A stretch of DNA of 64,000 bases from Natrinema caseinilyticum (lineage in GTDB: Archaea > Halobacteriota > Halobacteria > Halobacteriales > Natrialbaceae), in assembly GCF_024227435.1 (NCBI RefSeq), contig NZ_CP100445.1:1116001-1180000 (forward strand). Reading direction: 5' to 3'. The translations under genes were made by a program, and so were the position numbers. How positions within the stretch are numbered: position 1 is the stretch's first letter; each line of letters opens with the position of its first letter. A model generated the notes under the pieces. It made no database searches. It worked only from the letters and a program-made list of their open reading frames with translations, and was not told the DNA's origin. Positions 1 to 64,000 of this stretch are shown here, piece by piece.

Positions 1-526
1 GATCTTTGTCGGCGAGCCACGTCTTCGCCCGCTTGTTTATCTCTTCGGCCGTGGCGTAGTAGTGAGATTCCGTGAGCGCGTTCTTGACCCGTTGCCAGAC
101 ATGCATGTAGCCCTTCTCCAGTAATTCGAAGAGGAGTCCGTCCTCGTCCACATACTTCCGGACGTTGTCCCGGAGATTGTCCTCGTAACTCTGTCCAGTT
201 CCGTATCCGCGGTCGTAATTGTAATCGGCCCCAACGAACTTGTTGTCCGACCAGACGCCGCAGTCGTAGCCTGCCTGCGAGAGTTCCTCGGCGAGCGTGG
301 TGACGCCACCATCCTCGGGGATGCCCACACCGTCGATGCTACTCGGGTATCGCGACGCCATCAGGGAAGGAAATGATCCTGGTGTAAACCCGGCGTTCGA
401 GACGGCATTCTGGAAGTTTGTGGCTGTTTCGGCGGTCGAGGCGAGATAGGGCATCACGTTGTCGTCCATCGCACGGTCGTATCGTAAGCTGTCTCCGGAC
501 AGGATAATGATATTCGAGTCGTTCAT
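1..526 (-). CDS. Sulfatase-like (alkaline phosphatase superfamily) protein, 3' end outside window
   Basis: The gene runs off the left edge, so only about 175 N-terminal residues are visible from the ATG at 526. The start contains NIIILSGDSLRYDR, where the Asp fits the first metal ligand of sulfatases and phosphodiesterases. It is followed by TPGSFPSLMASRYPSS, which occupies the nucleophile loop with Ser or Thr and no Cys. The family hydrolyses or transfers sulfate or phosphate groups; the substrate cannot be told. It lies 64 bases behind the GT4 gene, as a sulfatase follows glycosyltransferases in the operon at 25.8-35.2 kb, so modification of a surface glycan is the likely role. This is inference. 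Confidence 0.75.
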   Translation of the reverse strand, partial: MNDSNIIILSGDSLRYDRAMDDNVMPYLASTAETATNFQNAVSNAGFTPGSFPSLMASRYPSSIDGVGIPEDGGVTTLAEELSQAGYDCGVWSDNKFVGADYNYDRGYGTGQSYEDNLRDNVRKYVDEDGLLFELLEKGYMHVWQRVKNALTESHYYATAEEINKRAKTWLADKD

Positions 527-590
527 TCTGACCTCCGAGTGGGAAGGAGACGGGAATTCGTATGCATCCGTTCCGTGTGACGGTGGTAAA

Positions 591-1703
591 TCATTCGTTT
601 GGCCATTCGTTCGGGTCGCAACCGTCATCGAAGAGAACTCGGCGTACTTCGTCGGAGAAGCGCTCCCGGCCGTATCGGTCGCGCGCTCGCTCGGCGATGT
701 CGGTGTAATCGTAATCTGCTCTATCGAACGTTGCGACCGCTTGAGCGATTGCGTCCGTTGTTGGGTCGACTCGAACTCCATCGGTGTTGCCGACCATGCA
801 CGTAGGGTTCGGCTCGTCGGCGACGATGAGTGGGGTACCCCAGCAGAGCAGTTCCGCGATGGCCATCCCGAAGTCCTCTTCCTCGGGGACAAACACGCCG
901 CATTGTGCACAGCGCATAAGATCCTCCAGTACGTCCTCGTCGACGAATCCGCGGAACTCCACGTCGGCACCACGAGCATTGGCCAGTGAGGTCAGATTGC
1001 TCCGGAGCGGCCCATCGCCAGCGACGACCAGCCGTTGGTCGGTCTGTGCGAGTGCCTCGATAAGCGTTTCCAGACGTTTGCGCTCTCCGAGTCGGCCTGC
1101 ATAGAGAAAGTAGTCATCACGCTCGTCGCTCGACAGGACCGGGTCGTCAGAGTACGCAATTGGTGGATTGACCACGGTGGCGTCCCGGCGATAGTGGCGG
1201 CAAATCCGGGACCGGGTAGTCTCACTGTTCGCCAGTACAGTCTCGACTCGTTGCATCTCCAGCCAATCGACGTACATTCCGAATTTTCGCGTGGCGTATC
1301 GGAGATTGCCCCGAATTCCGTTCAGCGAGTCTCGTCCGAGCCACTGAGCGTACCACAGTGGCGGGTGGTGGGTGTAGTGGACGTGACGTTGGAACGATTC
1401 GGGCTGATAGAACTTCGCGGGGACGCCGCTAGTAACGACTGTATCGTACGCTGGCAGGTGGAGCTTCCCGGTTTGGTACGCGACGTTGGCGTCCCGTAGG
1501 AGTGCGGGGAGTCGGTTCGAGCGCGGCGAATAGACGGTTACTTCACGTGGCGCGTGCTCGGCGTACCAGTCCCGACACCCCGTGCGGCCGACGTATAGAT
1601 CGGCGTCGAGCACCTGCGCGAGTTCGACGCTCACCTTGGCGGCCCCACCGGGCGTCTCCTTGCACCCATCATGGATGACCGCAATTCGCTCGTCGGCTGT
1701 CAC
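591..1703 (-). CDS. Family 4 glycosyltransferase
   Basis: GT-B fold glycosyltransferase of about 370 residues, expected to transfer a sugar from a nucleotide donor to a growing glycan on the cytoplasmic side. The second domain has FLYAGRLGERKRLETLIEAL and VVAGDGPLRSNL, and the donor-site E-x7-E motif reads EEEDFGMAIAELLCWG. I chose GTG 1703, giving MTADERIAVIHDG, over upstream ATGs at 1718 and 1739. GTG 1703 overlaps the TGA of the decayed GT2 frame by GTGA, and exactly the same GTGA junction joins the paralogous GT2 and GT4 genes at 34036-34039. The nearest relative in the window is the GT4 at 32765-34039, with a similar N-terminus and the HYPHSPP-like HYTHHPPLWY segment. Confidence 0.85.
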   Translation of the reverse strand: MTADERIAVIHDGCKETPGGAAKVSVELAQVLDADLYVGRTGCRDWYAEHAPREVTVYSPRSNRLPALLRDANVAYQTGKLHLPAYDTVVTSGVPAKFYQPESFQRHVHYTHHPPLWYAQWLGRDSLNGIRGNLRYATRKFGMYVDWLEMQRVETVLANSETTRSRICRHYRRDATVVNPPIAYSDDPVLSSDERDDYFLYAGRLGERKRLETLIEALAQTDQRLVVAGDGPLRSNLTSLANARGADVEFRGFVDEDVLEDLMRCAQCGVFVPEEEDFGMAIAELLCWGTPLIVADEPNPTCMVGNTDGVRVDPTTDAIAQAVATFDRADYDYTDIAERARDRYGRERFSDEVRRVLFDDGCDPNEWPNE

Positions 1704-2142
1704 GCAACGGTCCTCCATAACTCCTTGGTAGCCTCCCATGTGCCGTGGCCCTCGCCACGAAGGCGTTCGGTCATGGCGTGAAGGGGCGCCACCGCCGAGT
1801 CAAAAACCGGGTAGTGCGCTTGCCGGAGGCCGATTAGATCGTTTCGGCCTAACCAGACAAACTCGGCGAGTGATACCGGGATATCGAGTCCAGCGAGACT
1901 GGTGATAGCCGCTCCGGCCATAATCACGGCCAGCACGCCGAGCGTGACAAACCACGGTGAGAGTAACCTGATTCACCAGTTGAATGGCAGGACTGGCCTC
2001 CGATAGTTCCCATATTCTCTGAGTGTGCTGTGATACTCGGCTGCGGACGAACGAGGCCCAGCCCGCCGCGGTCTTTCTGGAGCTGTCGTTTGAGGAAGTC
2101 TGAATGGAGTGCCGCCTTTCTTTTCATTGGTCTTTCACTGGA
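1700..2142 (-). pseudogene. Decayed C-terminal fragment of a GT2 glycosyltransferase
   Basis: Two frames on the minus strand together match the last 150 or so residues of the GT2 genes at 2143-3300 and 34036-35196. Frame one reads LHSDFLKRQLQKDRGGLGLV, matching HSAFGKRRTQKDRRAMGLI of the intact neighbour, then NMGTIGG. The reading must then shift frame to give VLPFNW, an in-frame TGA, then LLSPWFVTLGVLAVIMAG, and it ends with GLRQAHYPVFDS and GTWEATKELWRTVA. The last matches GTWEPDRELREVLQ of the other copy. At least one frameshift and one stop are present and the catalytic N-terminal half is missing. The match begins right after the stop codon of the intact GT2, as expected from deletion between tandem copies. 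Confidence 0.85.
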
Positions 2143-3300
2143 TTATTGCTCGTACACGTCTCGCAGTTCCTCGTCTATGTCCCACACGGCCGACCCGCCT
2201 CCACGTACCAACTTCACCGCCGCAAAGAGTAGCGATACTTGCGTGTCGAACACCGCATACACCGACTGTAGGAGTCCGAGTCGTTCTCGCGATCCTAACA
2301 GCGTAAACACTCCAACCACCGCCGGCACAGTCAGGCCGAGTGGCCCTGCAACGAGCATGCCGAGAAGAGTCAGTAGACCAATAGCCGAGGCTAAAAGCAA
2401 CGGCGAGATAAGCATGAACCACCAGTTAAACGGCAGTACGACACCACCGTACAGGCCGTAATTCCCCAACATATCTTGCTGTTGAAGCAGTAACCGAATT
2501 AGTCCCATCGCACGGCGGTCCTTCTGTGTACGACGCTTACCGAATGCAGAGTGTGACGCTTCCTTGTATCGTACATCCGGATCAAACACGACGCGCTTAC
2601 CATTCTTTCGGATCTTCAGCGCGAGTTCAGTATCGTCGGCGATCGAGTTTGGATCAATCTGAACGATTTCGTCGTTCTCGAACGCCGAAAATGGCCCATG
2701 AAAGATGAACGTGGAATCTAAATGAGACTCGAGGGTCTGGATCGTCGCCTGTACGTTCCGGTATCCTTCTTCGACATTGCTTCCCCCAAGAACATCGACG
2801 TTCCGGCCTGTCACCGCACCAATATCAGGATCGGCGAGGTTCGCAGCGGCCTCACGGAGAGCATCAGCGGCTACTTCCGAGTCACAGTCGGTTTTTACAA
2901 CCATCTCGTTCTCGGCAGCAGCGTATGCATCATTTAATGCAGGGGCGAGTCCACGGCGTTCGTCCTCTTCGAGTAAGGTCAGTTCGGGATGTTGACGATC
3001 CGCGAAGAAATTTCGGATGATTTCGCGCGTCTCGTCATCGCTAGAATCGACGATCACTACCTCAACCTTCTCCATCGGATAGTCGAGTGAAAGAATATCG
3101 CGGAGTTTGTTCTCGATAATCCGTTCCTCGTTATACGTTGGCAAGACGATGCTCACCTCCGGTTCAGCAGGACGCTTATCGGCGGGCGATCCGTGCGGGT
3201 TCCATACTTTAACAAGGAGTAGGTAGACTGCATAGGGGAGTCCTGTGAAAGACAAGAGCGCCACTATGGCACCGAAGAGACGCCGAACGAGTTTTCGCAT
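2143..3300 (-). CDS. Family 2 glycosyltransferase, membrane-anchored
   Basis: Processive-type GT2 of about 385 residues. One N-terminal membrane segment (residues 5-28) precedes a GT-A domain with VSIVLPTYNEERIIENKL, KTDCDSEV as the metal-binding DxD, and a late QKDRRAMGLIRLLLQQQ region resembling the Q/R-x-x-R-W acceptor motif of synthases. Two or three membrane segments close the protein. I chose ATG 3300 (MRKLVRRLFG) because the paralogue starts MKRLVEALFG; an extension to 3345 has no counterpart. It is probably the first gene of a minus-strand group ending with the sulfatase at the window edge. The 142-base gap to divergent aglB holds both promoters. Its GC is visibly lower than that of the paralogue. 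Confidence 0.9.
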   Translation of the reverse strand: MRKLVRRLFGAIVALLSFTGLPYAVYLLLVKVWNPHGSPADKRPAEPEVSIVLPTYNEERIIENKLRDILSLDYPMEKVEVVIVDSSDDETREIIRNFFADRQHPELTLLEEDERRGLAPALNDAYAAAENEMVVKTDCDSEVAADALREAAANLADPDIGAVTGRNVDVLGGSNVEEGYRNVQATIQTLESHLDSTFIFHGPFSAFENDEIVQIDPNSIADDTELALKIRKNGKRVVFDPDVRYKEASHSAFGKRRTQKDRRAMGLIRLLLQQQDMLGNYGLYGGVVLPFNWWFMLISPLLLASAIGLLTLLGMLVAGPLGLTVPAVVGVFTLLGSRERLGLLQSVYAVFDTQVSLLFAAVKLVRGGGSAVWDIDEELRDVYEQ

Positions 3301-3404
3301 GGAGGGTCCTTCGCATAGCGACACAAAAACCCCGACGGTATCCATTATCGGACGTACCCGGCTTTTTCTCGTCCTTCAGAGCACGAGAGAACCACGAATA
3401 GATG

Positions 3405-3442
3405 ACAAGGCTTATTCTTCGCTTGGAGTTGGTACTTGCTAA
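3405..3442 (+). promoter_or_regulatory. Probable aglB promoter, leaderless
   Basis: An AT-rich CTTATTCTTC box at 3411-3420 sits about 28 bases before the ATG at 3442. That is the spacing of a haloarchaeal TATA box to a start with little or no leader. No Shine-Dalgarno sequence is seen close to the ATG. Confidence 0.4.
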
Positions 3443-6351
3443 TGAGTACAGATACCGAACACGTCGAGGAGGGAACCGCGACATCCGTCCTCGAGTCGTG
3501 GCGGGACTGGTATCACCTCCCCGTACTCGGAGTCGTGGTGCTGTTTATGATCTGGGTACGCACCCAGTCGTACGACCGGTTCGTCACCGACGACGGCGCG
3601 CCCGCGCTCGCGGGCGTCGACTCGTGGTACCACTGGCGGACGATCAACTGGACGGCGGAGAATTATCCGCACACGATGCCCTACGAGGTCTGGACGGGAT
3701 TCCCGACCGGCAACTACGTCGGCCAGTTCGGAACGCTGTACGACCAGCTCATCGTCACAGTGGCGATGATCGTCGGCCTCGGCGATCCATCACAGCAAAC
3801 CCTGTACACGATCTCGCTGCTCTCCATTCCGGTCATGGCTGCGCTCGTCGCGGTTCCCGTCTTCTACGCGGGTCGCCGTCTCGGCGGCACGCTCGGCGGA
3901 CTCGTCTCCGTCATCGTCCTCGCGCTCGCGAAGGGGCAGTTCCTCGCACGGTCAACTGTGGGCCAGCTCGACCACCACACTGGCGAAGTGTTGTTTATGG
4001 CCATCGCCGTCGTCGCGATGATGGTTGCCGTCACGGTCGGCGAACGCGAGAAGCCGATCTACGAACTGGTCTCTGATCGCGACTGGGATGCCCTCCGTAC
4101 ACCGGCCATCTACAGCGCACTCGCCGGGCTTGCCCTCACGCTGTATATTTGGGTTTGGCCGGCTGGGGTTTTACTAATCGGTATTTTCGGAGTTTACTTT
4201 GCGGTACAACTTTGTCTCGACTACATCCGAGGAGTCTCACCGGACCATATTGCCTTCGTTGGCTCTGTGAGCCTCGGGATCACGGCGATACTAACGACCC
4301 TGCTGATTGAGCAGCCCGGGAGTACAGGTACGACGAGTTTTGGATTCCTTCAACCGCTTTCTGCCCTCCTTGTGGCAGCAGGCTGTATATTCATGGCTTG
4401 GCTCGCTCGCGAGTGGAACAACCGGGACATAGAACGCCGCTACTACCCCGCAGCTATCGCCGGCATCATCGTCGCTGTCTTACTCGTCATGTGGCTCGCC
4501 CTCCCCGGACTCTATAATACGTTTGTCGGGAACCTCACGAGCCGCTTGCTCCCCCTGAATCCCAGCACCGGAACGCTCACTATCGTCGAGGCCCAGCCGC
4601 CGGACGACTTCTTCAACCGCGTCTTCATCGAATTCGGCAGCGCGTTCTACACGATGCTCGCCGGCCTCGCGTTCCTCGCGATCCGTCCCCTCCTGGGCCG
4701 AGACTTCCGTGCCGAACACACCCTCGTGATCGTCTGGTCGCTGTTCCTGATCAGCATGGCCGCGACGCAGGTGCGGTTCATGTACTACCTCGTGCTCGCG
4801 GTCGCGATCGTCAACGCGGCGTTCATCTCCGAAATCGTCCAGCTCTTTAGCCTCGACCTCGAGAGCGGGGTCGAAACCCTTCGGTCCGTCGAGACCTACC
4901 AGGTGATAGTGATCTTCCTCGTCGTACTACTCCTCTTCGCGCCGCTGCTCCCGCCATTGGCCCAGGCGACCGCCTGGGAGCAAGCGGAACGGACCGGCCC
5001 GCAGTCCGATGCGATGCTGTGGGAGGAGTCGAACCACTGGCTAAAAGAGAACACGCCCACGCCGGGAACCTATGGCGGTGCGGACAACGGAGGTCAGCTC
5101 GACTACTACGGGACCTACACGCCCGGTGATGGCAACTACGAGTATCCCGAGGGCGCCTACGGCGTGATGTCGTGGTGGGACTACGGCCACCTGATAACGA
5201 CGCAAGGCGAGCGGATTCCCCATTCGAATCCGTTCCAGCAGAATGCCCGTTCGTCCTCCGCGTATCTGACCGCCCAGTCCGAAGAGCGCGCGGAATTGAT
5301 CCTCGAGGGAATCGCCGAAGGCGAACCCGTCGTCGATCGATCGACCGAAGAACTCCGCCAGGCGGTATCGGGCAACGATTCGGACGAGCAAGAGGAGATG
5401 CGGTACGTGATGATCGACAACGCGATGGCCGCACAGAAGTTCAGTCCGATCACGCGATGGACCGGACCAAATTACAGCCACTACTACGGGAACGAGCAGT
5501 TCCAGGTCGGAGAGAACCAGACGCAACCGCTCCCGGCACCGAACGAGAACTACGACGACACGATGATCTCGTCCCTGTACCTCGAGGATGCGACCGGGAT
5601 GGAACACTACCGGTTGGTCCACGAGAACGATAAGTACGCGATCGTCGGTAGTATGGCCGTGAGACAGCAGGTGCAGCCCCACTACTCGCTGCAACTTCGT
5701 GGGTCTGGCTGGGACAATCAGACGGCGGCGATTGCGAACGGACTCGCGCAGGCGCGCAATGACAACCAGGTCTACCAGGGCCTCGGAACGCCGATGTGGG
5801 ACTCGCACGTCGTCTCGTCGGTGAAGACGTTCGAGCGTGTCGACGGTGCGACGATCACGGGGGGCGTCGACGGCGCGAACGAGATTGATACCGACAACGC
5901 GACGGCCGTGGTCGCGGTCGAACTCGAGACCAATACGGGCCGCAAGTTCACCTACAGACAGCAAGCGGACATAGCGGAGGATGGCACGTTCGAGGTGACG
6001 GTCCCGTACGCGACGAACGACGAACTCGGCGTCGACGACGGCTACACGGACAGCGGCGTCGAGGCGACCGGTAACTACACCGCCACCGTCCTCGAGACCG
6101 GCGGCGCGAGTCCGACCTACTACAGCGGCCAGACGGCCGTCCCCGAGACCGCAGTGGTCGAAGGTGAGTCGGTGGACGTCGCCCTCGAGCAAGTCGAGTC
6201 GCCCCCGAACAACGTGACGGACGGCAACGAAACGGACGGGAACGAGACCGGCGACGATAGCGATTCGGGCAACACGAACTCGTCGGACGACGGGACGGCA
6301 AACGAGACCGCGGCCGCGCTCGCAGCGATCGCGGCGGAACCGGCGAACTGA
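3442..6351 (+). CDS. aglB: Dolichyl-phosphooligosaccharide--protein glycotransferase AglB (STT3)
   Basis: Catalytic oligosaccharyltransferase of archaeal N-glycosylation. It moves the glycan from dolichol phosphate to Asn-X-Ser/Thr on the outer face of the membrane. The protein has about 969 residues. The N-terminal half has some 13 membrane segments and carries GVDSWYHWR (first acidic motif) and the external-loop motif STVGQLDHHTGE. The second half is extracellular with the signature WWDYGHLI at about residues 577-584. The C-terminal tail is rich in Asn, Asp and Gly and contains many N-x-T/S sites, so the enzyme may itself be glycosylated. ATG 3442 is preferred to TTG 3436. The flanking GT2, GT4 and sulfatase genes fit an agl locus. 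The segment around residues 234-320 is lower in GC than the rest. Confidence 0.95.
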   Translation: MSTDTEHVEEGTATSVLESWRDWYHLPVLGVVVLFMIWVRTQSYDRFVTDDGAPALAGVDSWYHWRTINWTAENYPHTMPYEVWTGFPTGNYVGQFGTLYDQLIVTVAMIVGLGDPSQQTLYTISLLSIPVMAALVAVPVFYAGRRLGGTLGGLVSVIVLALAKGQFLARSTVGQLDHHTGEVLFMAIAVVAMMVAVTVGEREKPIYELVSDRDWDALRTPAIYSALAGLALTLYIWVWPAGVLLIGIFGVYFAVQLCLDYIRGVSPDHIAFVGSVSLGITAILTTLLIEQPGSTGTTSFGFLQPLSALLVAAGCIFMAWLAREWNNRDIERRYYPAAIAGIIVAVLLVMWLALPGLYNTFVGNLTSRLLPLNPSTGTLTIVEAQPPDDFFNRVFIEFGSAFYTMLAGLAFLAIRPLLGRDFRAEHTLVIVWSLFLISMAATQVRFMYYLVLAVAIVNAAFISEIVQLFSLDLESGVETLRSVETYQVIVIFLVVLLLFAPLLPPLAQATAWEQAERTGPQSDAMLWEESNHWLKENTPTPGTYGGADNGGQLDYYGTYTPGDGNYEYPEGAYGVMSWWDYGHLITTQGERIPHSNPFQQNARSSSAYLTAQSEERAELILEGIAEGEPVVDRSTEELRQAVSGNDSDEQEEMRYVMIDNAMAAQKFSPITRWTGPNYSHYYGNEQFQVGENQTQPLPAPNENYDDTMISSLYLEDATGMEHYRLVHENDKYAIVGSMAVRQQVQPHYSLQLRGSGWDNQTAAIANGLAQARNDNQVYQGLGTPMWDSHVVSSVKTFERVDGATITGGVDGANEIDTDNATAVVAVELETNTGRKFTYRQQADIAEDGTFEVTVPYATNDELGVDDGYTDSGVEATGNYTATVLETGGASPTYYSGQTAVPETAVVEGESVDVALEQVESPPNNVTDGNETDGNETGDDSDSGNTNSSDDGTANETAAALAAIAAEPAN

Positions 6352-6472
6352 GTCGATAGCCGTTCTCGTTTTCTCGTACCGGTTTCGAGTCGAACGGCGG
6401 CCGCGATCGCGCTTCGACCACGAGTACAGGGAGGCTCCCGCCGGGACCGAATTGCCGGAGCCTGTTCGATTC

Positions 6473-7099
6473 TCAATCGGCGCACTCGGAACTGACCAGC
6501 GCGCTCGAGAGGCGTCGGCGCCACTCCTGCTGGTCGTCGATTTCGGATTCGACGCGCGCGAGTTCGGACTCGAGGTCGTCGGTCTCCGCGCGGCGTTCCC
6601 GAGCTTCGGTCTCGAGCGCGCGCTCGAGGGCGGAGAACTTGGACTCCACCGCGTCCGCGGACGGGACCGACGTTTCCAGGTCGGCGACGCGACGCGCCAG
6701 GTCGTCGCGCTCCTCGGCGGCCGCCTCGAGGTCCGCGCGGACCGACTCGAGGTCTGCCCGCAGTTCCGCGAGGAGTTGCTGAGCCGTCCCTTCCTCGTCG
6801 ATGAACGCCTCGAGCGCGTCGACGTACGCGGCGAAGGTGTCCATCCGCGAGTGGACGTGATCCAGGCGGACGTCGACGCTCGTTTGCGCCTCGGACCGAG
6901 CGAGTTCGTCGACGAGGTGTTTCTTGTCCTGGAGTCGCGTCCGCGGCCCGTCGAAGTGAATGCGCATGTAGTAGAGTCCGGTATCGGAGTGTGCAGGGCC
7001 AGAGACGTCCTCGATGAGAGCTTCGATCTCACCGTCGTCCGTCGTCGGGACCGATTCAGTCGTCTCCGCCGTTACTCGCGTCGGCTCGTGATTCCCCAT
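6473..7099 (-). CDS. Coiled-coil protein of unknown function
   Basis: A 208-residue acidic protein, convergent with aglB and 121 bases from it. Residues 1-60 form a small folded segment containing SDTGLYYMRIHFDGPR. The remainder is almost all predicted helix with heptad-like Leu, Ala and Arg spacing, for example ELRADLESVRADLEAAAEER, and ends in a short tail. The middle and end resemble SMC-type or prefoldin-like coiled coils, but there is no ATPase domain. I do not recognise a named family. ATG 7099 is chosen because longer in-frame starts upstream read non-coding, repetitive Arg/Ser-rich sequence. Confidence 0.75.
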   Translation of the reverse strand: MGNHEPTRVTAETTESVPTTDDGEIEALIEDVSGPAHSDTGLYYMRIHFDGPRTRLQDKKHLVDELARSEAQTSVDVRLDHVHSRMDTFAAYVDALEAFIDEEGTAQQLLAELRADLESVRADLEAAAEERDDLARRVADLETSVPSADAVESKFSALERALETEARERRAETDDLESELARVESEIDDQQEWRRRLSSALVSSECAD

Positions 7100-7960
7100 C
7101 TGATATTCCCCTACGAGGTCGGTAATGTTAATCGATAATAAATAACTGAGTGTCAGTTTCTTCGAGTTGAGACTTACTTCATGAAATCGAGAGCGCAATA
7201 ACCAATCGGACTGCCTGATAGGGGATTTCGAACGCGAGTTGATTTTTCGCACACGTCTGTTCATGTTACCATCATTTAGTACCGTTCGCCCTCGCCGATG
7301 ACACGGTATACGTTCGCGTACCGCGTGCGAGCGCACGCAGGGCTTGCGTGACGCGAGAGGGAGACCGTCACGAGTGACGGGAAGCGGTCCGCCGAAAGAG
7401 GGTCGGGATCGAAGCGACGGTATCGCCCTTCGTCTCTCCGCGTGAGACCGGTCGGCGATCGGAGCGTTCGAACGAGAGTCGGATCCGGGACGGCCGCTGG
7501 TCGGTACAGACGACACGGAACCCGGAGACGATACATCGTGAGAACGATGAATAACCTAAAGTAATTGCCCGAGGTACGTTCAGGCCGACGCGAACGAGGA
7601 CTCGCAGCGAGGGAGTCCCCGGCGTTCGCCCGCGCGCACGAGAATCTCCGATGATGGGTCGGAGACGCACCGCGATGACCGGAGACGCACGGTCGGTCAT
7701 CGTCGTCGGTATCGGGTAGCCGTTCGCGGTCGGCGACCGACGATTCCGCGCGCGAATCGGTCGGTCTCACGACGGAACCCGGCAACGTGGCGGGACCGTC
7801 GGTCGGCAACACCCGGTCCGACGGTCCCGGTCGGTAACGTCGAGTCGGCCGATCAGCGCCCCGGCCGGCACTCCGGTCCGCTTTCTCCTTGATTTATAAT
7901 AATTCATATAGGTAAGTATTAGAAAAATTTATTACCACAGGCGACAACCATTGGAGTGTA
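7100..7960. other. 861-base gene-poor stretch with several inverted repeats
   Basis: No frame here has the acidic composition of its neighbours; open frames are Arg/Ser-rich shadows. Three small hairpins follow each other: GCGTGCG/CGCACGC at 7323-7338, CTTGCG/CGCGAG at about 7343-7357 and CCGTCAC/GTGACGG at 7365-7380. A fourth, GATGACCG/CGGTCATC, lies at 7674-7701. The ends are AT-rich: about 7120-7200 serves the coiled-coil gene and 7890-7945 the mini-protein. A non-coding RNA is possible but not shown. Confidence 0.5.
7915..7960 (+). promoter_or_regulatory. Promoter and ribosome binding site of the mini-protein
   Basis: The AT-rich run AGAAAAATTTATTACC at about 7921-7936 is a good TATA-box candidate. 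GGAGTG at 7953-7958, directly before ATG 7961, is Shine-Dalgarno-like, which supports this tiny frame as a real gene. Confidence 0.45.
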
Positions 7961-8095
7961 ATGTCCGCGAAAGACAGCATGCAAGACTACCTCGCAAAGC
8001 ACCCACGAATGATCGGCGCCCTGTTCACCCTGTTCGTCCTGCTCAGTCAGGCCGGCACGGCAGTCGCGGGAACGTCGTCGCAGATCGGACCATAA
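7961..8095 (+). CDS. 44-residue hydrophobic mini-protein (DUF7503-like)
   Basis: The frame reads MSAKDSMQDYLAKHPRMIG, then one hydrophobic stretch FTLFVLLSQAGTAVAG and a short polar tail ending QIGP. This shape recurs in tiny haloarchaeal proteins that I remember as DUF7503; I could not check the match. The hydrophobic segment suggests a single membrane helix or an uncleaved signal anchor with the N-terminus in the cytoplasm. It has its own AT-rich promoter and a GGAG-type site. It converges on the CHAT-domain gene with 70 bases between them. Function is unknown. Confidence 0.7.
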   Translation: MSAKDSMQDYLAKHPRMIGALFTLFVLLSQAGTAVAGTSSQIGP

Positions 8096-8165
8096 CACTC
8101 GACAGCTTTCGCACCGTCACCGAACGGCTTGGCAACGAGCGCTATTTCTCGAACTGGCGACGCAC

Positions 8166-10253
8166 TCAGGAAAGCGTCACAGGACCGATTCCGTCGTTCC
8201 AGTGCAATTCGCCGTCGACGACGAACGGCAGTTCCGTCCACGTGAAATACTCGTCGAGCGACTCCCGGGTAACCTCCGAAGACGGTGTCCGCCCCGGGCT
8301 GAGATGACGATCGTTCACCGTGTGAAGGGTCGATTCGGTCGCGGTACCGAGTTTGAATTCTTTCGTCGAATACGACCGCAGCGCGAAGTCGATTTCGTCG
8401 TCGGTTCGCTCGAGTTCGATGATCGCGGGGGCACCGCCGTCCGTCTGGGCGATATCCGTCGACCCGTCGCCGACGATGAGATACTGATCGCTGAGCCCCG
8501 CGTTCGTGCGGGCGATCTCGAGTGCGCCCCGCAGTGGGAAGCCGCGGTTGAGCAGTCTGGCCATCGTCTGGCCGGCCGTCACGGCGTTTTCGTTGATGAC
8601 GTCGGCGTACGTGCTGACGCCGCCGAAGGCGCCGCGGCGGGTGAGTGCGAGCCCCTGTTCGTAGGAGCGACACGCGTTGAGAAAGAAGACGCCGAGGTCG
8701 ACCGACTCGAGGGTGCGGACGTCGAGGTCGTCGTCGGAACAGCGGATCCCGTCTTCGGTCGCGTGGCCGATGTAGTGGAAGAAGTCGTAGCCGCCGTCGG
8801 AGAGCAGGGTGGCGAGCCGGGTCGTATCGATGCCGAACTCGGAGTGGATTTCGAACGGCAACAGGTCTCGGTTGCCGTAGGTTTCGTCGAGGAGGTCGTG
8901 TTCGCCGATCATGCGGGCGTCGTTACAGACGAGCAAGATCTCGATCGACTCCTCGGGCTCCCTGTGATCGAGCTGGTTCTGATACGCCTCGAGCGTCGCC
9001 TTCGAGGCCTGTTGTGGGATGGCGTCGCCGAACCAGGCGTGTTCGACGGATTCGTCCGTCACCGACGGGACGACGAACGCCGACTCGTCTTGCAGCGACG
9101 AGGTGGACCGAACCGTCGTCGAGCGGACGGTCGACGTCGAGCGGACCAGACCCGAACTCGCGGTCGCCGGTTGCGGGGGCGTTTCCGGCGGTCGACCGCT
9201 CGTGTCGCGGACGATTCCGAGTTCGTTGACGATGAACGGAAGGAGCGTGGCGCTCTCCGGCGTCGACGGAACGTGGGCGGTCAGCGGCCATCGCGGGATG
9301 TACGGCTCGATCGTTTCGAACGGGACCTCGAGGTACCGTTCGAGGCGCCGAGGGAGCGACAGGTCGTACGTCTCCGCGAGATCGAACGGCAAGTCGTCTT
9401 CCAGTGCGGTCCGTTCGATGAGTTCGTACTGGAAGACTCCCTCCGTCCGAGTGAGACAGTCGAGCAAGAAGAATCGCTTCAGGAGGGTCGCGATCTCGTC
9501 TTCGAACGGCCGGTCGGTCGAGAGCGAGTGGTCGAACTGCGGCGTCTCGAGCAGCGGCTCGCTCCCCGGACGGATCGTCGCCCCCAGGAAGAACGCGAGC
9601 GGCGCGGCCTGGTAGAGCGACGAGAACTCCGGCGGAACGGTGAGCGCGATGTCGCCGTCGGGGAGGTCGACGGCGTCCGGAACGTCGAAGCGATCGCCGA
9701 GTTCGATCAACGGCGGATGGCCCCGCAGGGTCGGCCACGTCCGCTCTGCCGTGTCCGTTTTCAGCGCCGACGGGAGCGCGGCGACGGCCTCCATGACGGA
9801 CTCGATATCGGGGGGCGTGGTTATCGTCCCCACCGGCTGGTCGTGCGGTGACCGCGCGCCGAGTTCGATCGCCGTCTCCCGATCGGTACTGATCTGGATC
9901 GACGTCAGGCCGATGTCGATCGTTCCGGCCGCGTCGATTCGACAGTAGAGTTTGATCGGGCCGCTCAGACCGACGAACTGGGGCCGATCCTCGAGCCGGG
10001 TCGTTTCGCCGGCGTCGAAGTTCGCTTCCGTTCGCCCGGTCTCGTCGTGGACGGTGACCGAATACAACTGACTGAACGAGAGGGCGTCGGTCTCGAGCCG
10101 GCAGGTTCGGTCGACCGGGAAGCAAAACTGCTCCGGATCGATGGAATCGAACGATACCGTCCCGGACGCTCCGATTTGCAGACGGCGTTGCTCGATCGAA
10201 TCGTACACCTCGATCCCGGTCGGGTCGGTTGTTTCCGTGAACGCGATCGTCAT
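8166..10253 (-). CDS. CHAT-domain (caspase-like) protease
   Basis: A 695-residue protein with a C-terminal CHAT domain, the clan of caspases and separase, which cuts proteins after a trigger. The catalytic dyad is visible: His in FFHYIGHATED (H493/H497) and Cys in FFLNACRSY (C528), inside an alternating strand-helix region from about residue 435 to 600. Residues 1-350 are of unknown fold, beginning with a beta-rich part. A Ser/Thr/Arg-rich linker (about 350-400) contains STSTVRSTTVRSTSSL. The last 90 residues form another small domain. The gene lies 61 bases behind the AAA gene and has its own TATA-like box. Such proteases often act with a sensor ATPase in defence or cell-death modules; that role here is inference. 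Confidence 0.88.
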   Translation of the reverse strand: MTIAFTETTDPTGIEVYDSIEQRRLQIGASGTVSFDSIDPEQFCFPVDRTCRLETDALSFSQLYSVTVHDETGRTEANFDAGETTRLEDRPQFVGLSGPIKLYCRIDAAGTIDIGLTSIQISTDRETAIELGARSPHDQPVGTITTPPDIESVMEAVAALPSALKTDTAERTWPTLRGHPPLIELGDRFDVPDAVDLPDGDIALTVPPEFSSLYQAAPLAFFLGATIRPGSEPLLETPQFDHSLSTDRPFEDEIATLLKRFFLLDCLTRTEGVFQYELIERTALEDDLPFDLAETYDLSLPRRLERYLEVPFETIEPYIPRWPLTAHVPSTPESATLLPFIVNELGIVRDTSGRPPETPPQPATASSGLVRSTSTVRSTTVRSTSSLQDESAFVVPSVTDESVEHAWFGDAIPQQASKATLEAYQNQLDHREPEESIEILLVCNDARMIGEHDLLDETYGNRDLLPFEIHSEFGIDTTRLATLLSDGGYDFFHYIGHATEDGIRCSDDDLDVRTLESVDLGVFFLNACRSYEQGLALTRRGAFGGVSTYADVINENAVTAGQTMARLLNRGFPLRGALEIARTNAGLSDQYLIVGDGSTDIAQTDGGAPAIIELERTDDEIDFALRSYSTKEFKLGTATESTLHTVNDRHLSPGRTPSSEVTRESLDEYFTWTELPFVVDGELHWNDGIGPVTLS

Positions 10254-10284
10254 ATGTCACCCGCTGGTGGCGAAACCATTCGGG

Positions 10285-10312
10285 CGCATGCTCAAAAAGT
10301 ATTGTATCAAAC
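10285..10312 (-). promoter_or_regulatory. Candidate promoter of the CHAT gene
   Basis: Read on the minus strand, TTGATACAATACTTTTTGAG (10291-10310) is a clear AT-rich TATA-like element about 40 bases before ATG 10253. GGGTGACAT just before the ATG contains a GGTGA-type ribosome site. The CHAT gene can therefore be expressed apart from the glp genes upstream. Confidence 0.45.
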
Positions 10313-10314
10313 GG

Positions 10315-11490
10315 TTAGGTTCCCCCATCGCCGTCGGTGACAGCCGTCGCCGTAAGCGATCGGAACGCGATCGTCGGAAACCGGGGTTCGACCGTGCTCG
10401 GCTGGCGACCACCGGTTCCGTCCGTCGGTAGCGGTACCCGCTCGATGATGCCTTCGTCCGCGAGTTCGTACAGGAAGCGCTTGACCGTCCCGGCGGTGAG
10501 CGACGATCGATCCGCGATTTCGGCCGCGATCTCGCGAATCGGTCGGTCCGCGGCGTCGATGCCGCTGAGCGTGACCAGCACCCGCTGGCGAGTCTCGGGC
10601 AACGCGAGCGGCCGTCCGACGTGGACGCCGTCGGCGGGGACGTCGGCCCGGGCCGCCTCGAGGTGGACGGGTTCGATCCGATCCGCGCCGTCCTCGGTCG
10701 CGAGGATCGCGGCTCCGAACAGCGCCGCGAGCGCGTCGTGGGCGTTTCCGTCGGCCCACGCGGCGAGGTCCCTGACGTCGCCGTGATCGAGCGCGCCGGC
10801 CGCGAGTCCGTTCGACGCGCGGTCTGTGATCACGTCGACGAGTTCGTGGTCGCGGTAGGCCGGAACGGTGACGGTCGGCCCCTGCTGATCGGCCGGTTCG
10901 CGTTGCCCGACGGTGACGGTGGCGACGCTGTCGGCGACCGGCTCGAGCAACTCCCGGATGCGATCAGCACCGAGCGTCTCGGGTTCGTCGTGGTGGTCGA
11001 TCGCGACGACCGCGCGCCGGTCCGGGCGGGCGAGCCTATCACACAGGCGCTCGCGGAGTTCCTCGGTGCCGACACCGCTTTCGGGGATTCGATCGCTCGA
11101 GATCCCGTCGAGAACGGCCCGGTAGAAGGCGAACGGGCTCTCGACCTGCCGGCCGTCGACGACGACGAACCACGTCACCGGGTCGGCGCTTCCGGCGCGC
11201 GTCGTCGTGCCGATCGCCCGGTTCGAGCCGCCGAACTGGTCGTTCAACGCGTCGAACAGCGCGGTCACGATGGCGGACGTCCCCGACCCGGGCGGGCCAA
11301 CGACGGCGACTGGCGGGGGCAACTCGCCGTCGAAGACGGGTTCGAGCGCGTCCAGTAACTGCTCGAGGACGGGGCCGCGTCCGACCGGTTCCGGCCGATG
11401 GACGACCGGGCTGAGGTAGTCCCGGTCGACGATGACGCGTCCGTTCTGCCGGGCGGACCGCCGTCGAGCGATGCGCTCCCCGAGGTCCAT
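10315..11490 (-). CDS. Orc1/Cdc6-like AAA protein with degenerate Walker A
   Basis: A 391-residue protein with the plan of Orc1/Cdc6 and related STAND-like ATPases: AAA core (about 35-270) and a C-terminal winged helix (about 295-370; REIAAEIADRSSLTAGTVKR). The first segment YLSPVVHRPEPVGRGPVLEQ matches the Cdc6 entry sequence, where a receptor-like arginine region precedes the P-loop. The P-loop reads GPPGSGTSAI, with Thr instead of the catalytic Lys at position 71. The Walker B region is VVAIDHHDEPE, lacking the usual DE pair. It may therefore bind nucleotide weakly or not at all. ATG 11490 overlaps the TAA of glpC by one base, so it is co-translated with the glycerol operon. It is probably not a replication initiator, since no origin-like repeats flank it. 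Confidence 0.75.
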   Translation of the reverse strand: MDLGERIARRRSARQNGRVIVDRDYLSPVVHRPEPVGRGPVLEQLLDALEPVFDGELPPPVAVVGPPGSGTSAIVTALFDALNDQFGGSNRAIGTTTRAGSADPVTWFVVVDGRQVESPFAFYRAVLDGISSDRIPESGVGTEELRERLCDRLARPDRRAVVAIDHHDEPETLGADRIRELLEPVADSVATVTVGQREPADQQGPTVTVPAYRDHELVDVITDRASNGLAAGALDHGDVRDLAAWADGNAHDALAALFGAAILATEDGADRIEPVHLEAARADVPADGVHVGRPLALPETRQRVLVTLSGIDAADRPIREIAAEIADRSSLTAGTVKRFLYELADEGIIERVPLPTDGTGGRQPSTVEPRFPTIAFRSLTATAVTDGDGGT

Positions 11491-12941
11491 TACTGCGTGC
11501 GACCCTCCGTTTCCGTCCCGACGAGCGCCGCGTCGAGAACCTCGAGGGTGTGCGTTATCTCGTAGCCGGTTCCGTGTTCCATCTGCATCGAGCAGGTCGG
11601 ACACTCCGTGAGTCCGGTGTCGGCGTTCGCGTCGGCCATGTGCTCGAACATTTCCGCGCCGATTTTCATGGATGTGTCGTAATTCTCGGCCTTCCAGCCA
11701 TACGTGCCGGAAATCCCCGAACAGGAGTCGCCGACGTCGTGGGCCTCGACGCCGTCGATGCGCGAGAGCAGTTCGATCGTCTGACCGTCGAGACCCTGAT
11801 TCCTGGCGTGACAGGGCGCGTGGTAGGCAAAGGACAGATCGTCCTCGACGGTCGACCCCTCGAGTTCGGCCTCCAGGTCCTCGTGGACCCGGAGGTACTC
11901 GACGGCGTCCCAGGTGTTCGCGGCGACGTCCTCGATTCCCGCGAGGTCGAACAGTTCCGGATACTCCTGGCGGAGCGACATCGAACACGAACTACAGGAG
12001 GCGACGATGTCCGCGCCGTCCTCGAGCGCCGCGGCGAGTTCGCGGACGTTGGTCTCGGCCGAGCGCCGGGCGTCGTCTATCATCCCGTTCGCGAACATCG
12101 GGGTTCCCGAACAGTGCTGGTCGGGAACCACGATCTCGTAGCCGAAGTGTTCGTAGACCCGGACCAGCGACTTCGCCACCTCGGGCGTGTTGTAGTTCGA
12201 GTAGCAGCCGTGGAAGTAGGCGATCCGCTTCGGTTCGGTTCGGTCCGATGTGCCACCGCGGGATGCGCTCGAATCCTGGTCCCGCCGTGCTCGCGGGTCC
12301 TCCGCTCGCAGTTTCGAGGTGGCGTCGCCACCTCGCCTTTCTCGCGCCTCCTGCGCTCGTTTTCTCGAGGCGGCGGCGCCACCTCGCTTGTCCCACCACT
12401 CGCGGAACGTCTCGGTCGCGAACGAGGGGAACTCCCGCTCGCTCGTGATCCCGAGCAGTTTTTCGCCGAGCCACTGCGTCGCGGACAGGCCCATCACGAA
12501 GTTCGTCGTCCGGGGGAACATCGAGCCGAGCGGCGCGAGTCGCCGGTAGTTCGCCAGGATGCGGTTTCGAACGTACTCCCTGGAGAACGTGTCCATCCGT
12601 TCGTCGACGTACTCCCCGCGGGCGGTGTTGTGCATCTGCGAGAGCGGGACGTCGGACGGACAGGCGCTATCGCAGCGCATGCAGTTCGAGCACTTCATCA
12701 CCGAGTCGTCGACGTCGTGGTCGTCCTGGCGTTTGAGCCGCCACTGCTCTGGCCCCTGGAACTTCGGTCCCGGGAACTCGTCGTCGACCTCGGCGACGGG
12801 GCAGTTGGTGTCGCAGGTCGAGCACTTGTAGCAGTTGTCCGCGCCCGGGCGGAGGTCCATCTCCTCGGCCTCCGGAAAGACCTGAATCGGTTCGAAATCG
12901 TCGCCTGTACCGCCCTCTGTCGGCCGTTCTGCGTCACTCAT
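11490..12941 (-). CDS. glpC: Anaerobic glycerol-3-phosphate dehydrogenase subunit C
   Basis: Iron-sulfur subunit that passes electrons from the GlpAB flavoprotein to the membrane quinone pool. Two ferredoxin-type 4Fe-4S sites are seen, CYKCSTCDTNCPVA (near residue 38) and CSNCMRCDSACPSDVP (near 85), followed by two CCG-type domains (FHGCYSN..., HAPCHARNQG..., CSGISGTYG). Between about residues 190 and 245 lies a charged Arg/Ala/Asp-rich insertion encoded by palindromic DNA, absent from the usual subunit. Length is 483 residues, somewhat long for that reason. It follows glpB by 40 bases and overlaps the AAA gene. Confidence 0.93.
   Translation of the reverse strand: MSDAERPTEGGTGDDFEPIQVFPEAEEMDLRPGADNCYKCSTCDTNCPVAEVDDEFPGPKFQGPEQWRLKRQDDHDVDDSVMKCSNCMRCDSACPSDVPLSQMHNTARGEYVDERMDTFSREYVRNRILANYRRLAPLGSMFPRTTNFVMGLSATQWLGEKLLGITSEREFPSFATETFREWWDKRGGAAASRKRAQEARERRGGDATSKLRAEDPRARRDQDSSASRGGTSDRTEPKRIAYFHGCYSNYNTPEVAKSLVRVYEHFGYEIVVPDQHCSGTPMFANGMIDDARRSAETNVRELAAALEDGADIVASCSSCSMSLRQEYPELFDLAGIEDVAANTWDAVEYLRVHEDLEAELEGSTVEDDLSFAYHAPCHARNQGLDGQTIELLSRIDGVEAHDVGDSCSGISGTYGWKAENYDTSMKIGAEMFEHMADANADTGLTECPTCSMQMEHGTGYEITHTLEVLDAALVGTETEGRTQ
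12240..12400. repeat. Palindromic repeats inside glpC
   Basis: CGAGGTGGCG-T-CGCCACCTCG is a perfect 10-base palindrome near 12316-12336. A near copy, CGAGGCGGCG-G-CGCCACCTCG, lies near 12367-12387. Each sits beside TCTCGCGCCTCCTGCGCTCG-like text. They encode the extra linker of GlpC and resemble intergenic repeat DNA that has entered a gene without breaking frame. Confidence 0.6.
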
Positions 12942-12981
12942 CGTATCACCTGGTTCAGTCGCGTTCCGTCGCTCGAGTCGC

Positions 12982-14274
12982 TCATCGGTCGTTCACCTCC
13001 GCGCCGGCGCCGCGACCGGCGACGGAGCCCGTCGCGAGCGAGACGCCGGCCCCGGATTTCTCGGCCGCGAAGTCGTAGCCGCCCACGATCGCACCCGCCG
13101 CGCGCAGGTTCGCAAATTCCGGGTCGCCGGTCGCGTCGAGCGGGCGGAGGTCGCGATCGACCGGCAGGCCGAACTTCGCGTACGGCTGGTCGCCGAAGGC
13201 GTCGTCGACGAACCAGTCGTAGCGGTCCGCCGGGTGCGGGACGTGGCAATCGAAGATCGGTTCGAACACCCGTTCGCGATCCGACCGGACGCCCTTGCCG
13301 ACCAGTCCGCCCGTCGCGAGTACGTACTGGTCGGCGCGGTGGGGAACGTCGGTTCCGTTGCGATCGACGACGACGCGATCGATCCGTCCGGCTCCCTCGG
13401 CGTCGGGTTCGTAGTCGACCACCGGCACGCCGGTCGTCACCCGGACGCCGGCGTCGGAGAGCGCGTCGTAGAGCAGTTCCTCGAGTCGCACTCCGGGCAG
13501 GCTCGGGGGCCCCATCGGGACCTCGAAGACCTCGGCGCCGAGTCGGTCCGCGAGGTCGGCTCTCACCTCGTCCGCGCGTTCGTCGCCGAGGACCGCCGGG
13601 AAACCGACGCGAGACGCGCCCGCGACGTGCGGTTCGACCGTCGCGGCCAGCGCCTCGCGCGCGCCTGACCCGCCCGCCGCGCTCACCCGTTCGTCGCGGT
13701 CGAGCAGGTGTGCGTACCGCGTGAGCTTCGCGTCGTCGCGGGCGAGGCCGGGGAACCGGACGGTGACCCCCCGGACCGCGAAGGGGACGCCGGCGGACTC
13801 GAGGTGGGCCGCCGAAAGCGGGGCGTCGAAATCCGGCAGCGTCTCGAAGCCGACGAGAAGCGCGTCGCGGTCGTCGCTCGCGAGTCCGGCCGCGGTCGCG
13901 GTCGGGTACCTCGCGGTCGGCTTGACGGTGCCGCCGAACGTCATCACCAGCGCGTTCGACTCCGTCCCCGCTCCCGCGTAGGCGTCGCCAGCGATCGCAT
14001 CGAAGAAATCGAGGGCCTCGTGGACCGCGTCCGGCCCTACCCGCTCGTACGGGTGACCCCGCGGAAGATCGGGAATCGCCGCGAACGGATCCGAGAGCGG
14101 ACCCTCTCCCGACGGCGTGTATCCCAGCACGTCGATGAGGCCGCTGGCGTGTCGGAGCGTGCTCTGTTTGGCTGACACCAGTCGGACCCGACCGCCCTGG
14201 TCCGCCGCAGCGAGCGCGGCGGTGGCGCCGGCGAGTCCGCCGCCGATGACGAGGACGTCGTCTTCGATCGCCAT
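12982..14274 (-). CDS. glpB: Anaerobic glycerol-3-phosphate dehydrogenase subunit B
   Basis: FAD-binding subunit of 430 residues that works with GlpA and GlpC. The N-terminus MAIEDDVLVIGGGLAGATAA is the Rossmann dinucleotide motif with the GxGxxG spacing, followed by LVSAKQSTLRHASGLIDVLG, typical of GlpB. The C-terminal region has VLATGGLVGKGVRSDRE and AAGAIVGGYDFAAEKSGAGV, the second flavin-contact region. Its ATG at 14274 follows the stop codon of glpA with no spacer, so the two are translationally linked. Confidence 0.95.
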   Translation of the reverse strand: MAIEDDVLVIGGGLAGATAALAAADQGGRVRLVSAKQSTLRHASGLIDVLGYTPSGEGPLSDPFAAIPDLPRGHPYERVGPDAVHEALDFFDAIAGDAYAGAGTESNALVMTFGGTVKPTARYPTATAAGLASDDRDALLVGFETLPDFDAPLSAAHLESAGVPFAVRGVTVRFPGLARDDAKLTRYAHLLDRDERVSAAGGSGAREALAATVEPHVAGASRVGFPAVLGDERADEVRADLADRLGAEVFEVPMGPPSLPGVRLEELLYDALSDAGVRVTTGVPVVDYEPDAEGAGRIDRVVVDRNGTDVPHRADQYVLATGGLVGKGVRSDRERVFEPIFDCHVPHPADRYDWFVDDAFGDQPYAKFGLPVDRDLRPLDATGDPEFANLRAAGAIVGGYDFAAEKSGAGVSLATGSVAGRGAGAEVNDR

Positions 14275-15984
14275 TCAGGGAGTCCTCCCGGCGGGGTCGA
14301 TCCGATTGCTCTCGGCGCGGCCGTCGTCGAAGGCGCCGAAATCGATCTCCGCCGTCGCGTTCGCCGGATCGCGATCCCGGTTCATCGTTGTCGCGTGAAG
14401 CGCGTAGGTGAGCATCGCCTGCGAGAGCTGTTCGCCCCAGAGCGCGTGGCGCTGTCCCTTCCAGCGTTCCTGAAACAGCTCGTCGAGCGCGTCGTGGACC
14501 GTCTCCTCGTCGGAGGTGGGATGAAGTTCGTTGGCCATCGGTCCACAGCAGAATCCGCCCTGGCAGTTGCCCATCGAGGCCCGCGTGCGGATGCGAACCG
14601 CGTTGAGATCCGCCCCCGTCTGTGAAACCGCGTCCTGGATCTCCGCGCGCGTGACGCCTTCGCACTCGCAGACCACCGGGTTCGGCTCGTCGGTTTCGAG
14701 GACCTCCCGCGACCGACTTCCCAGCCGTTGCGTGCTCCGGCGGGCGATCGGCGACCGCAGGCCGAAGTCGTCCATCCCCCGCTCGAGGACCGCGAGGTTC
14801 TCGCTGCCCGGCAGGGGTTCGTCGGCCGTCGTACAGGACGTGGAGACGCCGAGCGCCTCGCAGACGTGATCCGAGATCTCCTCGGCCATCGCCCGGTAGG
14901 TGGTGAACTTGCCGCCGACGATACTCGACATCCCCGAGACGCCGTCGCGGTCGGCGTGATCGAGCAGAAAGAAATCCCGCGTGATGTCGGTCGGGTCCGT
15001 GGTACCGGTTCCGGGCGGCTCGTACAGCGGGCGCACGCCCCAGAACGAGCGGATGGTTCTGGCCTCCGCGAGGATCGGGACGAGTTCCGAGAGGGTGTCG
15101 ATCATCTGGTCCACTTCCCACTGCTCTTCGGGGTAGTCGTCCGGATCCGAGACCTCCTCGTCGGTCGTCCCGAGGATCGCCGTCGTCTCGTGGGGGACGA
15201 CGATGTCCGCGTCCCCCTTCGGCCGGCAGCGGTTGATGACCGTGTCGACCTGTCGGACGTTCATGATCGTCATCACGCCTTTGGAGGGCCGGACCTCGAT
15301 CTCGAGGTCGGCCATCGCCCCGATCCGGCCGGCCCACGCGCCGGTCGCGTTGACCACGTACTCGGCGGTGATCTCCTCGGTGGTTCCGGTCGCCTCGCTC
15401 GTCCGCGTTCCGGGGCCCGACCCGTGTCGGACCTCGACGCCGTAGATGTCGTCGCCGTCGCGCAGGAGGTCGATCACTTCGGCGCGAGTCTCGATGCGCG
15501 CGCCGTGGGATTCGGCGTCGATCGCGTTCGCGACGCAGAGCCTGAACGGATCGACCGCGCCGTCGGGGACCTCGATCGCCCGTTTCACGTCCGCGGCCAG
15601 ATAGGGTTCGATCTCGCGCGCCTGCGCGCCCGAGAGGACGCGGGCTGGGATCCCGCACGCCTCGCAGCCCGCGAGTTTCTCCCGGAAGTAATCGTCCGGG
15701 TCCTCGGGGCGCTGGACGAACAGACCGCCGGTCATCTCGACGCAGTGGCCGGCGATCTCTCGGAGGATCTCGTTTTCTTCGATACACTCCGTCGCGCTGG
15801 CCTGGTCGGACACGGCGTATCGACCGCCGCTGTGGAGGAGACCGTGCATCCGACCGGTCGTCCCGTCTGTGAGGGTGCCTCGCTCGACGAGCGTCACCTC
15901 GAGGCCGCGCATCGCCAGATCGCGGGCGATGCCACAACCGGTCGAGCCGCCGCCGAGCACGAGGACCTCGGTATCGCGTGCCAT
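14275..15984 (-). CDS. glpA: Anaerobic glycerol-3-phosphate dehydrogenase subunit A
   Basis: Catalytic flavoprotein subunit of 569 residues. It oxidises sn-glycerol 3-phosphate, made by GlpK, to dihydroxyacetone phosphate. The N-terminal FAD site is [18 protein letters not shown]. The family segments [17 protein letters not shown] and [16 protein letters not shown] are present. A C-terminal BFD-like Cys site reads [11 protein letters not shown] with [12 protein letters not shown] (about residues 435-490), binding a 2Fe-2S cluster. ATG 15984 is chosen over longer in-frame extensions, which run into the glpK promoter. It heads the operon glpA-glpB-glpC-AAA. Confidence 0.95.
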
Positions 15985-16294
15985 TCCTTCACCGGACTCT
16001 ATGGGGAGCCTCACCTTTATTTTATCGGCGGTCGCCGAACGGGCATAACAATCGTCCAGTCTGCGTTGTGTCGCGAGCCGCGCGGAGATCGAAGTCACCG
16101 ACGGAACGATGACCGAATGTCCGACACAATGGATACTGCCGGATAGAGGTCCCGTTCCGGACCGCAATTCAATCATATTTATATAAAAATCCACATAGGT
16201 TCGATAACGTTTATAATGGTCGTACTTATTGTTTACCAGTAGCACGCGACCGTCAGTAAACGGTCGCGTCGCGATCATAATCGGGTGACAGTAA
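15985..16294. promoter_or_regulatory. Divergent glpA/glpK control region
   Basis: This 310-base gap separates two divergent glycerol operons. For glpA, CCTTTATTTTATCGG at 16014-16028 gives a TATA box on the minus strand about 30 bases before its ATG, so a leaderless message is likely. For glpK, TTTATAATGG at 16210-16219 is the nearest TATA box and GGGTGA at 16283-16288 is a ribosome site for GTG 16295. A further strongly AT-rich box lies at 16174-16192. In haloarchaea glp genes respond to glycerol and to the GlpR repressor; which site is used here is not visible. Confidence 0.55.
16245..16268. promoter_or_regulatory. 9-base inverted repeat in the glpK leader
   Basis: CGCGACCGT at 16245-16253 and ACGGTCGCG at 16260-16268 form a perfect inverted repeat with a six-base spacer. 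It lies 26 bases after the TATA box, at the expected transcription start of glpK, where a bound repressor or an RNA hairpin would act. Confidence 0.6.
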
Positions 16295-17836
16295 GTGACA
16301 GACACAACCTACGTCGGCGCAGTAGATCAGGGAACGACCGGGACCCGCTTCATCGTGTTCGATCACGGGGGACAGGTCGTCGCGAACGCATACGAAAAGC
16401 ACGAACAGATCTATCCGGAACCGGGCTGGGTCGAACACGACCCGATGGAGATCTGGGAAAACACGAAAGACGTCATCACGCAGGCGCTGGCACAGGCGGG
16501 CATCAGCCCCGACCAGCTCGCCGCCATCGGCGTGACCAACCAGCGGGAAACGACGCTGCTGTGGGACGCAGACTCCGGCAAGCCGGTCCACAACGCCATC
16601 GTCTGGCAGGACCGCCGGACGACCGATCGCGTCGAGGAACTCGAGGACGACGGGCAAGTCGAGACGATCCGCGCGAAGACCGGTCTCGAGGCGGACGCGT
16701 ACTTCTCGGCGACCAAAGCCGAGTGGCTCCTCGACAACGCGGATCCGATCAAGCTCGAGCGCTCGCGGCCACAGGACATCCGCGACCGCGCGGAGGACGG
16801 CGAGGTCCTGTTCGGAACGATCGACACCTGGCTGATATACAACCTCACGGGCGAGCACGTCACCGAGGTCACGAACGCCTCGCGGACGATGCTGTACAAC
16901 ATCCACGACCTCGAGTGGGACGACGACCTCCTCGCGGAATTCGACGTCCCCAGGGAGATGCTCCCCGAGGTGCGGCCCTCGAGCGACGACGCGACGTACG
17001 GCGCGACCGATCCCGAGGGATTCCTGGAAGCCGAGATACCGGTGGCGGGGGCGCTCGGCGATCAGCAGGCGGCGCTGTTCGGCCAGACCTGTTTCGACGC
17101 CGGGGACGCGAAGAACACCTACGGCACCGGCTCGTTCTTCCTGATGAACACCGGCAGCGAGGCCGTCGAATCGGATCACGGCCTCCTGACGACCATCGGG
17201 TTCCAGCGCGCCGGCGAAGACGTCCAGTACGCACTCGAGGGCTCGATCTTCATCACCGGCGCGGCGATCGAGTGGCTCGAGGACATGACGTTGATCGACG
17301 ACCCGGCCGAGACGGCGGAACTCGCCCGGAGCGTCGACTCGACGGACGGCGTCTACGTCGTCCCCGCGTTTACGGGTCTCGGCGCTCCCCACTGGGATCA
17401 GCGCGCGCGCGGCACGATCGTCGGGATGACCCGCGGCACTCGAAAAGAGCACGTGGTCCGCGCGACGCTCGAGTCGATCGCGTACCAGACGCGCGACGTC
17501 GCGGCGGCGATGGAGGCCGATTCCGGAATCGAGATGCGGTCGCTGAAAGTCGACGGCGGGGCCGTCAAGAACAATTTCCTCTGCCAGCTCCAGTCCGACA
17601 TCATCGGTTCGGACATCGTCCGACCGGTCGTCGACGAGACGACGGCGCTCGGGTCGGCCTACGCGGCCGGCCTCGCCGTCGGCTACTGGAGCGACCCGGA
17701 CGAGTTGCGAAGCAACTGGCAGGTCGACGCGGAGTTCGAGCCGGAGATGGATCCGGACGCGGCCGACCGTCGATACAGCCGCTGGTCGGAAGCGGTCGAC
17801 CGATCGCGTGACTGGGCGCGGGACAGCGAGGAATAA
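16295..17836 (+). CDS. glpK: Glycerol kinase
   Basis: FGGY-family kinase of 513 residues that phosphorylates glycerol to glycerol 3-phosphate, the entry step of glycerol use. Visible signatures are [20 protein letters not shown] (phosphate-binding loop), [44 protein letters not shown] and [20 protein letters not shown] (adenosine site). The start is GTG 16295, preceded by GGGTGA. The stop is three bases before the next gene, so the two form an operon. Confidence 0.97.
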
Positions 17837-17839
17837 TCC

Positions 17840-18913
17840 ATGTTGCAGGTACTTCTCCAGCTCCCGGTCATCGGCATCGGTGTCGAAGAGTTCGTGCTGC
17901 TGTTGATCGCCGCCCTCGCGGGCGGCGCGTTCGGCGCGGCGATCGGCGCCCTGCCCGCGTTCATCTTCACCGGCTTCGTCGTCTTCCTCGGGGAAGGGAT
18001 CGGGATTCTCCAGCGAGCAATCGGCGATACCGACGCCGTCTCGTCGGGAGCGCTCGCGACCGACATCACGGGGGCGATCGGATTCGGAATGGTTACCGGT
18101 CCCCACATCGCCTTCGCCGGCGGTGTCGCCGCGACCGCCTACGCCGGGCAAAAGTATCCCGACATGGACCCCGACGACTGGGACTACCACTTCGGGAAGA
18201 ACATCGGGTACGCGTTCGGGACCAAACCCGACATCCTCGCCGTCGGTGCTCTTTTCGGCGCCCTCGGGATGCTCATCACGCAGGTCATGGGCGGACTCGG
18301 GTTCCCCACTGACAACATCGCGCTCTCCGTCGTGGCCACGGCCTTCCTCGCTCGAGTCGTGTTCGGCTACCCGATCGTCGGCAAGGTGGGCGGCTCGAAC
18401 ATTCTCGATATGACGCCGTTCGAGCGGGAAGAAAACCGCGTCGCGGCAGACGGCGGCACCGAAACGAGTCGGCTGGCGACCGAGCCCTGGCTCCCACACC
18501 AGTACAAGTGGTCCGGCGTCACCGCCATCGGCATCGTCGGTGGCATCCTCGGCGGCTTCATCTGGCTCGAGACGGGGAGCATCTTCCTTGGCTATGCGAT
18601 TTCGGCGATGAGCCTGCTGTTTCTCAACCTCGGCGTCGAGAAGATTCCGGTCACCCACCACATCACGCTCCTGGGTGCCGTGGGCGCGATAATCGCGATG
18701 CCGGTCATCGGAAGCGAAGCGGCCGCGCTGCTCGTCGCCGGCGCCTTCGGGGCGATCAGCGGCCTTCTCGGCGAGGTGAGCCAGCGGGTGTTCTACTCGC
18801 ACTCCGGCACCCACGTCGATCCGCCCGCGATGGCCATCGCGGCGTTCATGTTCGTTCTCGGCGTGCTCTATCTGGTCGGCCTCCTGCCGAATGCGGGCTA
18901 TCTCGCGCTGTAA
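17840..18913 (+). CDS. glpX: Putative glycerol facilitator, multi-pass membrane protein
   Basis: A 357-residue membrane protein with about nine hydrophobic segments and many Gly/Ala-rich helices, starting three bases after glpK. Between segments lie acidic loops such as KYPDMDPDDWDYHFGKNIGY and one soluble loop at about 190-220. In haloarchaea the gene in this position after glpK has been called glpX and proposed as a glycerol facilitator. It is unrelated to bacterial fructose-bisphosphatase GlpX. The transport role comes from operon context; the sequence shows no MIP-type NPA boxes. Confidence 0.7.
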   Translation: MLQVLLQLPVIGIGVEEFVLLLIAALAGGAFGAAIGALPAFIFTGFVVFLGEGIGILQRAIGDTDAVSSGALATDITGAIGFGMVTGPHIAFAGGVAATAYAGQKYPDMDPDDWDYHFGKNIGYAFGTKPDILAVGALFGALGMLITQVMGGLGFPTDNIALSVVATAFLARVVFGYPIVGKVGGSNILDMTPFEREENRVAADGGTETSRLATEPWLPHQYKWSGVTAIGIVGGILGGFIWLETGSIFLGYAISAMSLLFLNLGVEKIPVTHHITLLGAVGAIIAMPVIGSEAAALLVAGAFGAISGLLGEVSQRVFYSHSGTHVDPPAMAIAAFMFVLGVLYLVGLLPNAGYLAL

Positions 18914-19030
18914 CCGACCCTCCTCTACTTCGCTGGAGTATCGGCGCGGTTGCATCGTGACGGAATATATCTCGCTCGCTACCGCGAAGCGGGAGACTGA
19001 CGTGAGGTCCGGCCGACTCGGCTTCCGATT

Positions 19031-19075
19031 GAACCGTCTCCCTGTTCACGAACAGATAGACGGTTCAGTTTTGTA
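19031..19075 (+). terminator. Strong hairpin followed by T-rich run, 118 bases after the glpK operon
   Basis: GAACCGTCT at 19031-19039 pairs with AGACGGTTC at 19058-19066, and inside it CTGTTC at 19042-19047 pairs with GAACAG at 19050-19055. The compound stem is followed by AGTTTTGTATATACG and a second T-run. This is consistent with a transcription end for glpK-glpX, though archaea also terminate without hairpins. A looser pair, GTATATACG and CGTATAC, follows to 19107. The rest of 18914-19224 shows no coding sequence. Confidence 0.5.
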
Positions 19076-19224
19076 TATACGTTTTCGGCCTCGTTTTTCG
19101 TATACATAGTTTCAATCGGACACAACTGTCGATCGATGCCTCTTTCAAGATGTCTGTGTCCTGTTCCGATCGTTCGATTCCGTCGAACCGACCCCTTTAG
19201 GTCGCCGAGCCCTCGAGTGACGGT

Positions 19225-19908
19225 ATGGCCGCCGACCCGCCGCTCGTTCTCGACATCGACGGCACGCTGACTCGCCCGGAAGGCTGGGGAATCGATCCCC
19301 GGGTGTTCGACCCGCTTCGCGAGTGGGACGCGCCGGTGGTGCTCGCGACCGGGAAGGCGTTTCCGTACCCCGTCGCGCTCTGTCACTTCGTCGGGATTCC
19401 CGAACTCGTCGTGGCCGAAAACGGCGGCGTCGTCTACACCGGCGACGACGTCTTCTTCACCGCCGACCGGGACGCCGCACAGGCCGTCACCGAGGAGTAT
19501 CGCGCGGCCGGCTACGACCTGGGCTGGGGGGACGAAGACACCGTCAACCGCTGGCGGGAGACCGAAATCGCCGTCAATCTCGACCAGCCGGTAGAGCCGC
19601 TGCGGGACATCGCCGCGGCGCACGGTCTCGAGGTGATCGACACCGGGTACGCCTACCACGTCAAGGACACCGATCCGAACAAGGGCGACGGCGTCGCGAC
19701 GATCGCCGATCACGTGGGGATCGACCTGGCGGACTGCGTCGCCGTCGGCGACTCGATCAACGACGTCTCGACGTTCGAGGCAGTCGGACGAAGTTTCGCC
19801 GTCGCCAACGCCGACGAGGCGGCGAAAGACGCGGCCGACGAGGTCGTAGCTGACGTTCACGCCGACGCGACGCTCGCCGTCCTCGAGCGCGTTCGCGCCT
19901 CGGGGTAG
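19225..19908 (+). CDS. Phosphoglycolate phosphatase-like HAD hydrolase
   Basis: A 227-residue HAD-superfamily phosphatase of the archaeal phosphoglycolate phosphatase / sucrose-phosphatase-like type (class IIB cap). Motif I is LVLDIDGTLTRPEGWGID with the nucleophile Asp and general acid. Motif II Thr is in VVLATGKAFPYPVALC. The Lys is in DTDPNKGDGVATIADHVG, and motif IV is VAVGDSINDVSTFEAVG. The likely substrate is 2-phosphoglycolate, but relatives act on other small phosphates. A TATA-like CCCCTTTAGG is at about 19191-19200, about 25 bases before the ATG. Confidence 0.88.
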   Translation: MAADPPLVLDIDGTLTRPEGWGIDPRVFDPLREWDAPVVLATGKAFPYPVALCHFVGIPELVVAENGGVVYTGDDVFFTADRDAAQAVTEEYRAAGYDLGWGDEDTVNRWRETEIAVNLDQPVEPLRDIAAAHGLEVIDTGYAYHVKDTDPNKGDGVATIADHVGIDLADCVAVGDSINDVSTFEAVGRSFAVANADEAAKDAADEVVADVHADATLAVLERVRASG

Positions 19909-20043
19909 GGCGTCTGCACCCGCACCGGTCACCTCGGTTCCGACAGCGCCACGTCCAGTGACCGTATTCGACGACCCGCTTCGGACCGCGTCCGGTGGCC
20001 GATACATCGGACGGGCGGGAGGACTCTCGGACTGCTGGGATCA

Positions 20044-20110
20044 CCAGTGAACTACCCCGCCCTACTCGCTCGGCTTCGCCTCGCTCCGTGAGGACGGGGG
20101 CTTGGCACCC
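20044..20110. mobile_element. IS200/IS605-type end relic (hairpin repeat)
   Basis: GAACTACCCCGCCCTACTCG near 20048 with CTCCGTGAGGACGGGGGC near 20085-20102 forms a hairpin (CCCCGCCCT against AGGACGGGG). In haloarchaea, text of this type is found at one end of IS1341/IS200-type elements and as stray copies. No transposase remains nearby. Recognition is from memory of the repeat. Confidence 0.4.
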
Positions 20111-20153
20111 TCACCGCCACCGCTAAACGTGTTGCTGTCGAACGACTGATGAC

Positions 20154-21488
20154 ATGGCCGACGACGCCGACGGCCCGGTTTACTACGTGATCAGCGATCT
20201 CCACATCGGTGGCGACGAGCAACTGGGACAGGTGGACTTCCTCGACGAGTTGCTCGAATTTCTCGAGCGACTCGAGACGATCGACGAGGACGCGGAGTTA
20301 CTGATCAACGGCGACGCGTTCGGACTGTGGGAGTTCACCGGGATCGACGGACTGGAGAAATTCGACGTCCTGACGGAACGGTATCCCGAACTGTTCGAAC
20401 AGTTGCGCGCGACCGGCGAATCGGTCCCGATCACGCTGTTGCCTGGCAACCACGACAACGACCTCGCCGCGTACGACGAGTACGTCCGTCGATTAGCCGA
20501 GTACAACGTCGACCTCGTCCAGTCCGAGTCGATTATCCGACCGGTCGGCGATCGGACGATCTGGTTCGAACACGGTCACCAGCAGGATCCCAACAACCGG
20601 TTCGAGGATTTCGGCAATCCGTACGAGACACCGCTCGGGTACTTCTACAACACTCACGTGACGAGCCGAGCGGGACAGCTGTCCGACCGCGGGCGGTACA
20701 ACTGGCTGAAGGACGTTCAGGCCGTCACGCCGACCGAGCGTGTCCCGCACTGGCTCCTGTCGAAGTATTTCTACCGGGAGATGAACCCCCTGCTTCGGTA
20801 CGCCGTGATCCCGTTTCTGTTGCTGTTCAACATCAGCGTCGTGCTCGCGGTGCTGGCCGGGCTCGATATGGCTGGCATCTGGACGATGCCGGTCGAGACA
20901 GCGGATGCCGTTTTCGACCAACTGGGCCTGGTCGGGAGGGCCGTTCACTTCGTCCTGGTCGTCAACGCGGCGGTCGCCGGCGTGATCCTTCTCGTCGCCG
21001 TTCCCGTCTATTTCATCCTCCGCGACGTCGGGGAGACCGTCGATCGGTTCGGTGTTTCCGAGACGGATCTCACCGTCGACCCCGACGAACCGTACAAGGA
21101 CGCCGCTCGCGAGGTGTTCGCCGACCGGCCGGAGACGGCGATTTTCTGTTACGGTCACACGCATCGCCCGACGGTGATCGAGGTCGAGGGGCGATTGCTC
21201 GTCAACACCGGGACGTGGCTCAAGCGTCTCCATCGCCGGGACGTTATCGCCGGGATACTCCCGCCGGTGTTCTACCCGTCGTATCAGCTCTGTGTCGTCC
21301 GCATCGCGTCCGTTTCCGACGGTGTGGCGGTCGAATACGAGCAAATCGAGAAGGCTGATCCCAGCCCGGAAGAGATCTCCCTCACTGAGCGCATTCTCAC
21401 GTTGGGTCGAGAACCGGATCCCGAACTCCCGGGGCGATCGGTCGTCACCGACACGCGACCCGAATCCGCTCCCGATAAGGAAGACTGA
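20154..21488 (+). CDS. Membrane-associated metallophosphoesterase
   Basis: A 444-residue calcineurin-type phosphoesterase. Metal-site motifs are ISDLHIGGDE (residues 13-22), INGDAFGLWEF, LLPGNHDNDLAAYD, WFEHGHQQDP and CYGHTHRPTVIEV, in the order of UDP-2,3-diacylglucosamine pyrophosphatase-like enzymes. A two-helix membrane insertion (about residues 220-290) splits the domain between the HGHQ and GHTH motifs. It contains AVIPFLLLFNISVVLAVLAG and LLVAVPVYFILRD. Archaea lack lipid A, so the substrate is likely another nucleotide-diphosphate or phosphoester. It stands alone with its own upstream region. Confidence 0.85.
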   Translation: MADDADGPVYYVISDLHIGGDEQLGQVDFLDELLEFLERLETIDEDAELLINGDAFGLWEFTGIDGLEKFDVLTERYPELFEQLRATGESVPITLLPGNHDNDLAAYDEYVRRLAEYNVDLVQSESIIRPVGDRTIWFEHGHQQDPNNRFEDFGNPYETPLGYFYNTHVTSRAGQLSDRGRYNWLKDVQAVTPTERVPHWLLSKYFYREMNPLLRYAVIPFLLLFNISVVLAVLAGLDMAGIWTMPVETADAVFDQLGLVGRAVHFVLVVNAAVAGVILLVAVPVYFILRDVGETVDRFGVSETDLTVDPDEPYKDAAREVFADRPETAIFCYGHTHRPTVIEVEGRLLVNTGTWLKRLHRRDVIAGILPPVFYPSYQLCVVRIASVSDGVAVEYEQIEKADPSPEEISLTERILTLGREPDPELPGRSVVTDTRPESAPDKED

Positions 21489-21567
21489 ACGGGGTTGCTG
21501 CTCCGACTACGACCTGATCGCTGGGCGTTCGCTCCCGTTCCGGTCGGGCGACGCGGTCCGCGAGTCG

Positions 21568-21918
21568 TTACTGCTCTCCGGCACTCGAGTCGTCGGCGAC
21601 CTCGTCGGTCTCGGACTCGGCGGACGACTGGACGTCGTCCATGTCGACCGGGGAGTCGACCGCATCCTCGTCGATCGCTCGATCCAGCGTCTCGGGATCC
21701 GTTACGGCACCCAGTCCCTTCTCTTCGACCGCGGATGTGACCTCCGAGGCGTCGATCGCCGAGTCGACGTCGGCCGCGCTCGTCGACGATTTGAGCGCTC
21801 GCCGTACCACGAGATATCCCGCCAGCGCTACCCCACCGGAGGCGACCGCCCCCGGGATACCGTAGCGTTTGTATCCGAACGTGGCCGCTTTCTTGCCGAG
21901 CGTGTAGGCACCGAGCAT
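21568..21918 (-). CDS. Small protein with one membrane segment and acidic tail
   Basis: About 116 residues from ATG 21918: MLGAYTLGKKAATFGYKRYG, a hydrophobic segment AVASGGVALAGYLVVRRAL, then a highly acidic low-complexity tail. Tail composition and GC3 fit a real halophile gene. The frame stays open far upstream, but that part reads Arg-rich non-coding sequence. It converges with the metallophosphoesterase gene, 79 bases away. I do not recognise a family; a role at the membrane is all that can be said. Confidence 0.65.
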   Translation of the reverse strand: MLGAYTLGKKAATFGYKRYGIPGAVASGGVALAGYLVVRRALKSSTSAADVDSAIDASEVTSAVEEKGLGAVTDPETLDRAIDEDAVDSPVDMDDVQSSAESETDEVADDSSAGEQ

Positions 21919-21986
21919 GAACGATCGAACGGTGCGACCGGGGAAGAGGACGAGGCTTTCGTACGCGAGCGATCGGGTGACGAGGG

Positions 21987-22024
21987 GATCCGAGTCTGGA
22001 AGGGGGAGATCCGAGTCTGGAAGG
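21987..22024. repeat. 17-base direct repeat, two copies
   Basis: GATCCGAGTCTGGAAGG occurs at 21987-22003 and 22008-22024, a period of 21 bases, upstream of the small minus-strand membrane protein. A weaker third copy, GATCGGAGTCGGAA, is near 22066. It may be slippage or a regulator site. Confidence 0.6.
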
Positions 22025-22203
22025 CGAGTCGGAGGGGGCTGATCCGAGCCGGACGGTGAGACGGCTGATCGGAGTCGGAAACGGTGTGAACGAGAGCGGA
22101 AGGCGAGAGGAGAAATCGCAACCGGAGGGCCGCAAACGACGTTCCGGCCCGCCATAGACCGTCGTCTCAGAACCCTTTTGCCGCCGTTCGCGTAAGACGA
22201 CGT

Positions 22204-22539
22204 ATGGTCTCGCTGCAGGGTGTCGCCGTCGCAGTTCTGGGATTCGCCGTCGTCCTCGGCTGTAGCAGTGCCGTGTACCGGGACGCGAAGCGACTCGAGA
22301 TCTCGAGACCGCCCCTCTGGGCGGGGTTCGTCGCCGTCACGTGCGGTGGTGGGATCGCCATCTATCTCTCCCCGCTGGACGTGCCGATTCCGGGCTTGCT
22401 CGTGATCGTGCTCGCGGGGCCGGCGCTGTACCTGTTCGAACGGGACGACGCCAAACACGGCGACGAACCCGCCGATCCGACGGCGCTGCCGAACGCTCCC
22501 GCGGGCGAGTCCTCGAGCGGGCGCGGCGACGAGGAGTAA
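22204..22539 (+). CDS. Small membrane protein
   Basis: A 111-residue protein with three hydrophobic segments: QGVAVAVLGFAVVLGCSSAV, WAGFVAVTCGGGIAIYL and GLLVIVLAGPALYLF. A polar acidic tail DDAKHGDEPADPTALP follows. The Y/RDAKRLEIS-type loop between the first two segments is common in short haloarchaeal membrane proteins of unknown function. The gene is divergent from the neighbour at 21568-21918 and has its own upstream region. No function can be assigned. Confidence 0.75.
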   Translation: MVSLQGVAVAVLGFAVVLGCSSAVYRDAKRLEISRPPLWAGFVAVTCGGGIAIYLSPLDVPIPGLLVIVLAGPALYLFERDDAKHGDEPADPTALPNAPAGESSSGRGDEE

Positions 22540-22889
22540 GCGACCGGCAGCGATCGGTCCGCGGGTTCCCGACCCGCACCGAGGTGCGACAACCCGATTC
22601 CCGTCCGACACCCCCGGTCGATACACCGTCCCGTCTCCGACGGCGGGGGCGGTGCGACGCGGTCCGTTTCGTCCCGAACGAGATCGAATGCAGTACCGGG
22701 TCCGATCTGTACGAGAGACGGCGGGCGATAACCGGTGATGATTATTGTGTTGGCAGCAAAATGCTACAGAGAGTGCTCCTTTATCGTCCTCGAGGGAGAG
22801 GCGGATCCTGAACCGGTACCATCGCGCGACGACCGCGTCCGCGAAACCAGTTCTCGGACCGCGACCGATCACCACGGAACACGTCCACT
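22540..22889. other. 350-base intergenic stretch
   Basis: A GCGGGT/ACCCGC hairpin at 22559-22575 follows the small membrane protein gene. Near 22735-22785 the DNA turns AT-rich (GATGATTATTGTGTTGG, then CTCCTTTATCG), which may be the promoter of the enolase-superfamily gene with an unusually long leader of about 85 bases. I see no coding sequence. Confidence 0.5.
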
Positions 22890-24068
22890 ATGAAAATAAG
22901 CGAAATTCAGATCGACGAATTCACGTACGAACTCGAAGACGTCGGAAACAGCCACGGACACCAGGTCTACGATCCCGGCAACACCCTCGAGACGCCGGGG
23001 TTTATTCTGACGATCCGTACCGCGGACGGCCTCGAGGGAACCTATCGGAGCATCACCTACGCCCGGTCGATGATCACGCAGATCGAGATGGCGGCCGCGG
23101 AGTTTCTCGTCGGGAGGGATCCGCTCGAGCGCGAAGGGATCTGGCAGGACATCTGGCGGGGACTACGACACAGCGACCACATGGGGCTCGGACCGATCGA
23201 TATCGCGCTCTGGGACCTCGCGGGGAAGCACTACGGTGCGAGCGTATCCGAGCTTCTCGGTGGATATCGGTCGGAACTGCCGGCGTACGCGTCGACGTTC
23301 TTCGCGGACGAGGCCCCCGACGGGCTGAGTTCGCCGGACGCGTTCGCGGACTTCGCCGAGGAGTGTCTCGACCGCGGCTACCCGGCGTTCAAGCTCCACG
23401 GGCATCCCGACGGGCGACCGGAGTCCGATATCGAACTCTGTCGGGCGGTCAGCGAGCGGGTCGGCGACGAGATGGATCTGATGCTCGATCCCGCGAGCAA
23501 CTACGAGACGTACATGGACACGCTCGAGGTCGGTCGCGCCCTCGACGAGTTCGGGTTCTACTGGTACGAAGATCCCATGTCGGAGACGGGCCAGAGCATG
23601 AACCTGTCGAAGAATCTGACGCGGGAATTACGGACGCCGCTCCTGGGGCTCGAACACGTTCGGAGCGGGCCGTTCGGACGGGTCGATCACATGGCGGCCG
23701 AGGCGGTGGAACTCGTCCGTGCGGACGTCCACCAGGACGGCGGTGTCACCGGCGCGATGAAGATCGCCCGGGCGGCCGAGGCGTTCGGTCTCGACGTCGA
23801 ACTTCACCTCGGCGGACCGGCGACGATGCACTGCATGAGCGCGATCAGGAATACGAACTACTTCGAGCACGCGCTCGTCCATCCGCGGGACGTAAATTGG
23901 ATGAATCAGAAGGCGTTCGCGGGCGCCGTCGAATCCGTCTCGGACGACGGAACGGTGACCGTTCCCGACGGGCCGGGTCTCGGGGTCGAGATAGATTGGG
24001 AGTACGTCGAGGCTCGGCGAACCGGTCGGACGCTGATCGATTCGACGAGCGAGGGCGAAGCCGTCTGA
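22890..24068 (+). CDS. Enolase-superfamily dehydratase/racemase (mandelate racemase-like)
   Basis: A 392-residue protein with the capping domain (1-130) and TIM barrel (135-390) of the mandelate racemase / muconate lactonising family. Visible metal ligands are D200 (LMLDPASNY), E227 (WYEDPMSE) and E255 (GLEHVRSG). The base on strand two is KLH (K168-x-H170) instead of K-x-K. The partner dyad is D279 (VRADVHQDGG) with H306 (LHLGGP). Such enzymes abstract the alpha-proton of a carboxylic acid, often dehydrating a sugar acid. The genome neighbours give no pathway, so substrate is unknown. Confidence 0.88.
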   Translation: MKISEIQIDEFTYELEDVGNSHGHQVYDPGNTLETPGFILTIRTADGLEGTYRSITYARSMITQIEMAAAEFLVGRDPLEREGIWQDIWRGLRHSDHMGLGPIDIALWDLAGKHYGASVSELLGGYRSELPAYASTFFADEAPDGLSSPDAFADFAEECLDRGYPAFKLHGHPDGRPESDIELCRAVSERVGDEMDLMLDPASNYETYMDTLEVGRALDEFGFYWYEDPMSETGQSMNLSKNLTRELRTPLLGLEHVRSGPFGRVDHMAAEAVELVRADVHQDGGVTGAMKIARAAEAFGLDVELHLGGPATMHCMSAIRNTNYFEHALVHPRDVNWMNQKAFAGAVESVSDDGTVTVPDGPGLGVEIDWEYVEARRTGRTLIDSTSEGEAV

Positions 24069-24233
24069 TCGCACGAGACGACGGTCGGACGGGGAGCAAG
24101 GGGCGCGCGTTCACTTCGGCGGCAGAGTGAGGCGGGACCGATCACTCGTCCGTGGCACAGCGAGCGAGCCCCGGCCGTCAGATCCAGTGATGAACGTGGC
24201 TGTTATTGCCGTGGCTTTCGAACGAACGGGCTA

Positions 24234-25214
24234 ATGAGCGATTCCGACAGCGGGCCGATGCAAGTCGACTCGCCGAATTATCACAGCGAAAACCACACGG
24301 CCGCACAGACCTGCGGCTGGACCGCGAACGCGCTGCGCGGCGAGGGCAAGTGTTACAAGAACATCTTCTACGGAATCGAGTCCCATCGCTGTATTCAGAT
24401 GACACCCGTCGTCCGGTGTAACGAGCGGTGTGTCTTCTGCTGGCGCGATCACAGCGGCCACGCCTACGAGATGGACGACGTGGAGTGGGACGACCCGGAA
24501 GCCGTCGTCGACGCGTCGATCGACCTCCAGAAGAAGCTCCTCTCGGGGTACGGCGGCAACGACGAGGTTCCCCGCGAAGTGTTCGACCAGGCGATGGAAC
24601 CGCGACACGTCGCCATCTCGCTGGACGGCGAACCGACGCTCTATCCCTTCCTGCCCGAACTCATCGAGGCCTTCCACGACCGCGATATCACCACATTTCT
24701 CGTTTCGAACGGCACCCGCCCCGACGTTCTCCGGGAGTGTGACCCGACGCAACTGTACGTCAGCGTCGACGCGGCCGAGCGCCACACGTTCGATCAGGTG
24801 GTCGGCGCGATGGAGGACGACGCCTGGGAGAAACTGCTCGAGACGATGGACGTGCTCGCAGACAAAGACGACACGCGCACCGTCTTGCGGACGACGCTCG
24901 TCGACGGAGAAAACATGCACCACCCCGACTGGTACGCCGGCTTCTATCAGCAAGCCGACCCCGATTTCGTCGAGCTGAAAGCCTACATGCACGTCGGTCA
25001 CTCGCGTGGTCGGCTCGATCGCTCCGCGATGCCCGACCACGACGAGGTCGTCGAATTCGCCGAGGCCGTGGGGGAACACATGCCCGAGTTTACCGAAGTG
25101 AAAGGCGTCCCGGCGTCCCGCGTCGCCTTGCTCGCGAAGACGACCGATACGTGGGTTCCGAAACTGAAAAAGGAAAGCGAGTTCTGGAAGCGCGATCCCG
25201 TCACCGGCGACTGA
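24234..25214 (+). CDS. taw1: tRNA 4-demethylwyosine synthase (radical SAM)
   Basis: A 326-residue radical SAM enzyme that builds the tricyclic base of wyosine at position 37 of tRNA-Phe, using pyruvate and N1-methylguanosine. The radical SAM cluster is CNERCVFCW (C62, C66, C69). An N-terminal pair C27 and C40 (QTCGWTANALRGEGKC) is known in Taw1/TYW1 to help bind the second cluster. HVAISLDGEPTLYP and LKAYMHVGHSRGRLD are further family segments. Unlike eukaryotic TYW1 there is no flavodoxin domain, as expected for an archaeon. Confidence 0.95.
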   Translation: MSDSDSGPMQVDSPNYHSENHTAAQTCGWTANALRGEGKCYKNIFYGIESHRCIQMTPVVRCNERCVFCWRDHSGHAYEMDDVEWDDPEAVVDASIDLQKKLLSGYGGNDEVPREVFDQAMEPRHVAISLDGEPTLYPFLPELIEAFHDRDITTFLVSNGTRPDVLRECDPTQLYVSVDAAERHTFDQVVGAMEDDAWEKLLETMDVLADKDDTRTVLRTTLVDGENMHHPDWYAGFYQQADPDFVELKAYMHVGHSRGRLDRSAMPDHDEVVEFAEAVGEHMPEFTEVKGVPASRVALLAKTTDTWVPKLKKESEFWKRDPVTGD

Positions 25215-25413
25215 CGCCGTCACGGCCCACGTGATCGTCGACCGCGGGTGTACTCCTCTTTCTCGAGTCCGAATCCCGAACCCGGGACGGCTTCCGGACG
25301 ACCGGTCGCGAGCGCGTCGCGCGGATCGACGCCGACGTAACTCGAGAGTCCTCCCCGGTCCGACTGACCGCTTTCACGAGACTTGAAGTAGGTAGGTATC
25401 GAGGATCGAACGG

Positions 25414-25794
25414 ATGACGGCAGAGAGACCGACGGTGTTCTCGGATCTGATCGGCCTGGAGTTTACGGAGGTCGACGACGGATACAGTCGCGGCGAAATC
25501 GAGGTCGTCGACGAGTTACTGAATCCGAACGACGTGCTCCACGGAGCCGTTCTCTACACGATGGCTGACACGGGAATGGGGGCAGCGCTACACACCGAAC
25601 TGGCCGACGGCGAGCAGTGCGCGACGATCGAGATCAAAATCAACTACCTGAAGCCGGTCGTGAGCGGCCGCGTGACGTGCGAAACCACCCTTCTCCGGAA
25701 GGGCCGGTCCGTCGCGTACCTCGAGTCGGAGCTCGTCCACGACGGGGAAACCGTGGCTCGAGCGACCGGTTCGTTCTCGATTTTCACCCCCTGA
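25414..25794 (+). CDS. PaaI-type hotdog thioesterase
   Basis: A 126-residue single-hotdog protein with the PaaI signature LNPNDVLHGAVLYTMADTGM (about 36-55) followed by CATIEIKINYLKPV. Such proteins hydrolyse acyl-CoA or related thioesters as tetramers; the substrate is not visible. The gene is isolated and convergent with the flippase gene, 37 bases away. Confidence 0.87.
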   Translation: MTAERPTVFSDLIGLEFTEVDDGYSRGEIEVVDELLNPNDVLHGAVLYTMADTGMGAALHTELADGEQCATIEIKINYLKPVVSGRVTCETTLLRKGRSVAYLESELVHDGETVARATGSFSIFTP

Positions 25795-25831
25795 CGGTAC
25801 CCCTTCAGATCCGCTCAAGCGGGGCCTCGAG

Positions 25832-27274
25832 CTACAACTCGAGTCGCGAACTTCGGACGACACCCTCGACCGTGACGCGGAGTTTGCGACTGATCGCCGC
25901 TAGCGTGAGGGCGTAGACCGTCCCACCCAGGGCGACGACCGCGAGGAGATGGTACCAGCGATCGATCACCACTGCGTTTGCCGTGGGAACGACCACGGCG
26001 AACATGAGGACGCTCGCGGCGAACTGCTCCGCCAGGGTCCGCGGGAACAGTTCCGCGCCCGGAACGTATTGTGTGACGACGTACGCGGTCGCACCGTATC
26101 GAAGCGACTCCGCGGCGATCGTCGCGACGACGACACCGATCGCGCCGTAGGTAAGCGTCAGCGCGATGCCGAGGAGAATATTGAATCCGAGCGTCAGCGC
26201 CGAGATGCGGGTGTTGACGTCGGGCCGATCGATCCCGTCGACGACCTGCGAGAGGGTTCCGCTCTGAGTCCTGACGAGCTGGTAGAGCGCGAGGCCGACC
26301 AGCAGCGACGCCGCGTCGGCGTAGTCGGGACCGTAGAAGGTGACCACCAGCCGATCGGACAGCGCGAGTGCGCCGAAGAACATCGGGATCGCGACGATGC
26401 TCGTAAAGGCCAGCGTGTTCGAGACGTCCTCGCTCAGGCTCTCGCCCTTGCTGTGACGGTGGCTCACGCGGGCCATCAGCCCGCTCGAGGCGGCCATCAT
26501 CACGAACGTCGCGGGGACGGTGAGTTTGAACGCGACCTCGTAGTTGCCGGCGGCGGCGGGGGCCAACAGCCAGCCGAGCAGGAGGACGTCGAATCGGTCG
26601 TAGGCGGTTCCGAGCAGCGCGTTGACGCTGCTGTATCGAGCGTACGACCAGAGGTTAGAGAGCGTGTCCCGTCCCGGGACCGCGGGAGACGCGGGGACGA
26701 AGTACCAGAGGACGGGCAGCGAGAGGACGGTCGCGGCGGCGAGTCCGTAAGCCATCCCGGCGGCGCCCAGTCCCAGGAGAACCAGCCCGAGTTGCAACGG
26801 GAACGTAAGCAGCGAGCGGAGGGTATCGGTCCACATCGAGGCCCCGATGCGGCCCTGCGCCTGGACGATGCTGTCGATCGGCTCGTAGAGGGAGACGGCC
26901 GCGATCAGGACGAGGAACAGAATCGGCGCCTCCGGCAGGGACGTATACGCGATCAGCCACGGTGCGGCGACCGCGACCGCGACGGCCGCGAGAAGGATCC
27001 AGCCGACTGAAAAGGCGAATTGACTGCCGAGTAGTTCCGCCTTCGGGGATCCCGCCTCCGAGTAGCGTTTCTTGACCGCGACACCCCACCCGACCACGGC
27101 GCGGTCGGTGAGCTTGACGAGCGCGAACAACAGATAGAACCCGCCGAACGCGGTCGGTCCGAGGATGCGCGCGAAGACGATCGTCCCGACGAATCCGACG
27201 GCGGCCATCGTGAACTTCGCGGCGGTGGCTTTGACGGTCTCGCCGCCGAGACTCACGCTCGAGGCGGCGGTCAT
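25832..27274 (-). CDS. Polysaccharide/lipid-linked oligosaccharide flippase (Wzx/MATE-like)
   Basis: A 480-residue protein with about 13-14 hydrophobic segments and the polysaccharide transporter start GGETVKATAAKFTMAAVGF. It should flip a lipid-linked glycan from the cytoplasmic to the outer face so that it can be polymerised or transferred by AglB. It is the last gene of the nine-frame operon and its ATG overlaps the stop of the phosphodiesterase gene by ATGA (27271-27274). Confidence 0.9.
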   Translation of the reverse strand: MTAASSVSLGGETVKATAAKFTMAAVGFVGTIVFARILGPTAFGGFYLLFALVKLTDRAVVGWGVAVKKRYSEAGSPKAELLGSQFAFSVGWILLAAVAVAVAAPWLIAYTSLPEAPILFLVLIAAVSLYEPIDSIVQAQGRIGASMWTDTLRSLLTFPLQLGLVLLGLGAAGMAYGLAAATVLSLPVLWYFVPASPAVPGRDTLSNLWSYARYSSVNALLGTAYDRFDVLLLGWLLAPAAAGNYEVAFKLTVPATFVMMAASSGLMARVSHRHSKGESLSEDVSNTLAFTSIVAIPMFFGALALSDRLVVTFYGPDYADAASLLVGLALYQLVRTQSGTLSQVVDGIDRPDVNTRISALTLGFNILLGIALTLTYGAIGVVVATIAAESLRYGATAYVVTQYVPGAELFPRTLAEQFAASVLMFAVVVPTANAVVIDRWYHLLAVVALGGTVYALTLAAISRKLRVTVEGVVRSSRLEL

Positions 27275-28188
27275 TCCAGGTAGCCGAGTTCGCGCAGTCG
27301 GTCGGTCGGCATCTCGATAGCCTCGTCACCGTCGTCGTCCGTAGTAGTGGCGGTCGCGGCCCGCGTTTCCACCCACTCCCGAACGCCGTAGACGGACTCG
27401 GGACGGGATTCGGCTGTCGTACTCGCGTAGGCCCGCCAGGAGTGGCTCGCGGGATCTTCGTCGGCGTCGGGCGGGTAAAACGCCGTCCGCATGCCGTGAT
27501 CGGAGAGGACGACCAGTTCGTCGTCGGGACCGAGCGCGTCGGCCACCTCGTCGACGAAGCCGCCGATCCGCTCGTAGGCGCGCCCGAGCGCGGCCTCGTC
27601 GTCGGCGTAGGCGTGACCCGCCGCGTCGAGGGCGTGGACGTGGACGCCGGCGATCGAGACCGGATGACGCACCATCTCTCGAGCCCAGCCGAACTGCCCC
27701 GCGGCCTGACCGAACAGTTCCCGTTCGAACTCGCTTCGCCCCATGCCCTCCGACACGGCGTTCATCAGGTCCCAGGCCCGCTGGAGCGGTCGGCCGTCCT
27801 GGACGCCGGGCCAGTTGTGAACGACCGCGTCCGCGGCGTCGAACATCGACTCGCGATCGGTTTCGCCGATTCGCTCGCGCTCGCCGGTTCGCGTTCGGAC
27901 GAACCTGCCGAGAGACCCGCGCGTCCCCTCCGAGAGGCGACCCGTGAATCGCGAGGCGAACTCGAGCGCCGGGTTGTCCCACTCGCTCGTCCCGGCCGCG
28001 GAGATCCCGTGGTCCGCCGGTGGAAGCCCCGTCGCGACTGTCGCCCACACCTCCGGCGTGTACGGCACGTCCTTGGTATGAGCGAAGGTCTCGAGCGGTC
28101 CGGACGACTCGAGTCGGAAGGCGGAGACGTCGAAGTGGTCGATCAATCCTTCGTCGAGCGCGTCCAGCGCGAGGACGAGCACCGTCAT
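27271..28188 (-). CDS. Type I phosphodiesterase / nucleotide pyrophosphatase-like protein
   Basis: A 305-residue alkaline phosphatase-superfamily enzyme. MTVLVLALDALDEGLIDHFD gives the first metal Asp, and DVPYTPEVWATVATGLPPAD carries the Thr nucleophile. VHALDAAGHAYADDEAA and LVVLSDHGMRTAFYPP supply the remaining Asp and His ligands. It probably cleaves or transfers a phosphodiester on a glycan or lipid carrier; that role is inferred from the operon. ATG 28188 overlaps the preceding sulfatase stop by ATGA, and the stop overlaps the flippase start by ATGA. Confidence 0.85.
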   Translation of the reverse strand: MTVLVLALDALDEGLIDHFDVSAFRLESSGPLETFAHTKDVPYTPEVWATVATGLPPADHGISAAGTSEWDNPALEFASRFTGRLSEGTRGSLGRFVRTRTGERERIGETDRESMFDAADAVVHNWPGVQDGRPLQRAWDLMNAVSEGMGRSEFERELFGQAAGQFGWAREMVRHPVSIAGVHVHALDAAGHAYADDEAALGRAYERIGGFVDEVADALGPDDELVVLSDHGMRTAFYPPDADEDPASHSWRAYASTTAESRPESVYGVREWVETRAATATTTDDDGDEAIEMPTDRLRELGYLE

Positions 28189-29309
28189 ACGTACCCGAGA
28201 TCCTCCAGGTCTTCCTGCAAGGCTTCCTCTTTGACGACGTACGCCGGATCGAACCGCCGACGCGCTCGCTCGAGGTCGGGATCGCTCGCCGGTTCGCCGG
28301 TCGAAAGCGTGAGGGTCCCGTCGCCGGTCGCCAGCAAGCGGTCGTCCATCGCGGCCGTTCGATCTCCGTAGGAGGCGAACGCCCGCTCGCGCTCGAGCGT
28401 GCCGACGCCGTGTTCGCGCCCGACCAGAATCGAGGGGACGTCGACGAGCGAGACGACCTCGCCGAGATCGGGGGCGTTCCGGGTGCCGAACGGAACGTGG
28501 AGCAGTTCCCGGCGCAGTTCGCCGGGATGGCCCCACAAATCGTCCTCGCCGAGTAACTCGCCGTGGTCGGCACAGAAAACTACGCGCGCGTCGTCCGGAA
28601 CGGCCTCCCAGAGGGGGTCGAGGGCGGCGTCGAGTTCGGCGACTTCACGTCGATAGAGCCTCCGAACCAGTTCTTCGTCGGATTCGGAGCCGCCACCGGC
28701 GAGTACGGTTCTCGTGACGCGCTGGGCCTCGTCGCGGCTCACCGGCGCGCCATCGGGATCGTAGGGGTGGTGCGGTTCCATGAAGTGGAGCCAGCCGAAC
28801 CACGACTCTCGGCCGCCGATCTCCCGCCGGAACGACTCGATTACGTCGTCGGCACGGCGGAACGACTTTTCGACCTCGCCGACGAGGCTCCGGGCCTGCT
28901 GGTAGCGGTTCCACCCCCACGTCGCGACGCGGTGGGCGAGCGTCCCGCGTTGCAACAGGACCGCGCCCCTGTCCTTTATCGACTCCCCGCCACCTTTCGG
29001 CGACGCGAACGAGTCGAAGCCAGCGTCGTACCCGTACTCCGAGGAAAGCAGATGGTTGGTGGTGATGCCGGCGCTGTAGGGCTCGAACTCGTGTGCCACG
29101 CTCCGCTCGCTCTCGAGTCCGCCTCCCGACGCGTACTCGCCGCCGACGATGGCTGGCACGCTCCCGAGCGTCGCCGTACTGGTCGCGAAGGCCCGGTCGT
29201 GAGTGCGCTTGAGGAAGCGCCGCGTTCGGGGCATCTGGTCGAAGTGATCGTAGCGCAACGAATCGACGGTCACGAGCAACGTCCGGTCGTGTGTGGTATC
29301 GCCTGTCAT
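28185..29309 (-). CDS. Sulfatase-like protein 2 of the polysaccharide operon
   Basis: A 374-residue sulfatase-family protein. The first metal site is LLVTVDSLRYDHFD, and the nucleophile loop reads ATSTATLGSVPAIVGGEYAS, with Ser/Thr and no formylglycine-type Cys. Then come GWLHFMEPHHPYDPDG and VVFCADHGELLGEDDLWGHP with the Asp-His and His ligands. The missing Cys suggests a phosphoryl or sulfuryl transferase rather than a true sulfatase; that is inference. The C-terminus LQEDLEDLGYV has the ELGY-type end also seen in its operon neighbours. It is joined by ATGA to the frames on both sides. Confidence 0.85.
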   Translation of the reverse strand: MTGDTTHDRTLLVTVDSLRYDHFDQMPRTRRFLKRTHDRAFATSTATLGSVPAIVGGEYASGGGLESERSVAHEFEPYSAGITTNHLLSSEYGYDAGFDSFASPKGGGESIKDRGAVLLQRGTLAHRVATWGWNRYQQARSLVGEVEKSFRRADDVIESFRREIGGRESWFGWLHFMEPHHPYDPDGAPVSRDEAQRVTRTVLAGGGSESDEELVRRLYRREVAELDAALDPLWEAVPDDARVVFCADHGELLGEDDLWGHPGELRRELLHVPFGTRNAPDLGEVVSLVDVPSILVGREHGVGTLERERAFASYGDRTAAMDDRLLATGDGTLTLSTGEPASDPDLERARRRFDPAYVVKEEALQEDLEDLGYV

Positions 29310-29461
29310 CGATTACTCCGTCGGAATCGAGCAGTGTCGCGGCCCTCTGAGGCCGGGTCGGCCATCGACTCGAGTTTCGTCGCGTCGCCGACGACGGCCG
29401 TCGACTCGGCGTTCCACGTCGAGCCAGCGGTCGCGGTCGATCGGAACGGTCCCTCGCTCAT
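29306..29461 (-). CDS. Possible 51-residue coupled ORF between two sulfatase genes
   Basis: The frame begins MSEGPFRSTATAGSTW and ends RDTARFRRSNR. It exactly fills the gap between the two sulfatase-like genes and overlaps each by ATGA (29458-29461 and 29306-29309). It is Ser/Thr/Ala/Glu-rich with a basic end and shows no known motif or membrane segment. The double coupling is the main argument that it is translated, since an untranslated gap would break the chain. It could also be a fossil linker, so confidence is limited. Confidence 0.45.
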   Translation of the reverse strand: MSEGPFRSTATAGSTWNAESTAVVGDATKLESMADPASEGRDTARFRRSNR

Positions 29462-30879
29462 CTGTATCCCAACTCCTCGAGTCGCCGTTCGACCGTCGCA
29501 TCGACGTCCTGGTCCGTATCCGTTTCGATCGCCTGCGCGCGTTCCTTGTACGCGCGAATTTCGACGTCGAAGAACGCCCGCGCCCACGACGGGATGGCGA
29601 CGTCGTCGTTGTTTGCCCGTCGCTGCCAGCAGGGCCGCTCGTGATCGATTTCGTACTTCCGGCTGGCGCCGAGCGAATCCCAGACGTACTTGCGTTCGCC
29701 GTCGTACGCGCAGCGGAGCATCCGATCCCAGTAGCGGTATTCCTCGGGACCGCCCGGCGGACCGCCGATGCTGACGCCGATCAGCTCCGCCGGGACGCGC
29801 TCTCGGAAGAGAGACGGCGTCTCGTCGTTCGCCAGGCCGACGATGAGGTCGCCGAGCTCGAGGTGACTGAAGTACGACGGTTCGGTCGGCTCGTACCCCT
29901 CGGGCGGGTTGATCAGGTAACACGGAACGTGCAACAGCGACTCCGTGAGACTGCTCGTGTGGCCGAACAGGTCGTCGTCTTCGGGATAGGCCAGATTTTC
30001 CCCGTGATCGGCGGTGACGACGAACGTCGTTTCCCGGTCCGTCTGGCGCTGAATCTCGGCGATAAACGAGGCGACCGTTCGATCGAGATAGTCGATCGCC
30101 GCACCGTACAGCTCGCGGTGATACCGGATATCCTGTTCGTGGTCGGCCGAGACGCCCTCGATGTTGATCTCCCAGTCGTCGAAGGCGAAGGACGTCCAGT
30201 CGTTCGGGGCGGAGTGGAGGTTCCTGTCGTAGCCCAGAACGTGGTGAACCGGCCCGTGAGCGTCCATAAAATTGGTGAACAGGAAGAACGGCCCCTCGGT
30301 CGAATCGACCATCGAGCGCCCCTCGCTCGAGACGATCGACGCGCCATCGTCGAGGACTTTCGGCACCGGCGCGCGACGGAAGAGGTCGTTCGCCTTGAAT
30401 AGCACGCCGTTACCGAGGCTTTCCAGCGTGTGATCGTGGCGGAGGGCCGCGCGAAGAAACTCCAGGTAGCGCCGGACGCCGTCCTCGTCGCGATCCTGGA
30501 TGAACTTCTCCATGTCCATCCCGTCGGGGAATCGGCGGTGGGGTGCGATGTCGGAGTAGCGGTCGAAGACGGCGTCGAAGCCGAAGGTGGAACTGGCGTA
30601 GACGTTCGCGCTGGCACCCAGTGCGGTGTGATCAGGGATGTCGGCCAGGAACGTGTCCGACCGCGAGAGGTCGGCGAAGTCCCGGTTGTGGGTGTGAATC
30701 CCGTGCTGGTGGGGCAACGCGCCCGTCAGAATGCTGGCGTGGCTGGGCGTACTCCACCCGCTTGCGGCCCGACACTGCTCGAAGGAGACGCTCGCCAGCT
30801 CCTGTAACCGGGGCGCGTAGTCGTCGAAATAGTCCTTGCGGACCGTATCGAGGCAGATCAGGACGACGTTTCTGGTCAT
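29458..30879 (-). CDS. Sulfatase-like protein 1 of the polysaccharide operon
   Basis: A 473-residue sulfatase-family protein with VLICLDTVRKDYFDDYAPRL as the first metal site and SGWSTPSHASILTGALPHQH as the nucleophile loop. There the formylglycine Cys/Ser position is Ser. FFLFTNFMDAHGPVHHVLGY and FVVTADHGENLAYPEDDDLF supply the His and Asp-His ligands. The protein ends VERRLEELGYR. It lies 22 bases behind a GT4 gene and likely edits or decorates the glycan. Whether sulfate or phosphate is handled cannot be read from sequence. Confidence 0.87.
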   Translation of the reverse strand: MTRNVVLICLDTVRKDYFDDYAPRLQELASVSFEQCRAASGWSTPSHASILTGALPHQHGIHTHNRDFADLSRSDTFLADIPDHTALGASANVYASSTFGFDAVFDRYSDIAPHRRFPDGMDMEKFIQDRDEDGVRRYLEFLRAALRHDHTLESLGNGVLFKANDLFRRAPVPKVLDDGASIVSSEGRSMVDSTEGPFFLFTNFMDAHGPVHHVLGYDRNLHSAPNDWTSFAFDDWEINIEGVSADHEQDIRYHRELYGAAIDYLDRTVASFIAEIQRQTDRETTFVVTADHGENLAYPEDDDLFGHTSSLTESLLHVPCYLINPPEGYEPTEPSYFSHLELGDLIVGLANDETPSLFRERVPAELIGVSIGGPPGGPEEYRYWDRMLRCAYDGERKYVWDSLGASRKYEIDHERPCWQRRANNDDVAIPSWARAFFDVEIRAYKERAQAIETDTDQDVDATVERRLEELGYR

Positions 30880-30901
30880 ACTCGTCTCACGGACGGTCGA
30901 G

Positions 30902-32068
30902 TCACGCGACCACCTCGGTCACGGCACGCCGAAATTCTGTGGCCTGATTCGACTCGGTGAGGGGCGTCACTCGCTCCCGAAGGGCGGCCCCCCGCTCTCG
31001 GCGCTCGTCGGCCGTCAGCGAGCGGGCGTACTCGATCCCCCACCGCACGTCCCGCGCGGTCGGCGCGCGAACCAGCAACGGATCGACGTCCTCGACGAGT
31101 TCTCGAGTCCCCGTTTCCGTCGAGACGACGGTCGGGAGGCCCGCGAGCATCGCCTCGAGGGTCGCGACCGGGAACGCGTCGCCGGAACTCGCCTGGACGT
31201 AGACGTCGGCCGCCGCGAACTCGGCGGCGAAGTCCGCGAGTTCGAGGTAGCCGGGTGCCTCGACGCCGGAGTGACCGCTGTAATCGAACTGGTCGTGGCC
31301 GGAGCCGAGCAGTCGGAGCGTCCAGTCCGAACGGCTGGCGACCACTCGAGCGAGGAGGTCGACGTTCTTCTTCGCGACGGCAGTTCGATCGCTCACGGTA
31401 CCGGCGTGGAGGATCCGGGTCGGTTCGCTACGCGAGCCTTTGCCGGTGGCGCTCGAGTCGGAGCCGGTAGCGCCGGGGTCGGGACCGGATTCGTCGGTGG
31501 CGCCCCCGACGCCGGATCCGTCGGTGCGTGTCGCCGCAGCGTCGGATTCCCGGTCGACTCGATCGGCCGCCGAGCAGACCCGACGGCCGATGGGCTCGAG
31601 GGCCTCGTACTTTGCATCGGCGATCGGCGGGTGGACGATTTCGAACGGGACCGCGAGATACCGGCTGGCCCACGAGCGCGCGCGGTCGCCGACGGCGATG
31701 GCGCCGGAGACGGCGCGACTCATCACGGGCCCGAGTACGTGACGCCAGACCCGGTGGGTGTGCTGATCGCGGATCTTCAGGAACGTCTCGTCGGCGATCA
31801 GCGGGACGACGCGTGCGTCCCACCGATTGAACAGTTTGTAGAACAGCAACGTGTAGATCGGCGTCGTTCCCTCGCCGATCACGACGTCGTAGGACTCGAG
31901 GTCGACGGCGGTCTGAAGTCGCGCCAGCATCGAGTCGAGGTTCGCTTCGGGGCCACCGATCTCCGCCCCCGTCTCGAAGTGGCGGTAGTCGGCGTCGACG
32001 GCGTCGCCGAAGACGCGGTGTGCGTGATGGGGCTGGTGGAACTGGTGGAGCATCAACACGTCAGCCAC
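30902..32068 (-). CDS. Family 4 glycosyltransferase with a disordered insert
   Basis: A 388-residue GT-B enzyme. The N-terminal domain has HQFHQPHHAHRVFGDAVDAD and ESYDVVIGEGTTPIYTLLFY, the C-terminal domain RILHAGTVSDRTAVAKKNVD, and the donor loop VQASSGDAFPVATLEAMLAG (E-x7-E region). Between about residues 175 and 225 lies a Gly/Ser/Asp/Thr-rich linker with GSGVGGATDESGPDPGATG, absent from usual GT4 proteins. The start at 32068 overlaps the end of the upstream GT2 by eight bases. Confidence 0.87.
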   Translation of the reverse strand: MADVLMLHQFHQPHHAHRVFGDAVDADYRHFETGAEIGGPEANLDSMLARLQTAVDLESYDVVIGEGTTPIYTLLFYKLFNRWDARVVPLIADETFLKIRDQHTHRVWRHVLGPVMSRAVSGAIAVGDRARSWASRYLAVPFEIVHPPIADAKYEALEPIGRRVCSAADRVDRESDAAATRTDGSGVGGATDESGPDPGATGSDSSATGKGSRSEPTRILHAGTVSDRTAVAKKNVDLLARVVASRSDWTLRLLGSGHDQFDYSGHSGVEAPGYLELADFAAEFAAADVYVQASSGDAFPVATLEAMLAGLPTVVSTETGTRELVEDVDPLLVRAPTARDVRWGIEYARSLTADERRERGAALRERVTPLTESNQATEFRRAVTEVVA

Positions 32069-32768
32069 GCCCTCTCACCCCCGTCCCGTAGCGAACGGCA
32101 TCGACGGCGTCCCAGACGCCCTTCCGCCAGAGCCAGTCGTTGACTCGGCCGGCGAGCGTGTCCGGAACGACGACCGCCTCGTATTTCTCCGGATGGCGGC
32201 GCCGCAGCAGTCGCTCGTTTTCCCGGACGATCGACGACCGCGGTCTGTCGGGGTGGACCATGCGTACGCGTTCGTCGTAGACGGCCGTTCCGTACTCCTC
32301 CATGCGCCAGCCGAACTCCGTGTCTTCGCGCCAGTATTCGAACCGTTCGTCGAACCCGCCGGCGTCGATAGCCGTCCGGCGATCGACCGCGAGGTTACAG
32401 GTGGGATACTTGCGTCGTCCCTCGTAGGTCATCCCGCCGTCGACAGGCCCCTCGAGAAGTACGAGGTCGTCACGCTCGTCGAAGGCTCGACGGATCGCCT
32501 CGACCCAGCCGACCGGCGGCCGGCAGTCGTCGTCGGTGAAGGCGACGATCTCTCCGTCGGCCCGCTCGAGGCCCAGGTTTCGCGCCTCGCAGACGCCCAG
32601 GTCGGGGTCGTTTACGACGAGAACGTCGTAGTCGGCGGCGGTCTGGCGCTCGAGTGCGGCGACGACCGCATCGTGGTCGTTCTCGGGGATCGTCGGAACG
32701 ACGACGGAGACGGCGGGGTCGGGGTGTCCGATCGGCCGCAGAAAGGCGCTCGCCGCCCTCGCCGTCAC
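32061..32768 (-). CDS. Family 2 glycosyltransferase, soluble
   Basis: A 235-residue GT-A enzyme without membrane segments. PAVSVVVPTIPENDHDAVVA is the nucleotide-binding strand, DYDVLVVNDPDLGVCEARNL and IVAFTDDDCRPP carry the DxD metal site, and FEYWREDTEFGWRMEEYG matches the ED-x-E/D acceptor motif. It probably adds one sugar to a lipid-linked intermediate. Its start and end overlap the flanking GT4 genes. Confidence 0.88.
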   Translation of the reverse strand: MTARAASAFLRPIGHPDPAVSVVVPTIPENDHDAVVAALERQTAADYDVLVVNDPDLGVCEARNLGLERADGEIVAFTDDDCRPPVGWVEAIRRAFDERDDLVLLEGPVDGGMTYEGRRKYPTCNLAVDRRTAIDAGGFDERFEYWREDTEFGWRMEEYGTAVYDERVRMVHPDRPRSSIVRENERLLRRRHPEKYEAVVVPDTLAGRVNDWLWRKGVWDAVDAVRYGTGVRGRG

Positions 32769-34039
32769 TGATCGGTCACCCCTTCGAGTTCGCTGTCAGC
32801 AGTGTCGTCGACGCCCCCCGTCAGTTCCTCGACCGTCTGGGGCCGGGTCTCGTCGCGATCCTGCGTCGACTCCGACGATCCCGCGTCGTCGATCCGATCC
32901 GGCCGGGTCGGTTCCAGTTTCGAGGCGTCGACGTCGGCGACGGCCGTCTCCCCGGTAACGGTTCGGAGATTCTTCGCGAAGCACTCGTATTCGTAGCACC
33001 TGGCGGCCTCCCGGATCTCGGCGGGATCGAAATCGGCGGGGTCGAACCGCCGAACCGTCTCTCGAATCGACGCGACTGTCGGCTCGAAGAGCAGGCCCGT
33101 CCGACCGCCTTGCACCTGATACCGGGTGAACCCCTCGTTTACGCCGAGCAGCGGTTTGCCGGCCATCATGGTTTCCGCGCCCACGAGGCCGAAGTCCTCC
33201 TGTTTCGGTGCGTAGACGACCGCGGTCGCCCGGGCGACGAGCGACTCGATGTCGTCGACGTATCCCCGGACCTCGATGTTGTCGTGGGCGGTTGCGAAGT
33301 CCTCGAGTTTGTCGCGCTGTTTGCCGTCGCCGGCGATGACGAGCCGTTCGTCGAGCCCCGCAAAGGCCGTCGCGATCAGGTCGATCCGCTTTTCGGGGGC
33401 GAGTCGCGACCAGGTGACGAAGTAGCCGTCGTCGCCCTCGTTTCGCCAGTCGCCCGTAACCGGCGGATAGACGACCACCGCGTCGCGGCCGTAGAACCGT
33501 CGGATCCGGTCCCGGACCAGTTCGCTGTTCGCGACGAACTGGTCGACGTAGTCGTTGGCCTCCTTGTCGAGCGCCCGCCACACTTTCGCGTAGGCCTTGA
33601 TACCGGCCTCGACGATCGGTGTATCGAACGACGAGAGCCGATCCCGGTACAGGTCGTAGAGCCACCGCGGCGGACTGTGGGGGTAGTGGACGATCCGCTG
33701 GTCGACCTGCGGGACGTAATATTTCGACAGCGGCGCGCTCTCGAGGATCACGTCGTACGCGGCGAGATCCGGGTGCGCGTCGGTCATGTCGAGCGCCACG
33801 TTGAGCGTCTCGAGCGGGTTCATCCCCTCGTTCTTCCACTCGAGGAAGGGCCGCCACGGCAGCGAGGTGTACTTGGATTGGCGAAACGGGATCACGTCGA
33901 CGTCCGGGGGAAGGTCCGTCCCGTCGGCCACGTAGGTCGTGTAAATCGGCGCGTCGAGGACGCGCGCGGCCTCGATAGCGAACTCTTCGCCGCCGCCGAT
34001 TCCCGGAAACCGGTCGTGGAGGATCGCCACGTCGGTCAC
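32765..34039 (-). CDS. Family 4 glycosyltransferase
   Basis: A 424-residue GT-B enzyme starting at GTG 34039 (MTDVAILHDRFPGIGGGEEF), with GTGA overlap to the GT2 before it. The C-terminal domain has YFVTWSRLAPEKRIDLIATA, VIAGDGKQRDKLEDF and the E-x7-E region APKQEDFGLVGAETMMAG. The last 60 residues are an acidic, low-complexity tail with no counterpart in the copy at 591-1703. It is the paralogue of that gene, with matching HYPHSPPRWLYDLYRDRL. The donor sugar is unknown. Confidence 0.9.
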   Translation of the reverse strand: MTDVAILHDRFPGIGGGEEFAIEAARVLDAPIYTTYVADGTDLPPDVDVIPFRQSKYTSLPWRPFLEWKNEGMNPLETLNVALDMTDAHPDLAAYDVILESAPLSKYYVPQVDQRIVHYPHSPPRWLYDLYRDRLSSFDTPIVEAGIKAYAKVWRALDKEANDYVDQFVANSELVRDRIRRFYGRDAVVVYPPVTGDWRNEGDDGYFVTWSRLAPEKRIDLIATAFAGLDERLVIAGDGKQRDKLEDFATAHDNIEVRGYVDDIESLVARATAVVYAPKQEDFGLVGAETMMAGKPLLGVNEGFTRYQVQGGRTGLLFEPTVASIRETVRRFDPADFDPAEIREAARCYEYECFAKNLRTVTGETAVADVDASKLEPTRPDRIDDAGSSESTQDRDETRPQTVEELTGGVDDTADSELEGVTDQ

Positions 34040-35196
34040 TGTAACACCTCGCGGAGTTCTCGGTCGGGTTCCCAGGTGCCGTCGTGGGATTCGGCCTCGT
34101 CACCGCGAGCGCGGACGAGGGAGACGCTCGCGCGGAGCAGCGAGATCTGCGTGTCGAAAAGCGAGTAAAACGGCTGGAGCGGGCCGAGCGCGTCGCGGGA
34201 GCCGAGGGCGGTGAACGCGAGGACGCCGGCCGGCGTCACCAGCCCGAACGGCCCGAGAACGGCCAGCGAACCGACCGTGGCCACGGTCACGCCGGTGGCG
34301 ACGAGCCACGGCGAGACCATCATGAACCACCAGTTGAACGGCAACACGATGCGACCGTACGCCCCGTGTCGGCCCAGCGCGTCGCGCTGTCGCCACAGTA
34401 ATCGAAGGAGTCCCATCGCGCGTCTGTCTTTCTGCTCGCGGCGCTTGCCGAACGCGGAGTGGGCCGCCTCCTTGTAGTGGATCTCGGGGTCGAAGACGAC
34501 GCGGCCGCCGTTGCGCCGGATTTTGAGGGCGAGTTCGGTGTCGTCGGCGATCGAGTCCTCGTCGATCGGGACGATCGCGTCGCGTTCGAACGCCGAGAAC
34601 GGACCGTGAAAGATCAGCGTCGAGTCGATGTGCGACTCGAGGACCTGGATCATCGTCTGGATGTCTCGATAACCCTGCTCGACCTCGCTGTCGCCGATGA
34701 CCTCCGCGTTCCGGCCGGTCACCCCCGCGACGTCGGGATCGGCGAGATTCGCGACCGCCTTCCGAACGGCGTCGGAGGCGAGGCGCGAATCGCAGTCGGT
34801 CTTGATGACGACCTCGTTCTCCGCGGCGGCGTAGGCCTCGTTCAGCGCCGTCGCGAGTCCTCGACGCTCGTCCTCACGGAGGAGCGAAAGCGACGGGGCC
34901 CGTCGGCCGGCGAAGAAGTCCTCGACCAGTTCGGCCGTCTCGTCGTCGCTCGAGTCGACCACGACGATCTCGACCTTCTCCATGGGGTAGTCGAGGGTGA
35001 CCAGTTCCTCGAGTTTCGATTCGACGATCGCGGCTTCGTTGTACGTCGGCAGGACGATACTGACCGACGGCTCTTCCGGCCACGTATCCGCGGGCGTTCC
35101 GGACGGCTGCCGGAGGTAGTACGAACCCAGGTAGATTAGATACGGGAGACCCGTCAGTGCAACTAACCCGAACAGGGCCTCGACGAGACGCTTCAT
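34036..35196 (-). CDS. Family 2 glycosyltransferase, membrane-anchored
   Basis: About 386 residues, closely similar along its whole length to the GT2 at 2143-3300. Shared segments include SIVLPTYNEAAIVESKL, KTDCDSRLASDAV, AHSAFGKRREQKDRRAMGLL and VLPFNWWFM. It has one N-terminal anchor and C-terminal membrane segments. ATG 35196 (MKRLVEALFG) is preferred to an in-frame extension to 35328, which reads into the promoter region. GAGGT 13 bases before the ATG is a possible ribosome site. It is the first gene of the operon running to 25832. Confidence 0.9.
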   Translation of the reverse strand: MKRLVEALFGLVALTGLPYLIYLGSYYLRQPSGTPADTWPEEPSVSIVLPTYNEAAIVESKLEELVTLDYPMEKVEIVVVDSSDDETAELVEDFFAGRRAPSLSLLREDERRGLATALNEAYAAAENEVVIKTDCDSRLASDAVRKAVANLADPDVAGVTGRNAEVIGDSEVEQGYRDIQTMIQVLESHIDSTLIFHGPFSAFERDAIVPIDEDSIADDTELALKIRRNGGRVVFDPEIHYKEAAHSAFGKRREQKDRRAMGLLRLLWRQRDALGRHGAYGRIVLPFNWWFMMVSPWLVATGVTVATVGSLAVLGPFGLVTPAGVLAFTALGSRDALGPLQPFYSLFDTQISLLRASVSLVRARGDEAESHDGTWEPDRELREVLQ

Positions 35197-35199
35197 GCG

Positions 35200-35275
35200 A
35201 GTATACCTCAACAGAGTACAGCTCTCATTAAAGACAGACCCCTTGCTATAGAAAGTTATCTTAAGTCCCCGTGGA
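35200..35275 (-). promoter_or_regulatory. Promoter region of the nine-frame polysaccharide operon
   Basis: On the minus strand, ACTTAAGATAACTTTCTATA (about 35247-35266) is AT-rich in a GC-rich setting and lies about 55-65 bases before ATG 35196. It is the only good TATA candidate upstream of the operon. No further strong internal promoter was seen until 25832, so the nine frames probably depend on it. Confidence 0.4.
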
Positions 35276-35384
35276 TAGTTCGCGAACCGAACGGTCCGAT
35301 CGGTGGTTTTTTCCACCCCGCTCGGCATCTCGGTGTACGAGAGAAACGATCGTGAACGGCATCACAGTTTCGTGATGCATGCCA

Positions 35385-35405
35385 CATCCGATATTCTTTT
35401 ACGGG
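35385..35405 (+). promoter_or_regulatory. Promoter of ribK
   Basis: GATATTCTTTTACGG at about 35390-35404 is a TATA-like box some 25-30 bases before ATG 35426. A leaderless message is likely. Confidence 0.45.
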
Positions 35406-35425
35406 ACTACAGTATACCTGCGTGT

Positions 35426-36133
35426 ATGTCTGTGTCAACCGAGTCCGCCGTCGGCCACGACGAGCTCGCGGTGCTCAAACTCCTCGCACTCCAGGGCGGG
35501 CTCGAAGGCGACGTCAAGATCTCCTGTTCTCACCTCGCCGACCGCCTCGACGCGTCGAACCAGACCGCCTCGCGACGGCTCCAACGACTCGAGAGCGCGT
35601 CGTTACTCGAGCGCGACACGGTCAGCGACGGCCAGTGGGTCTCGATCACCGACTCGGGCGAGCGAACGCTTCACGCCGAGTACGAGGATTACCGTCGCAT
35701 CTTCGAGCGGGAGTCGACGATCGAACTCGACGGCACCGTCACGAGCGGGATGGGCGAGGGACGCCATTACATCTCCCTGTCGGGCTACCAGCGCCAGTTC
35801 GAAGACCGGCTCGGCTACGAGCCGTTCCCCGGGACGTTGAACGTCGATCTCCGCGAGGACAGCGTCCGCCGGCGCAGCGCCATGGCGTCGCTCGAACCCG
35901 TCCCCATCGACGGCTGGGAGTCCGACGAGCGGACCTACGGCCCCGCAGTCTGTTATGCCGCCACGATCGAGACCACCGACGGTGACGTCTACGAGAACGC
36001 CCACACTATCGCCCCCGAGCGCACCCACCACGACGACGACCAGCTCGAGGTCATCGCGCCCGAAAAGCTTCGGGAGGAACTCGGCCTCGAGGACGGCGAT
36101 CACGTGACCGTCTCGGTGGGTGATCGCGAATGA
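35426..36133 (+). CDS. ribK: CTP-dependent riboflavin kinase with N-terminal HTH
   Basis: A 235-residue archaeal riboflavin kinase that makes FMN using CTP. The N-terminal winged helix (about 10-85; [40 protein letters not shown]) is followed by the cradle-loop kinase domain. That domain carries [33 protein letters not shown] and [20 protein letters not shown]. The fused DNA-binding domain suggests it also regulates riboflavin genes. ATG 35426 is chosen because the preceding in-frame codons lie in promoter DNA. It overlaps ribB by ATGA. Confidence 0.95.
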
Positions 36134-36849
36134 CGGGCTACCACGCCGGTCCGCGGTCGAACGCGGACCGCGCGAACGCGGCCACTTCGAGCGCGAACGC
36201 CGCGGCCGACCCCTTCGAGAACGCCCTCGAGTCGCTCCGACGGGGCGAGCCGATACTCGTTCACGACGCGGCGGACCGGGAGGGCGAAACGGACCTGATC
36301 TATCACGCCGATGCGGTCTCGCCGCGGGCGGTCGCACGGCTGCGAAACGACGCCGGGGGACTGGTCTGTGTCGCGCTCGCCCACGACGTCGCGGAGGCGT
36401 TCGACCTCCCGTTCTACTCGGACGCCGTCGATCACCCCGCGACGGCCGACCACGAACTCGGCTACGACGATCGGTCGTCGTTCTCGCTGACGGTCAACCA
36501 TCGCGATACGTACACGGGAATCACCGACGAGGACCGCTCGACGACCATCCAGGCACTCGGCGACGCCGCCGACGCACCCGATCGGGTCGCCTTCGCCGAG
36601 CAGTTTCGGGTCCCGGGCCACGTCCACCTGCTCAAGGGCGCGCCCGATCTGCTCGCCCAGCGGGAGGGCCACACGGAACTGGGACTCGCCCTCGCCGACG
36701 CCGCCGACCTCGCGCCGGCCGTCGTCGTCTGTGAGATGCTCGACGACGAAACCGGCACGGCGCTCTCGCCCGCCGACGCCCTGGGCTACGCGGACCGATA
36801 CGACTTCGCCTACCTCGAGGGCCGCGAGATCGTCGAACGGCTCGAATAG
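36130..36849 (+). CDS. ribB: 3,4-dihydroxy-2-butanone 4-phosphate synthase
   Basis: A 239-residue enzyme that turns ribulose 5-phosphate into the four-carbon unit of riboflavin. Motifs are [18 protein letters not shown] (metal-binding Glu and Asp), [20 protein letters not shown], and [20 protein letters not shown]. About 35 acidic/Ala/Asn-rich residues precede the enzyme domain. It overlaps ribK by four bases, giving a two-gene riboflavin/FMN operon. Confidence 0.95.
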
Positions 36850-37029
36850 CGGTCTCCGTCCGTCTCGAACGCGACGGCGCACCCACGTCTCTCGACACGT
36901 CGCCTCACGCATATTTTGACTGGCGTACTCGCGGACGACCGTCGCACGCACGGGTTCGCGGGAGACGACTGATCCGCCGACTCTCCCGGCAGGTCGAGGG
37001 AGAACCTGAATCGTCCTCGTCGAACGATT

Positions 37030-37078
37030 CGAGCGGAATCGCGAATACTTAGTAGAGTGACTTGCAACACATTCGATT
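37030..37078 (+). promoter_or_regulatory. Promoter of ilvE
   Basis: GAATACTTAGTAG at about 37042-37054 is a TATA-like box 25-37 bases before ATG 37079. It suggests a message with little or no leader. The remainder of 36850-37030 shows nothing recognisable. Confidence 0.4.
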
Positions 37079-38014
37079 ATGGGATTCGACGAGATGGACG
37101 TCGACACGATCTGGATGGACGGCGAGTTCGTCGACTGGGACGACGCGCAGATCCACGTTCTCACACACGGACTCCACTACGGAAGCGGTGTCTTCGAAGG
37201 CGCACGCTGTTACGACACCGAATCGGGTCCGGCACTCTTTCGCTGGGAGGAACACTTAGAGCGGTTGTTCCAGTCCGCGAAACCGTACGAGATGGACGTC
37301 GACTACACGAAAGACGAACTCACCGAGGCGACGAAGGAACTCATCACGCGCCAGGGGCTCCCCTCCTGTTACGTGCGACCGATCGCCTTCTACGGCTACA
37401 ACTCGCTGGGCGTCAGTCCCAAGGACTGTCCGACGCGCACCGCCATCGCCGCCTGGCCGTGGGGTGCCTATCTCGGCGAAGACGCCCTCGAGAACGGGAT
37501 CGACGTGATGATCTCCTCGTGGCGAAAGCACTCCTCGAGTCAGATACCGACGAACGCCAAGACCACCGGCCTCTACGTCAACAGCATGCTCGCGGGCGAG
37601 GAAGCGCGCCGGAACGGCTACGCCGAAGCGATCGTCCTCAACAAGGAGGGCAACGTCGCCGAGGGGCCCGGCGAGAACGTCTTCCTGGTTCGGGATGGCG
37701 AACTCTACACCCCCGGCCTCTCCGAGTCGATCCTCGACGGCATCACTCGCGACTCCGTGATCCAGATCGCGGAAGACAACGGGTATACCGTCCACGACAA
37801 CGTGTCCATCTCCCGCGGCGAACTCAACACGGCCGACGAACTGTTCTTTACCGGGTCCGCGGCCGAGATCACGCCCATCCGGAAAGTCGACAACGTCGTC
37901 ATCGGCGACGGCACCCGCGGCCCCGTCACCGAAGAACTCCAGCAGGAGTTCTTCGACATCGTCGAACGGGGTTCCGACGAATACGACGAGTGGTTCGAGT
38001 ACGTCGACGTCTGA
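37079..38014 (+). CDS. ilvE: Branched-chain amino acid aminotransferase
   Basis: A 311-residue fold type IV PLP enzyme that makes or breaks down Leu, Ile and Val with 2-oxoglutarate. Family segments are THGLHYGSGVFEGARCY, SCYVRPIAFYGYNSLG and QIPTNAKTTGLYVNSMLAGE, with PLP Lys161. EAIVLNKEGNVAEGPGENVF and FFTGSAAEITPIRKVDN follow. Length and order fit the archaeal family. It stands alone with its own promoter. Confidence 0.95.
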   Translation: MGFDEMDVDTIWMDGEFVDWDDAQIHVLTHGLHYGSGVFEGARCYDTESGPALFRWEEHLERLFQSAKPYEMDVDYTKDELTEATKELITRQGLPSCYVRPIAFYGYNSLGVSPKDCPTRTAIAAWPWGAYLGEDALENGIDVMISSWRKHSSSQIPTNAKTTGLYVNSMLAGEEARRNGYAEAIVLNKEGNVAEGPGENVFLVRDGELYTPGLSESILDGITRDSVIQIAEDNGYTVHDNVSISRGELNTADELFFTGSAAEITPIRKVDNVVIGDGTRGPVTEELQQEFFDIVERGSDEYDEWFEYVDV

Positions 38015-38291
38015 GAGCGCCTGCTCGGTCCGAACGCATCTAATCGCTCTCCAGATAGGTACCGAACGCCGACACGAATCACTGAACCGTTCGTACTGCC
38101 CTCTATCGATCGATCGACTGGCGTGGCCGGGAGCACGCCTCGAGCACCGCGAGAGGCGCGCGACCCGGGGAAAGGCAGGCCGCCACCCGGTGTCGACCGC
38201 GAGCGAGTGAAACGAGCGAGCGGGCCGACGACTGACGTGGAGTGACGCGTCGCGTCACGGAACGGAAGGGGGAGCGCAGCACAAACGGTCG

Positions 38292-39017
38292 TTAGTCGTC
38301 GTTCGCTCGCTCGACCTGATCGGTCTGGTCGGTTCGGTCGTCGCGGTCGACTCGCGCCTCGTCGATGACGTCGATCGAGACGCCGGCGTTCATGCCGCGA
38401 CGGTTGGCGTCGCCGAAGCCGGCCGAAAGGATTCGGGTCAGGGCGTCCTCGACGTCCTCCTCGAGTTCCGTGATTTCGTCGGGCTGGACTTCGACGACGT
38501 AGCCGGTCGTGATGTTCGGCGAGGTCGGAAGGAAGAGAACCTCACGGCCGTCGCTGGTCACTTTTCCCGTTTTGAACGCCGTCATCCGCAAGCCCTCCCA
38601 GGTTTCGATTTTGACCGGCTTCTGGAGCGATTCCTGCTCGCCGAAGGCGGTCTCGGCGGCCATCTTCGAGGCGTTGTAGACGACGCGAACCACTGGCACG
38701 CGGTTCGCGACGTTGTCGACGAGCCGTTCGACGAGCCCGCCCACGGTCGTCCGCATGAGGTATCCGACGGAAAACGTGAGAATGATGAAAACGGTCAGCG
38801 CGACGATCACGCGGAGAAACTGAGCGATCTGCTCGCGCGTCTGGACGGCCTGCTCGGTCGAGCCGGGGATCAACGGCTTGAGCGCCGCCTGATCGAGAAT
38901 GAGACCGGGGGTCACACCGGCGATCAGTCCGTAGAGCCAGTAAATAGCGTAGAGCGTGATGAGGATCGGGCCGAGGACGATCAGCCCACTCGCGAAATCC
39001 CGCTTCCACGAAGCCAT
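38292..39017 (-). CDS. DUF502 family membrane protein
   Basis: A 241-residue protein of the DUF502 family. Two N-terminal membrane segments (GLIVLGPILITLYAIYWLYG and RVIVALTVFIILTFSVGYL) flank a loop. A conserved soluble part follows: RVPVVRVVYNASKMAAETAF, DGREVLFLPTSPNITTGYVV. The last residues form an acidic tail rich in Asp and Arg. ATG 39017 (MASWKRDFASG) is preferred to GTG 39026. Function is unknown. The 277 bases before 38292 hold GC-rich inverted repeats, including GTGACGCG/CGCGTCAC near 38241-38257. Confidence 0.87.
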   Translation of the reverse strand: MASWKRDFASGLIVLGPILITLYAIYWLYGLIAGVTPGLILDQAALKPLIPGSTEQAVQTREQIAQFLRVIVALTVFIILTFSVGYLMRTTVGGLVERLVDNVANRVPVVRVVYNASKMAAETAFGEQESLQKPVKIETWEGLRMTAFKTGKVTSDGREVLFLPTSPNITTGYVVEVQPDEITELEEDVEDALTRILSAGFGDANRRGMNAGVSIDVIDEARVDRDDRTDQTDQVERANDD

Positions 39018-39272
39018 GTCCGTCACCTCACACTACTGGCTAATGAGCCCTTCCCTTTGTCGTATCCGCCGAGAAACCGCCGCCGCGTATGCCATTTGTG
39101 GACACACCGACGGCGATCGGGAGTCTCGAGCGGGGCCCGCAGATCGAAGGCGTCGCCGTCCGCCGGCCGGGTGCCGTCGTCGCTTAGATCCGGTCCCGTC
39201 GTCGTCTTCCGATCGTGGACCGAAGCGACCGGCCGGCCAAATTTGATGTCCGCGCGCTGAGCACCGATACGT

Positions 39273-40649
39273 ATGAGCCTCGAGCAGGAGCCCGCGGACG
39301 AGGAGGCCGATCCGCTGGACGCGTTCCGTCAGTTCTTCGCCCTCGAGCGGGACGTGCTCGTCCTCTCGGTCGCGATGTTCGCGTTCAGTCTCGGGTTCCA
39401 GATGACCAGCCGGTACATGGCCGAGTACATGGCCGCGCTCGGCGCGTCGGTGTTCGTGGTCGGCCTGTTCGGGACGGTCGGCAACGTGATCAGTGCCGTC
39501 TACCCCTACCCAGGCGGGGCGATTTCGGACCGTCTCGGCTCGCGGTACGCGCTAACGGCGTTCGGGCTGTGTTCGACGCTCGGGTTCGCCGTCTGGCTCG
39601 CGGCCCCGGCAGTCGCGGACGTCTCCGTCGGGCCGACGTCGCTTGCGGTCGTCGCGATATTCGTCGGGTTGGTACTCGCACAGGCCTGGAAGTCGTTCGG
39701 GCTCGGGGCGACGTTCGCCATCGTCAAGCAAGCGGTCTCCCCCTCGCACCTGGCCGCCGGCTTCGCGAGCACCGAGACGTTCCGCCGCACCGCCTTTCTC
39801 GTCGGGCCACTGTTCGCGGCGGCGCTGTTCTACCCCTTCGGCTCGAGCGACGGCGAGATCCGCACCGCCTTTCGGCTCATCCTGTTCGTCGCGGTACTTT
39901 TCGGCGTCCTCGGGACGATCGTTCAGCACGTCCTCTACGAAGCCGACGAGGACGGTATCGGGACGGAGTTCGAGGGCCTCGCCCAGCTGCTCGCCGATCT
40001 CCGGGCGATGCCCGACGAACTCCGACCGCTGCTCGTCGGCGACACGCTGGTCCGGTTCGCCAACGGGATGGTCTACGTCTTCTTCGTCATCGTCGTCACG
40101 CGGTTTCTCGAGGTGGGACTCGCGCTTTCCGTCCCGCTCGTCGGCACCGTCGACCTGTCGCCCCAGTCGTACTTCGGCGTCCTGCTCGGGCTCGAGATGC
40201 TGGTGGCGTTGCTGACGATGGTTCCGGTCGCCAAAGCCGCCGAGCGAATCGGACTCAAACCGGTCGTCGCGCTCGGGTTCGGCGTCTACGCGGTCTTTCC
40301 GATCCTGCTGATAAACGCCCCGCGCAACGCCGCCGTGCTCGCCGTCCTCTTCGCCTTCTCGGGGCTGCGATTCGCCGGGTTGCCCGCACACAAGGCGCTG
40401 ATCGTCGGGCCCGCCGAACAGGGCGCCGGCGGTCGGGTGACCGGCGCGTACTACCTCCTGCGGAACGTGATCGTCATTCCGAGCGCGGCGATCGGCGGGT
40501 TGCTGTGGGGCGGCTTCTCGAATCCCCTGACCGGCGCGCGCGTAGTCGCCGGCGATCCGACGCTCGCGTTCGGACTCGCGTCGGCGATCGGATTGCTCGG
40601 GACGGGCTATTTCCTCCTCTTCGGCGAGGAATTCGAAGCATATCGGTAG
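39273..40649 (+). CDS. Major facilitator superfamily transporter
   Basis: A 458-residue protein with 11-12 hydrophobic segments. It has an MFS-type loop after segment two (YPYPGGAISDRLGSRYALTA, the G-x3-D-R-x-G-R/S-R motif) and a repeat in the second half (AERIGLKPVVALGFGVYAVF). It should import or export a small solute; the substrate is not visible. No partner gene is joined to it. Confidence 0.87.
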   Translation: MSLEQEPADEEADPLDAFRQFFALERDVLVLSVAMFAFSLGFQMTSRYMAEYMAALGASVFVVGLFGTVGNVISAVYPYPGGAISDRLGSRYALTAFGLCSTLGFAVWLAAPAVADVSVGPTSLAVVAIFVGLVLAQAWKSFGLGATFAIVKQAVSPSHLAAGFASTETFRRTAFLVGPLFAAALFYPFGSSDGEIRTAFRLILFVAVLFGVLGTIVQHVLYEADEDGIGTEFEGLAQLLADLRAMPDELRPLLVGDTLVRFANGMVYVFFVIVVTRFLEVGLALSVPLVGTVDLSPQSYFGVLLGLEMLVALLTMVPVAKAAERIGLKPVVALGFGVYAVFPILLINAPRNAAVLAVLFAFSGLRFAGLPAHKALIVGPAEQGAGGRVTGAYYLLRNVIVIPSAAIGGLLWGGFSNPLTGARVVAGDPTLAFGLASAIGLLGTGYFLLFGEEFEAYR

Positions 40650-40793
40650 CGTCGCCGGGCCTCGAGTGTCTCGACAGACGCGACGACGAGTGCTCGAGCC
40701 AGTCGCGGGGACGCGGGTCGACGGGACGGCCGGACTCGAGAGCAGACCGGCCGCGATTCGACGGGCTCGAGCCGCCCGTTCGGCGCCCCCGGA

Positions 40794-43439
40794 TCACCGC
40801 GACGCGTTTCTACCGCGGGACGCGTGAACGGCGGGAAGCGTGAACGATATCGTCGTCCCGTCGCCGGATTCAGAGTCCACCCAGATCTCGCCGCCGTGGC
40901 GGTCGACGATGCGCTTACAGAGCGCCAGCCCGATGCCCGTCCCGGGGTATTCTTCGTGACTGTGTAATCGCTGGAACACCTCGAAAACGCGATCTGCGTG
41001 GTCCGGGTCGATCCCGATGCCCTCGTCGCGAACAGAAATTTTCCACGCCTCGCCCTCGCGTTCGGCCGCGATATCGATCACCGGCGGGTCGTCACCGCTG
41101 TACGTGATCGCGTTACTCAGCAGGTTCTGAAACACCTGACGAACCTGGCTTGCGTCGCCCTCGATTCGAGGAAGGTCCTCGGTCGTGATCCGCGCGTCGC
41201 GTTCGTCGATCCGTAGCTGCAAGTCGTGAAGCACGGACTCGAGGACGTCGTTCAGGTCCACCGGTTCGAACGGATCGCCGCGCGTATCGACGCGCGAATA
41301 CTCGAGCAAGCCGTCGATCATCTCGCGCATCCGCTCGGCGCCGTCGACGGCGAACGCCAGGAACTCCTCGCCGTCCTCGTCGAGCGCGTCACCGTAGCGC
41401 GTCTCGAGCAGTTGCAGGTAACTCGTGACCATTCGCAGGGGCTCTTGCAGGTCGTGAGACGCGACGTACGCGAACTGCTCGAGGCGTTCGTTCGAGGCTT
41501 CGAGCTTCCGGCGGTACTCCTCGCGTTCGGTGATATCCTGTGTCACGAGCATCCCGGCGTAGACCTCGTCGTCGGCGTTTCGAACGGGGAGCGACTGCGA
41601 CAGCAGGTTTCGGCCCTGGTACTCGGTCTCGAACGAGTTCGATTCGCCGTCGAAGACCGCGCGGATGGAGCGCTCGACCTCCTCGAAGAGGGCGGTGGGA
41701 AAGAGATCCGGAATGGACGTGCCGACGATGTCGTCCGTGGGGATGCCGAACTCCTCGAGCAACTCGCCGCCGGCGGCGGTGTAAATCAATTCCTCGTCGT
41801 ACAGGCCGACCGCGCCGTTCGGGAAATTCTCCGCGAGGGTGCGGTAGAGACGCTCGCTCTCCTCGAGCGCCCGTTCGCGCGCTTTCCGGTCCGAGATGTC
41901 TCGGACGACGCCGACTCGTTCGCGATGGTCGTCGGACAACATCGAGAACGTCGCTTCCGCGGGCACGGACCTGCCGTCCGCCGTCCGGAGCGAGGCTTCG
42001 ACGATCGGTCCCTCGGCCGTCCCCGTCGCCATCTCCCGTTCCGCTTCGCGTGCCCGTTCGATCGTCTCGTCGTCGGCGACGAGGGAGACGTGCGAACCGA
42101 GAAGCTCCGCCCGGGAGTAGCCGGTCATCTCCGCGTAGGCGTCGTTTACCATCGTGAATCGACCCTGCTCGTCGACCACGTAGATGCCGTCGTCGACGGT
42201 TTCCACGATCGTCTCGTACTGTTCCAGTTCGCGTTCGTACGCGACCCGATCGGAGACGTCGCGGACGGTGCCGATCCGTCCCTGCTCGTCGTCGGCGAAC
42301 TCGAACAGCGTGAACCGACTCTCGACGATCAGCGGGTCGCCGGTCGCCGGATACAGTTCCTCTTCGAATACCGCGACGGAGGAGCCCGTGTCCTCCATCT
42401 CGGCCTGTTTGGCGTTCGCGACTTCGACGTACTTCTCGCCGAAAACCGTCTCGGCGTGCGACCCGACGAGTTCGTCGCGATCGTAGCCGGTCATCGACGC
42501 GAACGCGCTGTTGACCATCGTGAACTCGTGGTTCCCATCGAGGAGATACACGCCGTCTCCGACGGTTTCGACGACCGTCTCGTACCGTTCCAGTTCGCGT
42601 TCGTACGCCTTGCGTTCGGTGACGTCTCGCGTGACGCCGACGCGACCTCGTTCAGTTCCGATCTCGAGGGTGACGAACCGGTTCTGAACCGTGCGCGTCT
42701 CTCCGTTCGGACCGGTAACCTCGGTCTCGAAATCGATCGAATCACACTCGCCGTCGACCAGTTTTCGCCACTCTTCCTCGTCCGTGTCGACGAATCGATC
42801 GCCGAAGAACAGCGAACCGTGAGCGCCGAGTAACTCCTCTCGAGAGTGTTCGCTCATCGCGACGAACGCGTCGTTGACGAAGACGAATCGGCCGTCGTGG
42901 TCGGTCACGTACACGCCGTCGTCGACGGTTTCGACCATTCGCTCGAACCGTTTTAGTTCCCGCTCTCGCGTTCGGGACTCGGTTCCCTCGCGAATCTGCT
43001 CCCCCTCGCGGATCCCCTCTCGCGTCGGCTCGGACCGCACTCGAGCGACGACGATCGTTCCCAGAAACTCGCCGTCGTCCGTGACCGGATTGACCCGTAG
43101 TTCCAACGGAACAGACGCCCCGTCGACGGCGCGTGCGAGAAGGTCCACGCTCACGACAGCGTCGTCTCGAGGTTCGATTCGCCGCGAAATTTCGCGTTCG
43201 AGTCGAGCGACGTCGTCGGCGGCGAGAACGAGCGAGACGTGTTCGCCGACGAGTTCGTCGCGGTGATACCCCGTCATCTCGACGAGCGCCTCGTTTACCG
43301 CGACGACGGTCCCATCCGGATCGAGGTAGCAGATTCCGTCGTCGATCGTCTCGACGAGCGTCCGGTACCGCTCGAGCGCCACCTCGTCATCGGCGTCTCC
43401 CCAGTACACCTCGTTGGTGGCGTCCGTACGCGTGTTCAT
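40794..43439 (-). CDS. Multi-PAS sensor histidine kinase
   Basis: An 881-residue soluble kinase with no membrane segment. Five PAS domains lie in order (about residues 20-135, 160-275, 285-400, 405-520, 530-645), each starting with a YxTxVETVDDGVY-like segment. The kinase core follows: HisKA with FAYVASHDLQEPLRMV (phospho-acceptor His near 664) and HATPase_c with FQNLLSNAITYSGDDPP, VRDEGIGIDPDH and GTGIGLALCKRIVDRHGG. It probably senses internal redox, light or a ligand and passes phosphate to an unlinked regulator. ATG 43439 is chosen; codons upstream read non-coding. The repeated PAS DNA suggests internal duplication. Confidence 0.93.
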   Translation of the reverse strand: MNTRTDATNEVYWGDADDEVALERYRTLVETIDDGICYLDPDGTVVAVNEALVEMTGYHRDELVGEHVSLVLAADDVARLEREISRRIEPRDDAVVSVDLLARAVDGASVPLELRVNPVTDDGEFLGTIVVARVRSEPTREGIREGEQIREGTESRTRERELKRFERMVETVDDGVYVTDHDGRFVFVNDAFVAMSEHSREELLGAHGSLFFGDRFVDTDEEEWRKLVDGECDSIDFETEVTGPNGETRTVQNRFVTLEIGTERGRVGVTRDVTERKAYERELERYETVVETVGDGVYLLDGNHEFTMVNSAFASMTGYDRDELVGSHAETVFGEKYVEVANAKQAEMEDTGSSVAVFEEELYPATGDPLIVESRFTLFEFADDEQGRIGTVRDVSDRVAYERELEQYETIVETVDDGIYVVDEQGRFTMVNDAYAEMTGYSRAELLGSHVSLVADDETIERAREAEREMATGTAEGPIVEASLRTADGRSVPAEATFSMLSDDHRERVGVVRDISDRKARERALEESERLYRTLAENFPNGAVGLYDEELIYTAAGGELLEEFGIPTDDIVGTSIPDLFPTALFEEVERSIRAVFDGESNSFETEYQGRNLLSQSLPVRNADDEVYAGMLVTQDITEREEYRRKLEASNERLEQFAYVASHDLQEPLRMVTSYLQLLETRYGDALDEDGEEFLAFAVDGAERMREMIDGLLEYSRVDTRGDPFEPVDLNDVLESVLHDLQLRIDERDARITTEDLPRIEGDASQVRQVFQNLLSNAITYSGDDPPVIDIAAEREGEAWKISVRDEGIGIDPDHADRVFEVFQRLHSHEEYPGTGIGLALCKRIVDRHGGEIWVDSESGDGTTISFTLPAVHASRGRNASR

Positions 43440-43673
43440 TGATCCGCTAGATAGCCGGTACCGGGTATAAAAGACACGCCGCGCGGTGTGATGGCGCGGG
43501 TGGTAATTTGGTCTCGCGCCGCGATCACCGATTCCGGTCTCGCCCACCGTACTCGCGAGTCGGGTTCGCGCGGCGTCCGTTCGCACTGCGCGGATGCGCG
43601 GACGCGCATTTCGTCGGTCGAGTCGCGAGGGGGTCGCTCCGTCCTCGGGCCGGCGTTTCACCCCGTCTGCACC

Positions 43674-45203
43674 TCACGGGAGAAACGGCTGGTAGTAGTA
43701 CGGACTGACGAACCCCTCGATCGCCGCCGCGATCGCCAGTACGATGCCGATGCCGACCAGCACCCAGAACGCACGCTCGAGCGCGTCGGCGAGGTCGGTT
43801 CGACCGTCGCGACCACGCCACGTCCGCCAGGCGGTCCCGCCGACGGAGATGCCGAGCGCGCTGGCGACGAGGATCGCCGGGATTTCGAAGATGCCGTGCG
43901 GGACGACGAAGGCGGCCAGTTCGAGCGGATCGACCTCGAGACGGGCGACGATCCCCAGGGCGACGCCGTTGAAGAGCAACGAGACGATGGCCGGAATCAC
44001 CAGCGCGACGCCGGCGTAGGCCGTCATGAGGGCGACTAGCCAGTTGTTACCGAACAGGTTGACGGCCATCGTCAGGGGGAACCGATCGTCGAGGCGGGCC
44101 GTGATCGAGGCCTCGAACGTGCCGACGAAGGGGTCGGCGGCCAGCCAGCCGGCCCCGAATCCGACCAGTCCGAGGACGAGGACGAACGCGTGGGTTCCCG
44201 GCGTCTGGCGGACGAACGACGTCATCTCGCCCCAGCCGTGTCGGAGGCCGGCCCGGATTTGACCGAGAAGCGATCGGGTCGGCGGCTCCGGCGGCGTCAA
44301 ACGGTCGCGGTGATCGCAGTAGATCGCGGTTTTCAGTAGATCGAGCACCGGAAACACGAGCAGAGCGGACACCAGCGATCCGATTGTTCCCACGTTGGCG
44401 TACGAGAGCACGCCGGCGAAAATCGCGAATCCGACGAGCGTGACGACCGCGGCAAGATAGTAAAACACCGCGCCGCCGGGCCGGGTCCGAACGAAGCCCC
44501 CGGTGTTTCGAAGCGAGCCGAAGACGCCGGCGTCGTCGACGACGACCGCGACCGGGGCGAACGCGAACAGCGCACGGACGGCGAGCAGAACGACCACCGC
44601 GACGGCCGTCGCTCCGAGAACGACCGGAATCGCGAACACCGGCGATCCGGTCGCGACCGAGGTGACGCCGGCGAGCAGCGCCGTTCCGATTCCCGTAACC
44701 GTCAGCACGACGGCCCAGCACAGGAACTCGAGGACGAACAGACCGAGAAACCGGAGCCAGAAGCGGCGGGCACCGTCGAGGCCGGCCAGGAGCCCCCGGT
44801 TGTCGCGCAATCGGCTGTAACAGGCAGAGAGCTGTCCCGCAGCGATGACCGACGTCAGGAACACGAACAGCAGGAAGCTGACGACGACGGTGACCGCGGC
44901 GAGCGCGAGCAGCGGCGGCGCAGCGAGCTGGCCGACGATCGGTTCGAGGCCGCTCGCCCACGCGTCGAACGCTTCGGGATCGGCGTTGGGATCCGGCGGC
45001 GACTCGAGGTCCGCGATGTCCGATCGAATCGACGCGAGCCGGCCGGTCGACCCGAGAAACAGGTAGGCGACCGCGATCGCGAGAAACGGAACGACGCGGA
45101 CGATCGCCGGAATCGCGACGCTCAACACGTACATCGGGAGGAGATCGCCGGGCCGGCGACGGAGGACGGTGCCGACGGCGGCGAGGAAGTCTGACAGGGC
45201 CAT
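43674..45203 (-). CDS. SpoIIM-domain membrane protein
   Basis: A 509-residue protein with about ten membrane segments. The C-terminal 190 residues look like the stage II sporulation protein M (DUF95) family, for example FVRQTPGTHAFVLVLGLVGF, NLFGNNWLVALMTAYAGVAL and VVPHGIFEIPAILVASALGI. Here ExPA and the Gly-rich segment are typical. The first 300 residues are a separate set of membrane helices. In archaea this family has no sporulation role; membrane remodelling or transport is suggested only by analogy. Confidence 0.82.
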   Translation of the reverse strand: MALSDFLAAVGTVLRRRPGDLLPMYVLSVAIPAIVRVVPFLAIAVAYLFLGSTGRLASIRSDIADLESPPDPNADPEAFDAWASGLEPIVGQLAAPPLLALAAVTVVVSFLLFVFLTSVIAAGQLSACYSRLRDNRGLLAGLDGARRFWLRFLGLFVLEFLCWAVVLTVTGIGTALLAGVTSVATGSPVFAIPVVLGATAVAVVVLLAVRALFAFAPVAVVVDDAGVFGSLRNTGGFVRTRPGGAVFYYLAAVVTLVGFAIFAGVLSYANVGTIGSLVSALLVFPVLDLLKTAIYCDHRDRLTPPEPPTRSLLGQIRAGLRHGWGEMTSFVRQTPGTHAFVLVLGLVGFGAGWLAADPFVGTFEASITARLDDRFPLTMAVNLFGNNWLVALMTAYAGVALVIPAIVSLLFNGVALGIVARLEVDPLELAAFVVPHGIFEIPAILVASALGISVGGTAWRTWRGRDGRTDLADALERAFWVLVGIGIVLAIAAAIEGFVSPYYYQPFLP

Positions 45204-45352
45204 ACCGGCCCTTGGACTGGGTATCAAATAAATGAACCCTTGTCTCCACGCGAGAGAGACGTCCCGAGGACGAGAGCGATCGGACCCTCCGGACGGGGAC
45301 CCAGGCATGTGACGCCTCATCGTTTACCAGGCTCGCCGAAGTACGGCTACGT

Positions 45353-46495
45353 ATGGTCACCACGATTTCGCCCGAGCGACTCGCGGAACTGCAAGACGAG
45401 GACGCGGAGTACGTCCTCGTCGACACCCGACCAGCGGACAGCTACGAGTCCTGGCACATCGCCGGTGCGGTCCACTTCCCGTTCGGCCCCGAAGAGGAAC
45501 TTGATGGCCGACTCGAGGACCTGGAGGAAGTGGTCGGTGATGCCGAGCGCGTGATCGCCGTCTGCGCCAAGGGTATCTCCTCGAGTAATCTGGCCACGCG
45601 CCTCGAGTCGGCGACGAACGAGTTCGACGTGGCGGCAGTCGACGGCGGGATGAAGGGCTGGAGCGGCGTCTACGACCGCGTCGAGATCGACGTCGGCGGC
45701 GACCTGACGATCGTACAGGTTCAACGCCGCGCGAAGGGCTGTCTGGGATACGTCGTCGGCTGTTCGGAGACGGGTGAGGCGGTAGTCGTCGACCCGACGG
45801 CGGACACCGACGAGTTCGAAATCGCCGCCGAAGAGGCCGGACTCGAGGTCGTCGGCGTGATCGACACGCACGTTCACGCCGATCACATTTCCGGCGGCCG
45901 CCAGCTGGCCGACGACCTCGGAGTCCCCTATTACCTCGGCGAACGTGCGGCCCGGCGCGACGTCGAACGGGAGTACACCCCGCTCGAGCGAAACCAGGTC
46001 ATCGCGGTCGGCAACCGCGAGATCAAAGCGGTGTTCACCCCCGGGCACACGAGCGAGATGATCACGCTCCTGGTCGACGACGCGGCGTTGCTGACCGCCG
46101 ATACGCTGCACGTCGACTCGACGGGTCGAACGGAACTCGAGTTCTCCGACGACGAGGGCGAGCGGGGCGCGAGGATGCTTTACGAGACGCTGCATCGAAC
46201 GATCCTGGCCGAACCCGAGAGCGTCGTCGTCCTCCCGGGCCACGTGACGGTCACCGCCGAGGGCGAGTTCGCACACGGCGCGCCCGGCGAGGCGATTCGG
46301 ACGACGATTCGCGACGCCCGGACGGGAATCGACCTCCTCGACCTCGAGGAGGACGCGTTCGTCGACCGGATGGCCGAGGCCGGCGAGAAGCCGGCGAACT
46401 ACGAGGAGATAATCGAATTCAACCGCGGAGCGGCCGATATTCCGCCGGAAGAGCGGGTCGAACTCGAGTTGGGGCCGAACAATTGCTCGGCCTGA
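45353..46495 (+). CDS. Rhodanese / metallo-beta-lactamase fusion protein
   Basis: A 380-residue two-domain protein. Residues 1-105 are a rhodanese with VDTRPADSYESWHIAGAVHF and active-site loop AVCAKGISS (Cys71). Residues 115-350 are a metallo-beta-lactamase fold with IDTHVHADHISGG (H173, H175, D177, H178), VFTPGHTSEM, LLTADTLH and VVLPGHVTV. This resembles persulfide dioxygenase (ETHE1-like) proteins with the rhodanese part at the N-terminus rather than the C-terminus. It is likely involved in sulfide or persulfide handling. The gene has its own upstream region. Confidence 0.9.
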   Translation: MVTTISPERLAELQDEDAEYVLVDTRPADSYESWHIAGAVHFPFGPEEELDGRLEDLEEVVGDAERVIAVCAKGISSSNLATRLESATNEFDVAAVDGGMKGWSGVYDRVEIDVGGDLTIVQVQRRAKGCLGYVVGCSETGEAVVVDPTADTDEFEIAAEEAGLEVVGVIDTHVHADHISGGRQLADDLGVPYYLGERAARRDVEREYTPLERNQVIAVGNREIKAVFTPGHTSEMITLLVDDAALLTADTLHVDSTGRTELEFSDDEGERGARMLYETLHRTILAEPESVVVLPGHVTVTAEGEFAHGAPGEAIRTTIRDARTGIDLLDLEEDAFVDRMAEAGEKPANYEEIIEFNRGAADIPPEERVELELGPNNCSA

Positions 46496-46551
46496 CGAGT
46501 CCGGCTTTCCGACGGCAGTCAGCGCCGCTGCGCGGAACTACTGGCGCGAAT

Positions 46552-46722
46552 TCACGCCTTCGCGCCGGCGACGCCGCTGCCGATCGCCGCGCCGCACTCG
46601 TTGCACGCGACCAGGTAGAATCGCTTCGAGGCCGCGAAGAAGCCGGTCGTCGCGTCCATTTCGACGAAGTCGACGTCGGTCTTTTCCGAGAGGGTCGCCT
46701 GGCATTCAGGGCAGTGAACCAT
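46552..46722 (-). CDS. Zinc-ribbon micro-protein, copy 1
   Basis: A 56-residue protein starting MVHCPECQATLSEKTDVDFV, with a second Cys pair in YLVACNECGAAIGSGVAGAK. The two C-x2-C pairs are 35 residues apart and should bind one zinc. The middle has DATTGFFAASKRFY. It is about 80% identical by eye to the neighbour at 46763-46951, so the pair arose by tandem duplication. Function is unknown. Small zinc proteins of this kind are common in haloarchaea and may act in RNA or protein binding. Confidence 0.85.
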   Translation of the reverse strand: MVHCPECQATLSEKTDVDFVEMDATTGFFAASKRFYLVACNECGAAIGSGVAGAKA

Positions 46723-46762
46723 GGGTGACAGTCACGATAGGACCACCATATTTCTTGTCCCC

Positions 46763-46951
46763 TCAGACGGCTCCGTTCCCGCCGGCTTTCGCACCCGCGA
46801 CGCCGCTGCCGATCGTCGCACCGCAGGCGGCACAGGTCGTGACGTAGAACCGTTTCGAGGCCGCGAAGATGCCGGTCGTCGCGTCGGTTTCCACGAACTC
46901 GATGTCCGATCGCTCGGAGAGGGTCGTCTCGCATTCGGGACAGTGGACCAT
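46763..46951 (-). CDS. Zinc-ribbon micro-protein, copy 2
   Basis: A 62-residue protein starting MVHCPECETTLSERSDIEFV, with second pair TTCAACGATIGSGVAGAKAG and a slightly longer tail (GGNGAV). The start at 46951 is fixed by the match to copy 1, although the frame is open to 46996. It is upstream of copy 1 on the same strand, 40 bases away, so both may lie in one message. Confidence 0.85.
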   Translation of the reverse strand: MVHCPECETTLSERSDIEFVETDATTGIFAASKRFYVTTCAACGATIGSGVAGAKAGGNGAV

Positions 46952-47116
46952 ACCGGCGGAATGTGGGTTCAGACTGAAAGTCTTTGTGTCGATCACGCGA
47001 CGTTCGCCGGTCGTTCGATTCGATTACGGAGCCCCCGTTCAGTACGAGAGACCACGGCCGGAGGGACGAAACGGACGACCGAACGAGACAGTAGACGTCG
47101 GTACAGAGCCGAGCCG

Positions 47117-47440
47117 TCACCGAGAGTACGTCTCGAGCCGAGCGAGTCGGCCGTCGGCGACCTCGAAGAAGTCGGCGAATTCGAACAGGGCCGTCCCGTC
47201 GTCGGTCACGCGGCCGCGGACCGCGATCCGATCGTCCGCCGTCACGACCGACTCGAGGTGGTGGCTGGTATCCGGGTTCGGTCGCTTATCGCGCATGAAC
47301 CGGACGAACGCCTCGCGGTCCTCGAACGTCCGGTCGGGACGGCGCTGGGTGAACTCGGGCGAGAGGATCTCCTCGAGCGCGTCGTAATCGTGATGATCGA
47401 GCGCATCGTAGTATCGCCGGATGAGGGAGGCCGAAGCCAT
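47117..47440 (-). CDS. NTF2-like (SnoaL) domain protein
   Basis: A 107-residue protein with the SnoaL-like start ASLIRRYYDALDHHDYDALEEI, the strand ITVE-like region HHLESVVTADDRIAVRGRV, and FEFADFFEVADGRLARLETY. Single-domain NTF2-like proteins bind or isomerise small organic molecules; no catalytic residue can be singled out. It lies 165 bases after the zinc-ribbon pair and is transcribed in the same direction. Confidence 0.82.
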   Translation of the reverse strand: MASASLIRRYYDALDHHDYDALEEILSPEFTQRRPDRTFEDREAFVRFMRDKRPNPDTSHHLESVVTADDRIAVRGRVTDDGTALFEFADFFEVADGRLARLETYSR

Positions 47441-47554
47441 ACGGACCGTTTCGTGGCGAACGCCAAAAGCGTGCCACTCTACTGACTGATCCGAACGGTG
47501 GCTCGAACGATCGGTGGAGGAATCCTTACGCCCCTGTGGGACGATACCGTTTCT

Positions 47555-49360
47555 ATGACGGCCGACGACGACTTTCGGGCGACCGTTTCGCTCGCCGACC
47601 TAGAGGACACGGGCCGCGAACTCGTGACCGTCGACGGCACGGCGATCGCCCTGTTCCACCACGAGGGCGAGGTTCGAGCGGTCGACAACCGCTGTCCCCA
47701 CATGGGGTTTCCCCTCTCCGAAGGGAGCGTCGCGGACGGGATCCTCACCTGCCACTGGCACCACGCGCGATTCGAACTCTCCTGTGGCGACACGTTCGAT
47801 CCCTGGGCCGACGACGTCCGAACGTATCCGACCGACGTTCGGGACGGTCGCGTCTACGTGAATCCGGATCCGTCCCGCGATCTTCCGCCAGAAGAGCACT
47901 GGGCGGGCCGCCTCGAGACGGGGCTCGAGGAGAACCTGCGACTCGTCGTCGCGAAGTCGGCGATCGGGCTGTTGGACGCTGGTATCGAGTATCGCGAACC
48001 GATGGCGACGGCCCTCTCGTTCGGAACCCGCTACCGGGAATCGGGCTGGGGGCCGGGGCTGACCGTCCTGGGGTGCATGGCGAACGTGATCGACGACCTC
48101 GAGCCCGACGACCGAAAGCGGGCGCTGTACACCGGCGCCCGCTACGTCGCGGACGACTGTGCCGACCAGCCGCCCGCCTTCGACCAGCCGTCGTTTTCGA
48201 CCGACGAGGTCGCCTTCGACCGGCTGAAAGCCTGGTTTCGAAACTGCATCGAGGTTCGCGACGACGACGGTGCCGAGCGCTGTCTCCGGACGGCCGTCGC
48301 GACCGGGTGTTCGGAGGCCGAGGTCGCCGAACTCCTCCTCGCGGCCGCGACCGACCACCCCTATCTCTCGAACGGGCACGTCCTCGACTTCGTCAACACG
48401 GCCTTCGAGAGCCTCGAGCACGTCGGCTGGGCGGACGCCGACGAGACGCTGGCGAGCCTGGTCGACCCCCTCGCGAGCGCCGACAGGAGCGACGAACGGT
48501 CCGCGTGGCGACAGCCGGTCGATCTCGTCGCGCTGCTCGAGGACGTCTACGGCGGCGACGTGACGGCGACGGACGGCCTCGAGCAACTCGCGAGCGAGGG
48601 AGCGAAGCGGTCCTGGTCGCCGCCGGTGGCGTTCCAGGAGACGCTCCGTTCCGACGACCCCGAAGCGATCGTCGACGCGCTCGCGACCGCCGTCCGAGAG
48701 GGAGCGACGACCGAGGCTCTCGCGGCGGCGGTGGCCCACGCCGCCGCGACTCGCGTCGCCCAGTTCGGGACCGCAAACGAGTTCGCCGACTGGAACACCG
48801 TCCACCACACGTTCACGTACGCCAACGCGGTCCACCAGAGCGCGCGCCGGACGGACGCCGTCGAACTCTACCGCGGCGTCTTCGACGCCGCCCTCAACGT
48901 GTACCTCGATCGATTCCTCGATACGCCGCCGACGCCGATCCCCGATCCCGGTGCGAACGAGACCGGGCGAGACCCCGAGGCGGTCCTCGCCGATCTCCTC
49001 GAGACGTTCGACGTCGAAGGCGCGGTGAACGAGGCGGGGCGTCTCGTTGCCGAGTTCTTCGACTGCAACGGCGATCCCGACCGGTTGAAGCGGACGCTCG
49101 GTCACGGTCTGCTGCGCGAAGACGCCGAATTCCACACGCTCCAGAACCTCGAAGGAGCGTTCCGACAGTTCGATCTCGCAGAGGCGCGACCGGCCGACCG
49201 CGAGGACGACCTCGCCGTCGATCGCGAGCGACGACGGCGCGTTCCGCTGATCGCGACTGCGCGCTACCTGGCCGCGCACTTCCCGACCCGCCGGCAGGCC
49301 GAGCAGACGTTCACGATCGCCGCGCGACTCAATCGCGGTGAGACGGTCCACGACGCGTAG
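47555..49360 (+). CDS. Rieske domain fused to a long helical domain
   Basis: A 601-residue protein. Residues 1-105 are a Rieske [2Fe-2S] ferredoxin domain with CPHMG (C47, H49) and CHWHHARFE (C66, H69). The other 500 residues are mostly helical with no domain I can name. They carry conserved-looking histidine-rich segments such as [19 protein letters not shown] and [20 protein letters not shown], and [18 protein letters not shown]. These could bind a metal or cofactor. No signal peptide or membrane anchor is visible, so the protein is cytoplasmic. Rieske domains usually feed electrons to an oxygenase, which fits a fused catalytic domain. ATG 47555 is preferred to 47498. Confidence 0.85.
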
Positions 49361-49425
49361 TCGCCGCGCCGTCGAGGCTCTCGCGTTCCACATCCCTTTT
49401 CTCTCGGCTTCCCCTATCCTCACGC

Positions 49426-49929
49426 GTGGAGTGCCACGTCTACTACGAGGGCGACGACGACCCGGAGAAGTGTACCGCGCGTCGCCTCGAGAAGTTCGAC
49501 AAGGCGACCCTCTACCGGTCGATGAGGCAGGTACCGTACGGGATCGTCCTCAATCCGCACGCCGAGCGAGCGCTCTCGCCGGCCGACGCCGAGGAGGGAC
49601 TCGGAACGCTGGTCGCACTCGACTGCTCGTGGGAGTCCGCGGAGGCGGCGACGTTCGAGATGCGCGGGGTCCACCGGGCACTCCCCTTTCTGGTCGCCGC
49701 GAACCCGGTCAACTACGGGCGGCCGTTTCGGTTGACCACGGTCGAAGCGCTGGCGGGCGCGGCCTGCATTTTCGACGAGTGGGGCCTGGCGGCGGACCTG
49801 CTCGAGCCGTTTCGGTGGGGTGAGACCTTCCTGACGCTCAACGAGGAGCCGCTGCGGCGCTACAGCGAGTGTGCGGACTCGAGCGAGGTCGTCGCAGTCC
49901 AGGCGGACTATCTGGCTGACGAGGAGTGA
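49426..49929 (+). CDS. tsr3: 16S rRNA aminocarboxypropyltransferase Tsr3 (DUF367)
   Basis: A 167-residue protein of the Tsr3/DUF367 family, which adds an aminocarboxypropyl group from S-adenosylmethionine to a small-subunit rRNA pseudouridine. Segments are [72 protein letters not shown] and [18 protein letters not shown]. The start is GTG 49426; longer alternatives lie in the gap after the Rieske gene. It is 92 bases before the eL40 gene, which is also translation-related. Confidence 0.93.
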
Positions 49930-50020
49930 CCACGTCGGCCGCGGTCGCGCTCCGTGTCCGGACACCGTCGGACGGCGGCGTAATCACAGCGGTTAAATGC
50001 TCCACGGCAAAACGAGATGT

Positions 50021-50170
50021 ATGGCCAGTTTCGACGCCGCCGAGAAACGGACGCTCGAGAAGATGATCTGCATGCGCTGTAACGCTCGCAACTCGCCGCG
50101 AGCGACGCGCTGTCGCAAGTGCGGCTACGAGAAGCTTCGTCCGAAGGCGAAAGAACCCCGCGCAGCATAA
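50021..50170 (+). CDS. rpl40e: 50S ribosomal protein eL40
   Basis: A 49-residue protein [20 protein letters not shown], with two Cys pairs MICMRC and CRKCGY binding one zinc and a basic tail. Size and spacing are those of archaeal L40e. It has its own short upstream region with AGCGGTTAAATG at 49988-49999 as a possible TATA element. Confidence 0.95.
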
Positions 50171-50279
50171 TCGAGCGATCACTTCTCCAGCGTCCGCTTT
50201 CGTGGAGTCACGTCTCCGGTCGGAAACGGACCGAGTGCCGAGGTCGTTCGGAAGCGGAAAGAGCGTACCCGTCGACGAG

Positions 50280-51335
50280 CTAATCGAGAAAGAGAACGTC
50301 GGTTATCACGAACCGTGTACCGCCGTCGGACGGGTCAGCGAGGTCGATTTCCCACCCGTGGGCGGTGACGATGGTTTCGACGATCTGCAATCCGAGCCCC
50401 GTGCCGTCCCTGCTGGTGGAGTACGTTCCATCGAAGATCCGGTCCCGTTGGGCCGCCCGAATGCCGCGGCCGTCGTCTTCGACGTAAAATCCGTCCGTGA
50501 CGGTTCCGACGGTGATCGTGACGTCCTGCCCGCCGTGTTCGACGGCGTTTCGAAAGAGGTTCTCGAACACTTGCGACAACCGGCTTCGATCCGCTCGAAC
50601 GGTCCGGTCGGCGTCGACCGAAAGCGTCGCCGGTGCAGTTTCGACGTGGGACCAGCACTCTCGCGCCACCTCGCCCACGTTGATCGGTTCCGTGACGCCG
50701 ATCGCGTGGCCCTTTCGTGCGAGAACGAGCAGGTCCTCGATCAACAGCCCCATCCGATCGAGCGCATCTGCTACCTCGTCGAGACGGTCGCTATCGGAGA
50801 CCTCACGTGCGAGTTCCAGATTGGCAGTCGCGACGTTCAACGGATTTCTGAGATCGTGCGACACGACGGAGATGAATTCCTCGAGCGTCTCGTTTTTGCC
50901 CTGGAGTCGGCGTTCAGTATTTTTCCACTCGGTAACGTCCCGATACAGCCAGAGGTTCGCTTCGCCTCTCGGGAGGGTATACGGGGTGTACGTCCGCTCG
51001 AGCGTTCGTCCATCTGCGAGTCGCACCTCCTCGTCGAATACGGGCTCGCGTCGGTCGAGTATCGTCTCGATCCGGGACCGGAACCGAGCCGGGTTTGCCA
51101 GAGTCTCACGGAGTTCCTCGGCCACCTGCGCACAGTCTCGACCGACGAGTTCCGATGGCTCGCTGTCCATCGCCAGGATATCACACAGCGTCGGGTCCAC
51201 CGCGATGATTTCGCGAGTCGAGTCTTCGACGAGCACGCCGGCAGGGAGGTTCTTCAGTAGCGCCGACAGGACGACGTTGGTTTCGTCGATACCGTTCGTG
51301 TTTGTTACTACTGTATTGTCGTTTGCGGGTTTCAT
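50280..51335 (-). CDS. PAS sensor histidine kinase
   Basis: A 351-residue cytoplasmic kinase with one PAS domain (about 22-140: NLPAGVLVEDSTREIIAVDP, LYRDVTEWKNTERRLQ), HisKA (FISVVSHDLRNPLNVATANL) and HATPase_c (FENLFRNAVEHGG, VEDDGRGIRAAQRDRIF, GTGLGLQIVETIVTAHGWEI). It lies 24 bases after the HTH gene at 51360-51689 on the same strand. The likely target is therefore that regulator or its genes. Confidence 0.92.
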   Translation of the reverse strand: MKPANDNTVVTNTNGIDETNVVLSALLKNLPAGVLVEDSTREIIAVDPTLCDILAMDSEPSELVGRDCAQVAEELRETLANPARFRSRIETILDRREPVFDEEVRLADGRTLERTYTPYTLPRGEANLWLYRDVTEWKNTERRLQGKNETLEEFISVVSHDLRNPLNVATANLELAREVSDSDRLDEVADALDRMGLLIEDLLVLARKGHAIGVTEPINVGEVARECWSHVETAPATLSVDADRTVRADRSRLSQVFENLFRNAVEHGGQDVTITVGTVTDGFYVEDDGRGIRAAQRDRIFDGTYSTSRDGTGLGLQIVETIVTAHGWEIDLADPSDGGTRFVITDVLFLD

Positions 51336-51359
51336 AATTCGAATGACAGAGATCGGAAC

Positions 51360-51689
51360 TCAATCGAAACTCGCGGCCGGTGTTTCGAAATCCGCACAGA
51401 CCCGAAGCAGACGTGACAGAATCTGCGACTGTTGCCGGTACCGAACCGTCCCGCTTCGAGCGTCGTAATCGACAATTCCCGCCTCTCGTAGCTGTGGGAG
51501 GGCAGAATGTGTCAATCCGGCCCTCGTTTCTTCGAACTGCTCCTCGGTGAGTCTCCGCTTCGGGACGTCGTTGCTCGCGCTGGCAACGTGTTCAGCCAAT
51601 CGATCTATCGTCGTGATTTCGTTCTGCACTACGTAATAGAGGACGTATCGCCGTCGGTGACCCGCAATACTTGTCAGTAGACGATCCAT
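51360..51689 (-). CDS. Haloarchaeal winged-HTH protein (DUF7344-like)
   Basis: A 109-residue protein with the start MDRLLTSIAGHRRRYVLYYV and the HTH region TTIDRLAEHVASASNDVP. LTHSALPQLREAGIVDYDAR follows, a pattern seen in many haloarchaeal putative regulators. It heads a two-gene unit with the histidine kinase 24 bases away. A further in-frame start at 51725 is possible but unsupported. Confidence 0.82.
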   Translation of the reverse strand: MDRLLTSIAGHRRRYVLYYVVQNEITTIDRLAEHVASASNDVPKRRLTEEQFEETRAGLTHSALPQLREAGIVDYDARSGTVRYRQQSQILSRLLRVCADFETPAASFD

Positions 51690-51817
51690 TTTTCCATCCC
51701 TTCGTCCGGCCGTTTGCAAACGCACGGAGTTTCAGATTCGTCTTCAGTGAATCTGTCCTCTCCCCCATCGTCAGACATGTAATTTCGTATCCGCTCGAGA
51801 GACCTATTCTTTACCAT
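51674..51817 (-). CDS. Possible 47-residue ORF upstream of the HTH gene
   Basis: The frame runs from ATG 51817 (MVKNRSLERIRNYM) to a stop inside the first codons of the HTH gene, and contains SDDGGEDRFTEDESETPCVC, halophile-like in acidity. AT-rich DNA at 51820-51845 could supply a promoter. The 16-base overlap with the HTH gene would couple them. It could equally be the leader of the HTH message. Confidence 0.25.
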   Translation of the reverse strand: MVKNRSLERIRNYMSDDGGEDRFTEDESETPCVCKRPDEGMEKWIVY

Positions 51818-52232
51818 AATTTGATATTTATTGTTCGCGTGACGATCGTCAAATACTGAATGTCGATCGGACCTGATTTTACTCTTTCTGGAACATTTGG
51901 GCAGAAGAGGATAGATATAGACGATCGCAGCCAACAGATGTCTGATAGATATGTTTTAGGCGCATTCCTGAAAATAATCACCATCAGCATGGTGCCCGTT
52001 TCTCGGCCGGTCGAACTCCGGTGGGTCCGAAACTGGGCCACCGAAGGAGTTCGTCGTCGAGCGGACGCCGCACGGACAGCGGTCACCCGGACCCGTCGCG
52101 TTCCCGCTCGGGTCGGCTTCCCCGACCGCTCTCCGCTCGCGGGCACGTTGCACCGTTCGCACGGCTCGCAGGACAGACGCTCACGCGCTCACGGAAAATC
52201 TGGACCAAGAAACCGCCGATACTCGCTACTCG
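51818..52232. other. Intergenic stretch, AT-rich at its left end
   Basis: From about 51820 to 51990 the DNA is strikingly AT-rich (ACCATAATTTGATATTTATT, AGGATAGATATAGACG, AGATATGTTTTAGGCG) and then returns to high GC. A plus-strand frame starting at 51860 turns into Arg-rich non-coding text after about 60 residues and overlaps the metallo-beta-lactamase gene, so I do not call it. The AT-rich part probably holds the promoter of the HTH-kinase pair. Confidence 0.45.
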
Positions 52233-52844
52233 CTACTCGTCGGGGTACTTCGGTTCCCGTTTCTCTGCTCGCTCCAGCGCCGTTTCGACGACGTCGCGTA
52301 CGTCACCGTGGAAGACGCTCCCGTGACCCGCGTACATGTGTTCGACGCCGTCGGGCATCCGCTCGAGCAGGTCTCGGATGCTTTCGACGAGCCGTTCGCG
52401 CGACTGACCGGCCATGTCGGTCCGGCCGAAGCTCCCGTAGTCGAAGGCACCGTCGTCGTGGACCACGACGTCGCCCGAGAACAGCGTCGAATCGGAGACG
52501 AACGAGACGTGGTCGTCAGCGTGGCCCGGCGTGAAGACCACCTCGAATTCCTCGGTTCCGATCCGGACCGTGTCACCGTCGTCGATCGGGTGCGTTCGCG
52601 CCGGATGGTCGGCGTACGCGTACACGTCGGGATCGAACGCTTCGACGACGGCCTCGAGTTGGGCCACGTGATCGCCGTGTTGATGGGTCAACACGACCGC
52701 CTCGAGATCGTCGGTGTGGCTGTGGATGTCGTCGACGACCCCGTCCATCGCACCGGCATCGACCAGCGTCGCCCGCTCGTCGACGGCGAGATACGCGTTA
52801 CAGGTGAACGTCTCTGCGTCCTCGGTGACGTGGTGTACTTCCAT
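52233..52844 (-). CDS. Metallo-beta-lactamase fold hydrolase
   Basis: A 203-residue glyoxalase II-like protein with LTHQHGDHVAQLEAV (the HxHxDH motif with Gln before the second His), VFTPGHADDHVSFV, LFSGDVVVHDDG and MYAGHGSVFHGD. It probably hydrolyses a thioester or ester; the substrate is unknown. ATG 52844 (MEVHHVTEDAETFTCNAYLA) gives the family's usual start; an extension to 52883 has no support. Confidence 0.9.
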   Translation of the reverse strand: MEVHHVTEDAETFTCNAYLAVDERATLVDAGAMDGVVDDIHSHTDDLEAVVLTHQHGDHVAQLEAVVEAFDPDVYAYADHPARTHPIDDGDTVRIGTEEFEVVFTPGHADDHVSFVSDSTLFSGDVVVHDDGAFDYGSFGRTDMAGQSRERLVESIRDLLERMPDGVEHMYAGHGSVFHGDVRDVVETALERAEKREPKYPDE

Positions 52845-53083
52845 ACCCGGACATTTAGCGGGGGACGGCAAAAACGATGGCATCGGTGTCCCGGTTCTCC
52901 GATATTCCGTGTCTCGCGAGTCACGGGCCGTCCGCCCGGATACCGTGAAAGGCGCCGATCGGTTAGACGCGACGACTCCACCGCCCGAATCGAACGCGCT
53001 TCCGAAAGCGTTGGCTGGTCAGAAAACCCTAATAAACTGGTAACCCCGGAATTTTTCAACCGGAGGGTCGTACTGAACACTGT

Positions 53084-53275
53084 ATGGGATTCGGGAGCTA
53101 CGACGAATCCGAACAGCAGGAAGTCGACGCTGATTTTGACGACGACGACGCCGTGAAATCGGGAGAGAACAGCCACGACGGAACGATCGAGTTCGAAAAC
53201 GGGGCGTCGAGTGACGAGTTGCTCGACCGGCTTAAAGAGATCAAAAACGAAGAGACGGAGGAACCGGACACCTGA
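53084..53275 (+). CDS. Small acidic protein (DUF5786-like)
   Basis: A 63-residue protein, MGFGSYDESEQQEVDADFDD followed by an acidic segment and ELLDRLKEIKNEE. The MGFGSYDESEQ start is characteristic of a small haloarchaeal family that I recall as DUF5786. It is probably disordered at salt concentrations below those of the cell. Its stop overlaps the ATG of the DUF99 gene by one base. Confidence 0.82.
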   Translation: MGFGSYDESEQQEVDADFDDDDAVKSGENSHDGTIEFENGASSDELLDRLKEIKNEETEEPDT

Positions 53276-53838
53276 TGAAAGCCGGGGTACGGGCGCTCGG
53301 TATCGCGGAATCGTACCACCCCGACCGCGACCGAAGCACGCTGGCCGGTGCCGTCGTTCGCTCCGATCGGGTCTGTGACGGGCTGGCCTTCGGCGCCTGT
53401 ACCGTCGGCGGCACCGATGCGACCGACGCCGTCATCGATCTGATCGACGACCTGGACCGGCCGGACGTCCGGTACGTCCTGCTCGGCGCTGTCGCCCCGG
53501 CGTGGTACAACCTTCTCGATCTTTCTCGCGTTCACGAGGCCGTCGACCGACCGGTACTCGCCGTCACGTTTGAGGCGAGTACCGGCCTCGCGGCCGGCCT
53601 GCGTGACGCCTTTTCGGACGACGAACTCGAAGAGCGCCTCGAGACCTATCGGGCGCTGCCGGACCGCCGTGAGCTGTCGGTCAACGACGAGACGGTCTAC
53701 GTCAGGTGTCTCGACCTCGAACCGGCCGTAGCCGACGAAGTCATCCGGGCGTTCACGCCGGCGGGTGGCCGACCGGAGCCGATCCGGGTCGCGAGGGTGG
53801 CGGCTCGAGCCGCCGATTCGTACGTTCGATCCGGATAG
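53275..53838 (+). CDS. DUF99 (UPF0215) family protein
   Basis: A 187-residue protein of the DUF99 family, whose structure is related to endonuclease V-like RNase H folds. Segments are VRALGIAESYHPDRDRSTLA, TLAGAVVRSD, VRYVLLGAVAPAWYNLLDLS, and RPVLAVTFEAS. Enzyme activity has not been settled. Coupled to the acidic protein before it. Confidence 0.88.
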   Translation: MKAGVRALGIAESYHPDRDRSTLAGAVVRSDRVCDGLAFGACTVGGTDATDAVIDLIDDLDRPDVRYVLLGAVAPAWYNLLDLSRVHEAVDRPVLAVTFEASTGLAAGLRDAFSDDELEERLETYRALPDRRELSVNDETVYVRCLDLEPAVADEVIRAFTPAGGRPEPIRVARVAARAADSYVRSG

Positions 53839-53970
53839 GTTTCTCTCCCGTGCGGATATTTGTCGTACAGTGTCATCTCGGCTTTGCGCCGTCGCTATCG
53901 GTTTCTCGGCGCGAATTTCAGACACGTTTCACCGAAATTTCTTCATAGATTAAGATGTAAGAGTGTGACG

Positions 53971-54174
53971 ATGAATACTATTACTGCCCTTCGTTACGTC
54001 GGTGCCTTCCTTTTCGTATATATCGGGGCTACAGGTTGGGTCGTTTTATTCTCTGGCAGAGAGAACTGGCTCCGGATACGATTCGATCCTGCGTACGTGT
54101 TGATCGTACTAGTCGCGCTAGGGATAGCTGGAATCGGATACTGTGTCGGAGAGAAAGCGGGACTCGGAGAATGA
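53971..54174 (+). CDS. 67-residue membrane protein
   Basis: ATG 53971 gives MNTITALRYVGAFLFVYIG, a first hydrophobic segment, a basic loop RENWLRIRFDPA, and a second segment YVLIVLVALGIAGIGYCVGE. A TATA-like ATAGATTAAG lies about 25 bases upstream at 53945-53954. Codon use is less GC-rich than in its neighbours, which could mean recent acquisition. I do not recognise the family. Confidence 0.65.
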   Translation: MNTITALRYVGAFLFVYIGATGWVVLFSGRENWLRIRFDPAYVLIVLVALGIAGIGYCVGEKAGLGE

Positions 54175-54334
54175 ATGGTTGATGACCGATTATAATTTCC
54201 GGTAACTATATAATTGGACTGGAGTCCGAGCGAGAATGAAGCCTCCCAAACGGACTATCGCAAAGGTTCTGCCGGATCGGACACATTCCGATGCGCCGAT
54301 CGCGAATGCGTGTTTTGCCCGCCTCTCTACCCCC

Positions 54335-54386
54335 GAACGACATTAAAAGGAGAAAACCATAGTAGCCGGCCGTTCGAGCAGTGGCT
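54335..54386 (+). promoter_or_regulatory. Promoter of the uracil-DNA glycosylase gene
   Basis: ACATTAAAAGGAG at about 54339-54351 is a TATA-like element about 35-45 bases before ATG 54387. The remainder of 54175-54335 is AT-rich near its left end but shows no gene. Confidence 0.4.
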
Positions 54387-54983
54387 ATGGGTGAAATGAC
54401 GGATCTCTGTGTGGCGGAGTGTCGGCGCTGTCCGGCGCTCGTCGACTCCCGGAGCCGGATCGTCAACGGAACGGGCCCCGAGGACGCCGACCTCCTGTTC
54501 GTGGGCGAGGGACCCGGAGCGACCGAAGACGAGCGAGGCGAGCCGTTCGTCGGCCGGAGCGGTTCCGTCCTCGACGACGGTCTCAGGGCCGTCGGACTCG
54601 CGCGCGAGGACGTCCGCATCACGAACTGCGTTCGCTGTCGACCGCCGGAGAACCGCGATCCGTCCGCGGACGAACTCGAGAACTGCCGGGGCTACCTCGA
54701 ACGGGAGATCGAACGGCTCGATCCCGAAGTGATCGTGACGCTCGGAAAAGTCCCGAGTGAACACCTCGTAGGGCGTTCGGTCGCGGTGACGAAGGAAGCG
54801 GGCGACGTAGAGGAGATCCGAATCGACGCCACGCCGTATCGAGTGTTGCTCTGTCTCCATCCGGCCGCGACGCTGTACGACAGGAGTCAACTCGAGACGT
54901 TCGAGCGGACCCTCGAGCGGGCGGCGGATCTCGCGGGGGTCGACGGGGCCGAAAGCGGGCAGATGCGACTCGACGGGTTTTGA
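54387..54983 (+). CDS. Uracil-DNA glycosylase, iron-sulfur type
   Basis: A 198-residue family 4/5-like UDG that removes uracil from DNA to start base excision repair. CVAECRRCPALV and ITNCVRCRPPENRD supply cluster Cys residues, and FVGEGPGATEDERGEPFVGR is the catalytic loop with the water-activating region. LLCLHPAATLY is the DNA-intercalating motif. A 4Fe-4S cluster is expected. ATG 54387 is preferred; 54396 would also give a working protein. Confidence 0.92.
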   Translation: MGEMTDLCVAECRRCPALVDSRSRIVNGTGPEDADLLFVGEGPGATEDERGEPFVGRSGSVLDDGLRAVGLAREDVRITNCVRCRPPENRDPSADELENCRGYLEREIERLDPEVIVTLGKVPSEHLVGRSVAVTKEAGDVEEIRIDATPYRVLLCLHPAATLYDRSQLETFERTLERAADLAGVDGAESGQMRLDGF

Positions 54984-55081
54984 CGGCGGACGTCGAAATT
55001 TCGCCGGCGGTTGGATGGCCCATCCGTCGCCAGGAAACGCCCGCTCGCGGCCGGTCGACGGGTGTCGTCCGCCGCCCAGCT

Positions 55082-55513
55082 TCAGTGGTCTTCGAGCCAC
55101 CCGAGGGAGACGCGATCGTCGTCGATCGAGCCGACGTAGGGCTTCACGTCGAGAACGGGCGTCCCGTCGACGAGATCGAGTCCCCTGACGCGGAGCGTCG
55201 TCCCGTCGCGATCGAGTAGTTCGACGGTGGTCTGTGCGATCGGGTTCGGTCGGTGCGGGCTCCGCGACGCGAAGACGCCGACCTCGAGGTCGGCGGCGTG
55301 GGGCGGTCGAGCGGTGAGTCGGTACTCGTCGACCTCGTCGAGGTGAGCGAAAACGACGACGTGGGAGAAGTCGTCGAGGCCCGCCAGGCCGTCCTCGTAT
55401 TGCGCCTCGAGGACGATTTCGCCCGTCGTCTCGTCGACCTCGTCGTGGGAGACGTCCTCGGGGGAGTCGTGCGGTGAGCGAACGTATCCGATCGGTGTGT
55501 AGGTAATCGCCAT
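55082..55513 (-). CDS. trmO: tRNA N6-methyltransferase TrmO (TsaA family)
   Basis: A 143-residue protein of the TsaA/TrmO family, which methylates threonylcarbamoyladenosine in tRNA using S-adenosylmethionine. IGYVRSPHDSPEDVS, LDDFSHVVVFAHLDEVDEYR, GVFASRSPHRPNPIAQTTVE and LDLVDGTPVLDVKPYVGSID are the conserved blocks. It starts at ATG 55513 and is divergent from hisH. Confidence 0.92.
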   Translation of the reverse strand: MAITYTPIGYVRSPHDSPEDVSHDEVDETTGEIVLEAQYEDGLAGLDDFSHVVVFAHLDEVDEYRLTARPPHAADLEVGVFASRSPHRPNPIAQTTVELLDRDGTTLRVRGLDLVDGTPVLDVKPYVGSIDDDRVSLGWLEDH

Positions 55514-55671
55514 GGGTGTGGCTGCTGCGTGCGGAAGGGTAGTCGGGCCGAGCGCAACACTCCGTCGATGGTATTCGACCGGCAGCCACTGACTGTAGAC
55601 GGTTCCGAGGCCGCCCCGAGACCGATTGCCCGAAAGGTAATTCACTTCAACGGGCCACACCGAGTAGACGT

Positions 55672-56334
55672 ATGTGCACCGTCTCGTCCCCACCCGCGGA
55701 AACGCTCGCCTCCGTCGTCATCGTCGACTACGGGTTGGGTAACCTCCGTAGCGTCACTCGTGGCTTAGAGCGCGCGGGTGCCGACGTCGAAATCACCGAC
55801 GATCCTGCCGCCTTTGTGGCGGCCGACGGCGTCGTCCTCCCGGGTGTCGGCGCGTTCCGCGAGGGCGTCGAGAACGCCGATCCGCTTCGCGAGGACCTCC
55901 TCGCGGTCGCCGAGAGTGGCACGCCGCTGTTCGGGATCTGTCTCGGCATGCAGATGCTACTCACGACGAGCGAAGAGGGCGAAACCGACGGCGAGTCGGC
56001 CGTCCGGGGCCTGGATCTGATCCCCGGCACGAACGTTCGATTCGCCGAAGGCCAGAAAGTTCCCCACATGGGCTGGAACGAACTCGAGATCCAGCGCGAG
56101 CACCCGCTCGTCGAGGGCGTCGACGGAAACTACGCGTACTTCGTCCACTCCTACTACGCCGCTCCCGACGACGAGAACGCGGTGGTCGCGACGACGGAGT
56201 ACGACAGGGAGTTCCCCTCGATCGTCGCGAACGAGGCGGGCACCGTCTTCGGAACGCAGTTCCACCCCGAGAAGAGCGGGGAGACGGGACTACAGATTCT
56301 GCGGAACTTCGTCGAGATCTGCGCCGACGAATAA
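55672..56334 (+). CDS. hisH: Imidazole glycerol phosphate synthase glutaminase subunit
   Basis: A 220-residue class I glutaminase that supplies ammonia to HisF in histidine synthesis. The triad is Cys in FGICLGMQMLLTTSEEGE and His/Glu in FGTQFHPEKSGETG. The start VVIVDYGLGNLRSVTRGLER and NYAYFVHSYYA are typical. No other his gene lies nearby, as usual in haloarchaea where his genes are scattered. Confidence 0.95.
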   Translation: MCTVSSPPAETLASVVIVDYGLGNLRSVTRGLERAGADVEITDDPAAFVAADGVVLPGVGAFREGVENADPLREDLLAVAESGTPLFGICLGMQMLLTTSEEGETDGESAVRGLDLIPGTNVRFAEGQKVPHMGWNELEIQREHPLVEGVDGNYAYFVHSYYAAPDDENAVVATTEYDREFPSIVANEAGTVFGTQFHPEKSGETGLQILRNFVEICADE

Positions 56335-56716
56335 CGGACGTGCTCGAGACGCTCGATGCACCGACTCGCGATATTCGCATTCCTTTTTGTTGTCATTCTC
56401 CACTCGCCTGAAGGCAGGGGAATCCAGCTTGCCACCGAAGGGGGTTTAGCCCCACTCCGCGAGCGCGTCGTCTGTGCGGGGTTCGCGCTCGGCTCGCAGT
56501 GGACTGTGGCACTGTAAAGGGAGCACCGTCCTGCGGAGAGTAATCGTCTTCCGGCTTTCGATGATACAGCGGCATTCCGGGGTCAAACAGCAGTGATACA
56601 GCGGCACCGAGGGGTATCGATTGGCACCATTGAGACGCTCTGCGGCTGAAATAACCCGTATACAGCGGCACCCTGGTACCGACGAATCGCTACGACGAGA
56701 CTCCGTTCTCCCTCGG
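56335..56716. mobile_element. IS200/IS605 (TnpB-type) end relic with short repeats
   Basis: A minus-strand frame ends GLNPLRWQAGFPCLQASGE at 56393, resembling the C-terminal tails by which haloarchaeal TnpB proteins read into the element end. The underlying GCCTGAAGGCAGGGGAATCC near 56406 contains a small CCTGAAGG-type hairpin, common in such ends. Upstream of it, ATACAGCGGCA occurs three times (about 56563, 56599 and 56661). No full transposase is present. I read it as a decayed insertion end, recognised from memory of the type. Confidence 0.35.
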
Positions 56717-57148
56717 TTACAAGAACTCGCGCACGTCGGAATACCACATATCGTGATAGTCGACGTGGCCTACACGGCGTGCGATCGCGACGGCCAGCGA
56801 GTGCCAGCAGCGCTCGGTCGGATCGTCGTCGTCCAGGTTGTACTCGCTATCCTTGCAGGTACAGTTCCCGTCCTCGACGATGTACTCGTCGTCGTAGCCG
56901 ACGACGATCGTGAAGTCGCGATAGGCTTTCACGCGGTTTTCGCCCACCGCCTCGATGGCGCGGACCCCGCGGTCGCCGTGAATCTGTGAGATGTCGCCCA
57001 CAATCTCGGGCGTCAACTCGCCGGCTTCCTCGAGGGCTGCCTGCCATCGTTCGACGGGATTGGCCTCCGACACGACAGCTACTGTGTACTGAACTGTAAA
57101 ATCGGTTTGGTTGTCCAGCGGGTCCGATTCGGTCGTCTCGATGTGCAT
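56717..57148 (-). CDS. SWIM-type zinc-binding protein
   Basis: A 143-residue protein. Residues 1-85 form a small domain with RWQAALEEAGELTPEIVGDI and ENRVKAYRDFTIVVGYDDEY. The tail holds a zinc site in CTCKDSEYNLDDDDPTERCW followed by HSLAVAIARRVGHVDYHDMW, the CxC...CxH pattern of SWIM fingers. Such domains bind DNA or proteins. The stop at 56717 is close to the relic. Confidence 0.8.
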   Translation of the reverse strand: MHIETTESDPLDNQTDFTVQYTVAVVSEANPVERWQAALEEAGELTPEIVGDISQIHGDRGVRAIEAVGENRVKAYRDFTIVVGYDDEYIVEDGNCTCKDSEYNLDDDDPTERCWHSLAVAIARRVGHVDYHDMWYSDVREFL

Positions 57149-57389
57149 CGGACCATCGGGACCGCCGAAATCTATGCAACGGCGGTAATCGCGTCACCGT
57201 CCCAGTCCTCCGACCCCACGCCTCGAACCTCCGATACCTCGACTCAGCCAGCCGGAATACCGTTTGCTCTCCTCACGTGTCGGTGGCCGACCGGCTCTCG
57301 CACCGGTATCCGGTGACTGCGCGAGCGGATCGGTCCCGGTAGCGACGCGAGACCACACTGCTTTTCGCCCGCTACCGACGAGACGTGAT

Positions 57390-58505
57390 ATGCGCGTCAC
57401 CGAGGGCGGGATCGAACTCGAGGTCCCCGGCGAGCAAACCGAGGGGATCGAAGAGGCGGTGTTCTACAATCCGCGACAGGAACTGAACCGGGATTTGACG
57501 ATCGCGACGCTCCGAGCGTATCGCCGGCGCGAGGAGCGCGCGACGACGTACCTGGATGCGATGACCGCGAGCGGCGTCCGCGGCGTCCGGGCCGCAGCGG
57601 ACGGCTGGGACGTCACCTGCTGTGACGTCGACGAGGCGGCCGCCTCCCTCGCGCGGGAGAACCTCGATCGGAACGGCGTCGAAGCGACGGTCGAACGGCG
57701 GAACGTCAACGCCCTGCTGCACGAGTCCGCGTTCGACGTGATCGACCTGGATCCCTACGGGACGCCGATGCCGTTCGCAGACGCCGCGTTCGCCACCTGT
57801 CGGGACCTCCTCTGTGTGACCGCGACCGACACTGCGCCCCTCTGTGGCGCACACTTCAACAGCGGCGTGCGCTCGTACTCCGCGGTGCCGCGAAATACGG
57901 ACTATCACGCGGAGATGGGCGTGCGGATCCTCGTTTCGGCGCTCGCGCGCAGCGCCGCCCGCTTCGACGTCGGCGTCGAACCGATCCTGACCCACGCGAC
58001 CAGTCACTACGTCCGGACCTACCTCGACCTCGAGCACAAAGCGACGGCGGCCGACGCGGCGATCGACGAACTCGGGTACGTCTACCACTGCGAAGACTGT
58101 CTCTTCCGGGAGACCGATCGAGGGCTGATCGCCGATCCGCTCGAGCGGTGTCCCCACTGTGATGGCACGCGATTGCTCACCGCCGGCCCCGTCTGGCTGG
58201 GCCCGGTACGGGACCGGTCGTTCGTCGCGAGGGTTCGCGAGGCGGTTCCGGACGCGTTCGGAACCGCGGACGCCGCACGGGACCTCTGTGAGACGCTCGA
58301 GACGGAACTCGACGAGCCGATGCACTACGACCAGCACAAACTCTGTCGAAACTGGGGGCTGCCCGCCAACGCGATGGACGACTTCCTGACGGACCTGCGG
58401 GACGCGGGGTACGCGGCTTCGAGAGCCCACTACGGCGGTACGACGTTCAAGACGGACGCGAACGTGGGGGAGATTCGCGCGGCGACCGAGGGGAACCTCG
58501 ACTGA
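57390..58505 (+). CDS. trm1: tRNA (guanine(26)-N2)-dimethyltransferase Trm1
   Basis: A 371-residue archaeal Trm1 that dimethylates G26 of tRNA with S-adenosylmethionine. [20 protein letters not shown] and [20 protein letters not shown] are the SAM-binding region. [20 protein letters not shown] is the catalytic DPF/Y-like motif. A zinc-type pair CEDC...CPHC (about 238-265) follows. [20 protein letters not shown] is typical near the C-terminus. ATG 57390 is chosen over in-frame codons back to 57264. Confidence 0.95.
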
Positions 58506-58560
58506 TCGCGTTGCCTTCCTCCCACCCCCGAGGGAGTAAGGGGCTTGCGCTCGCCACGTG

Positions 58561-58761
58561 TCACTCCACGTCGGCGTACAGGCGGACGAGCCCGCACTCC
58601 GGACAGCAGACGCCCTGAAGGTTCGTCGTGTTCCGGAAGCCGATCTTCCCCAGGAGACCGTCCCGTTTGTCGGTCGCGATCGACGGCTTCATCCCCTCGC
58701 CGTCGCGGACGGACACCGATTCCATCGTCACGCCACAGTCGGGGCAGCGTCGTTGTTCCAT
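58561..58761 (-). CDS. Zinc-ribbon protein, 66 residues
   Basis: The protein reads MEQRRCPDCGVTMESVSVRD, with a second pair GVCCPECGLVRLYADVE, giving two C-x2-C sites about 45 residues apart that should bind one zinc. KIGFRNTTNLQG lies between. It starts at ATG 58761, divergent from the YihY-like gene, and ends 55 bases after trm1. Function is unknown; I do not recognise a named family. Confidence 0.8.
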   Translation of the reverse strand: MEQRRCPDCGVTMESVSVRDGEGMKPSIATDKRDGLLGKIGFRNTTNLQGVCCPECGLVRLYADVE

Positions 58762-58918
58762 GCGATATAGTTCGCGCGTTGATACAAAAGCGGGACGGAT
58801 TCGACGTGTTACTCGAGGGGCCGAAATCGCGAATCCGAGCGCGGTCGGGCGCCGTCTCGAGTCGGTGGCGCGTCGTGCTGTGGGAGCGCATAATGTGGCC
58901 CGGGTCGAACGAACGCAC

Positions 58919-60217
58919 GTGATCGATCACAGTCGGGGACTCGAGCTGACAGGGCGGGCCATCCGGCTCGCCAGGGACGAACAGGTGACGTTACTCGCAG
59001 CCGGGGTCGCATTCTACGGGTTTCTCTCGCTCGTTCCGCTGGTGTTGCTCGCGCTCGGTATCGCGGCGTCGATCGGCGGAGAGGCGCTCGCCGCTCGACT
59101 CATGGCGGCGGTCGACAACGTGTTCACGCCGTCGGCCCGGGAACTGCTCGCCGAGACTATTTTCGACGAGACCAACCGTCAAGGGGCGACCGTCGTCGGT
59201 ATCTTCGGCTTGCTGTGGGGGTCGAGTCGCGTCCTGAGAGGTCTCGATCGAGCCTTTTCGGAGGTCTACGGCACTGCGGGGTCGAAATCGCTGCTCGACA
59301 GCATCTGGGACGCGACGATCGTCGCGCTCGTCATCTCGCTCGCGCTCGCGCTCATCGGCGTCCTCGAGTTCCTGCTCCGGTTCGTCCCGGGTTTCGAGAT
59401 GGTGATCGTCGGCCAGCTGTTCGTCGTAATCGGGCTGGTCGCGACGTTCTTACCGCTGTACGTCGTCTTTCCCGACGCGAACGTCGGAGTCCGAGAGGCG
59501 ATTCCGGGAACGGTCGTCGCCGCCGTCGGCTGGTTCGGCCTCAGCCGCACGTTCTGGGTGTATACCGATCTCGTCACCGGATATACGCTATACGGCGCGC
59601 TCGGGGCCGTATTCCTCGTTCTCGTCTGGCTCTACGTCGGCGCCGTGCTTCTCGTCTTCGGAGCGGTCCTGAACGCGGTGCTCGCTTCCCATGGAGTGGA
59701 TCGGCAGCTACAAAGTCCCAGCGGACGACAGGTCTCCACAGAAGCGATGACCGACGACGCCACGGGTGCCGACGAGGGAGCCACGGAAGACCGCGGGACC
59801 GACCGCGCAGCGACGAGACACGCGGGCGCTCGGACGCACGACCGGGCGGACGACCCCGAGGTGCTGCGCGAAGAGATCGAGCGGTTGCGCGATCGCGTAG
59901 ACGACTTCGAGGACGACGTCGACGATCGCACCGTCAGGAAAGAATCCCTCGAGGGCGAACTCAAACGCTACGTCCGGAAACGGGTTCGCCGCGGTCACGC
60001 GCGCGACTGGGGGCCGTACCTCGTCTTGCTGTACGGGACGGCCATGTCCATCGGCGCATTTTACTTCCTCGAGGGCGGCTGGGCGATCCTCGCGATGTTC
60101 GTCGTCTGGACGTCGACGCTCGGGGTCTACGTCCTGATGGTCCTGTTCGGATTCGGAATCTCGCTGCTCGACGCCCCCGGCCGCCTGCGCGATCTGATCG
60201 GCGAGCGGCGTTCCTAA
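58919..60217 (+). CDS. YihY/BrkB-type membrane protein with C-terminal coiled coil
   Basis: A 432-residue protein. The N-terminal 260 residues are the YihY/virulence factor BrkB family with six membrane segments: VTLLAAGVAFYGFLSLVPLV, FGLLWGSSRVLRGLDRAFSE and LYGALGAVFLVLVWLYVGAV. An acidic, low-complexity coiled segment follows (about 275-370, ReeIERLRDRVDDFEDDVDD-like). Two further hydrophobic segments end the protein. The GTG at 58919 is the likely start, as an open frame upstream reads non-coding. It was once called RNase BN; no nuclease residues support that. A transport or envelope role is inference. Confidence 0.85.
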   Translation: MIDHSRGLELTGRAIRLARDEQVTLLAAGVAFYGFLSLVPLVLLALGIAASIGGEALAARLMAAVDNVFTPSARELLAETIFDETNRQGATVVGIFGLLWGSSRVLRGLDRAFSEVYGTAGSKSLLDSIWDATIVALVISLALALIGVLEFLLRFVPGFEMVIVGQLFVVIGLVATFLPLYVVFPDANVGVREAIPGTVVAAVGWFGLSRTFWVYTDLVTGYTLYGALGAVFLVLVWLYVGAVLLVFGAVLNAVLASHGVDRQLQSPSGRQVSTEAMTDDATGADEGATEDRGTDRAATRHAGARTHDRADDPEVLREEIERLRDRVDDFEDDVDDRTVRKESLEGELKRYVRKRVRRGHARDWGPYLVLLYGTAMSIGAFYFLEGGWAILAMFVVWTSTLGVYVLMVLFGFGISLLDAPGRLRDLIGERRS

Positions 60218-60289
60218 ACACGTCTCGGGGCATCCGGTTCGCGTTCGGCTTCGGGAGGTGGCCGTCGGGCTCGAGCGGACCGGCACCAT

Positions 60290-60892
60290 TCACTCGTCGC
60301 GCTCGAGTTGGTCGCCGCCGAATTCGTCGTCGCTCTGGATGCGCGACGCCTGCGGCCCGTCCTGATCCTGATACTTCGAGCCGCGCTCACTGCCGTAGGG
60401 CCGTTCCGCCGGCGTTTTGAGTTCCGTAAAGGTGAGTTGCGAGATCCGCATCCCCGGCGTGAGCGCGACCGGTGCCGTGCCGAGGTTCGAGAGCTCGAGG
60501 GTGATCTGGCCCCGATACCCGGGATCACAGAGGCCGGCCGTGGCATGCACCACCACGGCAAGACGCCCCAAGGACGACCGGCCTTCGACGTGGGCGATCA
60601 GATCCGCCGGAATCTCGACGCGTTCGTGGGTCGTGCCGAGGACGAAATCGCCGGGATGGAGGATGAAGTCGTCGCCCTCTGTAACGATGGTTTCGGTCAC
60701 GTACTCGTCGACTTCCTGTTCGGAGTTGGGGTGAATACAGGGGATGTTCGTCCGCTGAAATTCGAGGAACTCCCGCCCCAGACGGAGATCGATACTCGCA
60801 GGCTGGATCTGCAGTTCTGGGTCGTCGAGCGGTTCGACGACGAGGTCGCCAGCCTGGAGGCGCTCTATGATATCCGCGTCCGAGAGTATCAT
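60290..60892 (-). CDS. dcd: dCTP deaminase
   Basis: A 200-residue dUTPase-fold enzyme that deaminates dCTP to dUTP for thymidylate synthesis. [58 protein letters not shown] (nucleotide loop) and [14 protein letters not shown] (catalytic Glu) are the family blocks. The C-terminal 25 residues are acidic and disordered. It may also have dUTPase activity, as some archaeal relatives do. Confidence 0.95.
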
Positions 60893-61144
60893 ATCCAGTA
60901 GGAGCGAGTACGGGACCCTAAAGTCCTCGGTCCGTCATCGGCCACCCGCTTCGGTTTCGATTCTCACCAGCGGCGACAGACGTCGGTCGCCCGATCGTGC
61001 GTCTCGAACGGTCGAGGGACAGTTCGGTCGATTCGCGTCTCGCCCGGGACTGTTCGCCGTCTCGGACGTCCACGTAGCGGTTACGTGACCAGTCTCTGTC
61101 ATGTGGCCTCATCGGTTATCAAACAGTACCTCCAATGCAGATCC

Positions 61145-61960
61145 ATGAAAGAGAAGCAGGACCGATTCAACGGCGATTCGAGGGTTCTGCATCGACGGGC
61201 GGTCAGAACACCAGTTCCCGACGTGGAGGCCGAACGTGTCTTTCACGAGAACATGATGGCCGTGGCGGATGCACGGGACCGGAAGGCGGACTTGCTCGCC
61301 GATCCAGACGTGACGTTGCTGGACGCCTACGAAGCGGAACTCGAGCGTATCGCCGACAGCGTCGAGCGACAGTTTCGAGTCGTGGCCGGTGAAGAATTCG
61401 AGGAAGCCGCGATTGCGTACAATCGCGGTGAACGCGACGATCCGACGGGGGCGCTCGCCACGTACTACTCCGAAGGTCTGTGGCGGATTCAACAGCGGAC
61501 TACCATTACGGAAATGCTGTTCTCCCCGATCATCCTTCGGTATCCCGACTGCGTCACGGTGAACATTCGATTTGCGAGCGGGTATAGTACGCAGCGGTCG
61601 ATCCACTACGAATCGCCGGAACACTCGACCGAGGAACTGGCGGACGAACACGCCGAGACGTACTACGAAGAAAGCCTGTACTCACAAAAGCGAGCGGCCG
61701 CATACCTCCGTGAGACGTCCCAGATCATTCGAGAAGAGTTCCCTCACCCCGACGAGACCACGTTCGAGGAGCACAAGTACGGCGGTATCGTCGCCGCGGG
61801 CGGACGGCGAGGCTCGGTCTTTTCGGCGTTGCTCGAGCGCGTCGAGCCGGATCCCGATCGGTTTTCGGAGCCCGCCACCGAAACGACCCTCGTCCAGGAG
61901 GGTCCGGAGGCGAGACGGACGGAACGGGAACTCTTTTTCGACGGTGAACTCGTGTACTGA
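61145..61960 (+). CDS. Hypothetical protein, 271 residues
   Basis: Acidic protein starting MKEKQDRFNGDSRVLHRRAV, with mixed helix and strand and no membrane segment. Segments include ENMMAVADARDRKADLLADP, LWRIQQRTTITEMLFSPIIL, and SLYSQKRAAAYLRETSQIIR. The composition and codon use are those of an expressed gene. ATG 61145 is preferred because the extension to 61085 is unsupported. GGTTATCAAACAG at 61112-61124 is a possible TATA element. I do not recognise a family. Confidence 0.7.
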   Translation: MKEKQDRFNGDSRVLHRRAVRTPVPDVEAERVFHENMMAVADARDRKADLLADPDVTLLDAYEAELERIADSVERQFRVVAGEEFEEAAIAYNRGERDDPTGALATYYSEGLWRIQQRTTITEMLFSPIILRYPDCVTVNIRFASGYSTQRSIHYESPEHSTEELADEHAETYYEESLYSQKRAAAYLRETSQIIREEFPHPDETTFEEHKYGGIVAAGGRRGSVFSALLERVEPDPDRFSEPATETTLVQEGPEARRTERELFFDGELVY

Positions 61961-62219
61961 GAGTGGCTACCCAGAGAACGCGGTGAACCGATGTCGCCGT
62001 CTCGACCGAATTGTTCGTGAGCGAACCGAGCGCCCCGACGCGACCGGGCCGGGAGCGGTCCGTACGCCCTCCGGGGTCTAGTTACCGAAACGATACGAAC
62101 TGCGCGGCCCGGGACGGATCGTCGGCACACGGTTATCGCAGCGTCGCACGTGCCCTTTCCCCGGACAGTACGCGAAATCCGAGCAAACACCTATGTTGTG
62201 CTATAACATACCATGGACT

Positions 62220-62381
62220 ATGAGGGTGAGATGTTCGCTGTGTCGACATACGATTCCGGACCGCTCACTGCAGCGGTGGTGCACGTGCGGATGGTGCATG
62301 GACCCGAGCTGCGAACGGAATCATCGATCGTTCTGCCCAGTCCACGGCACCGAGCGCTGGATCGGTGCAGTCGAAGTATAG
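62220..62381 (+). CDS. Cys-rich micro-protein (zinc-binding)
   Basis: A 53-residue basic protein with seven Cys (C5, C8, C21, C23, C26, C31, C39) and two His (H35, H42) in the order CSLC, CTCGWC, CERNHRSFCPVH. This could bind two zinc ions in a cross-brace. The start at 62220 is the first ATG; a TTG at 62193 would add nine residues. Basic charge (many Arg) is unusual for a haloarchaeal protein and suggests nucleic-acid binding. It is isolated, 259 bases after the unknown gene. Confidence 0.65.
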   Translation: MRVRCSLCRHTIPDRSLQRWCTCGWCMDPSCERNHRSFCPVHGTERWIGAVEV

Positions 62382-62501
62382 CGGGTATTTTGCCGCGCAG
62401 TCGTCGTCCCGGTCGGGTGAGGCTGAAACGAACTGGAAATCGATTTGAGCCCGTCCTCCGCGTCTCGAGGGACGATCGTTCGAGCCACGAGCCGCGTCCC
62501 G

Positions 62502-63053
62502 TCAAACCGTCCGCAGGTCGTCCGTCGCTCGCGATCGGATGGCGGCCGCGGCGATTTCGTCGGCGCGTCTCACGATTTCGGCTTCCAGCGTCGCCGGTTC
62601 GACCGTCGTTCGACTCGTATGCGAGAGCACGATGTGGACGAGTTCGACCGGTAAATCCGCCCGCGCAACGCTGTAGACACCGTAGTGGGGGTGGCCGAGC
62701 AGGCCGGAAATCGCCGTTTCGTCCATCCCGTCGAACTCGGCGAGTTTACTCACGTCGTGGACCAGCGCCCCTGCGATGACGGTGTCCAGCGAGACGTCGG
62801 CCGACCGTCGCTCCAGTAGCGTCTCCGCGACCGTGATCGCACAGGCGGTCACGTCTCGCACGTGGTCGACCAGATACTCGTCGTCCAGCCCCAACTCGCG
62901 CTGAGACGGCGGAAACCACGGCACCGCAGTGATGTCGTCGACGTCGTGTTCCGCGACGGCCGTCGTCCACGCGTCGACGACGCCGGCTCGCAATTCGTCG
63001 TCCTCGATAGCCTCTAGTTCGGGGAAGACCGACCGAATCGTTTCCTCGCTCAT
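62502..63053 (-). CDS. HD-domain phosphohydrolase
   Basis: A 183-residue HD-superfamily protein with the His ligands [16 protein letters not shown] and the HD pair in [17 protein letters not shown], later [20 protein letters not shown] and [11 protein letters not shown]. Such proteins hydrolyse nucleotides or cyclic nucleotides; the substrate is not visible. ATG 63053 is chosen over 63074. It is divergent from pth2. Confidence 0.87.
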
Positions 63054-63212
63054 ACCCCTGACAGAGCGTGCCACTACAAAAGACTACGTGACGTTCGTGG
63101 CACGATTCCGACGGACGAAACCCGGACTTTCCGTCGATCCCGCCGCGCGGTACTCGCGGGCGAGCCCCGCAAGATAGGTACGGATAAAGGTGTCCCCGTC
63201 CTCGAGTCGGCC

Positions 63213-63551
63213 ATGAAACAGGCAATCGTTGCCCGCACGGACGTCGGGATGGGGCAGGGAAAACTCGCTGCACAGGTCGCTCACGCGTCGTTATCGGCCT
63301 ACGAGAAAGCCGACTCGCAGTTGCAAAACCAGTGGAAGCAGGGCGGTCAGAAGAAAGTCGTCCTGAAGGGCACGAGCGAACGCCAGCTCCACGAACTCGC
63401 CGAAATCGCCGAGCGCGGTGGTATCCCCCACGCCATCGTCCGCGACGCCGGCCACACGCAACTCGAGCCCGGAACCGTCACCGCGCTGGCCGTCGGACCG
63501 GCCGCTGACGACCGCGTCGATAGCGTGACCGGCGAGCTCTCCCTGTTCTGA
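63213..63551 (+). CDS. pth2: Peptidyl-tRNA hydrolase 2
   Basis: A 112-residue archaeal Pth2 that frees peptide from stalled peptidyl-tRNA. [40 protein letters not shown], and [20 protein letters not shown] are diagnostic. Length is typical. It is divergent from the HD-domain gene. Confidence 0.96.
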
Positions 63552-63603
63552 CCGTCCCCGAACTGGCAGGCCGCGTCCGCCGCGCCGTCACAGAGCGCGC
63601 CGA

Positions 63604-64000
63604 TCAATCCGAGCGATAGCCTCGCGGTTCGTCTCTGACGCGGGAGTCGCCGTCGGAAGCGGGCGCGGATGCGCGGACTCGTGACGCGAGTGCATCGGTA
63701 TCGATCGATCCGCTCCCGAGTACCGCGAAGCCGGCGAAGATCGTCAGGAAGCCGACGACCGCCAGCGCGTCGATCGTCTCGCCGAGCAGCGCCCAGCCGC
63801 CGAGCGTCGAGACGACGGGCACGACGTAGAAGATCAGATTCGCGCGGATCGCACCAGCCGAATCGATGAGTCCGAAGTAGGCGATGTACGCGAAGACGCC
63901 CGCGAAGATGCTGACGTAGCCGAGCGCCAGAATCGCAGCCGGGGTCCACTCGATCGTCGCCGCCGACTCGCCGCCGAGCCAGGCCAGCAGGTGACAGAGT
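63604..64000 (-). CDS. EamA/DMT-family transporter, C-terminal part
   Basis: The gene starts beyond the right edge; 132 residues are visible. About four hydrophobic segments can be seen, for example AAILALGYVSIFAGVFAYIA, ANLIFYVVPVVSTLGGWALL and ALAVVGFLTIFAGFAVLG, then an acidic tail. The fold of segments and the GWALLGE block fit the drug/metabolite transporter superfamily. The substrate is unknown. Confidence 0.85.
   Translation of the reverse strand, partial: LCHLLAWLGGESAATIEWTPAAILALGYVSIFAGVFAYIAYFGLIDSAGAIRANLIFYVVPVVSTLGGWALLGETIDALAVVGFLTIFAGFAVLGSGSIDTDALASRVRASAPASDGDSRVRDEPRGYRSD

Follow-up and report, generated by a model that had tools for sequence, protein, structure and literature searches.

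Organization of the gene cluster

The window analysed here is a 64,000-nucleotide stretch of Natrinema caseinilyticum DNA, in which frame calls place nine open frames, all on the minus strand, between positions 25832 and 35196 (Table 1). Pfam families match expectation for eight of the nine, the exception being a 51-aa frame that has no family, and the frames, order and families of the original prediction are otherwise borne out. Hydropathy reveals a hydrophobic segment at the C-terminus of GT2a, and GT4b carries a low-complexity Ser/Gly/Ala insert. Of the eight junctions, six are 4-base overlaps (GTGA or ATGA); GT2b and GT4b overlap by 8 bases, and 22 bases separate GT4b from sulfA. These had all been predicted correctly, along with an additional 4-base overlap that does not exist and is impossible, because nine frames give only eight junctions. 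A candidate operon promoter element, recognised by upstream alignment about 50 bp before GT2a, is kept within otherwise diverged DNA and reads ACAATGCAAG in relatives. The close gene packing and this conserved upstream element were counted in favour of an operon. Nucleotide-sugar genes are absent from the operon, and no polymerase (Wzy) or export gene was recognised among its frames.

Table 1. Features of the cluster and of the aglB gene in the window
Feature	Position	Strand	Basis
GT2a, GT2 glycosyltransferase, 386 aa	34036..35196	-	PF00535/PF13641, conservation, hydropathy
GT4a, GT4 glycosyltransferase, 424 aa	32765..34039	-	PF00534, conservation
GT2b, GT2 glycosyltransferase, 235 aa, variable-block gene	32061..32768	-	PF00535
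GT4b, GT4 glycosyltransferase, 388 aa	30902..32068	-	PF13692
sulfA, PF00884 AP-superfamily enzyme, 473 aa	29458..30879	-	PF00884, residue alignment
51-aa ORF	29306..29461	-	Frame call; compared with relatives
sulfB, PF00884 AP-superfamily enzyme, 374 aa, core gene	28185..29309	-	PF00884, alignment, predicted fold
PDE, PF01663 NPP/iPGM-type enzyme, 305 aa	27271..28188	-	PF01663, alignment, fold match
MOP-type flippase, 480 aa	25832..27274	-	PF13440
Candidate operon promoter element, CTATAGCAAG	35238..35262	-	Upstream alignment
AglB oligosaccharyltransferase, 938 aa	3535..6351	+	PF02516/PF22627/PF18079

Conservation and operon types

About 35 Natrialbaceae genomes share this gene order and the 4-base sulfB-PDE overlap is retained in 15 of the 18 loci checked, so the arrangement goes beyond chance. 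The operon keeps constant ends, GT2-GT4 in front and sulfB-PDE-flippase behind, around a middle block that exists in three exchangeable types (I, II and III). GT2a is the conserved leading gene (72-93% identity in relatives) and GT4a the conserved second gene; GT2b is 56-63% identical in type III and absent in type II, GT4b is 37-38% identical in type II and undetected in type III, and the flippase co-varies with the variable block. Two relatives carry a truncated or split PDE, a third has no ortholog of it, and it is missing from the Halorussus/Haloferax loci; these gaps, like its resemblance to phosphorus-transfer enzymes, weigh against the pathway proposed below. Bacterial O-antigen and capsule loci likewise combine constant ends with an exchangeable block and a flippase that co-varies with the glycan genes. 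The operon differs from them in being archaeal, in having no recognised Wzy, and in carrying at least three alkaline-phosphatase (AP) superfamily modifiers per locus.

Active sites and folds of the AP-superfamily enzymes

All three AP-superfamily enzymes have complete metal sites and a Ser/Thr nucleophile in place of the formylglycine (FGly) Cys. The metal and catalytic set of sulfA is D11/S43/H208/D291/H292/H307, with the nucleophile in the context S/T43-x-P-S/A-H, lacking Arg, in 16/16 sequences. The invariant residues of sulfB are D16/T47/H175/H180/H181/D248/H249/H261, and T47, within T47-L-G-S, is found in all 31 sequences. PDE has the complete two-metal set D9/T44/D188/H192/D230/H231/H249, its seven ligands with Thr/Ser nucleophile being invariant in 21/21 sequences and T44 present in each. 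Both sulfA and sulfB score above the PF00884 cut-off and have S1-type features in fold and metal ligands, but the FGly motif of S1-type sulfatases (Cys/Ser-x-Pro/Ala-x-Arg) is absent from both in the alignments. A genome search for the formylglycine enzyme, restricted to PF03781, found no match while its controls were positive; the PF13469 sulfotransferase family likewise has no match in the genome. Hydropathy predicts no membrane span in sulfA, sulfB or PDE.

The predicted model of sulfB has the fold of S1 sulfatases and phosphonate monoester hydrolases (Z 28-29), matching choline sulfatase 6fny (Z 28.8), FA22070 6hhm (Z 28.6) and BT1596 5g2u (Z 28.0), although the 6hhm and 5g2u scores are tied with those of other S1 sulfatases. 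The metal ligands D, D and H of the S1 enzymes fall at sites equivalent to those of sulfB, which departs from them in its Thr at the FGly Cys position, in lacking both x-Pro-x-Arg and a membrane span, and in coming from a genome without PF03781. PDE shares its seven two-metal ligands and fold (Z ~16) with the NPP/cofactor-independent phosphoglycerate mutase (iPGM) group and looks like a phosphorus-transfer enzyme, but it differs from that group in its length of only 305 aa, its LxxLGY tail and its glycan-operon setting. The Enterococcus arylsulfatase EfAS was considered as a precedent for a Thr nucleophile and rejected because it uses Cys/FGly; its metal set D20/D311/H312 parallels D16/D248/H249 of sulfB. 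A known phage family was also rejected, the matches being weak (PHROG 19870, of unknown function).

A shared C-terminal tail

An invariant L-x-x-L-G-Y tail ends sulfA (LEELGYR), sulfB (LEDLGYV) and PDE (LRELGYLE). In the collected loci it is present in 175 of 182 AP-superfamily members versus 2 of 645 other proteins, counts that derive from 62 loci plus the window and thus from related, partly redundant rather than independent samples. AlphaFold leaves the tail unfolded, and it may be a docking motif; a search of the papers available found no published description of it. We tentatively raise the possibility, which we hold with less than even confidence, that LxxLGY is a shared docking tag. Enzymes from two or more branches of the AP superfamily (PF00884, PF01663 and also a small ~300-aa family) would be tethered through it, on flexible linkers, to one common partner, which might be a glycosyltransferase, the flippase or else the membrane. 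The resulting cytosolic assembly would modify the glycan and exchange its members from one operon type to another.

Relation to known sulfotransferases

In 2025 two AP-superfamily proteins of Halobacterium salinarum, Agl30 (VNG1056C, Q9HQQ3) and Agl31 (VNG1057C, Q9HQQ2), were shown to be N-glycan sulfotransferases: the N-glycan loses its sulfates when they are deleted, and sulfates are added when they are expressed in Hfx. volcanii H53 (PMC11980604). Both proteins remained active when tagged at the C-terminus. The PDB entries closest to Agl31 and Agl30 were reported as 6hhm and 5g2u (PMC11980604), so that they share with sulfB, as judged from the sulfB model only, an AP-like fold and the same closest entries. 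Further likenesses to the operon enzymes are that Agl30 and Agl31 are encoded in an aglB-anchored glycan cluster, that the published primers encode the same C-terminal L-x-x-L-G-Y in Agl30, Agl31 and VNG1063H, and that Agl31 is cytosolic. Their cluster is nevertheless a different one with other gene content, and PDE is unlike either protein in belonging to another Pfam family, PF01663. To our knowledge, no Agl30/Agl31-like sulfotransferase has been described in PF01663.

The peptide N-[YLFV]-[IM]-[QED]-A/P encoded by an Agl31 primer, which is short and does not stand for the full Agl31, occurs in 49 of 52 sulfA sequences and in none of the others, and the sulfA signature is compatible with Agl31. 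Likewise, the Agl30/VNG1063H primer peptide VHY[FML]QPH, also only a short peptide, occurs in 31 of the 39 members of a small X family and in none of the others. The link between Agl30/Agl31 and the operon enzymes rests on these short primer-encoded peptides and the shared fold. With two mismatches allowed, the published Agl30/Agl31 primer patterns matched none of 392 genomes from the order and none of 13 from one genus (suspected Halobacterium), and loci located in that genus with a C5-epimerase as anchor did not fit the primers. VNG1063H has no effect on N-glycan sulfation (PMC11980604). It ends in the same LxxLGY tail, an observation that was counted against the sulfotransferase reading, as was the weak and partial match that is all the genome offers for an APS kinase to supply PAPS.

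The reaction could instead involve phosphorus: sulfA and sulfB would then be phospho-transferases or phosphodiesterases of the LtaS/PbgA type, transferring phosphoglycerol or phosphoethanolamine, and the groups that they build together with PDE would be phosphodiester-linked instead of sulfate. In favour of this, LTA-synthase-type members of the family typically have a Thr nucleophile, the fold matches of sulfB include LtaP (Z 25.0), its Foldseek matches include PbgA/YejM, and PDE is NPP/iPGM-like. However, LtaS and PbgA use lipid donors on the outer side of the membrane, whereas the operon enzymes have no membrane span; S1 sulfatases score best among the fold matches, and the nearest tested relatives, Agl30 and Agl31, are sulfotransferases. 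We therefore consider this reading rather improbable, if deserving of serious attention, and sulfation the most likely modification.

Linkage to aglB and the identity of the glycan

AglB lies about 20 kb from the operon and is the sole STT3 found in the genome (a single match); it is the likely user of the operon's glycan. Of 31 related haloarchaeal loci, 14 have aglB at most 10 kb from sulfB, and the large neighbours examined were STT3/AglB in 7/7. Halorussus, Haloferax, Halorubrum, Haloarcula and others have the same module no more than 10 kb from aglB, an indication of N-glycan assembly. Together with the GT2/GT4 genes and the flippase, this proximity upholds the original prediction of a single polysaccharide operon for a lipid-linked glycan. 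The Agl5-Agl15 low-salt pathway of Haloferax volcanii resembles the operon in clustering glycosyltransferases, a sulfation component and a flippase (Agl15), and in that Agl7 contributes to sulfation of the DolP-linked sugar, that is, on the lipid-linked glycan as proposed here (PMC3871713). The operon differs from that pathway in having no nucleotide-sugar genes.

None of the Natrialbaceae loci among those read has aglB within 10 kb of the operon, and a separate GT/AP-enzyme cluster directly adjoins aglB in this genome; the operon could thus serve another glycoconjugate. This might be an acidic exopolysaccharide for secretion or some different lipid-linked polymer, in either case decorated by the AP enzymes. 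MOP flippases serve polysaccharide export too, and the exopolysaccharide of Haloterrigena turkmenica is said to be sulfated. Its secretion by this species is cited in PMC9409974. We regard such a product as unlikely, given that neither a polymerase nor an export gene was recognised within this block, that the module adjoins aglB in many other genera, and that the number of glycosyltransferases suits a short oligosaccharide.

The 51-aa frame

The 51-aa frame occupies the spot where two type I relatives carry an intact SAM methyltransferase frame of 202-212 aa, one of which contains a Methyltransf_11/25 domain. In both relatives the 5' end of that frame is similar to the 51-aa ORF (72% over 47 bases and 69% over 74), with partial similarity at the 3' end as well. 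Natrinema gelatinilyticum BND6 has its methyltransferase frame open. The ORF itself has no Methyltransf_11/25 match and, apart from a sub-threshold DUF4170 match, no Pfam family; a search of the genome for an intact copy of the methyltransferase elsewhere returned only a 35% partial match to another protein. From these comparisons the ORF is probably an internal-deletion remnant of a methyltransferase gene, and its predicted role as a functional operon member finds no support. The ORF does still have a start codon and overlap each of its neighbours through an ATGA, but it is unseen in relatives, and with a methyltransferase frame exactly at its position in two of them we think it very unlikely to be a real small operon protein.

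Proposed pathway

That the three enzymes are true sulfatases or phosphatases removing groups in editing or salvage, as their family names and complete metal sites might suggest, is highly improbable, since they are set among biosynthetic genes without a membrane span, a Cys/Ser-x-Pro-x-Arg motif or a PF03781 FGE in the genome. The missing formylglycine motif of the "sulfatases" and the lack of a PF03781 match in the genome make desulfation of the classical kind unlikely in particular. The suggestion that the enzymes add or remove charged groups stands as far as the alteration of such groups goes, with Agl30/Agl31 as precedent, and addition fits better than removal: sulfA, sulfB and PDE probably add charged groups inside the cell and do not strip them. 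The accompanying idea of a highly anionic surface carries less weight than its wording suggests, as the sulfates of Halobacterium shifted the glycan's overall charge only slightly (PMC11980604).

We consider it probable, though by no means assured, that this is a conserved glycan-assembly operon, most likely for the N-linked glycan of S-layer and other surface proteins, whose AP enzymes modify by group transfer; N-glycan as product, sulfate as group and the direction of the reaction are what we infer. In this pathway GT2a and GT4a would begin a lipid-linked chain on the cytosolic membrane face, and GT2b and GT4b would lengthen it in a type-specific manner. In the cytosol sulfA and sulfB, and perhaps PDE, would modify the glycan by group transfer, most likely sulfation in which Ser/Thr forms a covalent intermediate, the mechanism that we propose here for enzymes like Agl30/Agl31. 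The MOP flippase would turn over the completed lipid-linked glycan, and AglB, whose gene lies 20 kb away in this genome and adjoins the operon in other genera, would transfer it to Asn. The methylation step of relatives was probably lost in this strain via internal deletion.

Annotation as sulfatases and phosphodiesterases implies breakdown, while the evidence places these enzymes on the building side, as the 2025 study did for two Halobacterium proteins. If the proposed reading is true, about 180 genes in the collected loci alone are probably misnamed glycan-modifying transferases. The constant and variable parts of the operon provide a ready comparison of glycan types among close Natrinema species, loss of the methyltransferase predicts a specific glycan mass difference, and the tail motif offers a simple signature for finding such enzymes.

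Organization and conservation of the operon

All nine frames of the original prediction (GT2a, GT4a, GT2b, GT4b, sulfA, the 51-aa ORF, sulfB, PDE and flippase) are present on the minus strand of the window, which covers bases 1116001-1180000 on the main replicon of the 4.77-Mb genome; Pfam places eight of them, in the order GT2, GT4, GT2, GT4, PF00884, PF00884, PF01663 and PF13440. Six junctions are 4-base GTGA or ATGA overlaps, one is an 8-base overlap and one a 22-base gap; the further 4-base overlap originally listed, which gave nine junctions for nine frames, was an error. Since the genes overlap or almost do so along the whole operon, separate promoters between them would have no room except within coding sequence. 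Comparison of relatives' upstream DNA revealed a short conserved stretch some 50 bases ahead of GT2a in otherwise diverged surroundings. Gene packing and this block suggest that the operon is likely read as one transcript.

Relatives belong to Natrinema and Haloterrigena (nearest named, Natrinema gelatinilyticum; sulfB 88%), and sulfB and PDE orthologs are adjacent in about 30 genomes. Throughout the 23 relatives whose whole block was read, GT2a and GT4a lead and sulfB, PDE (its ortholog missing in 1/23) and flippase close, all in a single direction, with RibK/RibB-type genes, identified by eye from sequence and not via family search, upstream in the opposite direction. The middle is of three types. 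The window and two other loci belong to type I, which carries GT2b-GT4b-sulfA-methyltransferase. In type II (n=13) the GT4 is a different one, sulfA is at 39-42%, and there are in addition a gene for polysaccharide pyruvyl transferase (PF04230, assigned in one representative) and, preceding the flippase, another sulfatase-like gene. Type III (n=8) has another GT2 and a sulfA-like gene at 26-28%; most of its loci also carry a small AP-like (alkaline-phosphatase-like) gene, one more GT2 and an additional PDE encoded on the opposite strand.

GT2a divergence tracks species (RibB 76-91%, GT2a 72-93%), and GT2a and GT4a probably make a shared first part of the chain. Identity of sulfB, PDE and flippase is 83-92% within type I versus about 67-77% across types, a drop that holds also where RibB is equally close, which argues that the downstream part was exchanged or co-adapted with glycan type.

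Between sulfA and sulfB, the two other type I loci (L069 and L070) have a frame of 202-212 aa that bears a SAM-methyltransferase domain (PF08241, assigned in L070) and starts at the same point after sulfA as the 51-aa ORF. Similarity to the latter is 69-72% over 47-74 bases at the 5' end and weaker at the 3' end. A methyltransferase homolog (50%) likewise lies between sulfA and sulfB in Haloarcula rara; no intact copy was found elsewhere in this genome. The simplest account, the remnant homology being only moderate, would be a deletion of about 450-480 bases within the gene.

Features and coordinates (G-numbers, genomes, G000 being that of the window; L-numbers, collected loci)
Feature	Position	Remarks
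Operon	window 25832-35196	minus strand
AglB oligosaccharyltransferase	window 3535-6351	genome's only STT3 match; 20 kb from operon
Cluster beside aglB (L094)	window 1-3345 and G000:C1:1111000-1116500	GT4, GT2, at least four AP-superfamily genes including small X-type proteins; LGY tails at ends
GT4b insert, this strain	window 31420-31545	Ser/Gly/Ala/Asp-rich, low complexity
Sulfatase-like proteins far from operon	G000:C1:336249 (L001), 1865627 (L002)	end in LxxLGY
Pyruvyl transferase PF04230, type II	L072:6827-7840	further anionic modification
Second PDE paralog, type III	L071:11165-12100, L102:12088-13041, similar loci	37-40%; opposite strand between PDE and flippase
PDE in two frames, shortened, or lacking an ortholog	G072:C3:3382819-3383732, G063:C66:41706-42155, G016 (L098)	sulfB intact

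The alkaline-phosphatase-superfamily enzymes

Active sites are complete and invariant in all three AP-superfamily proteins (31 sulfB, 21 PDE and 16 sulfA sequences). The formylglycine motif is absent from all three: at its position sulfA has Ser or Thr, the other two Thr. A Ser/Thr nucleophile would suit transfer, as it could hold the group covalently and then hand it to a sugar hydroxyl. No FGE (PF03781) or sulfotransferase (PF13469) was found in the genome, APS kinase gave a weak, partial match only, and a simple hydropathy scan of the three proteins detected no segment hydrophobic enough to span the membrane.

S1 sulfatases align with the predicted sulfB structure (pLDDT 83.7) at Z 25-29; among them are 6hhm (Z 28.6, rmsd 4.0 over 316 aligned residues) and 5g2u (Z 28.0, rmsd 3.3 over 304 aligned residues). 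These two entries are the ones closest to Halobacterium Agl31 and Agl30, whose sulfation of the N-glycan was demonstrated by deletion and heterologous expression (PMC11980604). The PDE model (pLDDT 75.5) matches iPGM and NPP at Z ~16. The role of PDE is the least certain of the three, because two relatives have it only in truncated or split form, a third has no ortholog and Halorussus-type loci do without it.

A common C-terminal tail

The C-terminus of each of the three enzymes is L-x-x-L-G-Y followed by one or two residues. Using HMMs built without the last 15 residues, we found this tail in 175/182 AP-superfamily genes (three of the seven exceptions bear variants) versus 2/645 other genes from 62 loci and the window, counts whose Fisher p-value should not be taken at face value because the loci are phylogenetically related and some are the same genomes via two sources, merging being limited to identical protein calls. 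Its invariance equals that of the catalytic residues, and 4/7 relatives from bacterial metagenomes carry it. AlphaFold leaves sulfB residues 357-374 and the PDE linker 281-293 unfolded (pLDDT <50). Of four other sulfatase-like proteins, L001 and L002, encoded far from the operon, also have the tail, and L003 and L004 end without it.

Compared through peptides encoded by the cloning and validation primers of PMC11980604, Agl30 (HLEDLGYL), Agl31 (LEELGYT) and VNG1063H (KELGYIE) share the tail. Agl30 and Agl31 were active with tags fused behind it (PMC11980604), so a free C-terminus is not required under over-expression; we hypothesize a docking role. The Agl31 primer peptide NYIQAA fits the sulfA family only, while VHYFQPH (VNG1063H) and the DFGHLDM/ITDRTV pair (Agl30) are signatures of the X family alone, the small ~300-aa AP-like proteins, which is probably the family of Agl30 and VNG1063H. 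Six loci (L116, L120, L121, L123, L124 and L126; about 6.6-10.5 kb) hold runs of 2-4 X-family paralogs with little or no Pfam match, VHYMQPH and TDRxV signatures and the LGY tail.

Probable product

A scan of named genomes with sulfB yielded 31 haloarchaeal loci, 14 of which have aglB within 10 kb; STT3/AglB domains were present in 7/7 large neighbouring proteins tested. Linked loci occur in Halorussus, Haloferax marisrubri, Halorubrum trapanicum, Halolamina, Haloarcula rara, Halalkalicoccus, Halobacterium sp. CBA1126, Ca. Halobonum and one metagenome-assembled genome, the usual Halorussus/Haloferax order being GT2a, GT4, 2-4 small AP-like genes, sulfB, flippase and aglB. In Natrialbaceae the operon is separate from aglB. 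Adjacency elsewhere, together with the single STT3 gene 20 kb away here, points to an N-glycan as the most likely product. Because another GT/AP cluster adjoins aglB, and is probably the main aglB-anchored N-glycan locus, the operon may instead make a second glycan.

In sum, this surface-glycan operon is conserved and modular, and its 'sulfatases' are probably biosynthetic. Glycan biosynthesis by such 'sulfatases' has been known since 2025; new here are a locus family whose middle block is exchangeable, a PF01663 enzyme as an operon member, the probable loss of a methyltransferase, and L-x-x-L-G-Y as a tail signature.
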